NCBI GenBank assembly: GCA_954871525.1
Contig: OX940865.1
Span: 8,680,001 to 8,744,000, forward strand
Source: Parietaria judaica
Taxonomy: Eukaryota; Streptophyta; Magnoliopsida; Rosales; Urticaceae
Direction of reading: 5' to 3'
Length of the DNA: 64,000 nucleotides
Below are positions 1-64,000 of the stretch, piece by piece (position 1 is the stretch's first letter; every line of letters begins with the position of its first letter). Position numbers and translations under genes: made by a program. Under the pieces are notes generated by a model. It was not told the DNA's origin, searched no databases, and saw only the letters and a program-made list of their open reading frames with translations.

Positions 1-1069
1 GTTCTGATAAGTATGTATATATATATATATATACATATTAGGCTATCGCTTTTCCTTTTGGAAATTGGTGTAATATTTGGTCATAAGTAATGTTTTAAAA
101 GTCTGTTATTTTATTCTTATAGAACAATATTGTAATTGTAGTTGCCGTCGGGGTTTACCCTAGGGTTTCGTAGTCTATTTTAGTGTCTGAGAATTTTGAA
201 GAAGAAAAAAAGAGTTAATAACAGCAGAAGTACCTAATATTTTTTTAATAACATAAATCAATTTTTAATACTCAAAGTTCTCAACATCTGGTGGTTTGTT
301 TGCCTCTAAAATCTTATGAACTTGTTGTTGAAGTTCATGAGCTAGTACATCTAAATTTTTATTAAATCGATTAAAAAAGTAAAGTAATTGGAGAGAAGCG
401 AATAAGAAACATCGAAAACTTTGATCGTAAAAGAAGTATTCGTGCTAAAAAATTAAAAATAAATAAATACTTATGCTGCTATAACCTAAAAAAAAAAAAC
501 ATAGCTTATAGATAAAATCTTGACTTGAATTGGCTAGTTAAATTATAGATTAATTGTGTGAACGGAAGATAAATATTCAAAGACTAACCAAACGTGGTCA
601 TGACAAAGATTTAATAAACAAATTTATATTTTATTATTAGAGTAAATAACGCGTTTTAGTCATATTTGGATCTTCTAGATAAAACTTTGGTTGCTTGTTC
701 AAAGTTATATTCTCATGGTCAAATTTTAGAAGTTTGACTTTGAGCCTTTGCATGTATATTATATAATATATAATAGTCAAAGAGTGAAAGAGATAACCAT
801 TAAGGCGTTACAATTCAGTCGTGGTTTATTTAATTGTTACCGCTTGATATATAGCTATTTAGCCCTTGCAATTAAACCGATAAAATAAATTCAAAAGAAA
901 ATTCTATGCAAGTAGATAATTATATTAATGGTATCGACATCGAATGCGATTCGAGAATTGTTGTAGGTTGGATTAAGTTAGGTATTTGTAATCTTTTGGA
1001 CTTTGGGGGAAAAATAATTTCGTTATTATAGGGTTTAAACTACAATATTCAACACTTTTATATGTAATT
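1..1069. other. AT-rich intergenic DNA, no gene seen
   Basis: No convincing coding frame was found on either strand. A short (TA)n tract lies at about 15-36. The sequence is AT-rich with many short homopolymer runs, as in plant intergenic DNA. Confidence 0.5.
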
Positions 1070-1530
1070 AAGGAAATCAAGTAGCAGATGCGTTGGCTCG
1101 TTTTGGTGCTGAGGGTAGAGATAATATGTTCAGAAATTCTAGTTAGCTTCCTGGAAATATAAAAAGTTTGTTTAGGTTAGACAACATGAATACTAGGCAT
1201 ATATAATGTTTTTTCTGTGCTAATTGGTTCGTGTGTTTTTGTTATGAAGATAATTTTGTTGGGGATACTTATAATGTTCGATTTGTAAATCTCAAATTCT
1301 ATCATGTATCACGGTTTTAGCTTATTTAATGTTTCTTTTATGTTAGTTGGAGCATATGGTTTATAGTATTAAGATAGTTTTGATATTTGGGATCTCTTTA
1401 ATGTTCGATTTGTAAATCCCAAATTTTATTATGTATCTACTGTTTTCCTCCGCCATACGTGAGGATCTATAAATAAATTTGAGACGGAGTCACTGTGTGA
1501 GTGGTCTTCGGCTTTTTCTAAAAAAATAAA
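1070..1530 (+). pseudogene. Remnant of the 3' end of a LINE (RNase H tail)
   Basis: From 1072 the plus strand reads GNQVADALARFGAEGRDN. This is the C-terminal signature of the RNase H domain at the end of plant LINE polyproteins (N-x-VADALA). It is followed by about 400 bp of non-coding sequence and an A-rich stretch near 1517-1535, as expected for a LINE 3' UTR and degenerate poly(A) tail. No upstream RT or endonuclease is present, so this looks like a 5'-truncated, dead insertion. The call rests on a short peptide and a tail; an older domesticated RNase H fragment is possible. Confidence 0.5.
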
Positions 1531-2242
1531 ATAAAAATTGTACTACTATTGATGGAGCCGGGTGTATAGTTTAGTCTGACAACCATCAATCCTTGAGTTG
1601 ATAGGGCAATAGAAAGGGTAATTAAGTTGTGTAGTCATATTGACGAGAGATTTCTGAGACTGTGCAAGTATGAAAGTGCACAATTATTGAAGATCATACA
1701 AGTATGAGATTGTATGGTCGAAGAGACTTAAAAATAATAATTGGTAACACCTATGTCAACAAGACACGTCTTATTTTCGGTAGCTCATTCATAGGAACTC
1801 CAAAGTTAAGCGTATTTGGCTTGGAGTAATCCTAGGATGAGTGACCTCTTTCTCGAGGAGCGTGTGAGAAAAGACTCGTGTTGGTCTGAGAAGACAATCG
1901 TAAATTCGATAGAGAATCCGGATCATTAACGTATGTTGAAAATGATCTTAAAACACAGCAAAGACTATAAATATTTCTAAGCAACTTATACTATTCTTCA
2001 CAAAGTAATGGCGTTAATATTTATAACACATAAAAATTGATGATGGGCAAGTTGACATGTTGGGTCACCCTTATCTTGGTAACAAATACCTATATCCTAT
2101 GAACTATGTATTTTCTTATTATTATTATTTTCACGAAATTTTGTTGGTAATATTAAAAAATGAAAGAAAGAGATAGTGCTCTAATAAGATAAAACAAGCG
2201 TGTAAATAGTCATGTATAAATTATAACAAGGTATTAAATTTC
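1531..2242. other. Intergenic, nothing recognised
   Basis: No coding frame, clear repeat boundary or RNA gene was recognised here. Confidence 0.4.
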
Positions 2243-2410
2243 TCAAATATCTATTGACATGCCCATTGAAAATCTTTTTTTCGAGGATATGCGAAATGAT
2301 ATATTCATCGGCATATCCATCGATTTACCTATGAGATACCAATAGACAAGCGATATATCCGTAAAATGAAAAGTGCAAAACGACATCGGCAAGTGGTATT
2401 TAAAACCTTG
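2243..2410 (-). repeat. Dispersed repeat ending in CAAGGTTTTAAA (copy 1)
   Basis: The segment contains repeated motifs of the type CATCGGCATATCC and GCGATATATCCGTAAAA. Read on the minus strand it begins CAAGGTTTTAAATACC. The segment at 5866-6066 has the same motifs and the same terminus. This looks like a family of small non-autonomous elements with subterminal repeats. The left boundary and TSD were not resolved. Confidence 0.4.
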
Positions 2411-2598
2411 GATTATAAAATAGTTGCATTGATGAGCTTCTTGAACAAGTGATGTACAACACGGACGGGGTATTGCACGGAGATGACAATGATGTAAATT
2501 GTAAAGTGAGTGACAAGCCTTGTCTGCCCTATCAGCCCGAGCCCAGGAGCACAGAAGCCCATCTTCTGCCATTTTTTTTAAATATCCTAACAGTAAAC
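2411..2598. repeat. Segmental duplicate of 3940-4290 (copy split by a hAT MITE)
   Basis: The stretch with TAGTTGCATTGA, AAGCCTTGTCT, CAGCCCGAGCCCA, GAAGCCCATCTTC and AACAGTAAAC recurs in the same order at 3940-4290. In this copy a hAT MITE interrupts the sequence at the CAGTAAAC site. The duplication is diverged and has no clear coding content. Confidence 0.6.
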
Positions 2599-3402
2599 TA
2601 GGGCTGAAACCAGAACTGGGAACCGGGAATTTGACTATTTTTTGTCCTTGTTCCTGGAAAACCGCGACACTGTTTTCTGTCCCGGTTTTGCTTATGGTTC
2701 TGAAAAGTCCTTGTTTTTTATTTAAATCAGAACCAGGACCGGGATCGAGACACCGATTAAAATCCCGATTTTTTTAGGATAAAAATTCGGGACGAAATCC
2801 GGGACAAATTCGGGACAAAATCCAAGATAGAAACATGAAAATTATCAAATTTTGAGTAAATCCAAAATGTAAAATACCAAATCCGAGTACAAAAGCAAAA
2901 TACAAAATAAACAAATGCAAGATCCCAGTTCACGTCGTGAACTTCACAATACCAAATTCAAATCTCAGTGCATAAAACCGAGTCTAAAATGCTAAATAGT
3001 AAATATTGAGTACAAATAAATTATTATTTTTATAACAAAACGACATATACGAAATGACATGCTAAATAAAATACTATGTAATGGCTGAAAAATAAATGAC
3101 ATGTTAAAATAACAGGCTGAAAAAATAAAATAATGGATTAACAAAACGACTTATAAGAATGACATGCTAAAAAATGACAAGCTTATAACAAAACGACATA
3201 AAACTGGATCCGGGACAAGAAAACCAGGAATTTCATATTTTAAATTTGTTTTGGTTTTGATTTTTCAAACCGGAACCGGGACGTCCCTTTTTAGGTTATA
3301 CTAAAAAGAATAAACTAGTTTTTTTTTTCTTCCAAAAACGGTCCGGTATCGGGACCAGAACCGGGACAAAACCGGGAACCGAGTACAAATTTTTCACCCC
3401 TA
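2599..3402. mobile_element. Non-autonomous hAT element, CCGG-rich, with 8-bp TSD
   Basis: The element begins TAGGGCTGAAA and ends TTTCACCCCTA, giving an 11-bp terminal inverted repeat with one mismatch, of Ac/hAT type. It is flanked by a perfect 8-bp duplication CAGTAAAC at 2591-2598 and 3403-3410. The interior has no gene. Near both ends it is built from many short motifs of the type ACCGGGAC/GGAACCGGG, which resemble subterminal transposase-binding repeats of hAT elements. The middle is AT-rich. The element at 46121-46699 has the same architecture. Confidence 0.85.
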
Positions 3403-3410
3403 CAGTAAAC

Positions 3411-3939
3411 AGTGTGGATGTGGACCCCGCTTCACCATTTAACTTAAGCCTGCACATAAAACCCGCAAATGCGGATTTTTAACCGAAATCGGACTGAATC
3501 TGGTTTTGAAAAAACCAAAACTGAATTAAGATCGAGTTAAACCGAAACCGAATTTCTAAAACCCGTAAGCAAATTAAACCGGTTCCGGGTTTTGGGTTTT
3601 GAGTTATAAAACCCGAAGGTCTCGAGGGTATTTTGGTAAATAAACGAGATAGAAGAAAGAAAATGGTGAGATATCGTCAAATGTTAAAGACTTGAAGTTT
3701 AAATTAAATTTTTTATTATTTTATAAAAAAACCATTGTATAGCTCATGCAATAACGTATTGGAATTAGCCCTTGTCCTCCCTTATTCTCGTAGAAAAAAT
3801 TAAATGTATAATTTTACATAAAAAAAAATGTATACATGTTCTATGTGAAGATAAACATTGACTAAGTTAAGTTAGTAGGTAGATTTTAATTAGTTTAAAC
3901 TTTAAAGAATGCGAGTGTAAAAAATTCATATATGGATAA
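3411..3939. other. Intergenic with CCGG/CCGAA-rich repeat debris
   Basis: About 3450-3615 contains further motifs such as AACCGAAA, AACCGGTTCC and AAACCCG, probably a decayed relative of the neighbouring CCGG-rich hAT MITE. No coding frame was seen. Confidence 0.35.
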
Positions 3940-4290
3940 TTATAATATAGTTGCATTGACGAGCAAGAGCTCTTTCAGCAAGTGATTGAGCTAGTACTAT
4001 AGAGATGACAAGATGTAAAAAGTGGCAGGAGCATGCCATTTGTAAACGTAGAAGTATAATTAATAGTGTTTTGTAGGCACACTTGAGATAGATTGTTCGA
4101 ACTCGAACAGAAATTGGCTTTCGTTTTTAATATTAAAATTTCTCCACAATTTTCTTCTTCTTCAGCATTACTAGCCAAGCCTTGTCTTCCCTCTCAGCCC
4201 GAGCCCAAGAGTCATGAAGCCCATCTTCAGCCATTTTTTAATTTATTATTTCTTAAAATACCCTCTAAACAGTAAACAGCTTAAGCCCAT
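3940..4290. repeat. Segmental duplicate of 2411-2598, carrying the empty site of the MITE
   Basis: It shares blocks in order with 2411-2598. At the point where that copy has CAGTAAAC-MITE-CAGTAAAC, this copy has a single uninterrupted CAGTAAAC (about 4269-4276). It therefore behaves as a paralogous empty site. Confidence 0.6.
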
Positions 4291-4536
4291 CTAGTTTCTA
4301 ATTTTCACGCTTTGAAACTTAGCCATGTTTTATTCATTGCCAATTAAAGTGAAATTTCATGATACTTCAAGCGACTAGTTTTAAAAAATTCGTAATATGT
4401 CTCACTTTATCTCAAACGATATGAAAAAACACTGTTTATAAACTTTGATGAGCTATTTATATATGTAGACTGTATGTGCTTAGGTTGGAGCCAACCTAAG
4501 CCCTATTTATTTAATGTAGCATAGACTTTTGACACG

Positions 4537-4539
<3 letters not shown>

Positions 4540-4577
<38 letters not shown>
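4540..4577. repeat. (TA)n microsatellite
   Basis: A perfect TA dinucleotide run lies just beyond the stop codon of the first Kunitz gene. A similar, shorter AT tract lies beyond the second Kunitz gene (about 9543-9557), suggesting that the 3' flanks were duplicated with the genes. Confidence 0.9.
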
Positions 4578-4580
<3 letters not shown>

Positions 4581-4588
4581 AACATTGA

Positions 4589-5179
4589 TTAATAAGCCCT
4601 CTCGAAGACAACAGGAAGAGCAGGACGACCATCCCAAACCAACAATATCTTGCCATCTTCAACAATAGAACCAATCTCTCCACATCTGAACCAAGCGCAG
4701 TCAGGGCAAGGATCCTTAGGGCACCAAATGATAAGGTAACTTCCCTCAACCTGCCCGGGGAAGATGTGGAAGTAGTTCGTGTATCCCTCACCGGTGTCCA
4801 CTCCAGTGCCAATAAGCTCGCCGTTGAGCTGCCACATCGTTGACTGCACGCAGATCGACGCCGCCGCAAATGTGACCTGGAAATCCCGTCCCTCCCTCAC
4901 CACGTTCTCGTCCTCGAAGAACGGTGCAAAGGTCACGGGAAGGCCCTGCTCAGATGATGTGGCCTCCTGTCCAACGAAGAGAGGGCAGGAGTCTTGGCGG
5001 CTGACAAGAGTGAAGCGCCCGCCCTGGTCGGTGACCATCGGCTTGATGTAGTACTCAACACCTCGCTGGAGTGGTTGACCGGAGGTGTCTCGTACCTCCA
5101 TTTGTGCTGAGGTTTTCGCCGCCATGAGGGCTAGGCATAGTATTAAGCTCGTGATCGTAGGTTGTGCAAGCAACTTCAT
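4589..5179 (-). CDS. Kunitz-type (STI family) protease inhibitor, miraculin-like
   Basis: The 196-residue product fits the intronless, secreted plant Kunitz/STI family (beta-trefoil, about 180-210 residues). Residues 1-26 form a signal peptide ending TSAQ. The N-terminal family signature VRDTSGQPLQRGVEYYI starts near residue 29. Six cysteines (65, 110, 153, 158, 161, 166) match the three-disulfide miraculin-like pattern, including the WCPKDPCPDC cluster. The usual reactive-site loop (about residues 71-82, EATSSEQGLPV) has no Lys or Arg at the expected P1 place, so trypsin inhibition is uncertain and another target or a non-inhibitory role is possible. It is the first of four minus-strand Kunitz copies and is most like the one at 9569-10141. 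The start ATG precedes the signal peptide directly. Confidence 0.92.
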   Translation of the reverse strand: MKLLAQPTITSLILCLALMAAKTSAQMEVRDTSGQPLQRGVEYYIKPMVTDQGGRFTLVSRQDSCPLFVGQEATSSEQGLPVTFAPFFEDENVVREGRDFQVTFAAASICVQSTMWQLNGELIGTGVDTGEGYTNYFHIFPGQVEGSYLIIWCPKDPCPDCAWFRCGEIGSIVEDGKILLVWDGRPALPVVFERAY

Positions 5180-5257
5180 GTTTGATGATGATAGAATGAT
5201 TTTTTTTTGGCTTTGATTTGGTTTTGTTTTTGTGTTTCTTCATGTTGATATGACATT

Positions 5258-5265
5258 AATTTATA
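5258..5265 (-). promoter_or_regulatory. TATA box of the first Kunitz gene
   Basis: The minus strand reads CCTATAAATTAA about 80 bp upstream of the ATG. All four Kunitz copies have a TATAAAT motif 65-82 bp upstream of their start, which supports it as the core promoter. Confidence 0.65.
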
Positions 5266-5289
5266 GGATTTTGTTTATGTGTTTGAATT

Positions 5290-5510
5290 GTTCGTGGATA
5301 TATATCCAAGGTGCGAAATGCCGCGAATTCCGTCTCGGCTCGGCCGGCGGCGGCGCGCGTGTGGTAGTACATTTGTGTGAGTCCTCCCCCATCCACAAAA
5401 TCCTATGACCCTAAGGGCCCAAGCCCTTGTCCCTAATATTTGGTATATAAACATCACCAAACTCTTATCATCTATCAATGTGGGACTTTTGTTATTCAAC
5501 TAATATCACA
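5290..5510. other. GC-rich patch of unknown origin upstream of a Kunitz gene
   Basis: About 5320-5365 is a very GC-rich tract (CGGCTCGGCCGGCGGCGGCG) in AT-rich surroundings. It is followed by GGTATATAAACATCACC and TCAATGTGGGACTTTTG. This looks like a fragment of a transposon or LTR promoter, but no termini or TSD were found. Confidence 0.3.
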
Positions 5511-5865
5511 CATTCACACTTAACATACACTTCACCTAATAAATTAACTTAATATTATACACTTCAAATAATATTATACACTTAACATACATATACACTT
5601 AATATATAATATTATATTCTTCAACTAATAATAAATTTGTTAACATACATACACAATTTACATGCATATTCACTTATTATAACACACTTAACATATTCAC
5701 TTCACATAATAATTTGACTTAATATTATACACTTCAACTAATAATGTGATTTTACATTATACATTTCACTTTCACCTACATATTTAAGTTACAAATGTGT
5801 TTTGTTGTATACAATTATGTCTTGAATTTATTAAATATGTAGTTTTGAACCCAAATAAATATCAT
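5511..5865. repeat. Low-complexity ACACTTAACATA-type array
   Basis: Imperfectly repeated motifs of the kind TTAATATTATACACTTCA and CACTTAACATACA recur through the segment. It looks like a degenerate minisatellite with no coding content. Confidence 0.45.
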
Positions 5866-6066
5866 GCTTAAATACTCAAATTTTTTTACAGAATATCCGT
5901 CGGCATATCCATCGGCAAGCGGTATGCCCATTTGAAAAATGCGATAAATCCGGTAAACGACATGCCCTTTTTTTACCATTTGCCCATCGACATACCCATC
6001 GGCAAGCGATATATCCGTAAAACGAAAAATTCGAAACGAAAACGGCAAGCGGCATTTTAAACCTTG
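5866..6066 (-). repeat. Dispersed repeat ending in CAAGGTTTAAAA (copy 2)
   Basis: It shares with 2243-2410 the motifs CGGCATATCCATCGGCAAGCG and GCGATATATCCGTAAAA and the terminus AAACCTTG. No TSD was resolved. Confidence 0.4.
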
Positions 6067-7254
6067 TATATATCCATTGAAATTGTAGATGACGTGTGTT
6101 GACTTTTCAATTAAGGGTAAATAATAATAAAGATAATAACGGCAAATGTTCCCAAGTTTAAGTAAATTTAGATGTCATATAGTGACTTGTTTCATTTACC
6201 ACGTTTTATTTGCACTCCTATTATGAGGGCATGGTAATGAGGATGATATGATACGTCATGAGTGACAGAATGAGGACATAGAACACGTGCCTCAAACGTC
6301 TTTTATTCGATTTCGGTACTCGACATTTACAGATGAAGTTTATATATATATATAAATAATCGTTAATTTTGGCTTAAGTTATATATATATGCCGCAATTA
6401 TCTCATAAATGTAGTGCGTAGATCCAATTTTTGTATACAAATAGGTGTTAAGATATAGGTGATTTGGTTCAATCTAAAATGCTGAGTAGATGTTAGGCCT
6501 CGGATTCAAGGTCAAACCTTATTGAGCAAGGCAAAGCAAAGATGTATATTAAATAATTAAAATGTTTTTGATTAATTAAATAGGGCATGTGAAAAGGAAT
6601 ATGAAATACTAAGTTACTAACCACTTGTGTGTGTGTGTATATATATATATATCCAGCTATAGTAAAAAAATGTATTCGTTGGTAAAACAATTTACAGAAC
6701 CGAATTTCGATTTTTCTTATAACTAACTTGGAAATATTTAAAAGTTTTTCTTGACTTATATAATTTTGATGAGTGTTTTTTATTTACTTAATTTTTCTGA
6801 ATTTTTAGAAGAACAATAAAAACATAATTTTATCATCTAATATTTGTTTTGCAATATACTATTAAGAAAGTAAACCAAACGTTTCTGAAAACGAACTCAA
6901 AATTACTTATCAAAACAGGGAAAAAAAATACTCTTTAAAACATAACCAAATACATCCGAATTAATCGTGTTCCACCAGTGTTCAATATGTCCGTTAATTT
7001 GTCCAAACTTACGGATGTAAGAAGTTACTTTTTTCATACTATTACTTAAATACATATATATAGGATACAGCCACGCATTTTACTTTCTTCAAATCCTATT
7101 GTAAAGTCAAAAGAGTTTGCATGACGGTTTTGAAGAAGAACAAAAAAAAATGTATATATAAGCCCATTGCAATTCAAACCTATCAACTGATCCTACTCCT
7201 CCGAGTAAATGTATTACAGTTCAAACTTGTGCTCTTGTTTACGGAGTTTCAGAT

Positions 7255-7322
<68 letters not shown>

Positions 7323-8017
7323 ACGTGTACTGTTTGATTTTGTAACTTCATCTACATTGAGATACATGATATTAGGATTTTATGACTTCATCTCTACGAT
7401 AGGAAAATGTCAATGTTTGTGTTCATTTTGTATGGCAGGCAAACAAAAGTCAGTTATTGTGTGCAATTGGATATTTGAGGAGAAAAAATTAAATGGAGTC
7501 ATAAACGAATTTATTTAACATACTGTTTTAGATTTATCATTTCGCATGAAAATACAAATCGTGAATAATATTCTAATGCGTGTATGCTGATTTATTTCGT
7601 TGCCTTATCCCTAAATAGAGTGTGCGCCGTGGACATGATATCAGTCTTGTGAAAACTCAAAACTAAAATATTTTAGAATCTCTAGACTTGTGCTAATTAA
7701 GATTATTGAAAGATTACGTACTATTCATTTCCTAATTAAAAAAAAAAAACAGAGATTACTATTCATTTGTAATTCTATATATAAAAAATAACAATCTTTA
7801 ACTCAAAATTCCTTTTTATTAATTTTGATGACTCACTTTTTCGTTAAACTAAAATTTATGATCAGGAGATTAGGCTGACGACAATAGTAATTTAAATGAA
7901 ACCAAAGTTTTACATGACATCATTAACGAAGTGCTTAATTCACGAGGGTTCACTATGACCATAGAAAAATTAGTAAATGATGAATCTCAAGCTTTTGAGC
8001 TATTTTCAAGTGAAAAT
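6067..8017. other. AT-rich intergenic DNA with a long (TA)n tract
   Basis: No gene was seen. A perfect TA run of about 30 units lies at 7258-7318; frames through it are artefacts. The rest is AT-rich and featureless to the eye. Confidence 0.5.
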
Positions 8018-8080
8018 TAATGTGGGGTATATACCCTCCTCTTGGAGTCTAAAGAATTCGAGGGCATATACCCCACATTA
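8018..8080. repeat. Short inverted repeat (21-bp arms)
   Basis: Arms at 8018-8038 and 8060-8080 are reverse complements with one mismatch. The arm begins TAATGTGGGG and ends ACCCTC; the loop is 21 bp. It could be a tiny foldback or the relic of a MITE end. Confidence 0.6.
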
Positions 8081-8338
8081 AATTTAGAGGAGAAAGTTTT
8101 TTTACGACTCCAAAAAAGAGAACTTTTCCTCCCCGGAAGGACTCCTAAAAATGGCCCTTGACAAGAAAGAAGGAAAAAGAGAGAACGTGTGGACTTTGTA
8201 AGAAATCTCCCCCGGGAGAGGATTCCTTGCACCGTTCCACAATCCAAGTACAGTCCATTCCGAGACATTCATATTCCTCGTTTCGGACTCTTATGTACAC
8301 CGACTCTTGTAATAGCTACGGAAAATCATAGTGTAAAC

Positions 8339-8882
8339 TGTTGGATCCCAATACACGGATCTACGAAGATTCACGAATAACACAAGAATAATAGCAAACC
8401 TAAGAATACGAAATTGAGAGAAAATGTTTCTCTGATTAAATCGAAAGCAAAATACAAAGAGATAACTCGAAATTCTAATGGACTCTCACTACTCACGACT
8501 ATACTCGGCACTTTACAATGTACACAATGCTAGGTTTATATAGGCCTCACATAGGCAAAACCCTAGCTAACCGAATCGCACCAAATCAGGAACCTACCCT
8601 AAATAACCTCGCCAAATCTTTGACTTGATTTGCTTGCTTCTCAAGCTACGCGTTTTCCTTTCTGGGTAGTTGCTGACTTTCTCTTTGTCCCCTTGCTGAC
8701 CTGCTCGTATGCTCCGGGCTGAGCTTGCCTTCTATCCGGACTCTCTGCTCGTGTTCACCCGAGCTGGGCTGAAGGGCTGTCCGTCTTCTGTTCTGGTCGG
8801 TACTCGGGCTGACTCCTTGCGAGAATTTCTGCCCGTCCTAGGTTCTGGCCGTCACCCGGACTAAGTCAAGCTTAAGCTCACA
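8339..8882 (-). mobile_element. Solo LTR with 5-bp TSD
   Basis: The 544-bp segment begins TGTTGGATCCC and ends AGCTCACA, the canonical TG...CA of an LTR. It is flanked by a perfect 5-bp duplication TAAAC (8334-8338 and 8883-8887). Read on the minus strand it contains a TATATAAACC TATA-type motif near 8535-8545 and ends GGGATCCAACA, a usual plant LTR 3' end, which sets the orientation. No second copy or internal region is present, so it is the product of LTR-LTR recombination. It is not related in sequence to the three Tat elements to the right. Confidence 0.75.
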
Positions 8883-8887
8883 TAAAC

Positions 8888-9568
8888 TCCATGGATCAGT
8901 AGGCACTTCATTAACGACCCGAACCAGCTCTTGTATGTTCGGACTATATTTGAATTGGGAAGTAAACAAAAGTTCTGATGACCCGAAAGAGGCCATTTAG
9001 ATAAAACAATTTATTTAGAAATTGTTTAAAAAAATTCTATAATTTTCAAGTAGACACATTTTTCTATCAACCTCAAGAGTGTTTTGAGAGATTGCAACAT
9101 GAGACCGAATAATGACGGAAAATTAAAGATGAACATACAAAGGTTTTTCGTTGGCCCGCTAACGAAGCATCTACTCTACAAAAATTGTACTATGACCGTC
9201 GAGAAAAACGAAAGTACGATAGGAGAAGTCTTACCTAGTGTCGGAATATATACGATGAGTAAGCAAACGACATAGGGTTTTGGTATCTGACTGCGACGTT
9301 TTTAACACCATTCTCAATTTCATGTACTAAAATCACATGATTAATACATAAATATCTTAATCTATAATATACACGTGGCTTCTCAAGTGACTTTAAAGCA
9401 AAACAATTACATGATGGCTCCAATCCTTAATGAGCTTGCTAAGCTATATAAAATCTGTAGGCTTTGATTCAAGCTCTATTTATTTATTTTTCGTGGCATA
9501 ATCAGCATACACTTTTTATTATATATCATACATACACACACACATATATATATATATCAACACTATTA
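8888..9568. other. Intergenic between the solo LTR and the second Kunitz gene
   Basis: No coding frame was supported. The last 50 bp include a CA/TA-rich stretch similar to that 3' of the first Kunitz gene. Confidence 0.4.
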
Positions 9569-10141
9569 CTAAGCTCTTTGGAATACAACCGGAAGACCAG
9601 AACGACCATCCCAAACCAACAATCTCTTGCCAGCTTCAACCATGGTGCCCACATTCCATTCACACCTGAACCAAGAGCAGTTAGGGCAAGGATCCGTAGG
9701 GCACCACCCGATGAAGTAACTTCCCGCGACATCCCCGGCGCTGATATGGAAGTAGTTGGTGTAACCCTCTTCCCGGGTGTCCTCTCCGGTGATGATCATC
9801 TCGCCGTCGAGCCTCCACATCGTTGACTGCACGCAGATCGACGCCGCGGCAAACGCCACCTTGAAATCCCTCCCTTCCCGCACCAGATTCTCCGTCTCGA
9901 AGAATGGCGCGAAGGTAACGGGAAGGCCCTTCCCAGCTGACGTCGCCTCCTGCCCGACAAAGAGCGGGCAAGTCTCGTTACGGCTGACCAGAGTGAAGCG
10001 CCCACCGTGGTCGGTGATCGCCGGCTTGATGTAGTACTCTACGCTCCGCTGCAGCGGCTGACCGGAGGTGTCAAGTACTTCCTTTTGGGCCACCGTCGCC
10101 GCGGCCATGAAAGCGAGCCATGTCAGTGCGAGCAACTTCAT
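9569..10141 (-). CDS. Kunitz-type (STI family) protease inhibitor, miraculin-like
   Basis: This 190-residue single-exon gene is closely related to the copy at 4589-5179. A signal peptide (about residues 1-19, ending TVAQ) precedes the family signature VLDTSGQPLQ. The six cysteines of the three-disulfide pattern are present (58, 103, 147, 152, 155, 160; motif WCPTDPCPNC). The reactive loop reads EATSAGKGLPV. It has a Lys (71) near the P1 position, unlike the first copy, so a trypsin-like target is more plausible here. The C-terminal beta-strand motif GLPVVFQRA is intact. It is a secreted defence or storage protein by family knowledge. The start is the ATG directly before the signal peptide. 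Confidence 0.92.
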   Translation of the reverse strand: MKLLALTWLAFMAAATVAQKEVLDTSGQPLQRSVEYYIKPAITDHGGRFTLVSRNETCPLFVGQEATSAGKGLPVTFAPFFETENLVREGRDFKVAFAAASICVQSTMWRLDGEMIITGEDTREEGYTNYFHISAGDVAGSYFIGWCPTDPCPNCSWFRCEWNVGTMVEAGKRLLVWDGRSGLPVVFQRA

Positions 10142-10205
10142 GTTGTTGATATTGCGGACCAGTTTACGTTTGAATGATTTGCTTTGAATTTGTTTGGTTT
10201 ATTGA

Positions 10206-10213
10206 TATTTATA
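10206..10213 (-). promoter_or_regulatory. TATA box of the second Kunitz gene
   Basis: The minus strand reads CTTATAAATATC about 65 bp upstream of the ATG, matching the spacing in the other three copies. Confidence 0.65.
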
Positions 10214-10219
10214 AGATAT

Positions 10220-11870
10220 ATGGAGAGGAATACGAAAGGTCATGCGTTGTGGATAATGAATATGAATTGAAGCTGTTTATGTGGCGTGTTGATTTTTCCA
10301 TCTTTGAAATATATTAATGAGTGTAGATCCAAGTTTTGCAGACTAACGTGTTGAGAAATGGGCTCCATGTTACGTGTGAAATGATGATAAGGATATTAAA
10401 TAAATGTTGATTATTGTTTAAGGCGCGCGGATTCAATGGTCAAACATTTATTTATGAAAAAAGTCAAAACATTATTGTGCAAGGTCAAGATGGATATGCA
10501 AGGTAATAGAAAGTAAGAAGTGAGATGTAAACAAGTATTTTATAAATTGGAATTGAAGTTGTGAAATTAGGATATGCTAGTAGTGGGCGAAATAGGAAAT
10601 AAATTTCGGAGATTAGATTTAACTTTTTATTAAAAGTTACACTTTAAGTGTTATATTTAAATTTGATTGAAAATTAATATGAGTTAAAGATAAAAATTTG
10701 TATGATCTTGTATAAAATAAAATAAAAAATATTGATCATAATTATGCGAATTTTTTTAAGATAAAAGTTGCACTAAGTTACAGCTATAAGCGTTATGTCG
10801 TGTCCAAATTATGACTATTTCACTAATATTTTCGTTTGTTTGTAAATTTTGATATAAAAGATAGAATTAACGGATTACATACATTTCTCTCTTTAAGATA
10901 TGTTGATTGTGTCATTGTGATACGAAACGTGCGCTGTGTAACTTCTTAATTATTATATCACGTATATTAAATATGACCGAAGCATATACATATTTCCTCT
11001 TTGGGTTTTTATAGAGGGATATTCCTCTTGCGAGTTGACAATATGCTTATATCGGGAAAGCAACGTTTTGAAATAAGCAATTACGATTCAAACTTGACTG
11101 CGATCATAAGCACTTTTGAAATCCTTGCAAATAATAGACCTCAAATCAATTATAGATATATATTAAAACTGCAACGGCTTGAGATAAGCCATTACAATTC
11201 AAACTATTGACTGCGATCATAAGCAGTTTTTAAATCCTTACAAAAAATCGACCGCAAATCTAATTTGTGAATAAAAAAAATTATGCGAAAAAATTATTTA
11301 GCTATAAATAATTTTAAACACTATTTATTGGTTATTAAAATGGGTAGTTTTTTAAGATATTTTTACAAACTGGGTATACCGAAAACGCAACGGGAATATC
11401 GTACACCGTTGGAATTCTTTTAAAAAATAGTTCCGATATGTAAACCACAAAATGATAGATATAGTGGTAAAAAAAGCAAAGATTTTCAAAACAAAAGTTA
11501 TATATATATAAAAAAAACTCAATTACTATATATGAATAAAACATATGTATGATAAAATGATTAGGTACAAATAATTTATCTGAATCTTTTTTTAATATAT
11601 GTATAGTTATATATCAAAAAACTCAATTAATATAAATAAAACATATGTATGATAAAATGATTAGGTACAAATAATTGATGTGAAATTTATATACGTGTGG
11701 TGTGTGTGTATAAATTTGAGGCTTGAGTTTCGAGTTTAAATGAGAAAATTAATGAAAACATTGAAAAATGCGCATTTATTTGCGGTAAAATCATATATGT
11801 GTGTAACTAAGCCGGTGCGGGGTAAACTCTTATTTAATGAGTTTATTGTGGATTTACATTTTTTTTTAGA
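10220..11870. other. AT-rich intergenic DNA
   Basis: No gene was recognised. A short stretch is repeated locally: AAATAAAACATATGTATG-type sequence followed by ATAAAATGATTAGGTACAA occurs at about 11535-11572 and 11635-11673, a small direct duplication about 100 bp apart. Confidence 0.45.
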
Positions 11871-11881
11871 AATTGTAATAA

Positions 11882-11985
11882 ATGCTCATTTTGTGTAAAA
11901 TGTTTAAAAAAAATGCCCATCTGTGAGAGTAAAAATACACACGGTGGGCTTTTTTTCTTAAACCTTTTACACAAAATGGGCATTT
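11882..11985. repeat. Inverted repeat around TTTTACACAAAATGGGCAT
   Basis: Arms with TGCTCATTTTGTGTAAAATG and CATTTTACACAAAATGGGCA-type sequence face each other about 100 bp apart, followed by A/T runs. It is probably a small foldback MITE; ends were not defined. Confidence 0.5.
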
Positions 11986-12024
11986 TTTTTAAATAACCAT
12001 TTTTTTAAGGGTTCTTTAGTGTGT

Positions 12025-12181
12025 TTAGCAAAATAGCCAAACTTTGGTTAATTTTGTAAACTAGCCAATTAACCACTTAAACAGAACACCAATTAGATTG
12101 ATAATTTTGGTTAATTTCGGCTAGTTTAAGTGGTTAATTGGCTAGTTTACAAAATTGACCAAAGTTTGGCTATTTTGCAAA
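12025..12181. mobile_element. Small foldback (hairpin) MITE
   Basis: The segment is an almost complete palindrome with arms of about 57 bp (12025-12081 and 12124-12181) and a loop of about 40 bp. The arm starts GCAAAATAGCCAAACTTTGG. No coding content. A clear TSD was not found, so the superfamily is unassigned. Confidence 0.65.
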
Positions 12182-13161
12182 TCTTGTGTTTCAATTTGGT
12201 TATTTAGAGCAATTTCTTTTTTTTTACTGTCAATTATTAGAAGAAAATTTAATAATTGTGTTCAATTTAAAAATTATTTTAAAATATTTAAAGCTTTTTC
12301 TTAGTCAGTGATTGTTTTTATTTCACAAATAATGATTTAGGGTTTTTTACATACTTTTTAATTTAAACAATCGTTAAATCTATTAGTAAATAGCAATTAT
12401 AAAACTAACCCACACCATGATTATACAGGAATGTCAATTTTTGATATCGCTTGAATACACTGAATATCTAGAAATGTGAGTGTGTTATTATAAGGTAAAT
12501 GAATTAATGAAATTAGTTGAAGTATCGAAGAATAATTAAACAAGTAATTTTAGCTGCCCAATGTATAGTCAATGGCTTCCATGGCCTTCCTTTTTTTTGT
12601 TTTTCTTCTTTTTCATTTAATATTAATCTACATCTTTGAAATCATGATCTCTCTATATGAACTTAATATTATTATTTTCATACAGAATATGTAGAGTACC
12701 AAAGTTCTTTTTTCTTTTCTTATTGTCCCATACATTAAGTGCGCTATCTTTGATTAAAAACTTGTAATTCTAAAATTATTTTAAAAAATACAACTGAATC
12801 TAAACCTTTAACGAGTTTTTAACGTTAATTACATATTTAAGTGCTTTAAAATCGTTAATCTGGTTCAATAACGGATATTTAGCTTTTTAAAGTTCAAAAT
12901 TAACTTTAAACTATACGTTCTTATCATTATGTAACAGCTATTTTTTTATTTTTTTTTAATCACTTATGTAACAGCTATTTGACTGCCCAAAATAATACTT
13001 ACTTGGAACCTTCCAAATTTATTCATCTTTATAGCAAGTAGTACATAAGATATACATATTTATATAGTGATATGACCATCAATTAGCTCATATATGCTGA
13101 ATATAAATATGTATTTATATTTTACATAATATTATATATATATAAATATATATTTCATCTC
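12182..13161. other. AT-rich intergenic DNA 3' of the third Kunitz copy
   Basis: No gene or defined repeat was recognised. TA-rich runs lie just beyond the Kunitz stop codon. Confidence 0.45.
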
Positions 13162-13762
13162 TCAAGCTTGTGAAGCTTTGACGAACTCAAGAGGCAAAGC
13201 ATTGCCGTGCAAAGCCGCGAAGAGCTGACCATTCTCGACCAAAGAGCCAACCGAGCCACATTCAAGTCTGCAAATGGGGCAGAGCTCGGACGGGCACCAC
13301 ACGATGTTGTAGGTCACACCCGCTCCTCTGCGGATTTCGAAATAATTCGCCAAGCCGAAACGGCTATTGTCCTCTCCGGTGGCTATCAGCCGCCTACCGG
13401 CAGATGCACTGTCGAAGTCAACCTTCCACGCTGTCGATATCACACAAGTCGTGACGGCAGAGAACGCGACCTTAAAGTTCTTGGACTCCCTCACAACGCT
13501 CTCCCCGTCGTCGAACGGTGCGAAAGTCACAGTGATGGCCTGTGATGTTCCGCTGCCCAACGTAGGGCGGGCACGGCAACCCGGTGCGTGTGATGAGGGT
13601 GAAGGGCCCACCAATGTCGGTTACTGCAGGTCTTATTATGTACTCTGCACCACGCTGGAGGGGCTGGCCGGAGGTATCCAGCACTGCGGGGTTTTGTGCC
13701 GACACGGCAAGTATCGCCCCGGTGAGCCAGACAAGGACTAGGGTTCCGGTAATGTATTTCAT
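13162..13762 (-). pseudogene. Kunitz-type inhibitor copy with one frameshift
   Basis: The first half (13762 down to about 13545) encodes a signal peptide ending VSAQ, the signature VLDTSGQPLQRGAEYII and the motif CPPYVGQRN. The second half continues in another frame from about 13540 to 13162 with TVTFAPFDDGE, the cysteine cluster WCPSELCPIC and a normal C-terminus LPLEFVKASQA. Alignment by eye with the intact copy at 19208-19813 places a single 1-bp shift at about 13537-13545, within ATGGCCTG (plus strand). All other family features, including length, cysteines and TATA box, are intact. It is either a very recent pseudogene or a sequencing/assembly error. It is most like the fourth copy, so copies 1/2 and 3/4 form two pairs. 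Confidence 0.85.
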
Positions 13763-13843
13763 TTTTTCTTCTTTCGTGTTTGCCCAAATTTGGAAAACTA
13801 TATAGAAGTTTGCAATGTTTATTAAAGTTGTGATCTTTTTTAG

Positions 13844-13851
13844 TATTTATA
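13844..13851 (-). promoter_or_regulatory. TATA box of the third Kunitz copy
   Basis: The minus strand reads CCTATAAATACT about 82 bp upstream of the ATG, as in the sister copies. Confidence 0.6.
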
Positions 13852-13859
13852 GGATATTT

Positions 13860-14537
13860 GGAGAAAAGTCATATAAGAACACGTTGCAATTTTTAGTCTT
13901 TCAATGGTGTCGTGAGACAATGAAACATAACTAATATCACGACTCGATCGTGACTAGATTTTTCGGATATATTTACGGTATATATCTCTAAGTTATGATT
14001 ATTGGTACACTTAATTATAATTTTTTTACACGTACCTTTAATTTCTGGTTTTATTGTCAGATATGTATTTGGAAGCGTTAATTGACCGATCATTTTATGT
14101 CTTCATCCAAATCGGTCATATTAACGATGAAGAGGGCGATGATCAAAGCGGTAACTCGATCTCACACTTAGTTTAGGAGGTTATCTGAAGACGTTAACTG
14201 TTCAATAACCCGTCCAAAAATATATCTGATAAAGAAATATGAACTTGCAAGGTACTGCCGCAAAAAACAAATTACAATTACTATAAGTGTACAGTTAGTC
14301 ATAACTTGACGATATATGCCGCTAATATCTTCAATTATAATATGAAATAAAGTTTGGACTTTGGATAGCATGCCATTGTTTAAGTTGTGCTTATAGCGGT
14401 GCATAAATATATAATTTCTAATTTTTTAGTACCATAAACTCCATTTTTTTTATACTCAAAGTTTTCAATGACTATATTTATCTTGAAAGTCCTGTTAAGT
14501 TTTGGAGTCGTTTCACTTTTATAAACTAATGAACACT
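13860..14537. other. Intergenic, nothing recognised
   Basis: AT-rich sequence upstream of the third Kunitz copy; no coding frame or repeat boundary was supported. Confidence 0.4.
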
Positions 14538-14546
14538 TTTCTTTTT

Positions 14547-15003
14547 GGGATAATAGCGGCATAAATCCTCAACCTTTACTCAACTGGGGCGGCATAACCT
14601 CAACCCCATTTAATAGCGGCAAAAGTAATAAAAGATGGTTTCCATCCAAATTTTTCTAACAAACGTTAACTTTGTCACGTCACTGTTTTTCAGATGCCAT
14701 GTCATCCCCCACGTAATCATGCAGCCACGTCATTAGGCAAGAAAAATATTTAATCATGCGATATCTTCTTGCGAATCCCACCTTCGCCGAAAATTAAAAC
14801 GAATTTTTCTTACCTAATGACGTGGCTGCATGCTTACGTGGTGGATGACAGGGCGACTGAGTAACAATGACGTGGCCAAGTTAACATATTTTAGTAAAAT
14901 TTGGATGGAAACTAACTTTTGTTACTTTCGCCGCTATTAAATAGAGTTGGGGCTATGCCGCCCCAGTTGAGTAAAGGTTGAGGACTTATGCCGCTATTAT
15001 CCC
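14547..15003. mobile_element. MULE-type foldback element with 9-bp TSD
   Basis: It starts GGGATAATAGCGGCATAA and ends with the reverse complement (ATGCCGCTATTATCCC). It is flanked by a perfect 9-bp duplication TTTCTTTTT (14538-14546 and 15004-15012), the size made by Mutator-like transposases. The long arms (about 200 bp) pair imperfectly and contain GCCACGTCATTAGG/CCTAATGACGTGGC. No gene inside. Confidence 0.8.
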
Positions 15004-15012
15004 TTTCTTTTT

Positions 15013-15642
15013 TTAGCATTAATGGACTTTAACATTAAGTGGATGAAATTATGGAAAAAAACCTATATAATGAATACTTTTTTTAGAATTTTAATAATAA
15101 AAATAAATAAATTTATGTCACCACAAAATTTAAAATATTAGATACTTACACCATTATACATTAACTATTCAAAGTTTGATTGTTTTAATATATACGTATA
15201 TATACACACATTTCTTGAATACATGATATTACATAGTGTAGAAAGTCTCATAAATAACACGTACGTGGCAGGAAATAGTTAGTGTCGTAAGAGTTTTGAA
15301 TAGAATACCATATATATTAATTTAAGTTCGAATAAGTGGATGAAATAAGTCGTAATACCTCTTATAATATTATATACATTCTCTCACCTTTGATCTTAGA
15401 TCATAAGATATATATAAGAAATATGAAATAGTTTGATCAGCGCATCACAATTCAAACTTGACTGCTTATGCCTCATAGGAAACGTATACAATAACTTGAT
15501 TGCAATTAATAAACTTCTTCTTAAATCTTAATAATAATATTATATAAATATGTCCGATATAGTAAGAAAACCATGAATGTGAACTTTATCATCATCACAT
15601 TGTAATTTGTACCATTAAGACATCACAATATAAAATATAAAG
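15013..15642. other. AT-rich spacer between two MULE foldbacks
   Basis: No gene was seen. The sequence is TA-rich throughout. Confidence 0.45.
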
Positions 15643-15651
15643 GGTTAATTG

Positions 15652-16724
15652 CGGCAAAAATACCCAACCTTTTGTCAAATTCTCAGTACGCCACATGTGG
15701 CAATCAGCCTTTGCCACGTGGCACGCCACATGGCACTTGGCCGACACGTGGCATGCCACGTAATTATTATTTTATTAAATAATTTTTAAAAAAAATAAAT
15801 ATTTTTTAATTATTTAAAAAAAAAACTTTTTAATTTAAAAAAAAATTATTTTTCCATAAAAACCAATAATGAATATTTAAATATAATTATTCATTCTAAA
15901 AAAGTGGATCAAACGAAATAAATAAAGAAAAAAATGTCCGTTCCCGGTTCACTCAAGCTCCTTCTCCGATCCGGTTTACGGGTGAAACAAAGACGCTTAA
16001 TATGTTTAATAATACTAACCAATAATAATCATATGATTATCTAACGATAAATTAAATATATATATATATAAATAAAAAAACATATTAAACAATTATTATT
16101 ATTCTAAAATGCAAACACAAAAAAATATCATGCAAACAAATAAAAATAATTTTTTATTAAATATAAATATGACTACTATTTTTTTGTTTTGGATAAGTGG
16201 TGTGTGTATAATTATGTCTTGACTTTTTAAGCATTATGTATGTGTTTATTAGTTATTATTATTAAACATATTAAACAATTTTATTCGACGCGTGAACTGG
16301 ACCGGAAACGGAGTTCAAGTGAACCGTGAGCGGTGAAAATTAATTCGTTCTACCCACTTTTTAAAAAATAAAATTATAACCAATAATGAATATTTAAATT
16401 TAAATATTCTTTATTTATTATTATTAAAAAAATTATTAAAAATAAAATTAAAAATAATTTTGTTTAAAAAATTAAAATAATTTTGTTTAAAATTTTTAAA
16501 AATATATTTAAAAAAAATAAAATAAAATAATAATTACGTGGCATGCCACGTGGCAGCCAAGTTCCAAGTGGCATGCCACGTGGCATAGACTGATTGCCAC
16601 ATAAATAGATATTCTCGGCCAACTCCCAGATGCTAAGTTTAGGTGCTTTTGCCGTCATTTATAGAGGTTGTATACACAGCAGAAAATTTGATCAAAGGAT
16701 GGGTATTTGTGCCGCAATTAACCC
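15652..16724. mobile_element. MULE-type foldback element with 9-bp TSD and G-box-rich arms
   Basis: It starts GGGTTAATTGCGGCAAAAAT and ends with ATTTGTGCCGCAATTAACCC. It is flanked by a perfect 9-bp duplication AAATATAAA (15643-15651 and 16725-16733). The arms carry repeated TGGCATGCCACG and CACGTGGC motifs; CACGTG cores lie at 15715-15720, 15745-15750, 16547-16552 and 16577-16582. The 700-bp centre is extremely AT-rich and non-coding. Confidence 0.8.
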
Positions 16725-16840
16725 AAATATAAATGAATTGCTTATATTGGTGAGATATATTCTTTGGTTGTGTTGTGTAGGTATGTAAATTTCTTTGTTT
16801 AATTATATCATATCTTTTATCAATTATTTATAGCACACTG

Positions 16841-17579
16841 TAGGGGTGAAAGCGGAATCGGAAATTGGGAAATTAGTTATTTTGGTACCTATTCCAAAAA
16901 TTTACTCAACTGGGGCGGCAGTTCCGGTTGTAAATTTCCCTATTTTTTTAAAAACCGGAACCGGAACCAGTACCGGGAAAAAGTAAGAAAAGATTCGTGA
17001 AAAAATTTAGTACTAACACGAGACAAAAATTAATGGCCGAAACAAAAACTTAACACAAGACAAAAATTAATGGCCGAAAAAAAAAATTAACACGAGACAT
17101 AGATTTTGCTTGCGAGTGAAATCTTCTAGTTGGAAGAGGAAGACATGTAATCGACGGTGGAGGGTTCTCGGCGAAGAGAAGAATATGACGTCACGATGGA
17201 TGAGAGAGAGAGAGAAAAAGAGATTGAAAGGGTCGAGAAAAGAAAATGGTAAATATTAAACCCTAATAACGAAAAAATACGCATAGTCATAAAAAACGAC
17301 GTATAACCCAAAAACTACAATAAGCATACAAAATATTTAAAAACAACATACTATGCAAACATCTAAAACTATATGTAGTTTAAAACCGGAACCGGTACCA
17401 AAAATCGGGAAATTTTACTTATGGTTCCAGTTCCAGTTCCTGGTTCCATAAACCGTGAACCGGGAAGTACCGGTTCCCAATTTAGAACTAAAATTCCCTC
17501 TTTTTTTTAAACCGTTCCGGGACCGGTACCCAAACCGGGACAAAACCGGGAAACGGTTGCAAAATTTTCTTCCCCGCCA
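16841..17579. mobile_element. Decayed CCGG-rich hAT-like element
   Basis: It begins TAGGGGTGAAA, the same terminus as the hAT MITE at 2599-3402, and has the same CCGGAACCGG/CCGGGAC motifs near both ends (16920-16980 and 17380-17560). The right end is degenerate (TTTTCTTCCCCGCCA) and no convincing 8-bp TSD was found. A 20-bp patch at 16901-16920 is identical to part of the MULE foldback at 14547-15003. Confidence 0.55.
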
Positions 17580-17886
17580 CAGTGTATGTATATTTATTTT
17601 CATAAATACCAATAAGTTATCATTGATATATTTTTTGAACGTTGAGCTTTAAGGAAAATGAATATTACACAACCGCAGTTTCAGGAACTATTATAAAACC
17701 ATATGCTTTAATTAAATGAATCTATTATTCCACCTCAAGTGATAATACTGAATACTAGCAACATTGAACAATATTCTAACAAAGAAATATATATGGTATT
17801 AATTCTAGCGATATATATATATATATATAATATATCATTTGACAAATAAGGTTAATTAATGTTATCTATTCCCTTGATATTCATAT

Positions 17887-18116
17887 CAGTGGCGGAACCA
17901 GGAATTATGTACCGGGGGGGCTAAATATAATTTTTTTTGTCAAAACTTAACTTGAGGGGGTTATATTTAAATTTTGGTGATAGTTAAGAGGGGGCTGGAC
18001 TAAAATTTTATATGAAATTACACTAAAAAAAATAAAAATAGGGCATTATTGTACAATTTTTTTTTTTGGAGGGGGTGGTTTCAACCACCTCCCCTTTCTA
18101 AATACTTCCGCCACTG
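17887..18116. mobile_element. hAT MITE with CAGTGGCGGAA ends and 8-bp TSD
   Basis: The 230-bp element begins CAGTGGCGGAACCAGG and ends CTTCCGCCACTG. It is flanked by a perfect 8-bp duplication ATTCATAT (17879-17886 and 18117-18124). Its terminal CAGTGGCG(G)AA closely matches the ends of the autonomous hAT element at 21416-24977, so it is a likely non-autonomous partner. No gene inside. Confidence 0.85.
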
Positions 18117-18124
18117 ATTCATAT

Positions 18125-19207
18125 ATAGAATATGATTATTACGTTTTATATAAATCATTACATAAAATTTGACTTGGTGATAAGCATGTTCGTTTCTCCT
18201 TTATATATCAACGAAATTACTCATATTTTCTTCAAATAGCAGGATGGATATGAACTTAGTCAAAAGTTCATCTTTTTTAATACAACTAGCTAACACGACA
18301 CACTAAGTAGATATAATGGACTATGTATTTAGAGTTATTCAAATTATCATAAATTTGTACCTAACTTGTACATCATAAATGCCCTCCTAAACTGGCCTTG
18401 CATCACAAAAGAAACGTATGTTTGAACTTATTAAGTACTATATCGGCAGTGTCGGACCGGCCGGGTACAAATTTCAGAGAGACTAAACATTGTGGGAGAG
18501 GATAAATGGTAAAGCTAAGAGTAAAAAATGATCCGAGCAAAAAAAAGAGTGAAAATGAAAAAAAAAAAAGATAAAAATTTATTAAATTTAAATAATTTAA
18601 ATATTACTAAAAGTTTTTAATTAAAGTTTTGGGAGACTAGAGCTCCTTTGAGTTGACATTAGGTGAAACAAGAACGGAATTAAATATTTTGAATTTTGGC
18701 TCTAATTAAGTTATTTTATTATTTCTAAACTCGGTACTTGCATAACTTGTACTTTATCGTTTTCCAACCGCTTATCATCTTTAAACCAATATTTGCTAAC
18801 TTATAGAAAAACTCTGAGTCTCTGACCTATAAATAAAATCTAAAAAAAAAATTGTTTTATCAAATATAATAATAAAATCGGACCGGTAGTTACATTTCCA
18901 GTTAATTGAAAATGGGACCGGTAAATATCGGTACCCCATTAGTTAACCAAAAATATAGAACCGATCCAGGAATTGGGAAACAGTAGAAAAGTTCCACGTT
19001 AAAAAATTTAGGCTAAAAGTACTATTGAACTGAAGTTCATCATAAATATTGTAAGGATTGCGCAAGCAAGATATATTAATATTACATAATATTTCAGCTT
19101 ACAAATTTATTTATTTATAACAAGTACACACTTCGTATTATATATATATGTACGCATTACATGCATAAACTGTATGTTAGATGATTCATAACATGAACCT
19201 CAGCTTA
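18125..19207. other. Intergenic with possible repeat debris
   Basis: No gene was recognised. About 18875-18990 has GACCGGTA/GGGACCGGTAAATATCGG motifs, perhaps another decayed CCGG-rich hAT fragment. Confidence 0.4.
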
Positions 19208-19813
19208 TTAAAATTTGACGAACTCGAGAGGCAAAGCAGTGACATTATACAAGGCCGCGAAAATCTGACCGTTCTCCAAAACGGTACCGACAGAGCTACA
19301 CCGGAGCCTGCAAATGGGACAGAGCTCAGCCGGGCACCATACCAAGTTGTAGACCCCGCCGGCTTCGTTGTTAATATAGAAGTAATTCGCTAAGCTCCGA
19401 CGGCTCTCGTCCTGATCTCCGGTGGTGATCAGTGTCCTACCGCCGACAGTCTCGCCTTCGAAGTCAACCTTCCATGTCGTTGACGTCCCACACGTAGCGG
19501 AGGCGGAAAACGTGACTTGAAAGTTCCGGTTCTCCCTCACCACTCTTTCGCCTTCATCGAATGGCGCGAACGTCACGAAGATGCCGCCTGCCGTGAAGTT
19601 GCGCTGCCCCACATAAGGCGGGCACGAGGAACCGTTGCGGGCGAGTAGGGTGAAGGGCCCGCCAACGTAGATAGTTGGCCTGATGATGTACTCCACACCA
19701 CGCTGGAGGGGCTGACCGGAAGTGTCCAGCACCGGGGGATTTTGTGCTGACGTGGCGAGTATCGCCCCTGCGAACGAGACGAGGATTAGGGTTACAAATA
19801 AGCTGATCTTCAT
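19208..19813 (-). CDS. Kunitz-type (STI family) protease inhibitor
   Basis: The 201-residue intronless product has a signal peptide (about residues 1-24, ending TSAQ) followed by VLDTSGQPLQRGVEYIIRP. Six cysteines (64, 108, 150, 155, 158, 162; motif WCPAELCPIC) fit the three-disulfide miraculin-like pattern. The loop after the first cysteine reads PPYVGQRNFTAGG, with Arg71 as a possible P1 residue by position, though the loop differs from soybean STI. Potential N-glycosylation sites (NGS at 60, NFT at 72, NVT at 180) suit a secreted protein. It is intact and closest to the frameshifted copy at 13162-13762. Its last residues LPLEFVKF form the final beta-strand. Confidence 0.92.
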   Translation of the reverse strand: MKISLFVTLILVSFAGAILATSAQNPPVLDTSGQPLQRGVEYIIRPTIYVGGPFTLLARNGSSCPPYVGQRNFTAGGIFVTFAPFDEGERVVRENRNFQVTFSASATCGTSTTWKVDFEGETVGGRTLITTGDQDESRRSLANYFYINNEAGGVYNLVWCPAELCPICRLRCSSVGTVLENGQIFAALYNVTALPLEFVKF

Positions 19814-19884
19814 TTTTCTTTTCTTTTCTTAGGAAAGTTTGCAGTGTTTTTATAAGCAGTGTGGTTCTCATGTTTAATGTGGTA

Positions 19885-19892
19885 TATTTATA
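19885..19892 (-). promoter_or_regulatory. TATA box of the fourth Kunitz gene
   Basis: The minus strand reads CCTATAAATATACC about 72 bp upstream of the ATG, in line with the other copies. Confidence 0.65.
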
Positions 19893-20105
19893 GGGTATGA
19901 TCAATTGGTCTATTGAGTGATGTAGAAAGAAAGTCTTGAAAATACGTGGGGAACTGATATTCAATGACTTTATTGAAGTTATATGTAAGATGATACTTTT
20001 GAATAGTATGCCAAAATATATCAAAGTTTGTCTCCTTTTAAATATATATCATATAGGGTCGGGACCAATCCATTCAAAATAATTTGAGTTACGTCTAATA
20101 TCTCC

Positions 20106-20144
<39 letters not shown>

Positions 20145-20298
20145 CAAGATACTCTCAACAAAAAGTCCATATTACTTTATATTTTAATGAAGAAATCTTT
20201 TAATAATTTAGACAAATTTAATTAAAAAAAAAATCCATGAGACTCCAATTTTTTTGGATCGAGCCTGATATCATATAAATATGGAGATATAGTTTTAG

Positions 20299-21269
20299 GG
20301 GTAAACTGCGGCTAATGTACCCAATGTTTGATTTTCTGCGGATTATGTACCCAATGTTTATTTTTGGCGGCTAATGTACTCAATGTTTGATCCGTTAGAT
20401 ATTTTTGGGTTTTCCGTCAGTTGACCGTTAGAGAGTTATATGTATACTTTTCGTATTTTTGACATAACTCACTCATTTTTTGTCCAAATTTTATGCACGA
20501 CCTATGGTTGGAAAGATAAGAGATAGATCTACAACTTTAATGTTTTAAGTTTTGTAAAATCAGTTTAAAAAAAATACGAAATTTCAAGTACAACGTAAAA
20601 CTGGACATTAGTTTAATGCAAAATATTTGTTTCGAGCAAATTTTAATATACTTAATGACTTTTTATGATGAAACGTAAAAGTAAAAAGTTGTAGATAAAT
20701 GTTTTATCTTTCCAACGGATGTTTATTTATAAATTTTGGATAAAAAACGAATGAGTTATGCCAAAAATATGAAATATTATTTCACATCACATCTTTTATA
20801 TTTTTGGCATAACTCACTCATTTTTTGTCCAAAATTTATAAATAAACAACCGTTGGAAAGATAAAAAGTTTATCTACAACTTTTTAGTTTTACGTTTCAT
20901 CATAAAAAGTCATTAAGTATATTAAAATTTGCTCGAAACAAATATTTTGCATTAAACTAATGTCCAGTTTTACGTTGTACTTGAAATTTCGTATTTTTTT
21001 AAAACTGATTTTACAAAACTTAAAACATTAAAGTTGTAGATCTATCTCTTATCTTTCCAACCATAGGTCGTGCATAAAATTTGGACAAAAAATGAGTGAG
21101 TTATGTCAAAAATACGAAAAGTGTACATATAACTCTCTAACGGTCAACTGACGGAAAACCCAAAAATATCTAACGGATCAAACATTGGGTACATTAGCCG
21201 CCAAAAATAAACATTGGGTATATAATCCGCAGAAAATCAAACATTGGGTACATTAGCCGCAGTTTACCC
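20299..21269. mobile_element. Near-perfect 971-bp foldback (MULE-type) with 9-bp TSD
   Basis: Almost the whole segment is one palindrome: GGGTAAACTGCGGC at the left end is mirrored by GCCGCAGTTTACCC at the right, and the match continues inward for about 450 bp per arm. It meets in a short AT-rich centre near 20770-20800. It is flanked by a perfect 9-bp duplication TAGTTTTAG (20290-20298 and 21270-21278). It contains no gene. Within each arm short units such as GTACCCAATGTTT repeat three times. Confidence 0.85.
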
Positions 21270-21415
21270 TAGTTTTAGCAAGAGTGTATTATTATGAAAG
21301 TACTAATTAAGAAAACGTAATTAATGTCCATTGACGTGTTGAACTTTAAATCTAGAAATTAAGTTAATGTGCGTAGATCGGATTCAAGTTCTGAACGTGT
21401 TAAAGTGGTGGCACC

Positions 21416-24400
21416 CAGAGGCGAAGGGAGAAGGAGTCAGAGGGGACACGGGCCCACCCTCATTTTTTTATTTTTAAAATTTTTTTGTTAGTATTTTAAA
21501 ATATAATATATATATATATATTATTATTAAAGGTATGAAATCATATCTGCACTATATTTTCTCTTTCTTCTAACCCTTACCCACGATCTCTCTCTTCTTC
21601 CCTTTCTCTCCCAAAACCATCGATCTCTCTTATTCCCTTCTCTCCCAAAAATCCATCGATCTCTCTCCCCATTCTCTCTCAAAATCAACCGCTTGTATTT
21701 CGATTTTCAGATTGAGATTCACACGACCTGGATTTTTTAGAGACTTCGCGTTCAAATTCGATCGGGTTGTTGCGGGCCTGCGGCGGAGAAGAAACTCCGG
21801 CGTCAAAAAGGAAATAGGTATTTTTGGTAAAGTGATTAGTCGTTTTTTTAGTATTGATCGATTTCCAGTTTGAGACTTGAGTTCTTGGTTATCCATTTTG
21901 AATTCCGTTTGATGAGTATTTGATAAAATCTGAATTTCAAAAGCGAAACAAAAAATATCGAAACCTGTTCATGACCATTGACCGATGCATCTAGATTATT
22001 GATTTGCTCATGGTATTAAAGAGATTGCATTCTTTTAATAATATTGAAAACAGAGAGTTTACAGGAATGAAGTTAATGAATATCCTATTAATATATGTTT
22101 TCCTCTTTTTTATAGATCTACTGAAGCAGGACTAACATATTCGAGGAACTTTTGGTGCTTTTGGTAAATATTGAGGTATTTTTTCTCATTAAAAATACAG
22201 ATTCAGATTTTTATAATAATGAACCATAAATTGCTTTACATGATTTGGCATATGATTGTAATTATTTGTGGTTGAACTTGTGCAGATAATCGAAAAAATA
22301 TTAGCATTAATGGAAAGATATTATAAACGGAAGTCTGACTCCGCCGTTCCTAATGACAAGAAGGAGAAAGAAATCAGGCTTGGTAGTGAGAATAATGATA
22401 GTGCAGCTCCAGCAAGTCCTCTTAATGAAAGAATTGGTAGTGTGGCAAAAACAAGATTGATAATGAACCCTACAAATCCTCCATCGGATCCTGGAACGAG
22501 AGCCCCAATCTTAGATTATGATTCTAATGTTCGAGATCAAGTTCGAAGGATGTATATACAGATGGGTCCTTGTCAACCGAAAGATCATGATTTTCAATTA
22601 AAAAAGTTTGGAAACAAATTTAGGAAATTCAATCCGCAATGGTTTAAGAAGTACTCAAATTGGCTTGAATATAGTGTAACAACTGAGAAAGCATATTGCT
22701 TATGTTGTTATCTTTTCAGACCAAGTAATGGAGCACAATCTGGTGGCGAGTCATTTGTTGGAACGGGATTTGATAATTGGAAGAGAAGTGAAAAATTCCG
22801 ACTTCATGTTGGAGATCATAATAGTGCCCACAATGAAGCTTATAGAGATATGGAAGCTATGAGAAATCAGAAGCAGAATATTGAAAATGTCATCTTCAAG
22901 AAAAATTTCCAAACCTGTAATGAGTATCGTACTCGATTGACTGCTTCTGTTGATTGTATCCGATTTCTCTTAAAGCAGGGTCTTCCGTTTCGTGGCCACG
23001 ATGAATCTGAAGAATCAATCAATAAAGGTAACTTTCTTGAGCTCTTGCATTTTCTTGCCGAACATAATGATGAAGTCAAAAGCGTAACTTTCCAGAATGC
23101 GGATAAAAATCTCAAGCTAACCTCTTCCGATATTCAAAAAGACATAGTTCATGCAGCTGCTAGTGTTACTGTCAATTCTATTATTGATGATCTTGGAGAT
23201 GCGTTGTTCTCAATTTTGGTCGATGAATCCCGTGACATTTTGGTGAAGGAGCAAATGGCAGTTGTTTTGCGTTATGTGGACAACAAAGGAAAGGTCATTG
23301 AGCGTTTTGTTGGTATTGAGCATGTTAGTAGCACCACTGCGCTTTCTTTAAAAGAAGCAATTGATAAACTACTTTCGAGGCACAAACTAAGCATATCAAG
23401 ATTGCGTGGACAAGGATACGACGGAGCTAGTAATATGCAAGGTCATCTCAATGGTCTAAAAAGTCTTATTCTGAAAGAAAATCAATGTGCTTTTTTCGTT
23501 CATTGTTTCGCTCACCAACTCCAGTTAGCACTTGTACATGTGGCCAAGCATCATAATAAACTTGCATCACTTTTTTGGGTGGTCGGTAATATAGTTAATA
23601 CCGTTTGTGCATCGCCGAAGCGTTCTGATATTCTTCAAGATCTGCAAGCAGATACAATAAACCGAGCAATTGAAAGTGGTGAACGTGCAAGTGGAAGAGG
23701 ACTTAATCAAACGACTTCTCTAATACGCGCTGCAGATACACGTTGGGGATCATATCATGGTACACTTCTGAGATTGCTTACTATGTTCTCTTCTGTTGTT
23801 GGAGTCTTAGAGACAATTGTCGAAGACAAAACTTATTCTGAGCTAAAAGGAGAAGCAGACGTACTGCTATCGAAGCTGCAATCTTTTGAGGTTGTGTTTT
23901 CTCTCCACTTAATGATAGCTATATTTGGTGTTACAAATGAGCTATCAAAAGCATTACAAAGGAAAGATCAGGATATTGTCAACGCGATTAATTTAGTACG
24001 AATATGTAAGCAATCCTTGCAAACAATGAGAGATTCTGGGTGGGATTCTCTTTTGAACAAAGTCTTAGTATTTTGCGAAAAGCATAACATTGATATTCCC
24101 GACATGAATGCCATTTTCAAAGAACCAGGTAGATCACGACGCAATGCTTCGTCAGACACTAATTTGCATTATTACCGTGTGGAGATTTTCACTTCTGTGA
24201 TAGATATGCAGCGTCAGGAATTAGACGGTCGATTTGACGAGGTTAACACCGATCTCCTTTTATGCATAGCATGTTTGTGTCCGGATGATTTATTTATTTC
24301 TTTTGACAAGCAAAGGTTGATCAAACTAGCTAGGTATTATCCTAAAGATTTTTCTGCAGTAAACCTTATTGAACTAGAGTTCGAACTTCAGAATTACATT

Positions 24401-24977
24401 ATAGATATGCGTTCATCCGAAGATATGAAAAGTTTGAAAGGTATTGGTGCTCTTTCTCAAAAAATGGTAGAGACAAAAAGAAATGGTGTGTATACACTTG
24501 TTTATCGTCTGATTACTCTAGCACTGATCTTACCTGTGGCTACTGCAACTGTTGAGAGAGTTTTTTCTGCTATGAATATTATCAAGACTCGGTTAAGAAA
24601 TCGAATGGGAGATCAATGGATGAATGATAGTATGATCGTGTACATCGAGCGAGAGATTTTTGATTGTATTGACAACGAGAAAATTCTACAATACTTTCAA
24701 AATATGAAATCTCGGCGTCAACTTCTGCAATAAGTATTTAAGTTTTTTCTTTTTAAGATTAGTTATGATTATTTTAGGATTTTCTTTAAGATTAGTTACG
24801 ATTAGTTTTTTTTTTTTTTTTTTTACTTCTTTCGATTAATAAAAATTTTATATCATGTGACATTGAGATTTTGAGTTATTAATATTATTTTTAAGTTATT
24901 TCATTTTGCATTATTTTTTCAAGATTTTTTTTTATAAAATAGTGCCCCCCCGGTCGAAAAAGCTGGCTTCGCCACTG
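21416..24977 (+). mobile_element. Autonomous hAT transposon with 8-bp TSD
   Basis: The 3562-bp element begins CAGAGGCGAAGG and ends CTTCGCCACTG, terminal inverted repeats CAG(A/T)GGCGAAG. It is flanked by a perfect 8-bp duplication GTGGCACC (21408-21415 and 24978-24985). It contains one uninterrupted hAT transposase gene (22310-24733). Both ends, the TSD and the open frame are intact, so it may still be active or was until recently. A MITE with matching ends lies at 17887-18116. Confidence 0.88.
22310..24733 (+). CDS. hAT transposase, zinc-finger MYM-type 1-like / DUF4371 family
   Basis: The 807-residue protein starts at ATG 22310 (MERYYKRKS), the usual beginning of this plant family. A frame opening at a GTG 42 bp earlier is less likely, because a splice-acceptor-like TTGTGCAG ends at 22285, suggesting a 5' UTR intron. 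Order of parts: basic N-terminus; a TTF-type zinc finger around residues 100-170 (FNPQWFKKYSNWLEYS, AYCLCCYLF, FDNWKR); a DUF4371/RNase H-like core with DESRD and RGQGYDGASNM; an RW motif (DTRWGS); and a C-terminal hAT dimerisation domain (ATVERVFSAMNIIKTRLRNRM). The core acidic residues are visible. It acts in the nucleus, cutting at the terminal inverted repeats of its own and related elements. No stop or frameshift was seen. Confidence 0.92.
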   Translation: MERYYKRKSDSAVPNDKKEKEIRLGSENNDSAAPASPLNERIGSVAKTRLIMNPTNPPSDPGTRAPILDYDSNVRDQVRRMYIQMGPCQPKDHDFQLKKFGNKFRKFNPQWFKKYSNWLEYSVTTEKAYCLCCYLFRPSNGAQSGGESFVGTGFDNWKRSEKFRLHVGDHNSAHNEAYRDMEAMRNQKQNIENVIFKKNFQTCNEYRTRLTASVDCIRFLLKQGLPFRGHDESEESINKGNFLELLHFLAEHNDEVKSVTFQNADKNLKLTSSDIQKDIVHAAASVTVNSIIDDLGDALFSILVDESRDILVKEQMAVVLRYVDNKGKVIERFVGIEHVSSTTALSLKEAIDKLLSRHKLSISRLRGQGYDGASNMQGHLNGLKSLILKENQCAFFVHCFAHQLQLALVHVAKHHNKLASLFWVVGNIVNTVCASPKRSDILQDLQADTINRAIESGERASGRGLNQTTSLIRAADTRWGSYHGTLLRLLTMFSSVVGVLETIVEDKTYSELKGEADVLLSKLQSFEVVFSLHLMIAIFGVTNELSKALQRKDQDIVNAINLVRICKQSLQTMRDSGWDSLLNKVLVFCEKHNIDIPDMNAIFKEPGRSRRNASSDTNLHYYRVEIFTSVIDMQRQELDGRFDEVNTDLLLCIACLCPDDLFISFDKQRLIKLARYYPKDFSAVNLIELEFELQNYIIDMRSSEDMKSLKGIGALSQKMVETKRNGVYTLVYRLITLALILPVATATVERVFSAMNIIKTRLRNRMGDQWMNDSMIVYIEREIFDCIDNEKILQYFQNMKSRRQLLQ

Positions 24978-24985
24978 GTGGCACC

Positions 24986-25972
24986 ACGTTACGTGTGAAA
25001 TTAATGGTGTGGATATTGTTGACTGTTGAAGTTGAAGACCGAATTGAAAGGTCAAACTAAGCACTCTCATCAGTCATCAGCAATAGTGAGGAACTAAGAT
25101 ATTGATTGTTCATCACCACTTTCTGCGTTCACCAAACACTTCGGTTCATCTAATTTACTTGCTTATTCTTTAATGGTTTTTCTCAGTGTTAGATTCAACC
25201 GTATGACTTTTTTTTTTGTCTATTATATATTGCACAGTAACTCACTTTCAACTGAAAACTAATTTTGAACGAGATGAATTATTATTTTCTCTAAACGGAT
25301 GGAAAAGAAGAAAAAAAAACCAATCGACGGTCCAACTTAACTTCAATTTAACCCAACCTTCTTAGCCTAATTATTAGGTTAAATTAGGTCCAACTCAAAT
25401 AAATAGTGATCGAGCCAAATGTGTTGGGTTGGGTTGGATCAACCCAATCGTTCATTGAATTTTTTTAATAATAATTTTTTATACCTATTTAAACATTTTC
25501 GCGATACAAGCTCACAAAACTGTTGTGAGAATAGAAAATTACTCCAGAAGAAAAAAAAAGGTGACAACAAAAAAATAAACACAAATAAAATATAAACTTC
25601 AGTTCACACATAAATTAGATTAAAGAAAGAGAAAAAGACAACCTTAAAGTACATCAATGTCATTTCTAAATTCTAAGTAAACCCAAAGCACTCAACTTTA
25701 CCAATGATTGATCTTGAGACTACATAAACCTGATATTAAAAGAGAAACAAACAGTTTTCTTCTATAAGCTTCAAGTCACATAATTACTAACTAGATTTTT
25801 TGTTTTGTTTTGTTAAGGAATTATTAGATAGATGTTGACAAGAACTAAATTTATTTTTATAGAAGATCCTTAGAGTTAAGTAAACATAGAACCAAACTAA
25901 CCAACAAACTAAAAATCTATCTAAAATGAAAGAAGAAGAAAAAAAGATGATCCATCTTCAAGCTCTACTCTT
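24986..25972. other. Intergenic between the hAT element and the PHD gene
   Basis: No gene was seen. The part nearest 25972 should be the 3' UTR of the PHD-finger gene. Confidence 0.45.
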
Positions 25973-27577
25973 CTACTCTTCTCTTGCCACAATTTTGAAC
26001 TTCCCAGTTCCTTCTTGCTGCAAAACAGACCAAAACAAACCTTAATAACAAACAAACAAATCAAGCATAATACAAGTGCAATAAATATGGTTAACTCTTT
26101 TATCGGTTTTGGAGTTAATCCATAATTGGTAATTCCAAATCCTCTTTTATCAATTGGAGTATATACGGAATCGGTAATAGCACATTAATAATTACTTGAA
26201 ATAACATCAACAAAATACTTAACTTCAACAAAAATTATACTCAATTACATAAATTTCAAGAATTAACGGTAGCAAAACACTATTAAACGCAACGTGACAT
26301 GCTAGCGTGTCATTATTTTAAAAAAATCATTTTAAAAAAGTAAATTAATCTCGACCCTCGAATTTAATAAAAAAAAATACATTAATATATAATAAAAAAT
26401 CGAAAACCGAAAACCGAAAACCGAACCAAAATGCCCAAACGAAAGAAGAAGAAAAAACTGAAAAAGTGCAAACCTTTCTCCACAAATCAGTGTGCTTCTT
26501 GCAAAACCCAGCGACCACATCGCTTCTCTTCTTGCCCTGTCTGTACTCAATGCAGAGATCCTCCTCAATCCCGCACGTCACGTGAAACGCCAAGCCACAC
26601 TTGGGCTCCGAGCACTGGATCGCGCACCCATTGGTCTCCTTACACACGTAACACCTCTCTTCCCATCGATTCTTCGGAACCTTCGAGTAATCGATCCCTT
26701 CTCTCCCCTCCGAGTCCCTGAAGAACACCTCGGGGACGAACAGCGCGCAGACCAGGTGGGCCCATTCGCCGCCCTCGGCCTTGCCTGAGACCGGCTTCAT
26801 TGCTCCGCCTCTGTTTGGGCAGAGGCAGCACAAGGACGATGCGTTGGATTGGGGATTCGAGCTCCGGGTGGCGATGCATTGCGCGCAGAACCAATCGCCA
26901 TCGGGGATTTCGTTGATCAATGGGCTTCCGTAGCACGACACGTGGACCATTAGATCACAGCCGTCGCAGAGCACAATCGGGTCTGACGGGTCTCCGTCGG
27001 TGCTCTGGCAAACGGCGCAAACTATGCCGTCATCATCAACAATATCGGAGATTTTGGATGTCGGTTTTTCTGGATCTTCAGATTGAGAACGTTCTTCATC
27101 CTCGGAGACTTCCGATGGCAATTGCTTTGGATAGCCATTACTGTAATCTTCAGAGATTTCCGGTGTCGGTTTTTCCAGATCTTCAGATCGGGAACGCTCT
27201 TCATCCTCGAAGACTTCCAGTACCGGTTGTTTTAGATCACCGTTGCTGAAATCATCGGAGATCTCTGGTGTGGGTTTTTCTGGATCTTTAGATCGGGTAA
27301 CTTCGTCTTCGTCATCGAAGGGGTTAAAATCGGCATTGAGATCGAACATGGGCTTTCCGGCGAAAGTGGAGTCGGAGGACACCATAGGCGGAAGCGCCCA
27401 AACCCTTTTCTTGGCAGGCAAGGAATAGGACTCAGCAACGGCAGGGAGAGCCGGCGTGTGCCGGGAACCTTTCCGCTTCTTGGCGGGCAGTCTGGACTGT
27501 GGATCGGAGATTCCATTTTGGTGGATGAATCTGAATCGCTTGTTGGGAGGCAAACCACGGAGCGATTCGGAGTCCAT
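25973..27577 (-). CDS. PHD-finger protein with PZP module (two exons)
   Basis: Exon 1 runs 27577-26474 (368 residues) and exon 2 runs 26017-25973 (14 residues plus stop). The intron is 26473-26018, with GT donor after AAG and acceptor TTTTGCAG. The spliced end reads HTDLWRK-QEGTGKFKIVAREE, the usual end of this plant family, and supports the junction. Residues 187-235 are a C4HC3 PHD finger (CAVC...CDGCDLMVHVSCY...WFCAQC). A zinc knuckle follows (about 250-280, CCLCPNRGGAMKP, WAHLVCALF), then an extended PHD (about 308-361). This PHD-knuckle-ePHD arrangement is the PZP reader module of JADE/BRPF/AF10-type proteins, which binds histone H3. The N-terminal half is basic with LPAKKRK-type stretches (likely nuclear localisation), then three acidic repeats (96-178). 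The likely role is a nuclear chromatin reader; partners are unknown. Confidence 0.9.
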
Positions 27578-27676
27578 TTTGTTGAGAGCGAATCAGGATT
27601 TGGAGGGGAGAGAGTGAAAGGGGATTGAGAGTAGGGAGGATTTGAATGTGGGAATACAGAGAGCTTAAGAGATGAT

Positions 27677-27710
27677 GAAGAAGAAGAAGAAGAAGAAGAA
27701 GAAGAAGAAG
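27677..27710. repeat. (GAA)n microsatellite in the 5' leader of the PHD gene
   Basis: A run of about 11 GAA triplets lies 100 bp upstream of the ATG (CTT repeats on the coding strand). CT-rich microsatellites are common in plant 5' leaders. Confidence 0.85.
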
Positions 27711-28018
27711 CGGGTTAAGACTTGAATTTGAAACAAATGTTTGAAATGTTTTTGAAAGGTTTGAATTTTGTTTTGCTTTTCCTTTTTGCGGGAATATTTG
27801 TGAAATTTAGTTGGAGAGTGTTTCGTAAATGAAAAAGCGCGCGTGAGATTGGCGGGGACACGTCAGATGGAAGACTTGCTGACGTGGTTTATTCTTTTTT
27901 TAAGTCCTTTTTCGTTTTTAGAAAATAGTGAAATACAAATTTTGGAGCCAAGCCAGTGCCCCCACTAATTCACAGTTCACACTTCACACACTGATTTCAA
28001 TACGTGTATATATATATA

Positions 28019-28732
28019 TGGAAACTTTAAAAAAAAAAACTCAAAAAGCAAGTTCTACCTTTTTTGTTCCTCACTTTAATAAATCTGAAAATTTATTCCC
28101 CAAACTTAATTTTTACCACAATTTTGACAAAAATACCATCTTTTAGCATTTTTTTACTCACCATTTTCACCCTTGTCTGTGTAGTTCAACCATTTTTTGC
28201 TTCAATTTGGACTGTTTTTAGTATCTTTGTAGACAGTTTCTTGGTTTCGAAAAAAGGCTTAGACACTTTCATGCATAGACTTAGAGCCTAAGTAGACACT
28301 TCTAAATTTTCAAAAATAAAGTCCATCAAATTATTAACTGGTTAAAATTACAAGTCTAAATATAGTTAGACACTTTTTAACATAAAAAGGGATTGTTAGA
28401 TATTTGTTAAGACTGTTTTTGCTTCATTTTGTACCCTTTTTTGTATTGTCTGGTTTCGGAAAAAGCCTTAAACAGTTTTTAGAAAGTGTCTAAGCCTTTT
28501 TTCGAAACCAAGAAACTGTCTACAAAGATAACAAAAACGGTCCAAATTGAAGCAAAAAACGGTCCAACCACACAGAGAGGGGTGAAAATGGTGAGTAAAA
28601 AAAATGGAAAAATAGGGTATTTTTGTCAAATTTATGGTAAAAATTGAGTTGGGGAATAAATTTTCATATTTATTAAAGTGATGAACAAAAGAGGTAGAAT
28701 TTGTTTTTTGGGGAACTTTTTTCAAGTTTCCC
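28019..28732. mobile_element. Foldback element with about 280-bp arms
   Basis: The left end (GGAAACTTTAAAAAA) and right end (TTTTTTCAAGTTTCCC) are inverted. The pairing continues through TTTATTCCCCAA, TTTTTACCA and AAACTGTCTACAAAGAT into the centre. It is inserted in a TATATATA tract, so its TSD cannot be told from the microsatellite. No gene inside. It is probably a MULE-type or other long-TIR MITE. Confidence 0.65.
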
Positions 28733-30190
28733 TATATATATATTCTTTTGGAATAGAGGATAGAATGTGAAGGAAAATATTATTTCGTCCATGAATACAA
28801 CTTATTTAAGAATATTTTTATTAATTAATAACTCAACATAATCTATATTTTTTATCATGGAATTAATTTTAAATACTCAAAAATTAAATAATTGTTAAGA
28901 TGAAAATGTATTAAGATTATAGATTACTATAAACTAAAAGTGAAAAAAAATACTCTCTACTGAGATTTTTTATAAATACAATTTTCTCTTTACTCAAATT
29001 TTATGTTGACTTTAATATCTAGAAGGTAGGCCTCTAATTTAAAAAACCCAAAAAATGTAGGTGTTAAACCGAAACAAACACGAATCTATTTAAAAACAAA
29101 AAAAAAAACAAAACAAAATCGGTTACTAGTTTACTAAAACTCGAATTTTCAAATAATATTTATAAATATTCTAATTTTTAAATTTTATTTATTTCATATG
29201 TGAAAAACGACAAGTTGAATGATATAATGCCTCAAGATTTTGAATAGTATAAGGCCTCAATATTTTCAATATTCAACATTTTTAATTTTTTTTTATAATA
29301 TAAACAGGGTTTGGTTTTAAAATCCGAGTTTTTGTGTTTCAAAAATTTGGTTAAGAAAAATCACGACTAAAGTCCCTATAGTTGGTTCGACTGGGGTTTT
29401 TTGAGGGAGGTTCGACTGGGGTTGAATACCCCTAATCTCAAGAATTTGCAAGTGTCAGGTGAGTCCTTAAAGATACAAGCCTATTATGTTGCCAAGTGTC
29501 ACTTCTATTTAAAAAAAAAAAAAAAACTATTATCATACGTGAAAATTTTAATATTTGTGGTCACGAATTGAACTCATGTTGATTCCAAAACACACTCCTT
29601 GAAAATTTTCTACTGATAGATTTTTATTTATTTTTTCAATTTACATGTTATTATGCGAGATGATCAACTGATTCATAAATAACTAGCTTTTTGTTTTTGT
29701 TTTTGAAAGAACATAAATAATTAGCTATCAACTGCCATATATAGAACGTATTTAAAAGTGATGACCAATTAAATGGAATAAAGTTAATTAGCCCTTTCAA
29801 GTTTCAATTGCATTACAATCTACAAGCTGAAGCGTCGTTTTCAAATTTGAGAATATAATTTTAAAATAAAACAAGCATTTGAATTTCATGTGTTAATGTT
29901 TTGCGGGAAAATGTAAAGCTTGGTTAAGGAGCTGTTTTAGATTTGACTTTGAGCGTGAATTCAACAATACGCGCGTACAATTGGCGGGGACTAAACTTGA
30001 TGACGTCGTTTATTCCTTTTTGGTTTTTATCTTTATTTTTCATTTCCTTTTTTATTATGATAAATAAATCTCTGCATCGTGTGGGCTTGGAAACCCCGTA
30101 GACCCATGTGCGGGCCTGTAATAAAAACCCAAAAATGTGGTTTTAAACCAAAATCGAACTAAATCTAATTTTTAAAAGGTTTAACTTATT
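28733..30190. other. AT-rich intergenic DNA
   Basis: No coding frame was supported. The sequence is AT-rich with short A/T runs, and no defined repeat was recognised. Confidence 0.4.
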
Positions 30191-30538
30191 CACGATAACT
30201 GTCTTGTTGGTAGTTATCGACAAGACGACCATGCCACTATTTTTTTATTATTTTTGTCGAAAATCAGCAAACATCTTTAAAATATATATATTGTACTTTT
30301 TAATAAATTTTACACTTTTCGATGATTTTATTCGAGTATTTACATATGTAAAAGTGACACTATATTTTATTTACCTATGTTTGAGTATGAAATGATTTTA
30401 TTTTTGGCATTTTAATGTTTTATCAACATTACAAACTTCGTAAATATATTCTTAAAAATATTTTAGTGATTTTTCATCGATAATCCTCGATAAGTGGCGA
30501 TAATCCATCGATAATCCTCGATACGTGTCGGTAACGAT
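30191..30538. repeat. Left part of a host repeat split by element 1
   Basis: The sequence just left of the retrotransposon has tandem motifs ATCCATCGATAATCCTCGATA. Just right of it (42694-42805) similar motifs continue (ACGATAAATCCATCGAAAACGG, TTTATCGGCAAATTCGGCAAG). They look like two halves of one small repeat interrupted by the insertion. Confidence 0.45.
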
Positions 30539-31392
30539 TGTTGACGTGGTTTCCCACCTCAATCAGTCAAGTATGACTTGTGAGTGTATGATATTTTTGG
30601 ACGAAGCAATTTGGTGGAATTCGATCTCTCACGTTGCAAGCTCACAATTCACTCACGATATATGTATAAGTATATAAGCAGTATAAATGAGACGAGGGAT
30701 TTTTTATAGAGGTTCGTCCCAAGGCGGTAGTTGACTACTTCCTCTGTTAGTTTATTGCGACAATGAACATAGACGGATAGCTACAGGCAGCCAAATCACG
30801 TCCGAGAACAAGAAGAAATGGGGAAAGAAAGAAAGAACACAACAAGATCTCAAAATGACAAGAATGCCGGGTAGAAATTCTTCAGTATATTCTCTCAAGG
30901 TTGTAAGTGTGCGTGTGTGTTGATCTGAGCTTGAGCTTGGCATTTATAGACTTCAATTCTTCCCGTTGAACTTCCAAGAATCGAGGGGTCTTCGCTCCGT
31001 GCTGACCGGGTTGAATGGACGATCTGGCTACACGTGTCCCACGACTTCGTTCTAGTCGTCGCGTTTGAATTATGCCCGTTGGAGACTTGACTCCGTGCTC
31101 CTGGTCTTCCGTCTGAATTTGAAATGGGATGCCGGGTAGAGAATATGACGACTCTACCCTCGTCTTTTTGGGCTGCTACCGAGTGGATTTGGGCTTTAGA
31201 ACTCATTGGGCCGAGTAGCCTATGTCCATTGGTTCTTGGTCTGACTGAGAATCTCTTTGGGCTTCTTCAAATGGGCTTTTACGAATACCAGTTTATTTCT
31301 TTAAAGCCTTTTATCATAGTTTGTAAATTTAATTAATTCACAACCTTAGCACTTTATGTCACATTAAATAATGACGAATTTGTACATCAACA
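30539..31392 (-). repeat. 3' LTR of element 1
   Basis: Begins TGTTGACG and ends CATCAACA. It matches 41840-42693 with three substitutions seen by eye (near 30806, 30976 and 31167) and no indel. Confidence 0.95.
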
Positions 31393-31417
31393 GTTAGCCC
31401 CCTACTATAAAAAAATA
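31393..31417 (-). promoter_or_regulatory. Polypurine-tract region of element 1
   Basis: On the minus strand the bases before the 3' LTR read TATAGTAGGGGGCTAAC. The AGGGGG run a few bases from the LTR is the likely plus-strand primer of reverse transcription, as in other Tat elements. The same sequence borders the LTR of element 3 at 62222. Confidence 0.6.
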
Positions 31418-31743
31418 CGAAGTAAATTTTATAGTATTTACTCGATGAAATCATGTAAAATTCGTGCCGGATAGGATTAATTAAATTTGTGACTTTTGCC
31501 GCAAATCTGCATAATCCGGGCAGGATTTTGGATAATTTCGAGATCAGATGGACGGATAGGGTCTTGAAGCTGTAATCGTCGCTTCGAATTTTGGGCGGGA
31601 ACAGTTACAACACGTGTCCCATTTTGCGGAGTTCGAAGGGAATAAACTCTTCACATTCTCGTGACACAGCTGTCGTGCTGACGTGTCGCCGGATAGCTCG
31701 CTGATCTCAACCGTAGGATGAGGTTTGTTGCGTTTTTTGAGGA

Positions 31744-31786
31744 AACCCTAACCGTAGGATCAGCGACAATTTTCGAGTATAAATAC
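31744..31786 (+). promoter_or_regulatory. Telo-box and TATA box of the antisense gene of element 1
   Basis: AAACCCTAA (31744-31752) is a telo-box, a motif found in promoters of plant translation and cell-cycle genes. GAGTATAAATACTCG follows, with TATAAATA at 31779-31786, 400 bp before the antisense gene's ATG. Both motifs are conserved in element 3 (62571-62579 and 62606-62613). The position inside the element, pointing away from the 3' LTR, argues for a dedicated promoter and not LTR-driven transcription. Confidence 0.55.
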
Positions 31787-32186
31787 TCGAGTGATTCGCA
31801 TTAAATGGGCACGTCTCTTCAGCTTCAGCCCGTCGCACGTCTTTCGAAGGTAACCTCTTCTCTCTTTCCTCTATATATACTCTATATGGTATTCGAATAC
31901 CATTTTCGAATTTTTAGAGAGAGAAAACTTTGAGTTCTAGTGAGATAAACTCTGCGAATCGCCATTGGAGGTGCTCTGAGGTCTTATCTTCGTCGTCTTC
32001 TTCATCACTCTCGTAGGGGAATCAGGTTCTAGTTTCTTCTCCGTTCTTCTCTGTGAGTTCGTTTTGGGAATTGTTCTAGGTTTCTGGATATTAGTTTTCC
32101 TGTTTTCTTGAATCTTCGTACCTTCCGGTTTCTGGGTTTTTGTGCTCGTTTAGATTTCTTTCGGTTTTCTGAACTATTCTCATAAG

Positions 32187-35042
32187 ATGGGTCCTAAGAA
32201 GACGGTCTCGAAATGGCAAACGGAGTTTCTGACTACAGATTCTCCTAAGTCAGTTTTGAAACCTAAGGATCTGGTTAGGATCCGGGTAGAGTACAACATT
32301 CCTTTGTCGATAGAGCTTAGGTTACCGGGTCCAGATGAACATGCCGACGAGCAGAACTCGGACGGCTGGATCTGTTTATACCAGAGGTTTTTTGAGTCCG
32401 GGGGGCTTAGATTTCCTATTCCCGAGCTCATCCTAAAGTACCTTAGTTACCTAGGGGTTTCTATCGGGCAACTTAGCCCGAATTCTATCCGGATTTTTAT
32501 GGCCCTGCTTGTCCGGTCCCACGAATGTTTGTATTCACTTACAATATGGGACTTGTTGACGGGCTTGGTCATCAAGGCCAACGGTCAGGCCAAGGGTAGG
32601 TTTTTCCTATCCGTCAAGGAAGGGGAGATCATAACCGGTCTTCCCAAGAAGGAGAGTGCTTGGACCCACAAGTATTTCTTTTTCATGGCCGGTTAGGAAA
32701 CGCTCGGTTCTTGCCGGGCTATAGGAATGAATGGGTTCACGAGATAGGTAAGGTTCTGGGTTGGGTTTTCTATTTTTTTCTGTTTGGCTGTTTTTATGTG
32801 TTTGCTAATTTTTTTTATCTTCATCTTGTGCAGTCGAGGACCCTGAGAAGCCTAAGTCTCGTCCGATTACGGAGGAGTGGAAGGCTTTGAAGAGGAAGCT
32901 GTTCCCTAACGGTCCGGAGTTGTGGTCGAACTTCACAAAAGAGAGGTTCGAAGCTACCGGGCTTTGGGTTGAGCCTGACGAGTAGGAGTTTCCGGGTATG
33001 ATTCTTAAATCTGTCTTTTTGGCTTTGTTTCATATTTGTCTATCTTATTTTTTTCTAAGTGTGGATTTTTAACGTGTAGAGGATATGGACGCTCTTCGCC
33101 CGAAGGGTCAGAGTCTTTGTCAGAAGCGGAGGCAGGAGGGTCAAACCGGAGGTTCGGCCTCTGCTGGAGCTGCTCGTCAGGAGACGAACAGACGGGTTGA
33201 GGAGAGGGGGCCTGGCGCATCTGCGCCGGCCAAGGCTGCTCGTCAGGAGACGAGTAGGAGGAATGAGGAGACTCCTGCTCGGGAGTCTCTTGCTGAGGTC
33301 GCCTCTGGGGCGACTAAGAAGAAGGATGTCGTCGAACTTTCCGACGACGGGGAGAGCACCCCGGAGGTCACGCCTTTGGCGAAGCCTTCGGAGAGAGAGG
33401 TTGCCCCTTCTTCTGCTCCTGCTCGTCCTTCCAAGGGCGCGATCCGTCCTTCTCAGGACGGAACTGCTCCGAAGACGGGCTCAGAGGTGGCCGCGAAGAG
33501 GCCGCACGAAGGAGGGGACTCTGGGGTCCGGAAGAAGGCGAAGGGGGATCCGGCCCCGAAGGAGGCGGCAAGGAGGGACTCAGTCCCGAAAGGAGGCGTG
33601 AGGGCCTTGGAGAAGGGTAAGGGGATTGTTCGGGAGAGCGAACGCCCGAAGGAGGCCTCCCAAGGTGAGGCGAGGGAGACGGGGTTGGCTCCCCCGGTGG
33701 TTGAAGGGCAGGCTAGGGAGAAGATGGTCTCCCGGAAGGCGGGGTGCACTTGGATGGGGGACAAGGGTCTCCACAAGGCACCTAAGGTGGCGGCCGGTCT
33801 TCTCCGGCAGATTACAAATGGTGGGGTCGGCAGGGTCCCCAGGAGCATCGCGGAGAAGAGGCCGTACAAGGATATGGCCGCGGCTACAACTCTGGTAAGT
33901 GTTGCTGGCTTTAGGTTTAGGTGTTTACTTTATTCTTAAATTTTTTCTAACTTTGGCTTTTGGACGTGCAGCTCGTCGCCTCCATCAACGACATGGTCCT
34001 CGATTATGAGGACCAATTGTATGAGGCTAGAGAGGGCGCGCAGGCCTCCGAGCAGCTTGCGCTGAAGGAGAGGGAGTTGGAGGATGCCGTGGAGGGCATC
34101 CGGGTGAAGGCGGAGCAGATCGTCGTGATGGGCAGGAAGGTCGCCGCCTGTGATGCTCGGATCAAGGGGCTAGGGAATACGGTCGTTGATCTCCGGGAGA
34201 AGCTGTCAAACGCTACCCGGACGATTGAGGAGGCTCAAGGCGTGAGCGAGGCGGCCGCCAGGCAGATGCTGGCCTCTGACGCGGCCAAAGGACGGGCAGA
34301 GGAGTTGGCCAAGAGGAAGGAGGAGGAGGCCTTGGCCTTGAAGGAGGATGTGCAGCGCCTTGCTGCTGAGCTGGCTGAAGCCCGGCAACGATCCGCCGAT
34401 CGCGAGGCTGAGAAGAAAGCTGTCCGTGCCCGATATCGCCGAAAGGTGGAAGAGAGGGACGCGCTAATCGCGTGGTACAAAGGTACGGCTGCTGACAAAA
34501 GTTGCTTGGATCAAGCCGAAGGTTGCCTCGAGCTGATCCAAGACATCATTGACGGCAACGTTCAAGATTTCGAGGCTGAGAAAGAGGTCCTAGAAGGCAA
34601 CGCTGCTCGCTACCAAGCTCTCTTGGACGCGGTTCCGGCACCGCTGATAGGGTCTCCGGCTTTGTCTCCAGATGCCGAGCTGACCGATGTTCCTCTTGTA
34701 GATTTGAGCCTCCGGTCCGAGCAATCGTCCGCCAAGGAGTCTGCCTCCGAAGATCCCGCCATCGAGCCCGTCGTTGAAGATCCCGTGGCCGGAGTGACCG
34801 TCGTCGATGAGCCCACCTTGCCCGCCGTTGCTTATACCGAGGAGGTGATCCTCGAGGAGCCGACCCTGAACGAGCCCGTTGCTGCCGGGGAGGCCGTCGC
34901 CCTTGAAGAGCCCATCCTAGACGAGCCCGCTGTCGCAGAGGAGACTGCCGAGCATGGAGCCCAAGCCGGCGAAGGAGAAGGAGAAGAGAAGGAGGAGGAG
35001 GAGGACCGAGAGGTCGTGGGGGTACCCGGGGTCGACACATAG
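32187..35042 (+). CDS. Antisense spliced gene of element 1 (putative gypsy-type transposon domain plus coiled coil)
   Basis: Four exons are inferred: 32187-32747, 32834-32995, 33080-33894, 33972-35042. Introns are GT-AG, in phases 1, 1 and 0. Exon 1 encodes a globular domain (KWQTEFL, RFFESGGLRFPIPELIL, LSPNSIRIFMALLV) resembling the Pfam family called putative gypsy type transposon (Transposase_28). Exon 2 continues it (VEDPEKPKSRPITEEWKALK). Exon 3 is disordered and basic (KRPHEGGDSGVRKKAK, possible nuclear signal). Exon 4 is a long Ala/Glu/Lys-rich coiled coil with an acidic tail. The gene is antisense to gag-pol, as are the extra ORFs known in Tat elements. Lesions: TAG at 32694-32696 (also present in element 3), a 1-base difference from element 3 near 32712-32716, and TAG at 32983-32985 (a Glu codon in element 3). 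The function is unknown. Confidence 0.7.
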
Positions 35043-35506
35043 AGTGTCCCCCATTTTTTTTGTTTTTCGATTAATAAGGCCACAGGCCAGAACAATTTCT
35101 ATGGGCAAGTCTACGGCGACTTGAACCCTTTTTTGTAATATTTTTTGGATATGCCCGCGGTTAGGGCCTTTGCTTATATCTATTTTATGCGCTACTCGTA
35201 ATTTTTTGCCATACTCTACTCGTCTGTGTTTTTAAGTTAATTTTCTAATCGTACTTTTCTATATATACTTTTCTATCCGAGGTTCCGAATGTTCTATTGT
35301 ATGCTGGGATAAGTAACAAAAGATTAAAAGTTTGAAATCTGCTAAGTATAAAAAATGCACGGGTACCTTTTGTTGTTGTGCTCCTTTGACACTTCTCGTC
35401 TAGTCTGTTCTGTTCGTCCATCACAATATTCCGCAGGTCGCGTTTTCTGAAAAACACATTTGTAAAAAACCAGATGTATGTCGTTACATATTTTTTCAGG
35501 GGGGTC

Positions 35507-35770
35507 GGGCTTGTTGCCTTGAGGGACGGATTGAAAGCCCGGTTAGGTTTGTTACCCGGATAGGCTTGTTGCCCTATGTGACGGGTTAGTTACCCGGGTA
35601 GGCTTGTTGCCCTATGCAATGGGTTTGTTACCCAGGTAGGTTTGTACCTTATGTGGGGGTTTGTTACCCGGATAGGTTTGTTACCTTCTGCGATAGGTCT
35701 GTTACCCGGGTAGGTTTGTTACCTTAGGTGGTGGGTCTGTTACCCGGGTAGGCCTGTCGCCTTGACGGGG
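35507..35770. repeat. Tandem repeat between the antisense gene and integrase of element 1
   Basis: Units of about 19 bp of two alternating kinds (GGTTTGTTACCCGGGTAG and GGCTTGTTGCCCTATGT-like) form a dimeric array of about 38-bp period, roughly six copies. It lies where the antisense gene (plus) and pol (minus) converge. No coding role was seen. Confidence 0.8.
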
Positions 35771-35950
35771 GTTTTGGGACATTTTTCCTTTTAGGCCGGT
35801 TCTATTGAGTCTTGCGATTCATGGTTCTCGGGCCTATTTGGTTTTGGGTTTGGATTGAGACTGCGCCCATCGTTTAGGACGGGCTGTCTACGTACCCCAA
35901 ATTTGGGGATCAAGTCATTACGTAGTTCAGGGGAGACCGGGTAGGTCGGG

Positions 35951-37096
35951 TTAGGCGTAGTATTTCCTTAAGTGCATGGCATTCCAGCTGCGGAGGACTC
36001 TTGTTCCGTCCGGAGTGGCTAGCCGGTATACTCCAGGTTTCACTACTTTGGTGACGATGTAAGGTCCTTCCCAGTTGGCCCCGAGCTTGCCCGCATTCAG
36101 CTCGGCGGTGTTCTGGAAAACTTTTCTGAGGACCAACTCTCCCACTATGAATTTTCGACGTTTGACCTTTGAATTATAGTACCTAGCTGTCGAGTTTTGA
36201 TAGTTGGCAATTCTTATCAAAGCTTGTTCTCGTCTTTCGTCGATGTAGTCGAGCTGGTCTTCCCTCATTTCGTCGTTGAGTTCTGCGTCCAAAGGGGCGA
36301 ATTCCCTTTGAAGGCTGGGTGTCTCTATCTCTGCTGGTATTACGGCCTCAGTGCCGTGTACCATTGAGAAAGGGGTTTCCCCGGTGGCCCTACGCGGGGT
36401 AGTTCTGTAGGACCAGAGGAATCCTATGAGCTCGTCTGCCCATCGTCCTTTTTTGGTGTCTAGGCGTCTCTTGATCCCGTCCACTATTACCCGGTTAGCT
36501 ACTTCGGCTTGACCATTTCCCTGAGGATATCTCGGAGTGGACGTGTTCAAGGATATTTTCCAGTTTATGCAGAAGTTTTGGAATCTCGTTGAAATGAATT
36601 GTGGTCCATTGTCAGCTATTATCTCTTTTGGGAGGCCGAATCTACTGATGATGTTTTTCCATAGGAAGTTTTCTACATCAACATCTTTAATGTTTGCGTA
36701 TGATTCTGCCTCCACCCATTTTGAGAAGTAGTCGGTCACGACGAGTAGAAACCTCTTCCCAGCCGGGGCCAGGGGGAACGGTCCTACTATGTCCATGGAC
36801 CATTTCATGAACGGGTACGGGACTGAGACTGATGAGAGTTCTTCTGCTGGTCTATGTATGGACGGGGAGTGTCTTTGGCATTTGTCGCACCTTTTGGCGT
36901 AGTTTTCACTGTCCGCCAACATAGTGGCCCAGAAAAAACCTTGCCTTTTTGCTTTGTTTGCTAAAGATCTTCCTCCCGAATGGTTGCCGCATTCTCCCGA
37001 ATGGATTTCGTGAAGTACTATTTGAGCTTCGGTCTTTCCTAGGCACCTTAGGTAGGGTCCGGTATAGCTACGTTTGTACAATTTTTCCCCGATCAT
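35951..37096 (-). CDS. Element 1 integrase (C-terminal part of pol)
   Basis: The 381-residue frame starts in the HHCC zinc-binding region (HEIHSGECGNHSGG, CDKCQRH). It continues through the DDE core: D in WSMDIVGPF, D in IIADNGPQF, E in NGQAEVANR. The C-terminal part has the GELVLRKVF and GANWEGPYIV motifs of the plant gypsy integrase C-terminus. It is in the same frame as the upstream RT-RNaseH region. Only a TAA at 37136-37138 separates them, so this is not a separate gene but the end of an interrupted pol. Confidence 0.9.
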   Translation of the reverse strand: MIGEKLYKRSYTGPYLRCLGKTEAQIVLHEIHSGECGNHSGGRSLANKAKRQGFFWATMLADSENYAKRCDKCQRHSPSIHRPAEELSSVSVPYPFMKWSMDIVGPFPLAPAGKRFLLVVTDYFSKWVEAESYANIKDVDVENFLWKNIISRFGLPKEIIADNGPQFISTRFQNFCINWKISLNTSTPRYPQGNGQAEVANRVIVDGIKRRLDTKKGRWADELIGFLWSYRTTPRRATGETPFSMVHGTEAVIPAEIETPSLQREFAPLDAELNDEMREDQLDYIDERREQALIRIANYQNSTARYYNSKVKRRKFIVGELVLRKVFQNTAELNAGKLGANWEGPYIVTKVVKPGVYRLATPDGTRVLRSWNAMHLRKYYA

Positions 37097-37135
37097 GCAA
37101 AATCTAGCGCTCTGAATCCTTAGTTTCCTAGCTTT

Positions 37136-39226
37136 TTACTTGTCTCGAGGTTTGGCTCTGGTTAGGATGTAGTTAATGATTGGGGTCCTCCAATCATCCT
37201 CTTCCATTTGGATATTGCAAACTTCGCGGGTTACGCTGGGTTCGTCTATCGTTTCGACCGGGATTATCCTTTTGACCTCGGGGTCCGAAGTCGAAGCTAA
37301 CCCGGCCAGTGCGTCTGCTGACGCGTTTTCACTCCTCGGTATTTGGACTATTTCGACGTGTTCGAATTGTTGAATTAAGCATTTTACTACCGAGAGGTAT
37401 TTTTCCATCCTGTCATCTCGGGTAGCATACTCGCCACTGATCTGACTGGTAACTAGTTTTGAGTCGGAGTGGGCCCTTACTTTCCGGGCTCCCACGGCTT
37501 TTGCTAGTTTGAGGCCGGCGATGAGGGCCTCGTACTCGGTCTCGTTGTTTGTTGCGTGGAATTTCAATCGAAATGATTGTTCCAACACTTCTCCCGTGGG
37601 GGATATCAAACGAATTCCGATCCCGGATCCTCCTTGGTTTGACGCGCCGTCGACTTCGAGTTTCCATTCTCCGTCCTCGTGGCCCTCTTTTGAACCGTCG
37701 GTTGGTAATTCGATGAGAAAGTCAGCCAATACTTGTGATTTCGCACAGGTTCGGATCTTGTATTCTATGTCGAATTTGCTCAATTCGACGGCCCATTTCG
37801 TGAGCCTTCCCGATTGATTCGGGTTGTGGAGGATGATTCTCAAAGGTTGGGTCGTCATTACCATGATGGTATGGGACTGAAAGTAAGGCCGAAGCTTCCT
37901 CGCTGCGGTTATCATTGCTAGCGCGAGTTTTTCTATTGACGGGTATCTGGTTTCAGCGTCTTCCAAAGATTTGCTGATGTAGAAGATCGGCTTTTGTTCT
38001 CCGCGGTCCTCTCTCACGATTACTCCACTCACCGCCGATGGTGAGACAGCCAGATATAAAAACAATGGCTCTCCCAAGATTGGTCTGGTGAGTATTGGTG
38101 GGGTGGAGAGGTACCTTTTCAGCTTTTGGAAGGCCTCTTCGCACTCTTCGGTCCATTCGAACTTTTTATTACCTTTCAAAAGTTTGTAGAAGGGTAAACA
38201 TTTGTCCGTGGCTCTTGATATGAACCGGTTAAGAGCGGCGATTCTCCCAGTCAGCCTTTGCGTCTCTCGAACAGTCCTTGGGGAGGGCATGTTCTGGAGG
38301 GCATTTATCTGGTCGGGATTGGCTTCTATACCTCGCTGTGTGACCAGATAACCTAGGAATTTTCCTGAAGTTACCCCGAAGGTGCATTTCGTCGGGTTGA
38401 GCTTCATTTGATACTTTCGTAGTATGTTGAAGCAGTCTTCTAGGTGGGCCACGTGATCCGTTGCTTGGGAGGACTTTACCAACATATCATCGATGTAGAC
38501 TTCCATAGTTTTACCGAGATGTTCGGCGAACATTTGGTTGACCAATCTTTGATATGTGGCTCCGGCGTTTTTCAATCCGAAGGGCATAACTTTGTAACAG
38601 TATATTCCTCTATCGGTTATGAATGCCGTTTTTTCTTGGTCCTCGGGGTGCATTAGGATCTGGTTGTATCCCGAGAATGCGTCCATGAATGACAGTAGTT
38701 CGTGCCCACATGTTGCTTCAACCAGACGGTCGATATGGGGCATCGGGAAACTGTCTTTTGGACAAGCTTTGTTCAGGTCGGTAAAGTCGATGCAGACTCT
38801 AGCCTTCCCGTTTTTCTTCTTCACGACCACTGTATTTGCTAACCAGTCCGGGTATTTGACTTCCCTGATGGATCCGGTTTGCAGCAGTTTTGTGACTTCT
38901 TCATTTACGGCTTGGGCCCTGTCCGGGCCTAGCTTTCGCCTTTTTTGTTTCACCGGCTTGTAGCTCGGATCTACGTTTAGGCGATGGGTTGTGATGCTTG
39001 GGTCTATGCCGGGCATGTCCTTGTGAGACCAAGCAAAACAATCCCGATTTTTGGTCAGGAAATTTAGGAGATCTTTTCTGACGTTATTGTCTAGTCCTTT
39101 CCCGATCCCTACCCGGTGGTCCGGGTTGTCGGGGTCGATCTGGACCTGGACTGTCATTTCCAGGTTAGGTCCGTCCGTATCGGTGGTTCTTTCCTGTCCG
39201 TCGTCCTCTTTTTTGTCTACCGCCAT
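37136..39226 (-). CDS. Element 1 reverse transcriptase with two RNase H domains
   Basis: The 696-residue region contains the RT palm (FMDAFSGYNQI, catalytic YIDDMLVK), then a first RNase H (FLYLAVSPSAVSGV, YPSIEKLALAM). A second RNase H-like domain follows (LEVDGASNQGGSGIG, NNETEYEALIAGL, HSDSKLV, SADALAGLAS). The tandem arrangement with an extra archaeal-type RNase H is characteristic of Tat elements. It is bounded upstream by a TAG at 39233-39235 and downstream by the TAA at 37136-37138. The chosen start (39226) is only the first ATG after that TAG; pol would normally continue from the protease. Confidence 0.9.
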   Translation of the reverse strand: MAVDKKEDDGQERTTDTDGPNLEMTVQVQIDPDNPDHRVGIGKGLDNNVRKDLLNFLTKNRDCFAWSHKDMPGIDPSITTHRLNVDPSYKPVKQKRRKLGPDRAQAVNEEVTKLLQTGSIREVKYPDWLANTVVVKKKNGKARVCIDFTDLNKACPKDSFPMPHIDRLVEATCGHELLSFMDAFSGYNQILMHPEDQEKTAFITDRGIYCYKVMPFGLKNAGATYQRLVNQMFAEHLGKTMEVYIDDMLVKSSQATDHVAHLEDCFNILRKYQMKLNPTKCTFGVTSGKFLGYLVTQRGIEANPDQINALQNMPSPRTVRETQRLTGRIAALNRFISRATDKCLPFYKLLKGNKKFEWTEECEEAFQKLKRYLSTPPILTRPILGEPLFLYLAVSPSAVSGVIVREDRGEQKPIFYISKSLEDAETRYPSIEKLALAMITAARKLRPYFQSHTIMVMTTQPLRIILHNPNQSGRLTKWAVELSKFDIEYKIRTCAKSQVLADFLIELPTDGSKEGHEDGEWKLEVDGASNQGGSGIGIRLISPTGEVLEQSFRLKFHATNNETEYEALIAGLKLAKAVGARKVRAHSDSKLVTSQISGEYATRDDRMEKYLSVVKCLIQQFEHVEIVQIPRSENASADALAGLASTSDPEVKRIIPVETIDEPSVTREVCNIQMEEDDWRTPIINYILTRAKPRDK

Positions 39227-39288
39227 TAATTGCTACGCGGTAGATCGCTCTTGTCCGGCTTTGGCGGCCTGGATGTTCCGGAACGCGC

Positions 39289-41775
39289 TCATGTAGCAAA
39301 TTCTGGATTGCTTTTGATTTCCCTTGATTTCAACGATTTTTCCCGCCTATTCGGGAAGCGTATTAGTTGATGGTAGGTTGACGGTACGGCCTTCATCATG
39401 TGCAGCCAAGGTCTTCCTAATATCATGTTGTAAACTGACGGGCAGTCCAACACTAGGAAATTTTTGGTCTTCCCGACCCCTGCTGCTGCGATGGACAGTC
39501 GCACCGTGCCAATGACATTAATGGTTCCTCCATCGAAGCCGGTTAGCGGGATGGCTTCTCTGCTGATCTCTGTTTCTTCTACCCCCAGTTTTAGCAACGG
39601 CTCCAGGAAGATCACGTCGACTGAGCTCCCGTTATCGATTAGGATCCTGTCCATCGTATACGAGGAAACTAGGAGTGTGATGACCAACGCATCGTCGTGC
39701 GGACCAATCAGTGTGGCCGCTTCACTATCTTTGAATGAGATCTCGAAGTCTGGCTCTTGCCTCGGTACGATTACCGGTCCGGCCTTGAGCCTCCTCTGAT
39801 GGGCCTTGATGGAGTTTACCGAGTTACCATGTAGTTGGGAACCTCCCACGATAGTGTAGATTCTACCGATGGGCTCGGGGATGTCGCTGAGCTGCTCTCC
39901 GGAATTCTCCGTTTCTTCGTACGTTTGCTCGTCTGATTCCTCGAGCATGTGTACTCGTCCTCTTTTGTTAGGCTGTATGCTTTCGCGCGGCGTTCTGTGT
40001 TGCTCTTCTCTTTTCTGGCCGGTCTGGTGTTGGTTTTGGGGAGGGCTTTGCTCGATCGGTTGCCCACCTTTCAGCTCATTGCCGAAGTTTATTTCCCCCA
40101 ATTCTCCGTTGATGTACTTTTCCGCTAGGCGAGCACGGAGTACCATACAATTCTTCGTATGATGTCCGAATACTTTGTGGAAGTTACACCACGCTTTCGG
40201 GTCGTGCTTTGGGAAACCTTCGTGGCTGTATGGTGGGAAGTCTCTCGAGCTGACCAGGACTTCTCCAGGAGTTTCTTCTGCCTCGATCTGTTCTTCGGAC
40301 TCTGCAGTTTCCGAATTTACGTTGAAAACGTACGGGGTTCGCGGGTTGGGCCCGTTGTTGGCCCTCGGATTCTGGGTTTGGAATGGGTGCTTCTGGACTG
40401 GAGGGGGATTCCTTTGTCCCCTGAACGGGATGCTGTGATTCCCGGCCCTAGGCGGCGGCTGCTGCCCGGGTGGCCCGGTATTCCGCTGGTGGACGGGTAG
40501 AGACCCATGTCTCCTTCGCATGGCTTCGAGTTCTTCGTCGTGCCTGATCCAGTTGGATGATCTGTGGATTACGTCTTCGATGGAGTCGTAACGATTCACG
40601 ACGATGTCCGTTTTGAACTTCGAGTCGTACCATAATCCGGCCGTGAGCGCGGCTATGGCAGTTTCGTCACTGATCCCGTTTATTTTGACCATGGTCTTTT
40701 TGAACCTGGTCATGAAAGCTCTGAGGGGCTCTCCTCTCTCTTGCTGCAAAGCATAGAGGTTTGCCGCCGTGATCTCAGTTTCCATAAACATGGAAAAATG
40801 TTTGAGAAAAAGGGTCGTTAGCTGTCCGAAGTTGTCTATGGAACGCGGTTCAAGTTTCGAGAACCATTCCATTGCCGGGCCGACCAGATTTTCAGAGAAA
40901 TATTGGCAGCGCCCAGCGTCCAATTCGTGCGCTTCGAGATGGGCTCGCCCCATCGCAATCCTGAAGGACCTCAAGTGTACTTTGGGATCGGTCGTCCCGT
41001 CGTACTTTGGCACATATACTCGTCCGCCTTCCCTGAGTATAACGTTAGTTATGACGGGCTTAAAGGGTGTCCTTTCTGCCTCCTCCACTAGACGTTCTAT
41101 CTCGGGGGCAGCGGTAGTGGCGCTGTGCACGCGAGAGCGCACGTGAATGAGCTTCTCATTCATTTCGGCCATTGAGCGTTTGAGCTCCTCCAATTCTGTG
41201 CGTTGGGGAGCTTGTTCGGGACGCACAGCCTGGAGGGGTTCCTGTCCGTACACCGGGCTGGGATACCTCGGGTACGTGACCGGGTGGCCGTTGAGGGCCT
41301 GGCTGATGTTACGGCTTTGCTCGTACCCCGATTGTCGGTTTTGGGGTCCCGGGCGTTGGTGACTGCTCGAAGCAACATTCCCCGCATTAGACGGGTAGAG
41401 ACCCGTCAAGGGGGTAAAAAGGGGTGTACCTGTTTCAGGAGGCGGGGGAGGCGTCGCGGGTCTAGGGCCGCTGGGAAGTCGGGGCTGGTTTTGCCTTGGC
41501 GCTTGCGGATTGTCCACGTCGGCAAAGTCGAAGTGGACAGCGTCGAGCCCGGTCCGGCCTTGACTCCCAGAGCTTTGTCCCGGATTAGTCCGGTTAGCGT
41601 TCTGACGACGCTCATTTCGGGCTTGGTTGGCTTCCAGAGATTCGAGTCGCTGGCGCAACTCTCGATTCTCAGCAGCGCTAGCTTCTAGCTGAGACTGTAG
41701 GTTGCTCGATTCCGTGTTTGGATCTGGGTTGTTCACCTCAGACTCGTTCACGATTGCGATTTCGTTGTTGCTCAT
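39289..41775 (-). CDS. Element 1 gag and aspartic protease
   Basis: The frame is 828 residues from the ATG at 41775 (MSNNEIAIVNE), 60 bp after the primer-binding site. A TTG 42 bases upstream also opens the frame but is an unlikely start. A Pro/Gln-rich N-terminal part is followed by the gag capsid-like region (WFSKLEPRSI, ANLYALQQERGEPLRAF). Then comes a zinc-knuckle-like CNFHKVFGHHTKNC and an aspartic protease (LIDNGSSVDVIF, YNMILGRPWLH). After about 39345 the frame leaves the expected protease-RT linker. The linker continues in another frame to the stop at 39233, so a shift lies at the five-A run (coding strand) at 39337-39341. This is a mutation or a recoding site. Confidence 0.88.
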   Translation of the reverse strand: MSNNEIAIVNESEVNNPDPNTESSNLQSQLEASAAENRELRQRLESLEANQARNERRQNANRTNPGQSSGSQGRTGLDAVHFDFADVDNPQAPRQNQPRLPSGPRPATPPPPPETGTPLFTPLTGLYPSNAGNVASSSHQRPGPQNRQSGYEQSRNISQALNGHPVTYPRYPSPVYGQEPLQAVRPEQAPQRTELEELKRSMAEMNEKLIHVRSRVHSATTAAPEIERLVEEAERTPFKPVITNVILREGGRVYVPKYDGTTDPKVHLRSFRIAMGRAHLEAHELDAGRCQYFSENLVGPAMEWFSKLEPRSIDNFGQLTTLFLKHFSMFMETEITAANLYALQQERGEPLRAFMTRFKKTMVKINGISDETAIAALTAGLWYDSKFKTDIVVNRYDSIEDVIHRSSNWIRHDEELEAMRRRHGSLPVHQRNTGPPGQQPPPRAGNHSIPFRGQRNPPPVQKHPFQTQNPRANNGPNPRTPYVFNVNSETAESEEQIEAEETPGEVLVSSRDFPPYSHEGFPKHDPKAWCNFHKVFGHHTKNCMVLRARLAEKYINGELGEINFGNELKGGQPIEQSPPQNQHQTGQKREEQHRTPRESIQPNKRGRVHMLEESDEQTYEETENSGEQLSDIPEPIGRIYTIVGGSQLHGNSVNSIKAHQRRLKAGPVIVPRQEPDFEISFKDSEAATLIGPHDDALVITLLVSSYTMDRILIDNGSSVDVIFLEPLLKLGVEETEISREAIPLTGFDGGTINVIGTVRLSIAAAGVGKTKNFLVLDCPSVYNMILGRPWLHMMKAVPSTYHQLIRFPNRREKSLKSREIKSNPEFAT

Positions 41776-41820
41776 GTTCGCGGAGTGCTTTGAGCTTTTA
41801 GGAGTTAGCGAGATCAATTT

Positions 41821-41836
41821 CCCACAGACGGCGCCA
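41821..41836 (-). promoter_or_regulatory. Primer-binding site of element 1
   Basis: Three bases inside the 5' LTR the minus strand reads TGGCGCCGTCTGTGGG. The first nine bases are complementary to the 3' end of plant tRNA-Asp (ACGGCGCCA); the following bases diverge. The position and the TGG start fit a PBS. Confidence 0.65.
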
Positions 41837-41839
41837 AAC

Positions 41840-42693
41840 TGTTGACGTGGTTTCCCACCTCAATCAGTCAAGTATGACTTGTGAGTGTATGATATTTTTG
41901 GACGAAGCAATTTGGTGGAATTCGATCTCTCACGTTGCAAGCTCACAATTCACTCACGATATATGTATAAGTATATAAGCAGTATAAATGAGACGAGGGA
42001 TTTTTTATAGAGGTTCGTCCCAAGGCGGTAGTTGACTACTTCCTCTGTTAGTTTATTGCGACAATGAACATAGACGGATAGCTACAGGCAGCCAAATCAC
42101 GTCCGATAACAAGAAGAAATGGGGAAAGAAAGAAAGAACACAACAAGATCTCAAAATGACAAGAATGCCGGGTAGAAATTCTTCAGTATATTCTCTCAAG
42201 GTTGTAAGTGTGCGTGTGTGTTGATCTGAGCTTGAGCTTGGCATTTATAGACTTCAATTCTTCCCGTTGAACTTCCAGGAATCGAGGGGTCTTCGCTCCG
42301 TGCTGACCGGGTTGAATGGACGATCTGGCTACACGTGTCCCACGACTTCGTTCTAGTCGTCGCGTTTGAATTATGCCCGTTGGAGACTTGACTCCGTGCT
42401 CCTGGTCTTCCGTCTGAATTTGAAATGGGATGCCGGGTAGAGAATATGACGACTCTACCCTCGTCTTTCTGGGCTGCTACCGAGTGGATTTGGGCTTTAG
42501 AACTCATTGGGCCGAGTAGCCTATGTCCATTGGTTCTTGGTCTGACTGAGAATCTCTTTGGGCTTCTTCAAATGGGCTTTTACGAATACCAGTTTATTTC
42601 TTTAAAGCCTTTTATCATAGTTTGTAAATTTAATTAATTCACAACCTTAGCACTTTATGTCACATTAAATAATGACGAATTTGTACATCAACA
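41840..42693 (-). repeat. 5' LTR of element 1, with TATA box
   Basis: Near-identical partner of 30539-31392. On the minus strand CTATAAATGCC (about 42242-42251) is the likely TATA box driving genomic RNA. Confidence 0.95.
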
Positions 42694-43303
42694 ACGATAA
42701 TCTACTGTGTTTATTAGTTTTTCGTCGATTAATCGACAAACAAACGATAAATCCATCGAAAACGGCAAATGATTTATCGGCAAATTCGGCAAGTTGAACT
42801 TTAATATAATGCAACTGAAATTTAATAAATTTTAGTAATAAAATAATTTTGGAAAATCCTAAGGTCAGTTTTATTTTAAATGAAAAAAATGTTAAAAGAG
42901 ACTTGTGAGTAGATCTGAGGATTGTACTTCGAACAGGCAAGCTTGGTACTAAGCTCGGGTCGAGCCCCGTGGCCTGATAAATCTCGCACTTGGGCGGGCT
43001 TGGGCTTTCCAACCCCGCCCGATTGCCCTGGTTCAAATATAGATTACCTTTTTCTCGTACAGATTTTCACTTACTCTTGACCTCCACATGGTTGTCGTTT
43101 TTCATTCTATTGTCGTGTGCAGTTTTTTTTTTTTTGTCGTTATCACATTTCTGTCGTTTGCCATTTAGTACTAATGATCAATTAAATGGAATAAAACAAG
43201 TTCTTTCAAAATTGCATTATTTAGACACATAAATTATATTTGCCTAGATGAAACTTTGAATACATGCTCTCTCAAACAACAAAACGAGCTTCTACATGGC
43301 CTT
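42694..43303. other. Right flank of element 1 and 3' region of the BASS1 gene
   Basis: 42694-42805 continues the host repeat split by element 1. About 42915-43030 contains a GC-rich fragment (CTCGGGTCGAGCCCCGTGG, GGGCGGGCTTGGGC) of unknown origin. The last 100 bp should be the 3' UTR of the neighbouring gene. Confidence 0.4.
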
Positions 43304-45314
43304 TCAATCTTCTTGAATTTTCTTCGGCACATTTCGTCTCCAAATTCCGGCCAAAATGCTGCCAAGGATGGAGTGGCAAACACTCGAAACGGCACACGGC
43401 ACCGCCGTTAAAGGGTTTCCGAAGTGTTGCGTCGCCAGAACTACGCCAAGAACCGAGTTCTGAAACATGCATAGAGTTATCTATATGTAAACCTTCATTT
43501 TTTACCAAAACTCTGATATTTTAAACGACATAACTGGAAAAGAGACTCGAAACCAACCTGCATTCCGACCTCGATGGAGATCGTTCGGGACGACGCCACG
43601 TCGATCTTGAGCAGCCTAGCGAGTACGTAGCCAAAGAAGAAGCCAGAGGCGTGAAGAAGACTGGAGGCCAACACCACTTGCAATCCCGATTTCAGGATTG
43701 CCGATGAACTCTGAGCAATGGCGTAGCCGCAGAGAAGCGCCACTGTACCGACGGCAATAGGCGGCATCACGGGCGAGATCAGTCTAACGAGGCCCTGGAA
43801 GTACTGATTCAGGAACGCGCCGCCCAACACAGGAAGAAGCACAACCTGGTTTGAAATTGACGGTATGAGCGAGAGTGGCAAGTGAACCGCAAACTTAGGT
43901 TGTATTCAGAACTTAAAGATTTCATTTGTCCTAATAAAATATGGAGGAAAATATATTCCGCTTAATAATAGATTTTTAATGTTTTTAAGAAAATATAATG
44001 AGAACACAACATCAACATTGTATCGGCACTTGACGGTTGACGCAATTTCGAATGTGTAACACTGAGCTGATAAAAAAAAAATATTCTTTCAAATTCTCTT
44101 TAGCTTCCAAACACAACAAGCAAAATACTTAGTTTCCTCTTTCACTTCATTTTTCTAGGAAAAAAGGTCCAAATATTAGTGTCACCGAGTTATTGTTGAG
44201 AAACGAGACGCTCACTTGAAGTGTCGACATAAGCAGTCCCTTGGCATCTACGGCGACGTATTGTCCGGCAAGTTTGGCAGTGAGAAAGGGGGTCATAATC
44301 TGCAAGAGGACGACAGAAACACGATGATCATTTCAGTATAGCACATTAAAATTCATGTGGTCAATAAACAGTAACAGAATATGATGTCAATTCCATCATA
44401 ACTATGTTCAATTATACTGAACTCTAAACATCTAACGAATTTTGGGCATTGGGCGCATATACGCAAATGGCCCCAATCTCATTTATACTAATGCTTTGAC
44501 AAAAACAAAAAAAACGGAATGAAGTTTAAATCGATGCTGAAACGCAGGTAATAATATTGTGACTGGGAAGCTAACGGAACAATAAAACCTACCACAGCAG
44601 TTATAGTGCTCGCTGCTGTCATTAACACCGACAGTGCCACGTTTCCGCTGGAAGGAAAAATCAGTTGCTCAATTCATAAGTAAAAAAAAGTTACAAAAAA
44701 AATATCTATCACTTTAAAATTTCACATACCGAGCTATATAAGTGACGATGTTACTTGCAGTTCCTGAAACCATTCAATCACAAACATAACCGTAAGGCCG
44801 AAAATCATTACTTAGCAACGACATGGTTTGCAGATTTACCTCCTGGGCAGCACGCAACCAAGATCAAACCCGCTGCGTAATGCGACGGCAAGTTCAAAAG
44901 CCTGCTTACGAGATAGCCGGATATGGGCATCACCTGAAACAACTCAAGGGTCATCGCTATCCCAAGATAATCGTCAAAAACAAGTCCGAATATGATTATC
45001 CTCTGTCCATCTTTGAACTTTCATTGAATTCGAGAGTTTAAAGCAAATCTCGATGCTACATTCTTTACATCGCCGAATAATTAAACATATAAATAGAAGT
45101 GACGAGTACGATCGTATTCAGACATATAGAAAGAATCTGAAAAACTCTAATAAAAAATAAGTTCAAAGTTTTGCATTTGAACCAAATTACACACAAATAG
45201 ATACATAACGAACGAGCTCACAGAGAGATACATTCAAACACATTGAAAGAATCAGCAAAAATCTTACAAGAAACAACTTACTTTGCTACTCTCTTCTTAA
45301 TGATACTGAAACAA

Positions 45315-45356
<42 letters not shown>

Positions 45357-45906
45357 ATATATATGTATGTATATATAATGAATTTACAGAGTATTGGAGC
45401 AGAAAGCCAGCGATCAACTCCTTGGGCATGGCCAAAGCTCCGCGAAGATCATCGAGAGTGAGAGTCATTCCCATTCCGAGCATCGTCACCGTTATGCCCA
45501 ACACGGTGTGCTGGGGCTGAACCCAATCGAATGATCTCGGGCTCGCCAGACCCACGAGGCACCCCAGCGAAACCCAGATCGGAAACGCCGTCGAAACCGC
45601 CTCTCCGATCGCCTCCACCCACTGCCTCACGCTCCGATCGCCGCTCGGGCTCTCGCTGTTCGAGGAAGCGCCGCATCGAAACGCCGCCGTATCCATGCCC
45701 CATTTCTTGTCGTTTCCGCTCGGGAGAGGTGAGTGAGAGTGGTGGTGGTGGGGTTTGAGAGAGAGTTGCGAAGAAGAAGATGGTTTGAGGGCAAAAGTTG
45801 AGAGGTTGATTGATCTGGGTGGTGGGTTTTGTGAAGAGACTGTTGGGGTTTGGGTGGATTTGAAGGCTCGTCTTCCATGGGAGGAGCACGAGAGAGAAGA
45901 CTGCAT
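43304..45906 (-). CDS. BASS1: Plastid BASS1-type sodium/bile acid symporter family protein (seven exons)
   Basis: Exons by splice consensus and frame: 45906-45388, 44933-44840, 44763-44730, 44647-44593, 44299-44216, 43845-43558, 43459-43304. Together they give 409 residues, close to the roughly 400 of BASS family members. All introns are GT-AG, and every junction falls inside a recognisable family motif: FLLQYS-VMPISG, CCPGG-TASNIV, TYIAR-GNVALSV, STITAV-IMTPFL, MSTLQ-VVLLPV, IEVGMQ-NSVLGV. Residues 1 to about 75 are Ser/Pro/His-rich with few acids, a likely plastid transit peptide. The rest is hydrophobic with about nine or ten membrane segments. By family knowledge it is an inner-envelope carrier of organic anions coupled to sodium; the substrate of BASS1 is not settled. 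The last residues are NVPKKIQED. No lesion was seen. Confidence 0.92.
45311..45376. repeat. (TA)n microsatellite in intron 1 of the BASS1 gene
   Basis: A TA run interrupted by TATG units lies 12 bp inside the donor side of the first intron. Frames translated through it (YIYIYI) are artefacts. Confidence 0.9.
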
Positions 45907-46120
45907 TGTGCTTCACTCTGTTCTCTTCTTCTCTGAGACTGAGAGTGAGAGTGGACTGACTAGTAGAGTGTCACTGTCACACCCATAATTAAACATATAA
46001 TAATTTTCTTAGGATTACTTTTTGTGAGGAATAAACATATAATAATTAACATATTTCGTCGACTCATAATATTAAACATTTTATTATCTGAATTCTGAAT
46101 GACTCTAAAGCAAAAAATAG

Positions 46121-46699
46121 TAGGGCTGTCTCGAAAACCCGGAATCCGGTTAAAAATCCGTATCCGAATCTGTATCCGATCTTAAAATCCGAATCCGAAT
46201 CCGTATCCGAAAACCGGATTCGGATATCCGGATCCGGATTTAAAACCGGATTCGGATACGGGTTTTAATTTTATAAAATCCGGATATCCGTATCCGGTTT
46301 TAAACCCGGTTTCTATTAATATTTTAATTTTAATAATATGTTTTAAACCCGGTTTCTATTAATTTTATATGTATTGTGTGACAATATGTATTAGATTTGT
46401 TCGGTTTTTTGGACAATGGGAAAATATGTAGACTTGTACGGGTTTTTTGTCGTTAAAATTAACTTTTTTTTTTAAAATAAATAAAAACCGGATCCGGATA
46501 TTCGGATAATATCCGGATCCGGTTTCAAAACCGGATCCGGATTCGGATCCGGGTTTTGAAAACAGATTTCCGGATCCGGAAATCCGGATATCCGGTTTTT
46601 CGGATTCGGATCCGGATATCTATTTTCGGATATCCGGTTTTTCGGATCCGGATTCGGATAGTTCCGAAAAACCGGATATCCGCTCCGGTTACACCCCTA
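46121..46699. mobile_element. hAT MITE made of CCGGAT repeats, with 8-bp TSD
   Basis: It begins TAGGGCTGTCTCG and ends GGTTACACCCCTA. It is flanked by a perfect 8-bp duplication AAAAATAG (46113-46120 and 46700-46707). Both flanks of an AT-rich centre (46315-46480) are built from dozens of CCGGAT/ATCCGG motifs in both orientations, like subterminal transposase-binding arrays. No gene inside. It lies 200 bp upstream of the BASS1 start region. Confidence 0.85.
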
Positions 46700-46707
46700 A
46701 AAAATAG

Positions 46708-47439
46708 TATCGAGATTCGAGATGTGATTAGTGAAATGGAATTAAATATCGGACATTATAGTGTAATAGCTAAACAAAAACTTTATATTTTTGCTAAATA
46801 CTTCATTTTTTGTTTATATTTAAGCATATTCAATTAACCATGTTAATGATTATAAAATAATATATATATCATGAATTATCCCATTTATACATTTTAATAT
46901 CCAATTATAATTAACGAAATACCTTTCCACTAATAAATTCGAATTTTAATATTGACAGTTAATACATCTATATACGATTATAACTTCATACTGTTATAAC
47001 TTCATACTGTATAAACTGTGAACATATGTGTACGAAGTTTGTCGATCTATAATAACCTAGTAATACTTGTTTATATACATTCATAAACCGTTAATACTTG
47101 TTTATATACGTAGATAAATTGGTAATACAGTTGGATTTTAATTATCAAACTTATATTCTAAAGATTATGTATTTAATTACAAAATATTTTCCATATTAAT
47201 ATAGGCATTATCACGTTTAATATTTAAAAAGAATATCAATATTAATATCAAAGTTGGTACAAATTTTATACGTGGCTAAAATTAAGGATATTTCCTATTT
47301 AATTTTTTAAAATTAAATCGAGATATTCCATGATTCAGGGAGCGAAGCAATTTTTTAATCGCATATTTTTGGTATATTAACCGTTAAATCGTTTTAATTT
47401 ACAAAATATTTTCCATATTAATAGGCATTCCCGCCTAAG
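46708..47439. other. AT-rich intergenic DNA
   Basis: No gene was recognised. Small local duplications occur, for example TTGTTTATATACAT/GTA..TAA near 47060-47115. Confidence 0.4.
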
Positions 47440-48170
47440 AGAGGGATAGAGACCTCAACTCATCCTCGGCTCCACTCATCATGGGTTCCAAGACCTTTCC
47501 AGGTCATTGTGTTATAAGATTCATGACCTTCGTCGGTGTCAAGTTCTTGTAGTTTCGTGATCAAGGGACCAATGCATATTTGTTGTTGGGGTTGGGGGTA
47601 ATGTGACCCTCGTCTGTATCACAAAACTTCCCACCATTCAAGCACTATGAGCCATGACCCTCGTTGGTATCACAACCCTTCCATATTTGAACGATTTTCG
47701 TGATCAAGAGACCACTAAGCAGCTGGTGTCAGGCATACTTGCGAGCAAGGGGCTTACTTTTTTGAATTTTTTTGGTAGGTATCAAGATCCTCGTCGGATT
47801 CAAGACCTTATTTCGAATAACCAAGCTGATACTTCCCTCGATATATCGGCAGATGTTATGACCCTTGTTGGTATCACAAATCTCCGTATCAAAGTAAGTA
47901 AGAGCCACGACCCTTGTCGGTATCACAACCCACCCTTGCTCGGATAGTTCGGGTAAGCTAGCTGGTGCCTTCCTCAATTTGTTGCGACCAAAGGGGTCGG
48001 CTTTTGTTTGTCTGTAGAAAACTTGGAATATGTCAACGTATATTAGTATATATGTTGTATGAGGAGATATATTCTTGTATGAGCTGACTTGGTCGCAAAA
48101 CACAAGCTGCCTACGTCCTCTATGTGGGGACCAAGCCTAGAAGTTGTTCAATAAGGATACAAAACAAGAA
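47440..48170. repeat. Relict of a Tat-type 3' internal region with dispersed ATGACCCTCGTTGGTATCAC units
   Basis: A motif of the type ATGACCCTYGTYGGTATCACAA recurs about six times (near 47522, 47600, 47649, 47782, 47857, 47908). The block ends with GCTGCCTACGTCCTC and GGGGACCAAG. That is like the GGGCTGTCTACGTACCCC...GGGGATCAAG at 35887-35920, between the antisense gene and integrase of element 1. It is probably a fragment of another retroelement family; no LTR or coding domain remains. Confidence 0.45.
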
Positions 48171-48545
48171 GCGACGAAGAAACGTCGACGAGTTGAGCAT
48201 ATTCGGCGACCAACTCATAACGTCCATAACTTCTAGTTCCAGCGTCCGATTTGAGCTAATAACCTATCAAATCGAAGCTCAAGACAAAAACAATGAAGAA
48301 ACATATTATAATTTTTAATAATGAACTTCTATTGAGTAATATATAAGGCGAGGAGCGACAAGGATTCGTCGCCGAGACAACCAATTTCGGCGACCAAACT
48401 TATGGCAACCAAATAATTATAATATTTTTTATGATTTAGAACTAAATAGGTATTTGGTACAATTTCTTTAATATATTTATTTAAGAGGTTTTGGGATTTG
48501 AATTTTTTTCAATGTTGAAAGGCAAATTTATCTAACAGGACCCGC
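48171..48545. other. Intergenic, 3' of the polyketide synthase copy
   Basis: No gene was seen. Two similar stretches (GAAGCGACGAAGAAACGTCGACGAG near 48167 and GAGCGACAAGGATTCGTCGCCGAG near 48352) suggest a small diverged duplication. Confidence 0.35.
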
Positions 48546-50938
48546 TCAAGCAACAACTTCACTGTGCAAGATGATGGTCTCCACGGTGATACCAGGACCG
48601 AAGGCCAAAAGGACGCCCCACTCCAACCCGTCCCCCGTCGTCGCCTTCCACTTCTCCTTCGCCATCTTCCTCACCTCATCCAGCACAAAAAGCACCGTCG
48701 GAGACTGTACGTTTCCGTACTCGCTCAGCACGTGTCTGCTTGCTCTGAGCTTCTCGGCGCCCAAATTCAAGTTCTCCTCCACTTGATCCAGCACCGCCCT
48801 TCCTCCGGGATGCACTGCGTAGAACAACGAGTTCCAATCGCGTATCCCGAAAGGCGCAAAAGCCTCTTCCATGATCTTTCCAATGCTGCCGCCTACAAAG
48901 AATGGTAACTCCGGCGAAAGCGAATACTGATACCCGGATTCGCTCAATTCCGAAAAAGCAATGTCTCTAGTATCAGGGACAATGTTCTGTGCCGCAGACA
49001 CCATCCAGAAAAGAGGCTTCTCGGTGCTTCCACCGTCATCTATAGAACCGACGATGGCTGCAGCCGAGAAGCCTCTTTTCTGGATGGTGTCTGCGGCACA
49101 GAACATTGTCCCTGCGCCATCACCGAATAAAGCGTGGCCGACGAGCATGCCCAACTTGGGGCCGAAGGGCCGCATAAGGACCAGATCATGCTCTCGGCGC
49201 AAACGACGAGGACACGAGCATTGGCGTTGTTCTCCGCAAGGTCCTTTGAGAGGCGTAGGGCGGCGGCGCCAGCGAAGCAGCCTTGCTGGTAGATCATATG
49301 GCGGCAGACAGACGGTCGGAGGCCGAGGAGCTTCGCGAGATAGAAGTCAGAGCTTGGAGTTTGGATCCGGTCGGTGCAGGTGGCAAACACGAGGTGCGTG
49401 ATTTCGGAAACGGGACGGCCCCACTCTTTAATCGCTTCTAGTGCCGCTGCCTTTCCGAGCTCCGGAAGCTTTCCGATGAACAATTCCTGTCGTAAATTCA
49501 GAGATTTTGCATTGGTGGTGTAGAGGCTAGGGTTCTTTTCCAGCATTTCTCCCGTCAAGCACATGTATCGTTTCTTTATGGCCGAATTCTCACCTATATT
49601 TAACCAATATTTTCATTAAGAATAAATGGTTTCATATTGTATACGCATATATAATAGTTCGTGGCCTAATAGTTTATATATATATATATACACGCCCGGA
49701 CGGCGGACCCAAGATTCTAAACTAGGAGTGACGAACCAAAAAAAAATTATATATTATAGTTTTTTTATGAGGTAGTGAACGAAACTATAGTATCAAATTT
49801 TAAATTAAGTATCATTTTTTTTTATTACTATTAATTTAATGAAGTATTTTTTTTATTAATATGTATAAAAATAAAATTAAATAGCCAATAAATTTTAAAA
49901 AATAAAAATAAAAGAAAAATAGTCGCTCAAAGTGTGGATGGCTGGGTTTGATCTAGAGCCCAATATAGAGCTGGGACTCACGCCGTCGCGATGAGTCGCG
50001 ACCAAATCGTGAAAAAATTGCCAAACTCGAAGTCGCGATACGTCACGGGTTTTGTTTCTTGCTTATATCCCTAAAAAAAAAAAAAACCGATTCCGTTCAC
50101 TGTTTGGCCAGAAGTATAATAAATACAGATTACAAAAATTCAATTACAGATTAAAACTCTTTTTTTTTTTTCAGACGAGCCATTAACAGCATAAGGACTT
50201 TTTTTTCAAATGACTTTTTCGAATTTTTATCCTTAAATTCGATTATTGATATCAAAAAAAGAACAAAAACAAAAACAAAAAAACTATATACACTCTTCAT
50301 ATTTCCCCACAACAACCCTTAATACATAATATCTCAAGACCTCTCCAAAATCTTAAATATTCTTGCGGTAAGAATTTTTTTTTTCTTCTTAAATTCATAA
50401 TATTATTTTAAATTTTACGTGATTTTTTTCAACGAAATTCTCATTGGTCTACACATCAATTTGCACTTTACCCATCCTTGCCAGTCTTTAAAATTTTACT
50501 AAAACTCTGTTGGAGATATCGGTATCGATTTGAACTTTGGGACTTTAACATGGATATATCATATCAATGTTGAATATACTAAAACCATTGAGCAGTTACG
50601 AACGCATCTCTAGCTGTTGACTAGATTGACCCATACACAAGTTATTGCACTAAGCTTTAGTAATTAGGAGGGTGAAGACGCACACATATATATCTGTAGA
50701 ATACGTATGTACATATATTCAGATATATGTATATATACTACATAGAATTTTATGGTTCCTTACAAACACGTTTGAATTTTCCTTTCAAGTCGGTCATGTG
50801 GTCGGAGTTTGTGGCTCGGAAGTAGAATTCCGGGAAGTCAGATTGATGGAAGCAATCGGGCGGTGTTGCAGTGCCGATGGCTAATATGCTTGCCGTGCCG
50901 TGAGCTCGCTGCACCTCTCGAATGCTGTACAACGCCAT
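48546..50938 (-). pseudogene. Chalcone-synthase-like type III polyketide synthase, broken
   Basis: Exon 1 is 50938-50764 ([14 protein letters not shown]...FKRV); a start 33 bp upstream (50971) is possible but less typical. Exon 2 is 49593-48546. The intron splits a Cys codon (T/GT) exactly where plant CHS genes have their conserved intron. Catalytic residues are visible: Cys in YQQGCFAGA, His in [15 protein letters not shown], Asn in SEYGNVQSP. The C-terminal signature [14 protein letters not shown] is near-normal. Two defects: a 1-bp frameshift at about 49195-49205 (between LVVCAE and [12 protein letters not shown]), and an in-frame 51-bp insertion at 49064-49114. The insertion is a perfect inverted copy of 48974-49024 and adds 17 foreign residues ([17 protein letters not shown]). 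Exact enzyme type (CHS, stilbene, acridone or other synthase) cannot be told. A pseudogene is most likely unless the frameshift is a sequence error. Confidence 0.85.
48974..49114. repeat. Perfect 51-bp inverted repeat inside the polyketide synthase exon
   Basis: 48974-49024 and 49064-49114 are exact reverse complements separated by 39 bp. The arm at 48974-49024 encodes the family-conserved [18 protein letters not shown]. The arm at 49064-49114 encodes residues with no counterpart in the family and is therefore the inserted copy. Confidence 0.95.
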
Positions 50939-51258
50939 TTGGTCTCTTAGTTTCACGTAAAAATGACCCAACTATGTGTCTTCTTTCATTCAGCTTGTCG
51001 TAGGTTAAGCATTTATAATTTCATAAGATTAATATATATATATATATATATAACCTGAAATTGCAAATATATCCCTTGCTATGAAGTTCATCTTCCCATA
51101 ATATGGCTTCGTAGCGTTTACGTTATTCGTCATTATCTACTCGCCAGTTGTCATTAATTACATATTGATATTTGACAAACAGCCACATTTCATCATCGTT
51201 AAGCAATTTCGGTTGGAATTAGTGTATCGATTATCACCAATGTACTTTGAATGGAATG

Positions 51259-51260
<2 letters not shown>

Positions 51261-51321
<61 letters not shown>
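51261..51321. repeat. (TAA)n microsatellite at the edge of element 2
   Basis: About 20 perfect TAA triplets end directly at the left end of the element 2 LTR, so the element appears to have inserted in or next to the microsatellite. Confidence 0.9.
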
Positions 51322-52721
51322 TGTTACGGGTATACGGAATCAATGATCTTACGGTTTAATTGAGAGAAAATCATTTGATTTTAATTAAAAAAATTTATCT
51401 CTAATTAAAATGATTTATCTTTAATTAAAATGATTTATTTTTAATAAAAGTAAATCAACCCTGTTACGGGTTTTTTGCGGGATTAATGATTTTACGGCTT
51501 AATTAAGAGAAAATCATTTGATTTTAATTAAAATGATTTATCTCTAATTAAAATGATTTATCTTTAATTAAAATGATTTATTTTTAATTAAAGCAAATCA
51601 AGCCCAAAATCAAATTTCTGTTTACGAAAAGCGGCCCCCGGGAAGACCCGGGGCCCTCCGAGGATTCTCCGAGCGGGCCCCACGGCTCCCAAGAGCCAAT
51701 GCCCAGCGCCAGGCGGGCCCCACAAGCCCCAAGGGCCGTTGACCTCGCGACATGGTCGCTGCAAGCCCCCCAAGGGGCACTTTTGACTTCGCCACGTGGC
51801 GGCCACCCATTGGACGCGAAGAAAACCGCGCAGCCAATCCCAGCGCGCCACGCAGGCGCTGACGCAGGGCCTGGCCCAGATGCTGACGTCAGCCCTGGCT
51901 CCCCAACGCGCCAAGTGACCCCGTCGCCCTTCCAGCCGCGCGTGAGGGCGCGTCTCAACTCCGATAGCCGTGATTCTTGCGGCGTTGGATCGGCCACGTC
52001 CCAAGAATGCGAAAAACCATATAAAATTACCTCGGGGGCCTTCCGGATGAGGAGATAATAGCAAAATAGTCCTCGGGTATTTCCTATAAATAGGGAGCTC
52101 GGGGTTCATTGAAAGGCAAGCGATTTTTTACCCGAAATACACCTCAAAAACTCTCTCTAAACCCTCTCAAGACCACCGTTACTCATATACCTCACTAGTG
52201 TTGAGCGTCGGAGGTGAATCGGGGGGTAAAACCCTCGTTTTGCCCTGATCTCGGGTGTTGTTTTGTCAGGTTCCGAGGGTGAGGAATTCGACCGGAGCGG
52301 AAGCTCTGGAGAAAATTCTGGCACGATATACGACTTCCCCTGTCTAGGTTTGGGATCGGCGTGGTGCTCGTTCTATCTTTTGGCCTTTATATCTCCCGTG
52401 GATATATTGGCTTCACGGATAAAACGCAGGACCCGGATCTAAACTGATGACGCAGGCCGGAGGTGTTATCCACCAGGGTTCATCTTAAAATCAATTCGGC
52501 GATCTTTTCCACGTGGAGACCTGATTAGTGTGGTGCCCAAACCTGTGATCAGGTAGTGTGCGGGCCTGAATCGGGTCCCCTGTCGGAAAAAGGGCCCGAG
52601 TTATTTTGAGGTGCCAGAAGTCCAAGCCCTAAATTTACAAAAGTCTACAAACGACATTGGGCCCGGTCCAACACGAGCAATTGGGCCACTATAGTGTGTG
52701 ATCCATTTTTCTGCATCGACA
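51322..52721 (+). repeat. 5' LTR of element 2
   Basis: It starts TGTTACGGG and ends TCGACA, directly before a TGGCG primer-binding-like sequence. The first 140 bp are a direct repeat of the next 140 (51322 and 51462 both begin TGTTACGGG), so the true LTR start could be either. The middle (51620-51990) is strongly GC-rich. TATAAATA at 52085-52092 followed by GGGAGC is the likely promoter. No second LTR is available to confirm the ends. Confidence 0.65.
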
Positions 52722-52724
52722 TTT

Positions 52725-52741
52725 TGGCGTTAGAAGGAGGG
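52725..52741 (+). promoter_or_regulatory. Putative primer-binding site of element 2
   Basis: TGGCGTTAGAAGGAGGG lies three bases after the LTR end CGACA. The TGGCG start and the position fit a PBS; the matching tRNA was not identified. Confidence 0.45.
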
Positions 52742-52796
52742 GTGCAACACGAAGTCATAAGCCTCTGAATGCCCTTCCACCCAGTATTCAGCAACA

Positions 52797-55262
52797 ATGT
52801 CAAAATCAACTGAAGGCACGTTTTCCCACCCCGCGGGAAGCATTGCCCTCAATACTCGGGCTCAGATCAACGCGCGCCGGACCCAGGCGCAGGAGCAGCC
52901 CGAGGCTAACGCTCGTCAAAAGCCCGCCGTCGTCGAAGAAAAAGAGCGACTTACCCGGCTAGAAGACAATATCTTCCGTCTAACCGACTTGGTGTCCAAA
53001 CACCTTGGCCACGACGAAGTCGACCTCAAAGCCATCGACGAGGAGGAAAGCCTAGAGGAGGCCCTCGAACTTACACAACGAAGGCCGCCTGTGACGCAGC
53101 CGATTTGTCAAGACATCCGGGAACCAGCCCGCTCACAAGCAACTCGACGATCGGCCTTTGATCGCCTCGGTGGGGACGAAGACGGCGTCGAAAACAAGGA
53201 TGTACAAAGAAACCGCCACAAGCAGCGGAAACACGCTCGAGGCCACCCAAGAGATGGTCAGGACCTCCGTCATCAACTAAATGACCGCAGTCGTGGTTGC
53301 GACCTGCGACAGCATATCGAGCAACAAAGATCATCTCACCAGGAAAATTCAAGGAACACCAACTCCGAGACGTCTGAGGACTCCCAACACTCCTCCGCTC
53401 AGCATTGTGCGCGAAAGGCCAAAGCAACTGCAACATCACATCCGGCAACACCGTCACCCGGAGACGAACTAAGAAGCGAAGTCCAGGCTCTCAGAAAAGA
53501 ACTGCGAGAGCTCGCCAACGCCCACATCTCGGATCCTGCAACAAAGAGCATGGCTGAAGGAGTCATCTCCCCCCTCGCCGATCACCTTCTAAAGGAGGAG
53601 CTCGTTGGAGATCTCCGGATCCCGATAAATCTCATCTACGACGGAACCGGCGATCCCACATATCACCTGGTACAATACCAATTCTCTATGAAGATCAAAA
53701 GATGCCCTCCCTCAACGATGTGTCAGGCCTTCTGCCTCACCCTCGCCGGGCCTGCATTCGAATGGTATCAGCGACTCCCCAAGGGATCGATTGGGTCCTT
53801 AGACGAATTAAAGGAACGCTTTGTTTCCTGTTTTGCCAGCCTGATAACACAACGGAAAGGAAAATCATACTTGTGGTCTCTCAAACAGCGCAAGGATGAA
53901 TCCCTTCTAAACCTACTTAAAAAGGTTAACAGAGGAAGCGAACAAAGTCACCAGCTATACCGATGACGACGCCGTCACCGCCATAATCGACGGCCTCCCC
54001 GTAAGTGAATTCGCGCGTTCTCTCGTGAAGAAAAGACCCACTTCCATGGCTGAACTCCTGGCAAGGGCATCGGAAGACATCGCGGCTGACGAATACTTCG
54101 TCAGCCGAAGCCAACTCAGCCGAGAAGATCAGGATCGCCACGACCAAAAAGGTCACAATGACGAGTCCCAAAGAAAAAGACAACGCCCGCAATCAAACTC
54201 CGAGGGACATCACCAACAACCAAGGCGAGCAGAAGGTTTTCGAAGAGACGCGGATTACACCCCGCTGACCGCATCCCCGGCCACGATCTACAGCCTCCAC
54301 AAGGAAAAATTCAGCCCTCCGCGACCGATGCAAAAGACGGCCAATAAAGACAAGAGCCGGTACTGCGAATACCATCAGGACCACGGCCACTTGACGTCAC
54401 AATGCTGGCAGCTGAAAAAGCAAATCGAACAACTCATCCAAGATGGGCAACTTAAAGAGTTTGTCAAAAAACTTGTAGCCGACAGTGGAAAGATCAATGA
54501 CCCTCCATCTCGGGAAGCCGAGAAACCACGAGATAATTATCCGGGCAAGCCCCATCAAGACGAAAATCAAGACAAAGCGAAAACGCCTCAACACCATGTC
54601 GTGTCCACTATCCTTGGAGGACCAGAGACCGGAGATTCCAACAACAAGCGAAAGAGGTACGCCCGAGAGTTAGAAGGCAACGACGGAGAACACCATGTCA
54701 ATATCACGAATCTGACACGCTCAACGACGGTGCTTCCTAGCCGGGACATCACTTTCACGGAAGAGGAGGCCCGAAGAGTTTCACAGCCTCATAACGACGC
54801 CATCGTGGTAGAAGCGCTGATTGCCAATAACCAAATAAAGAGAATTTTGGTTGACAGCGGAAGCTCGGCAGACATCATCTTCAAAGAAACCCTGGAACGC
54901 ATGAATCTGGGAGAACTCGTCCTGACACCTATCAACACCCCACTCTACGATTCAGCGGAAAGCCAGTCTTTGCCGAGGGAGCCATCAAACTCCCGACAAC
55001 ATATAGGTCCAAAGTAGGAGGCCAGATCACAAAAATGATCAAGTATCTTGTGGTCAACCAGCCATCATCCTACAACATCATCATGGGGAGACCGTCTCTA
55101 AACAAAATCCAAGCCATCACTTCCACTTTCCATCTGCTCGTAAAATTCCCGACAGAAAACAGAATAGGAGTCATGAAAGGAGGACAACGAGAGTCCAGAA
55201 CTTGCTACGCACGAGGTACGAAAGCAAGAGAAGAGGAGCTGGTCATCCACACTGTCTGCTAG
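52797..55262 (+). pseudogene. Element 2 gag and protease, frameshifted
   Basis: The gag frame opens at 52797 (MSKSTEGTF). It holds an N-terminal charged region and the capsid-like part (FEWYQRLPKGSIGSLDELKERF) up to a frameshift at about 53916-53925. In the next frame it continues through TSMAELLARASEDIAADEY, a zinc-knuckle-like CEYHQDHGHLTSQC and the protease active site LVDSGSSADIIF, to a second shift near 54955. A third stretch (MIKYLVVNQPSSYN, IIMGRPSLNKI) runs to a TAG at 55260-55262, which lies in the frame of the downstream RT. Gene order and motifs match element 1, but the sequences are well diverged. Confidence 0.88.
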
Positions 55263-58200
55263 TCGGGCACCGACTCTAATACTTGCCCAGAGAATACACA
55301 GACGTTCAGCGAACTCGACCCCCGAGGCAAAAGGCGCAAGCCGACCATGGAACCCTCCTCCGACATAATCCAGGTTCCAATAGACGAAAGCAAACCCGAA
55401 CGGACGATTTCAATCGGAGCCCGGCTACCCCTCATGATCAAGACACAACTGATTACATTCCTACAAGAGTTTAAAGATGTATTCGCTTGGTCACACGCCG
55501 ACATGCCTGGCATAGATCCCGAGATCGCCGTTCACAGACTCAACATTGAGAAGGGAAAGACACCAAAAGTGCAGCGATGCCGCGCGTTCAACCCTGAAAG
55601 ATACCAAGCCATCAACGAGGAGGTCAACAAACTCATCACGGCGAGATTCGTTAAAGAAGTGACATACCCAGATTGGGTATCCAATGTTGTAATGGTAAAG
55701 AAGCCTAACGGGAAGTGGCGGATCTGCGTAGACTACTCAGATCTCAACACGGCCTGCCCAAAAGATTGCTTCCCACTCCCTAGAATCGATCAACTGGTCG
55801 AAGCGACCGCCGGTCATCAGCTCATGAGCATGATGGACGCACACTCAGGATACAACCAAATCCGCATGCATGAGCCCGACCAGATTCACACAACGTTCAT
55901 CACGGACCGTGGCCTCTATTGCTACAAAGTCATGCCATTCGGACTCAAGAATGCCGGGGCCACATATCAGCGATTGGTCAACAAAATGTTCGCCCGCTCA
56001 TTGGGAAAACCATGGAGGTTTACATTGACGACATGATCGTCAAAATCTTGAAGGAAACCAACCACGTCCAAGACCTTCGGGAGACGTTCATGCTGCTCCG
56101 AAGATACCAGATGGAGCTAAACCCCACCAAGTGCGCGTTCGGAGTCGAATCAGGAAAGTTTATGGGATTTATCATCAATCAACGAGGGATCGAAGAAAAC
56201 CCTGATAAAATCCGAGCCCTGATTGATATGAAAAGTCCCCGAAAGGTCAAAGAAGTGCAAAGCCTCAACGGTCGCATCAACGCCTTGGGGCGATTCGTAT
56301 CAAAGGTGACGGATCGATGCCAAACCTTCTTTCAAGCCCTCAAAGGCGGGAAGAATTTCTCGTGGGATGAAAAGTGCGAGACGGCTTTCCAAGAACTAAA
56401 AGCCTACCTCGGAACGCCTCCTTTGTTGTCAAAGCCAGAGAAAGAGGAAGCTCTATTCCTCTACCTCTCAATATCGACAAGAGAAGTCAGCGCCGTCTTG
56501 GTTCGAGAAGAGGAAAAGAGGCAATTGTCGGTCTATTATGTCAGCAAGGCCCTCCTCGATGTTGAAACACGCTACACACGGATCGAGAAATTGGCCCTCG
56601 CACTGATCACGACCGCAAAAAAGCTACGCCCCTACTTCCAGGCACACCAAGTCATAGTACGAACGGAACATCCCCTGCGAAAGGCACTCCTCAAAGGCAC
56701 CTCGTCCCGAATGACAATTTGGTCACAGGAGCTAGGAGAGTACGGAGTGGAGTACCAGCCCCGGATCGCCATCAAAGCCCAGGCCGTGGCAGACTTCGTC
56801 GCCGAATTCACGTACGATGCCAAAGTTGAAACAGAGGAGGACATCGACGGGCCCCCTCAGACGCCGAAACGCAAAGCAAGCCCCGACGGGCCCATTTGGA
56901 ATTTGAACGTTGATGGTGCCTCAAACGCTAATGGATCTGGGGCGGGGATCCTGTTCACCAACCCCGAGGGCGGGAAGCTGCGTTATGCCCTTCGATTCGG
57001 GTTCAGCGCCACGAATAATGAAGCCGAATATGAAGCACTACTGGCCGGGCTCCAAATCGCCCGATAACTCGGAGTAAAAAACCTGCGGATCCACTGCGAC
57101 TCCCAATTAATTGTGAAGCAAGTGGAAGGCGAATACTAGGCCAAAGAAGAGAACATGACGGCGTACCTGGCAGAAGCTGTGCATCGCCTGGGATTTTTGG
57201 CTTGGTATGAAATAATTCAAATACCTCGAGCCGAAAACTCCGAAGCGGATACATTGGCTAGAATGGCGTCAGGCGCCGGCGACGAAGAACTGGGGAAAGT
57301 TCCCGTGGAAGCCCTAGAGCATCCTTCCATAAGAAAACCACAAACCCTCACCATCAGCGATGGACCAAAAGACAATTGGATGACCCCAATTGTCGGGTAC
57401 CTGAAACACGGTACACTCCCAGCCGACCGGAATGAGGCCAGGCAACTCAAATTCCGGGCAACGAAGTATGTAGTTCACGAAGGAAACCTCTATAAACGCG
57501 GTTTCATGCAACCTCTTCTCAAATGCCTCTCCGAAAGCGAAGCTAACCTCGTCCTTCAAGAGATCCACGAGGGAATCTGTGGGAACCAATATGCCGGACG
57601 GTCCCTCTCCCTCAAAGCCCTTAAGCAAGGTTACTTCTTGCCTACCCTCAAAAAGGACGCGAACGAGATAGCTCGAAAGTGCGATAAGTGCCAAAGATTC
57701 GCCAACATACCACACCAGCCGGCGGTTCCGCTATGCCCGGTGTTGGTTCCCCGGCCATTCGCCAAGTGGGGAATCGACCTAATCGGGAAGTTACCAAAGG
57801 CTCCTGGGGGCGTGGAATATGCGATAGTGGCGATCGATTACTTCACCTAGTGGGTCGAGGCAGAACCGCTCGCCAAGATCACGCAAACAAACACGACAAA
57901 TTTCATCTGGCGCAACATCGTCTGTCGGCACGGGATTCCCGCCCCGATAATCACCGACAATGCAAAACAGTTCAACAACGTGGACCTTCGAGCCTTCTGT
58001 CAGAATCTCGGAATCAACAATACCTACTCATCGCCCTTCTACCCCCAGGCAAACGGCCAAGTGGAGTCAGTTAACAAAGACATCAAAACCATCCTAAAGA
58101 AGAAGCTCGACGAGAAAAAGAGCAAGTGGGCAGAGGAGTTACCCTCGATACTCTGGGCCTACCGCACCACAACACGCAACGCCACTGGTGAAACCCCGTT

Positions 58201-58615
58201 CGCCCTAACTTACGGAGTCGAAGCAATCATCCCCGCCGAGATAAGTGTCCCCTCACCACGAGTCGAGTTCTTCAGTGAAGAACACAACGGCGAAGCACTG
58301 CGACACGAGCTCGACCTCCTTGAGTAAAGGAGAAACAACGCCTATACACGACTGGTCGCCCAAAAACGAGTCGTGGAACGCTACTACAACAGTAAGTTCA
58401 GAGCAAGGAAATTTTTGGAAGGAAGCCTGGTATTAAGAAAAGTTGGTCAGAACACCCAGGTCCTTGGCGCCGGCGTCCTTGGGCCTACCTGGGAGGGACC
58501 CTACCGCGTGACCAAGGTGGTCAGGGACGGAACGTACCGCCTCGCAGAAATGGGGGGTACCGAAATTCCCCGACCTTGGAACGTCGAACACCTAAAGCAA
58601 TATCACCAATGAAGA
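55263..58615 (+). pseudogene. Element 2 pol (RT, two RNase H, integrase), with stops and a frameshift
   Basis: RT motifs run from WSHADMPGIDPEI through MMDAHSGYNQIRM to a frameshift at 56006-56009, just before the catalytic YIDDMIVK. One frame then carries RNase H 1 (FLYLSISTREVSAV, YTRIEKLALAL), RNase H 2 (LNVDGASNANGSGAGI, NNEAEYEALLAGL, HCDSQLI, SEADTLARMAS) and the integrase. The integrase shows the zinc-binding CDKCQRF, D in WGIDLIGKL, D in IITDNAKQF and E in NGQVESVNK. That frame is interrupted by TAA at 57065-57067, TAG at 57137-57139, TAG at 57848-57850 and TAA at 58325-58327, and ends normally near 58612. The lesions show it is non-functional. Confidence 0.9.
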
Positions 58616-58927
58616 GCCCCTGACAGGGCCAATTAGGATAATGGTTGAAGCTAAGACACAACCCGAATCTAAGAAGATAGTCGGAGAAGTGGTCAACGCA
58701 TACGCTAAAACAACGATTAGGCCAACATCGCCACCGTCATAATATCTATGTACCAAAACCGGCACGGGAATAGCCCCGTTTACCGGCCTATGTAAAAGAA
58801 GAGTGCCACAAGAAGCGTCATATATATATATATATACGATAAACCTCGTTCCCATTTAATTTCTAAGACAGTTCCTCGTATAAGTTTACCTGAAAACTTG
58901 GAAATTGACAAATGTGATAATAAGAAC

Positions 58928-59590
58928 TGGCCCGGACCTCGATCCCGCCAACACAGGCTCTAAAGCCAAAAAAATATTGGCCCGGACCTCGATCCCGTCA
59001 ACACAGGCTCTAAAGCCGAAAAAATATTGGCCCGGACCTCGATCCCGCCAACACAGGCTCTAAAGCCGAAAGATATTGGCCCGGACCTCAATCCTGCCAA
59101 CACAGGCTTCTAAAGCCGAAAGATATTGGCCCGGACCTCGATCCCACCAACACAGGCCCTAAAGCCGAAAAAATATTGGCCCAGACCTCGATCCCGCCAA
59201 CACAGGCTCTAAAGCCGAAAGATATTGGCCCGGACCTCGATCCCGCCAACATAGGCTCTAAAGCCGAAAGATATTGGCCCGGACCTCGATCCCGCCAACA
59301 TAGGCCCTAAAGCCAAAAAAATATTGGCCCGGACCTCGATCTCGCCAACACAGGCTCTAAAGCCGAAAGATATTGGCCCGGACCTCGATCCCGCCAACAC
59401 AGGCTCAAAAGCCAAAAAATATTGGCCCGGACCTCGATCCCGCCAACTCAGGCTCAAAAATCAAAAAATATTGGCCCGGACCTCGATCCCGCCAACTCAG
59501 GCTCAAAAGTCAAAAAATATTGGCCTGGACCTCGGTCCCGCCAAACAGGCTGAAAAGCCAAAAAGGATGGCCCGATCCTCGATCCCCAAG
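58928..59590. repeat. Tandem repeat of about 49 bp, 13-14 copies, in element 2
   Basis: Units start TTGGCCCGGACCTCGATCCC, continue GCCAACACAGGCTC and end AAAGCCGAAAGATA. Length varies from 48 to 50 bp, so reading frames through the array are not conserved. It lies between pol (plus) and the antisense gene (minus), the same place as the unrelated 38-bp array of element 1. Confidence 0.92.
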
Positions 59591-59791
59591 TCTACTCAGT
59601 CTACAAACGTATTCTCAAATAATCGCAAGAAGACAAAATCCGAAGCAAAAGCGATCTACGAATAACAGTTGTTTACATACGGTCAGCCAGTTACACATAC
59701 ATATTAATCACAAAGAAGTCATGGCAAGCCGACTAATACTATTTCGTATCTACATACAAGATTGCACCCAAAGGCGCTAAAACGGCGCCAT

Positions 59792-59820
59792 CTACAAAAA
59801 GGCGAAAACCGCGGGTCCTA

Positions 59821-59880
<60 letters not shown>

Positions 59881-61343
59881 CATGCGTCATCGCCATCATG
59901 GGGGCTCGATAACCCTCGATGGCCACCTCTAGGAAGTCGTCCGCAGCTGTACCACGAGCCTCATCTCCATTGACATCCACAAAGCCACCTCCCCACGTAA
60001 TCCGAGGAACAAAAAGAGGCGGGGCACTGGTCCGACTCCCTGCCGAAGACAGCCGGCCTATGGAGACCGAGGTCCCCTGGAAAGCAAAGGTCCTCGTGGC
60101 CCCCGGAGGGAGAGCGGCCATGGCAGGGGCCAAACAATCCCGCACATCCTGGGGAACATGCGCAACATGGGCAAACGACATGCTGATCCACAACCCCGAG
60201 TTTATCCGCAACAGCTCGAGAACAGCTTCCACGAAGCCATCCCATCTGACCTTGATAACTGCGGCCTCCTGGCGAGCGTCGGCGGCGTCTAAGCGAGAGT
60301 TCAAGAGTCCCACCGTGTTTTGTGAGGCATGGAACCGCTGGGCGTATTGTTCCATTCCGACCTCTGCAGCATGTGCTCGTTCCAACGCCCAATCGCGCGA
60401 CCTCTGAATACGACGGTTCTCACGACATAGGTGCACCGTCTCGGAAAACCCCTCCATCTCGTCGGTCCCCGACGAGCTCCCGCCAGGAATGGCGCTAGGG
60501 CCGCCACCCACGATATGGTCAAAATGGAATGGCATGGCGGCAAGGCTGGACGTCCCGGGCCCATAACTATCGTACTGGTATTGCAAAAGCAACACGAAAA
60601 CATCAGGCGAAACCTAAACACCACGAAAATAAAGAATTAGGAAATAAAAAGATTACCGACTCAGCAGGACCGGTCCTGAGGAATTGGTCAGGAAGGCTCG
60701 AAATAACCGGCACCTCCGGGCCAGGAATCATGGGGACGGGAAGGTCGGACGACATCATTCCCATGAAATCGGGAGGCACCACCGCCGTATAGTCGAGGGG
60801 CGCATCAGATAAATCACCAAAGTACGTGCCGGGCCCCTGAAAGGCATGTATGAGCCAAGCCCCATGCCTGGCAGAGAAGGCGTAATGGGAAAAATGGCGT
60901 TCGGTCCACCAGAAAAGTACGAAAGAGGGACGTCTCCGTCCGCTTCGGGATGGCGTCTCCCGCGCCTCATCCGGGAGGTACCAGTGGGCTGATGATGACC
61001 TCCGGAAGGAGTTTGGTCCTGGTCCATACCTGCAAAAAAAAAAGAGGCGTTAGAGAATATGCAATATACAACATAAATGAACACTCACCAAAGAAAAAGC
61101 AAAATTCACACATACACCGAAGGAGTTCCTATCAAAAAAGACGACACTCCAATCAGATCACGAATACGAGCTGGCAAGAGCCCGAGGTTGCATCCACCCG
61201 ATTGAGCCCAAGAAGCCCTCGTCAAATGATGGGAAAAGCGCCCAGGGATTGCACATTCCACCATGAAAAAGCGGAGGAATTCCCTATCGATGGCCATCGT
61301 CGAACGATACGACCGAAGACGTCCGAAGTACCGAGGGGAAAAT
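59792..61343 (-). pseudogene. Antisense gene of element 2, interrupted by element 3
   Basis: On the minus strand at least three blocks look coding. The first is 61297-61106 (LRFFMVECAIPGRFSHHL, LPARIRDLIGVSSFL). The second is from 61029, after a T-rich acceptor ending GCAG, with MDQDQTPSGGHHQPTG and PLSYFSGGPNAIFPIT; it is frameshifted near 60840-60860 and ends near 60657. The third is 60613-59792, with an open frame rich in charged residues (HLCRENRRIQRSRDWALERAHAAEVGMEQY) and a possible coiled coil. The gap between the last two is only about 43 bp, short for a plant intron, so that junction is uncertain. The frame runs through the (TA)n tract at 59827-59876. The domain is not recognised. 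Its place matches the antisense ORFs of Tat elements. Confidence 0.5.
59826..59876. repeat. (TA)n microsatellite
   Basis: A perfect TA run of about 25 units lies near the end of the antisense gene of element 2. Confidence 0.95.
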
Positions 61344-61462
61344 TATTGACGTGGTTTCCCACCTCAATCAGTCAAGTGTGACTTGTGAGCGTATGATAAT
61401 TTTGAATGAAACAATTTGGTGGAATTCGATCTGTCGCGTTGCAAGCTCACGATTCACTCACG

Positions 61463-61502
<40 letters not shown>

Positions 61503-62221
61503 GTATATAAGCGATATAAATGAGACGAGGGATTTTTTATAGAGGTTCGTCCCAAAGTGGTAGTTGACTACTTCCTCTGTTAAATTATTACGACAATGAA
61601 CATAGACGGATAGCTACAGGCAGCTAGATCACGTCTGAGAATAGAAAAGAAAAGAGGAGGGAAGAAAGAATACAATGAGATCTTAAGTGAACAAGAATGC
61701 CGGGTAGAATTTCTTCGGTGTATTCTCTCAAGGTTGTAAGTGTGCGTGTGTTGATCTGAGCTTGAGCTTGGCATTTATAGGTTTCAATTCTTCCCGTTGG
61801 ACTTCCAGGAATCGAGGGGTCTTCACTCCATGCTGACCGGGTTGAATGGACGACCTTGCTACACGTGTCCCATGACTTCGTTCTCGTCGTCGTGTTTGAA
61901 TTATGCCCGTTGGAGGCTTGACTCCGTGCTCCTGGTCTTCCGTATGAGTTTGAAATGGGATGCCGGGTAGAGAATATGACGATTCTACCCTTGTTTTTCT
62001 GGACAGTTGTCGAATGGATTTGGGCCTTAGAACTCATTGGGCCGAATAGCGTGTATCCGTTGGTTTTTGGTCTGATTGAGAGTCTCATTGGGCTTCTCAA
62101 ATGGGCTTTTGCGAATACTAGTTTATTTCTTTAAAGCCTTTTATCATGGTTTGTAAATTTAATTAATTCACAACCTTAGCACTTTAGGTCATTTAAATAA
62201 TGACGAATTTGTACATCAACA
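61344..62221 (-). repeat. 3' LTR of element 3
   Basis: The 878-bp LTR begins TATTGACGTGG, where element 1 has TGTTGACGTGG, and ends CATCAACA. A longer TA tract (about 61464-61505) accounts for most of the extra length. It is clearly more diverged from the element 1 LTRs than those are from each other. Confidence 0.9.
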
Positions 62222-62570
62222 ATTAGCCCCCTACTATAAAAAATACGAAGTAAATTTTATAGTATTTACTCGATGAAATCATGTAAAATTCGTGCCGGAT
62301 AGGATTAATTAAATTTGTGACTTTTGCCGCAAATCTGCATAATCCGGGCAGGATTTTGGATAATTTCGAGATCAGATGGACGGATAGGGTCTTGAAGCTG
62401 TAACCGTCGCTTCAAATTTTGTGCGGGAACAGTTACAACACGTGTCCCATTTTGCGGAGTTCGAAGGGAATAAACTCTTCACATTCTCCTGACACAGCTG
62501 TCGTGCTGACGTGTCGCCGGATAGCTCGCTGATCTCAACCGTAGGATGAGGTTTGTTGCGATTTTCGAGG

Positions 62571-62613
62571 AAACCCTAACCGTAGGATCAGCGACAATTT
62601 TCGAGTATAAATA
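62571..62613 (+). promoter_or_regulatory. Telo-box and TATA box of the antisense gene of element 3
   Basis: AAACCCTAA (62571-62579) and TATAAATA (62606-62613) occupy the same places as in element 1, within a well-conserved 400-bp block (62222-62690 against 31393-31860). Confidence 0.55.
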
Positions 62614-63015
62614 CTCGAGTGATTCGCATTAAATGGGCACGTCTCTTCAGCTTCAGCCCGTCGCACGTCTTTCGAAGGTAACCTATTTCTCTTTCCTCTA
62701 TATATACTCTGTGTGGCATTCGAATGTCATTTTTGAATTTTAGAGAGAGAAAAGCTTTGAATTTTTAGAGAGAGAAGCTCTGCGTCCGCCATTGTTGAAG
62801 GGGTCATCAGGTTTTCTCCGTGTTTTAGAGATCCAGGTTCTTCACTTTTTCTTGAATCTTTTCTCTGCGAGTCTGTTTGAAAGTTTTTCTAGGTTTCTAG
62901 ATATCGCTTTTTCGGTTTTTCTTGAATCTCTACACACATCAGTTTCTGGGTAGCTTTTTCTGGATTTTTTGTGCTCGTCTAGATAGTTTTCGGTTTTTTC
63001 TAGGATACTTATAGA

Positions 63016-64000
63016 ATGGGCCCTAAAAAGACGATCTCGAAATGGCAGACGGAGTTTCTGACTACAGATTCTCCCAAGTCAGTTCTAACACCTAAAGATC
63101 TGGTTAGGATCCGGGTAGAATATAAGATTCCCCAATCGATAGAGCTTAGATTGCCGGGTCCGGATGAACACGCCGACGAGTAGAACTCAGACGGCTGGAT
63201 CTGTGTATACCAGAGGTTTTTTTGAGTCCGGGGGGCTTAGATTTCCTATTCCTGAACTTATCCTTAGGTATCTTACTTACCTAGGGGTTTCTATCGGGCA
63301 GCTTAGCCCGAATTCTATCCGGATCTTGATGGCTTTGCTTGTCCGGTCCCATGAGTGTTTGTATTCACTTACAATCTGGGACCTGTTGACGGGCTTGGTC
63401 ATCAAGACCAATGGTCAGGCCAAGGGTAGGTTTTTCCTATCCGTCAAGGAGGGGGAGATCATAACCGGTCTTCCCAAGAAGGAGAGTGCTTGGACCCACA
63501 AGTATTTCTTCTTCATGGCCGGCTAGGAAACGCTCGGTTCTTGGCCGGGCTATAGGAATGAATGGGTCCACGAGATAGGTGAGATTCCAGGCTGGGTTTT
63601 CTAATTTTTTCTTATTCGGCTGTTCTTGTGTGTTTGCTAATTTCCTGTCGCTTTCTTATGCAGTCGAGGACCCTGAGAAGCCTAAGTCTCGTCCGATCAC
63701 AGAAGAGTGGAAGGCTTTGAAGAGGAGGCTTTTTCCTTCTGGTCCGGAGCTGTGGTCGAACTTCACGAGGGAAAGGTTTGAAGCTGCCGGGCTTTGGGTT
63801 GAGCCTGACGAGGAGGAATTTCCGGGTATAATTTCTGAACCTATCTTTTTGGTTTTGTTTTGTATCTTTTTTTTTTATTTTTTCTAAGTGTGGATTTTTG
63901 ACGCGCAGAGGATATGGACGCTCTACGCCCGAAGGGTCAGAGTCTTCGCCAAAGGCGGAGACAAGAGGGTCAGACCGGAGGTTCGGCCTCGGCTGGAGCT
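63016..64000 (+). pseudogene. Antisense gene of element 3, partial and with lesions
   Basis: The gene parallels 32187-35042: exon 1 63016-63578, exon 2 63664-63825, exon 3 from 63909 to the window edge, with GT-AG introns at the same places. Lesions in exon 1: TAG at 63181-63183 (a Gln codon in element 1), one extra T in the T-run near 63217-63223, and a TAG at 63524-63526 shared with element 1. After the shared TAG the frame runs in phase into PGYRNEWVHEI and, after splicing, VEDPEKPKS. Exon 2 has no stop (EPDEEEFPG). The rest is outside the window. Confidence 0.7.

What the first reader, a model, noticed from the sequence alone, without database searches (positions are those of the whole stretch)
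31744..35042. A promoter-bearing, multi-exon gene carried antisense inside a Tat retrotransposon
Seen: on the strand opposite gag-pol there is a telo-box, a TATAAATA box, an ATG, four exons joined by three GT-AG introns, and about 900 residues of coding sequence (globular domain, basic disordered part, coiled coil, acidic tail). Element 3 has the same promoter block, ATG, splice sites and reading order. Known: extra antisense ORFs occur between pol and the 3' LTR in plant Tat elements, and a domain labelled putative gypsy type transposon exists; their function is not established. Inference: the element carries an independently transcribed accessory gene, perhaps a nuclear coiled-coil protein that aids the element or counters silencing.
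Basis: partly seen in the sequence, partly recalled or inferred. Interest (0 to 1): 0.78.

Follow-up and report, generated by a model that had tools for sequence, protein, structure and literature searches.

The report
Spliced antisense gene in plant retrotransposon
A jumping element in a plant genome carries, on the strand opposite its own replication genes, a real protein gene cut up by introns; reverse-strand genes are already known in this group of elements, this copy is broken, and the intron structure is the less documented part.

Summary
The architecture is real: telo-box, TATAAATA, ATG at 32187, four exons joined at exactly the stated GT-AG junctions, stop at 35042, opposite gag-pol, between pol and the 3' LTR of a young Tat element (LTRs 99.65% identical). 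The '900 residues' are not open: this copy (E2) has a stop and a frame break in exon 1 and a stop in exon 2. The family gene is still genuine. Against the partial copy at 61340-64000 (E3), 50 of 71 exon differences counted are third-position and Ka/Ks is 0.068 (bootstrap 0.033-0.120; 264 codons). Exon 1 has 83 relatives, the named ones Brassicaceae; 45 of 83 change course or end at the same exon-1 border. The exon-1 domain is TRP28-like: below Pfam's cutoff, but 5 of 6 published conserved positions match. So this is the antisense accessory gene known from Retand-type elements (PMC11963269; Grande gene23, PMC7264820). I did not find its multi-exon structure in the papers I could read. Expression and function are untested; most likely a nuclear coiled-coil accessory factor. 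Its introns can persist because the sense genomic RNA cannot splice them.

The parts
30539..31392 (-). 3' LTR of element E2
   Evidence: 99.649% identical to 41840-42693 over 854 bp; flanked by ACGAT on the + strand
41840..42693 (-). 5' LTR of element E2
35951..41859 (-). gag and pol of E2; the RT to integrase frame carries one in-frame stop (37136-37138); gag-protease and RT frames are separate
   Evidence: ORFs, translation, Pfam gag, RVT_1, RNase H, RVT_3, rve
35546..35757 (.). tandem array, 38-bp unit, 5.6 copies, between pol and the antisense gene
31364..31888 (+). promoter block, nearly invariant between E2 and E3
   Evidence: 10 differences in 523 aligned bases
31743..31750 (+). telo-box AAACCCTA
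   Evidence: also in E3 at 62571
31778..31785 (+). TATAAATA box
   Evidence: also in E3 at 62606
31850..32186 (+). possible 5'UTR intron (GTAACC donor, acceptor not fixed); a prediction
   Evidence: conservation collapses after it; donor motif also in E3 at 62678
32187..32747 (+). exon 1, TRP28-like domain; contains a stop (32694-32696) and a frame break (between 32697 and 32717)
32748..32833 (+). intron 1, 86 nt, phase 1
   Evidence: splice sites also in E3
32834..32995 (+). exon 2; contains a stop (32983-32985)
32996..33079 (+). intron 2, 84 nt, phase 1
   Evidence: splice sites also in E3
33080..33894 (+). exon 3, basic low-complexity linker; NLS-like motif at 33496-33543
33895..33971 (+). 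intron 3, 77 nt, phase 0
   Evidence: not visible in E3
33972..35042 (+). exon 4, predicted coiled coil (residues 1-215) and acidic tail, stop at the end
61340..62222 (-). 3' LTR of a second copy, E3
   Evidence: 90.2% identical to the E2 LTR
62223..64000 (+). E3 promoter block, exon 1 (ATG at 63016), intron 1, exon 2, intron 2 and start of exon 3; exon 1 broken

Best explanation
A broken copy of a genuine, spliced, protein-coding accessory gene carried antisense between pol and the 3' LTR of a Tat-clade, Retand-type retrotransposon. Shown here: the exon-intron layout, coding constraint between two copies, homology of exon 1 to proteins of other plants that share its border, and the lesions. 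Inferred: Pol II transcribes the gene from the block beside the 3' LTR; splicing joins a TRP28-like domain (exons 1-2), a basic linker with a nuclear signal (exon 3) and a coiled coil with an acidic tail (exon 4); the product works in the nucleus as an oligomer on DNA or chromatin, and in trans, so that broken copies can still spread. Being antisense lets the introns survive retrotransposition, because the gag-pol-sense genomic RNA carries them reversed and cannot splice them out. My odds: 0.9 for a selected, spliced antisense gene of this known kind; 0.6 for a nuclear protein; 0.35 for a regulatory or anti-silencing role rather than nuclear import or targeting of the integration complex.
For: Third-position bias 13/8/50 in exons against 11/12/11 in introns 1 and 2 (sums mine); Ka/Ks 0.068, 0.033-0.120, 264 codons; splice sites of introns 1 and 2 kept in E3; T-rich introns; 83 exon-1 relatives, of which 20 join exon-2-like sequence, 12 run on into F/L-rich sequence and 13 end within one residue at the same border; 5 of 6 TRP28 positions; Tat domain order; published antisense TRP28 genes and Grande gene23 (PMC11963269; PMC7264820).
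Against: This copy and the other copy in the window are both broken. No transcript was seen. Selection was measured on one pair, 264 of about 869 codons; most of exon 3 and all of exon 4 untested. PF04195 stays below cutoff in exon 1 and in the 4 of 8 relatives that hit it. 38 of 83 relatives could not be classed at the border. Exon 4 found no relatives. Structure models are too weak to support a DNA-binding fold.
Confidence: 0.82

Rival explanations
1. The antisense transcript itself is the product: an RNA that pairs with genomic RNA and feeds siRNA silencing or copy-number control, the protein being secondary or a relic.
For: Both copies in the window are broken for protein; antisense RNA regulation is discussed for retrotransposons (PMC7264820; Ty1 in PMC12786077, passages); the block around the promoter is more conserved than the exons.
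Against: Ka/Ks 0.068 and third-position bias need a translated product during the E2-E3 divergence. Both roles may coexist.
Confidence: 0.08
2. The TAG shared by E2 and E3 in exon 1 is tolerated: ribosomes read through it (or translation restarts behind it) in the working gene of this family.
For: Both copies carry it, and behind it Ka/Ks is still 0.077 (0.021-0.177; 96 codons), which a dead downstream part would not show if the stop were older than the split.
Against: The stretch around it is unusually alike (4 of 50 third positions differ against 13 of 48 at the exon start), as expected if it was exchanged recently between copies; it may also have arisen twice. Further lesions break both copies anyway. 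Two copies only.
Confidence: 0.1
3. A host gene captured recently by this element, with its own promoter and introns.
For: Gene-like promoter motifs and introns; some relatives are annotated under host-gene names.
Against: E2 and E3 differ at about 30% of synonymous sites, so the gene is old in the family; relatives at 26-35% identity among 45 aligned of 83; Vicient found no TRP28 outside transposable elements (PMC11963269). An ancient capture is not excluded.
Confidence: 0.04
4. Chance open frames and motif matches in decaying transposon DNA.
For: Two stops and a frame break interrupt the frame in E2.
Against: Resampling, codon-position bias, Ka/Ks, relatives.
Confidence: 0.01

Closest known systems
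TRP28 (PF04195) antisense ORFs of Retand-lineage elements (Vicient 2025, PMC11963269; outline, background, structural section and discussion read)
   Same: Antisense, between pol and 3' LTR; TRP28-like domain with 5 of 6 conserved positions; pol-3'LTR region of 4558 bp, within the reported 2933-6566; a tandem array in that region.
   Different: Described there as ORFs; the word intron is not in that text. Here one gene of four exons, and a Pfam score below cutoff.
Grande gene23 of maize (Gomez-Orte et al. 2013; paper not held; known to me here through PMC7264820, parts 1 and 2 of 3 read)
   Same: Antisense accessory gene with its own promoter, product reported nuclear, kept in most copies of the family.
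   Different: Exon structure of gene23 and sequence similarity to this gene not examined here.
Ogre extra ORF with the plant mobile domain (PMC6317226, passages)
   Same: Sister lineage of the Tat clade with an extra gene.
   Different: No plant mobile domain hit in exon pieces or in 8 relatives.
HTLV antisense gene HBZ (as described in PMC11963269, and PMC7264820)
   Same: Works-like analogy only: an antisense-encoded nuclear regulator in a retroelement.
   Different: Antisense promoter inside the 3' LTR in HTLV; here the block lies in the internal region beside the LTR. No homology tested.

Membership tests
Tat clade of plant Ty3/gypsy elements | LTRs, target duplication, gag and pol with RT, RNase H and integrase | tested here: met
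Tat clade of plant Ty3/gypsy elements | Second (archaeal-type) RNase H between RNase H and integrase, as in Ogre and Retand (PMC6317226) | tested here: met
   RVT_3 at residues 527-644 of the RT piece, after RNase H and before the integrase piece
Retand lineage | Placement in the RT tree | not tested
   no reference sequences were at hand; I say Retand-type
Retand lineage | Long pol-3'LTR region with antisense ORFs | tested here: met
   4558 bp between 31392 and 35951; antisense frames; range from PMC11963269
Pfam PF04195 (Transposase_28) | Score above the curated cutoff of 26.2 bits | tested here: not met
   18.6 bits; so I say TRP28-like and do not file it under the Pfam family
Pfam PF04195 (Transposase_28) | Published conserved positions G, P, L, P, N, F with their spacing (PMC11963269) | tested here: met
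   5 of 6 in E2 and in E3; no other of 29,423 stop-free positions in the window's six frames reaches 5; 52 of 83 relatives have 5 or 6
Grande gene23 type | Antisense transcript from an own promoter | not testable with these tools
   motifs only
Grande gene23 type | Nuclear protein | not testable with these tools
   NLS-like motif only

The most novel reading that the evidence does not exclude
The antisense ORFs scattered through the pol-3'LTR region of Retand-type elements are, in many families, exons of one ancient spliced gene whose intron positions are kept at least across rosid plants; antisense orientation is what lets an intron-bearing gene live inside a retroelement, with its own splicing-controlled expression and an almost invariant promoter block beside the 3' LTR.
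Probability: 0.5. Interest if true: 0.58.

Novelty: new member of a known kind. Interest (0 to 1): 0.42.

Why it matters
Antisense TRP28 genes are reported in 97% of recently active Retand clusters (PMC11963269) and have no known function. If they are spliced genes, ORF surveys have been counting exons, and expression and domain studies should be redone with spliced models; full-length proteins could then be made and tested. It also offers a simple rule for how introns persist in a retroelement.

Tried and rejected
Chance frames: rejected. Recent host-gene capture: disfavoured. Fold of the exon-1 domain: two AlphaFold2 models of low confidence (mean pLDDT 54.4 and 53.2), and Foldseek against the PDB gave nothing at E <= 0.001, so no fold is claimed. 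Solved structures by sequence: none. Exon 4 against the protein collection: none at E <= 0.001 among the 7996 candidates scored; coiled-coil composition may have crowded out true relatives. Viral and prokaryote contigs: no relatives; no exact match to a stretch of the promoter block in viral contigs. Bacterial promoter scan: not informative for a plant. More copies from the window's own genome, needed for a many-copy Ka/Ks and to tell constraint from exchange in the promoter block: the tool did not complete.

Print check: introns or splicing of the Retand/TRP28 antisense gene were sought; in the listings, and in the parts of papers that I opened, I saw no statement of it. The primary papers on gene23 and on extra ORFs are not held, so it may be in print.

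Full report
WHAT IS THERE. The window holds a young Tat-clade element, E2, on the minus strand: LTRs 30539-31392 and 41840-42693, 99.649% identical over 854 bp, the same 5 bases (ACGAT on the + strand) on both sides, and gag, RT, RNase H, RVT_3 and integrase domains. The second RNase H between RNase H and integrase is the mark of Ogre and Retand elements (PMC6317226, passages). The RT-to-integrase frame has one in-frame stop at 37136-37138, and the gag-protease and RT frames lie 56 bases apart in different frames; two separate ORFs are common in Retand elements (PMC11963269), so the second may be natural. Between pol and the 3' LTR, on the opposite strand, lies the gene of the finding.

THE GENE MODEL. 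The stated exon ends are exact: 32187-32747, 32834-32995, 33080-33894, 33972-35042; each intron begins GT and ends AG; the frames give phases 1, 1, 0. Introns of 86, 84 and 77 nt are T-rich, and two of three have CTAAY near the acceptor. The telo-box and TATA box are at 31743 and 31778 in E2 and at 62571 and 62606 in E3; CACGTG and ACGTGTC motifs are in both. The exon-1, exon-3 and exon-4 stretches are open for longer than Markov resamples (2, 0 and 0 of 2000), with the caveat that they were chosen as stop-to-stop stretches.

THE COPY IS BROKEN. In the coding frame E2 has TAG at 32694, a frame break between 32697 and 32717 and TAG at 32983. E3, cut by the window end, shares the TAG at 32694 and has a stop and a frame break of its own. 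Neither copy can make the full protein by the standard reading.

THE FAMILY GENE IS REAL. E2 and E3 differ in the exons mostly at third positions: first/second/third 13/8/50 over the exon-1, exon-2 and early exon-3 stretches counted, against 11/12/11 in introns 1 and 2 (sums mine). Ka/Ks over 264 stop-free aligned codons is 0.068 (bootstrap 0.033-0.120): exon 1 before the break 0.063 (172 codons), exon 2 0.082 (52), start of exon 3 0.074 (30), each with wide limits; the 10 codons of the exon-1 tail have one synonymous difference. This is purifying selection on a protein, measured on one pair of copies and less than a third of about 869 codons; most of exon 3 and all of exon 4 could not be tested.

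RELATIVES. Exon 1 up to its stop (169 aa) found one relative, E 3e-10. A profile of the two found 83 proteins, the weakest at E 5.7e-16. Those with names are from Brassica and Sinapis; many are from unnamed contigs. Identity to the window piece is 26-35% among the 45 of 83 that I aligned. At the homologous end of exon 1: 20 of 83 join exon-2-like sequence (18 by pattern, P0062 and P0070 by eye from the same output), 12 continue after a glycine into mostly F/L-rich sequence as expected of an unspliced T-rich intron, 13 end within one residue, 38 could not be classed, of which 36 lack the border motif. The 18 joined by pattern are all from annotated genome records, so their gene models may be computed, not observed. 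P0078 (letters) reads, in my interpretation, through an in-frame intron of about 30 codons at the same place, and ends just after a counterpart of the exon-3 border. I conclude that intron 1, and perhaps intron 3, sits at a homologous position in Brassicaceae; intron 2 is undecided. Exon 4 found nothing.

THE DOMAIN. PF04195 hits exon 1 at 18.6 bits, below the 26.2 cutoff; of 8 relatives scanned, 4 hit it (best 16.8 bits) and 4 do not. The six conserved positions published for TRP28 (PMC11963269) are met 5 of 6 in E2 and E3; no other of 29,423 stop-free positions in the six frames of the window reaches 5; of the 83 relatives 52 have 5 or 6 and 31 fewer, some of these being short pieces. I call the domain TRP28-like. 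Structure models are too weak to use. Exon 3 is basic with a bipartite-NLS-like motif; exon 4 has 215 residues without proline and with helical periodicity (3 of 1000 shuffles), then an acidic tail; in 60-residue windows the periodicity is weak or absent (17 to 424 of 1000). A Pfam hit to a coiled-coil family, DUF7491, is below cutoff. The coiled coil is likely, not shown.

THE PROMOTER BLOCK. From 31364 to 31888 E2 and E3 differ at 10 of 523 aligned bases; the next 75 differ at 25. The LTRs are 90.2% identical, introns about 80%, and 54 of 178 synonymous sites differ. Either the block is under unusual constraint, or it was exchanged recently between family members, as retroelements can by template switching (recalled). 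The 3' part of exon 1, which holds the shared TAG, is also unusually alike (third positions 4 of 50, against 13 of 48 at the start), which favours exchange for that stretch. Behind the shared TAG Ka/Ks is still 0.077 (0.021-0.177), so the TAG is either younger than the selection, exchanged, arisen twice, or tolerated. One pair cannot decide. The edge close to the GTAACC at 31850 suggests a 5'UTR intron, unproven.

HOW IT PROBABLY WORKS. Inference: Pol II transcribes the gene from the block beside the 3' LTR; splicing and translation give a nuclear oligomeric protein that acts in trans. Because the gene is antisense, its introns are reversed in the genomic RNA and survive reverse transcription; a sense intron would be lost (the same logic underlies intron-marked reporter elements, PMC12786077, passages). 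That E2 inserted recently although pol and the accessory gene are damaged fits supply in trans but does not prove it: the lesions may be younger than the insertion.

WHAT IS KNOWN. Antisense ORFs at this place are a recognised trait of Retand elements, with TRP28 in 97% of clusters; a DNA-binding role is predicted there, and function is unknown (PMC11963269). For Grande gene23 a review reports transcription from an own promoter and a nuclear protein, and asks that antisense and spliced transcripts be looked for (PMC7264820). 'Introns' is counted 0 times in both papers. So this is a new member of a known kind; the conserved multi-exon layout and the measured selection are what it adds, subject to primary papers I could not read.

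Noticed in passing
31364-31888 and its counterpart in E3 (from about 62195 to 62715): Block beside the 3' LTR nearly identical between two copies whose synonymous sites differ at about 30%; constraint or recent exchange, undecided.
   Followed up: partly
32694-32696 and the equivalent place in E3: Both copies share one TAG in exon 1, yet the codons behind it look selected.
   Followed up: partly
52761-60613: A further Tat-type element on the + strand, decayed, with a 49-bp tandem array (58928-59586) and a different antisense frame (59795-60613) that has no PF04195 hit and no position with 5 of 6 TRP28 residues.
   Followed up: partly
20299-21269: A stretch of about 970 bases that matches its own reverse complement at 96.4%, a near-perfect palindrome.
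   Followed up: no
22262-24733: Long open frame of 823 codons that looks by eye like a hAT-type transposase; no search was made.
   Followed up: no
4589-19828, minus strand: Several related open frames (DNA copies 73-79% alike) that look by eye like Kunitz-type protease inhibitors; no search was made.
   Followed up: no
P0015, P0018: Relatives of this gene are named in Brassica genomes as 'meiosis-specific protein ASY2-like' and 'At3g60930-like'; possibly element genes carrying host-gene labels.
   Followed up: no
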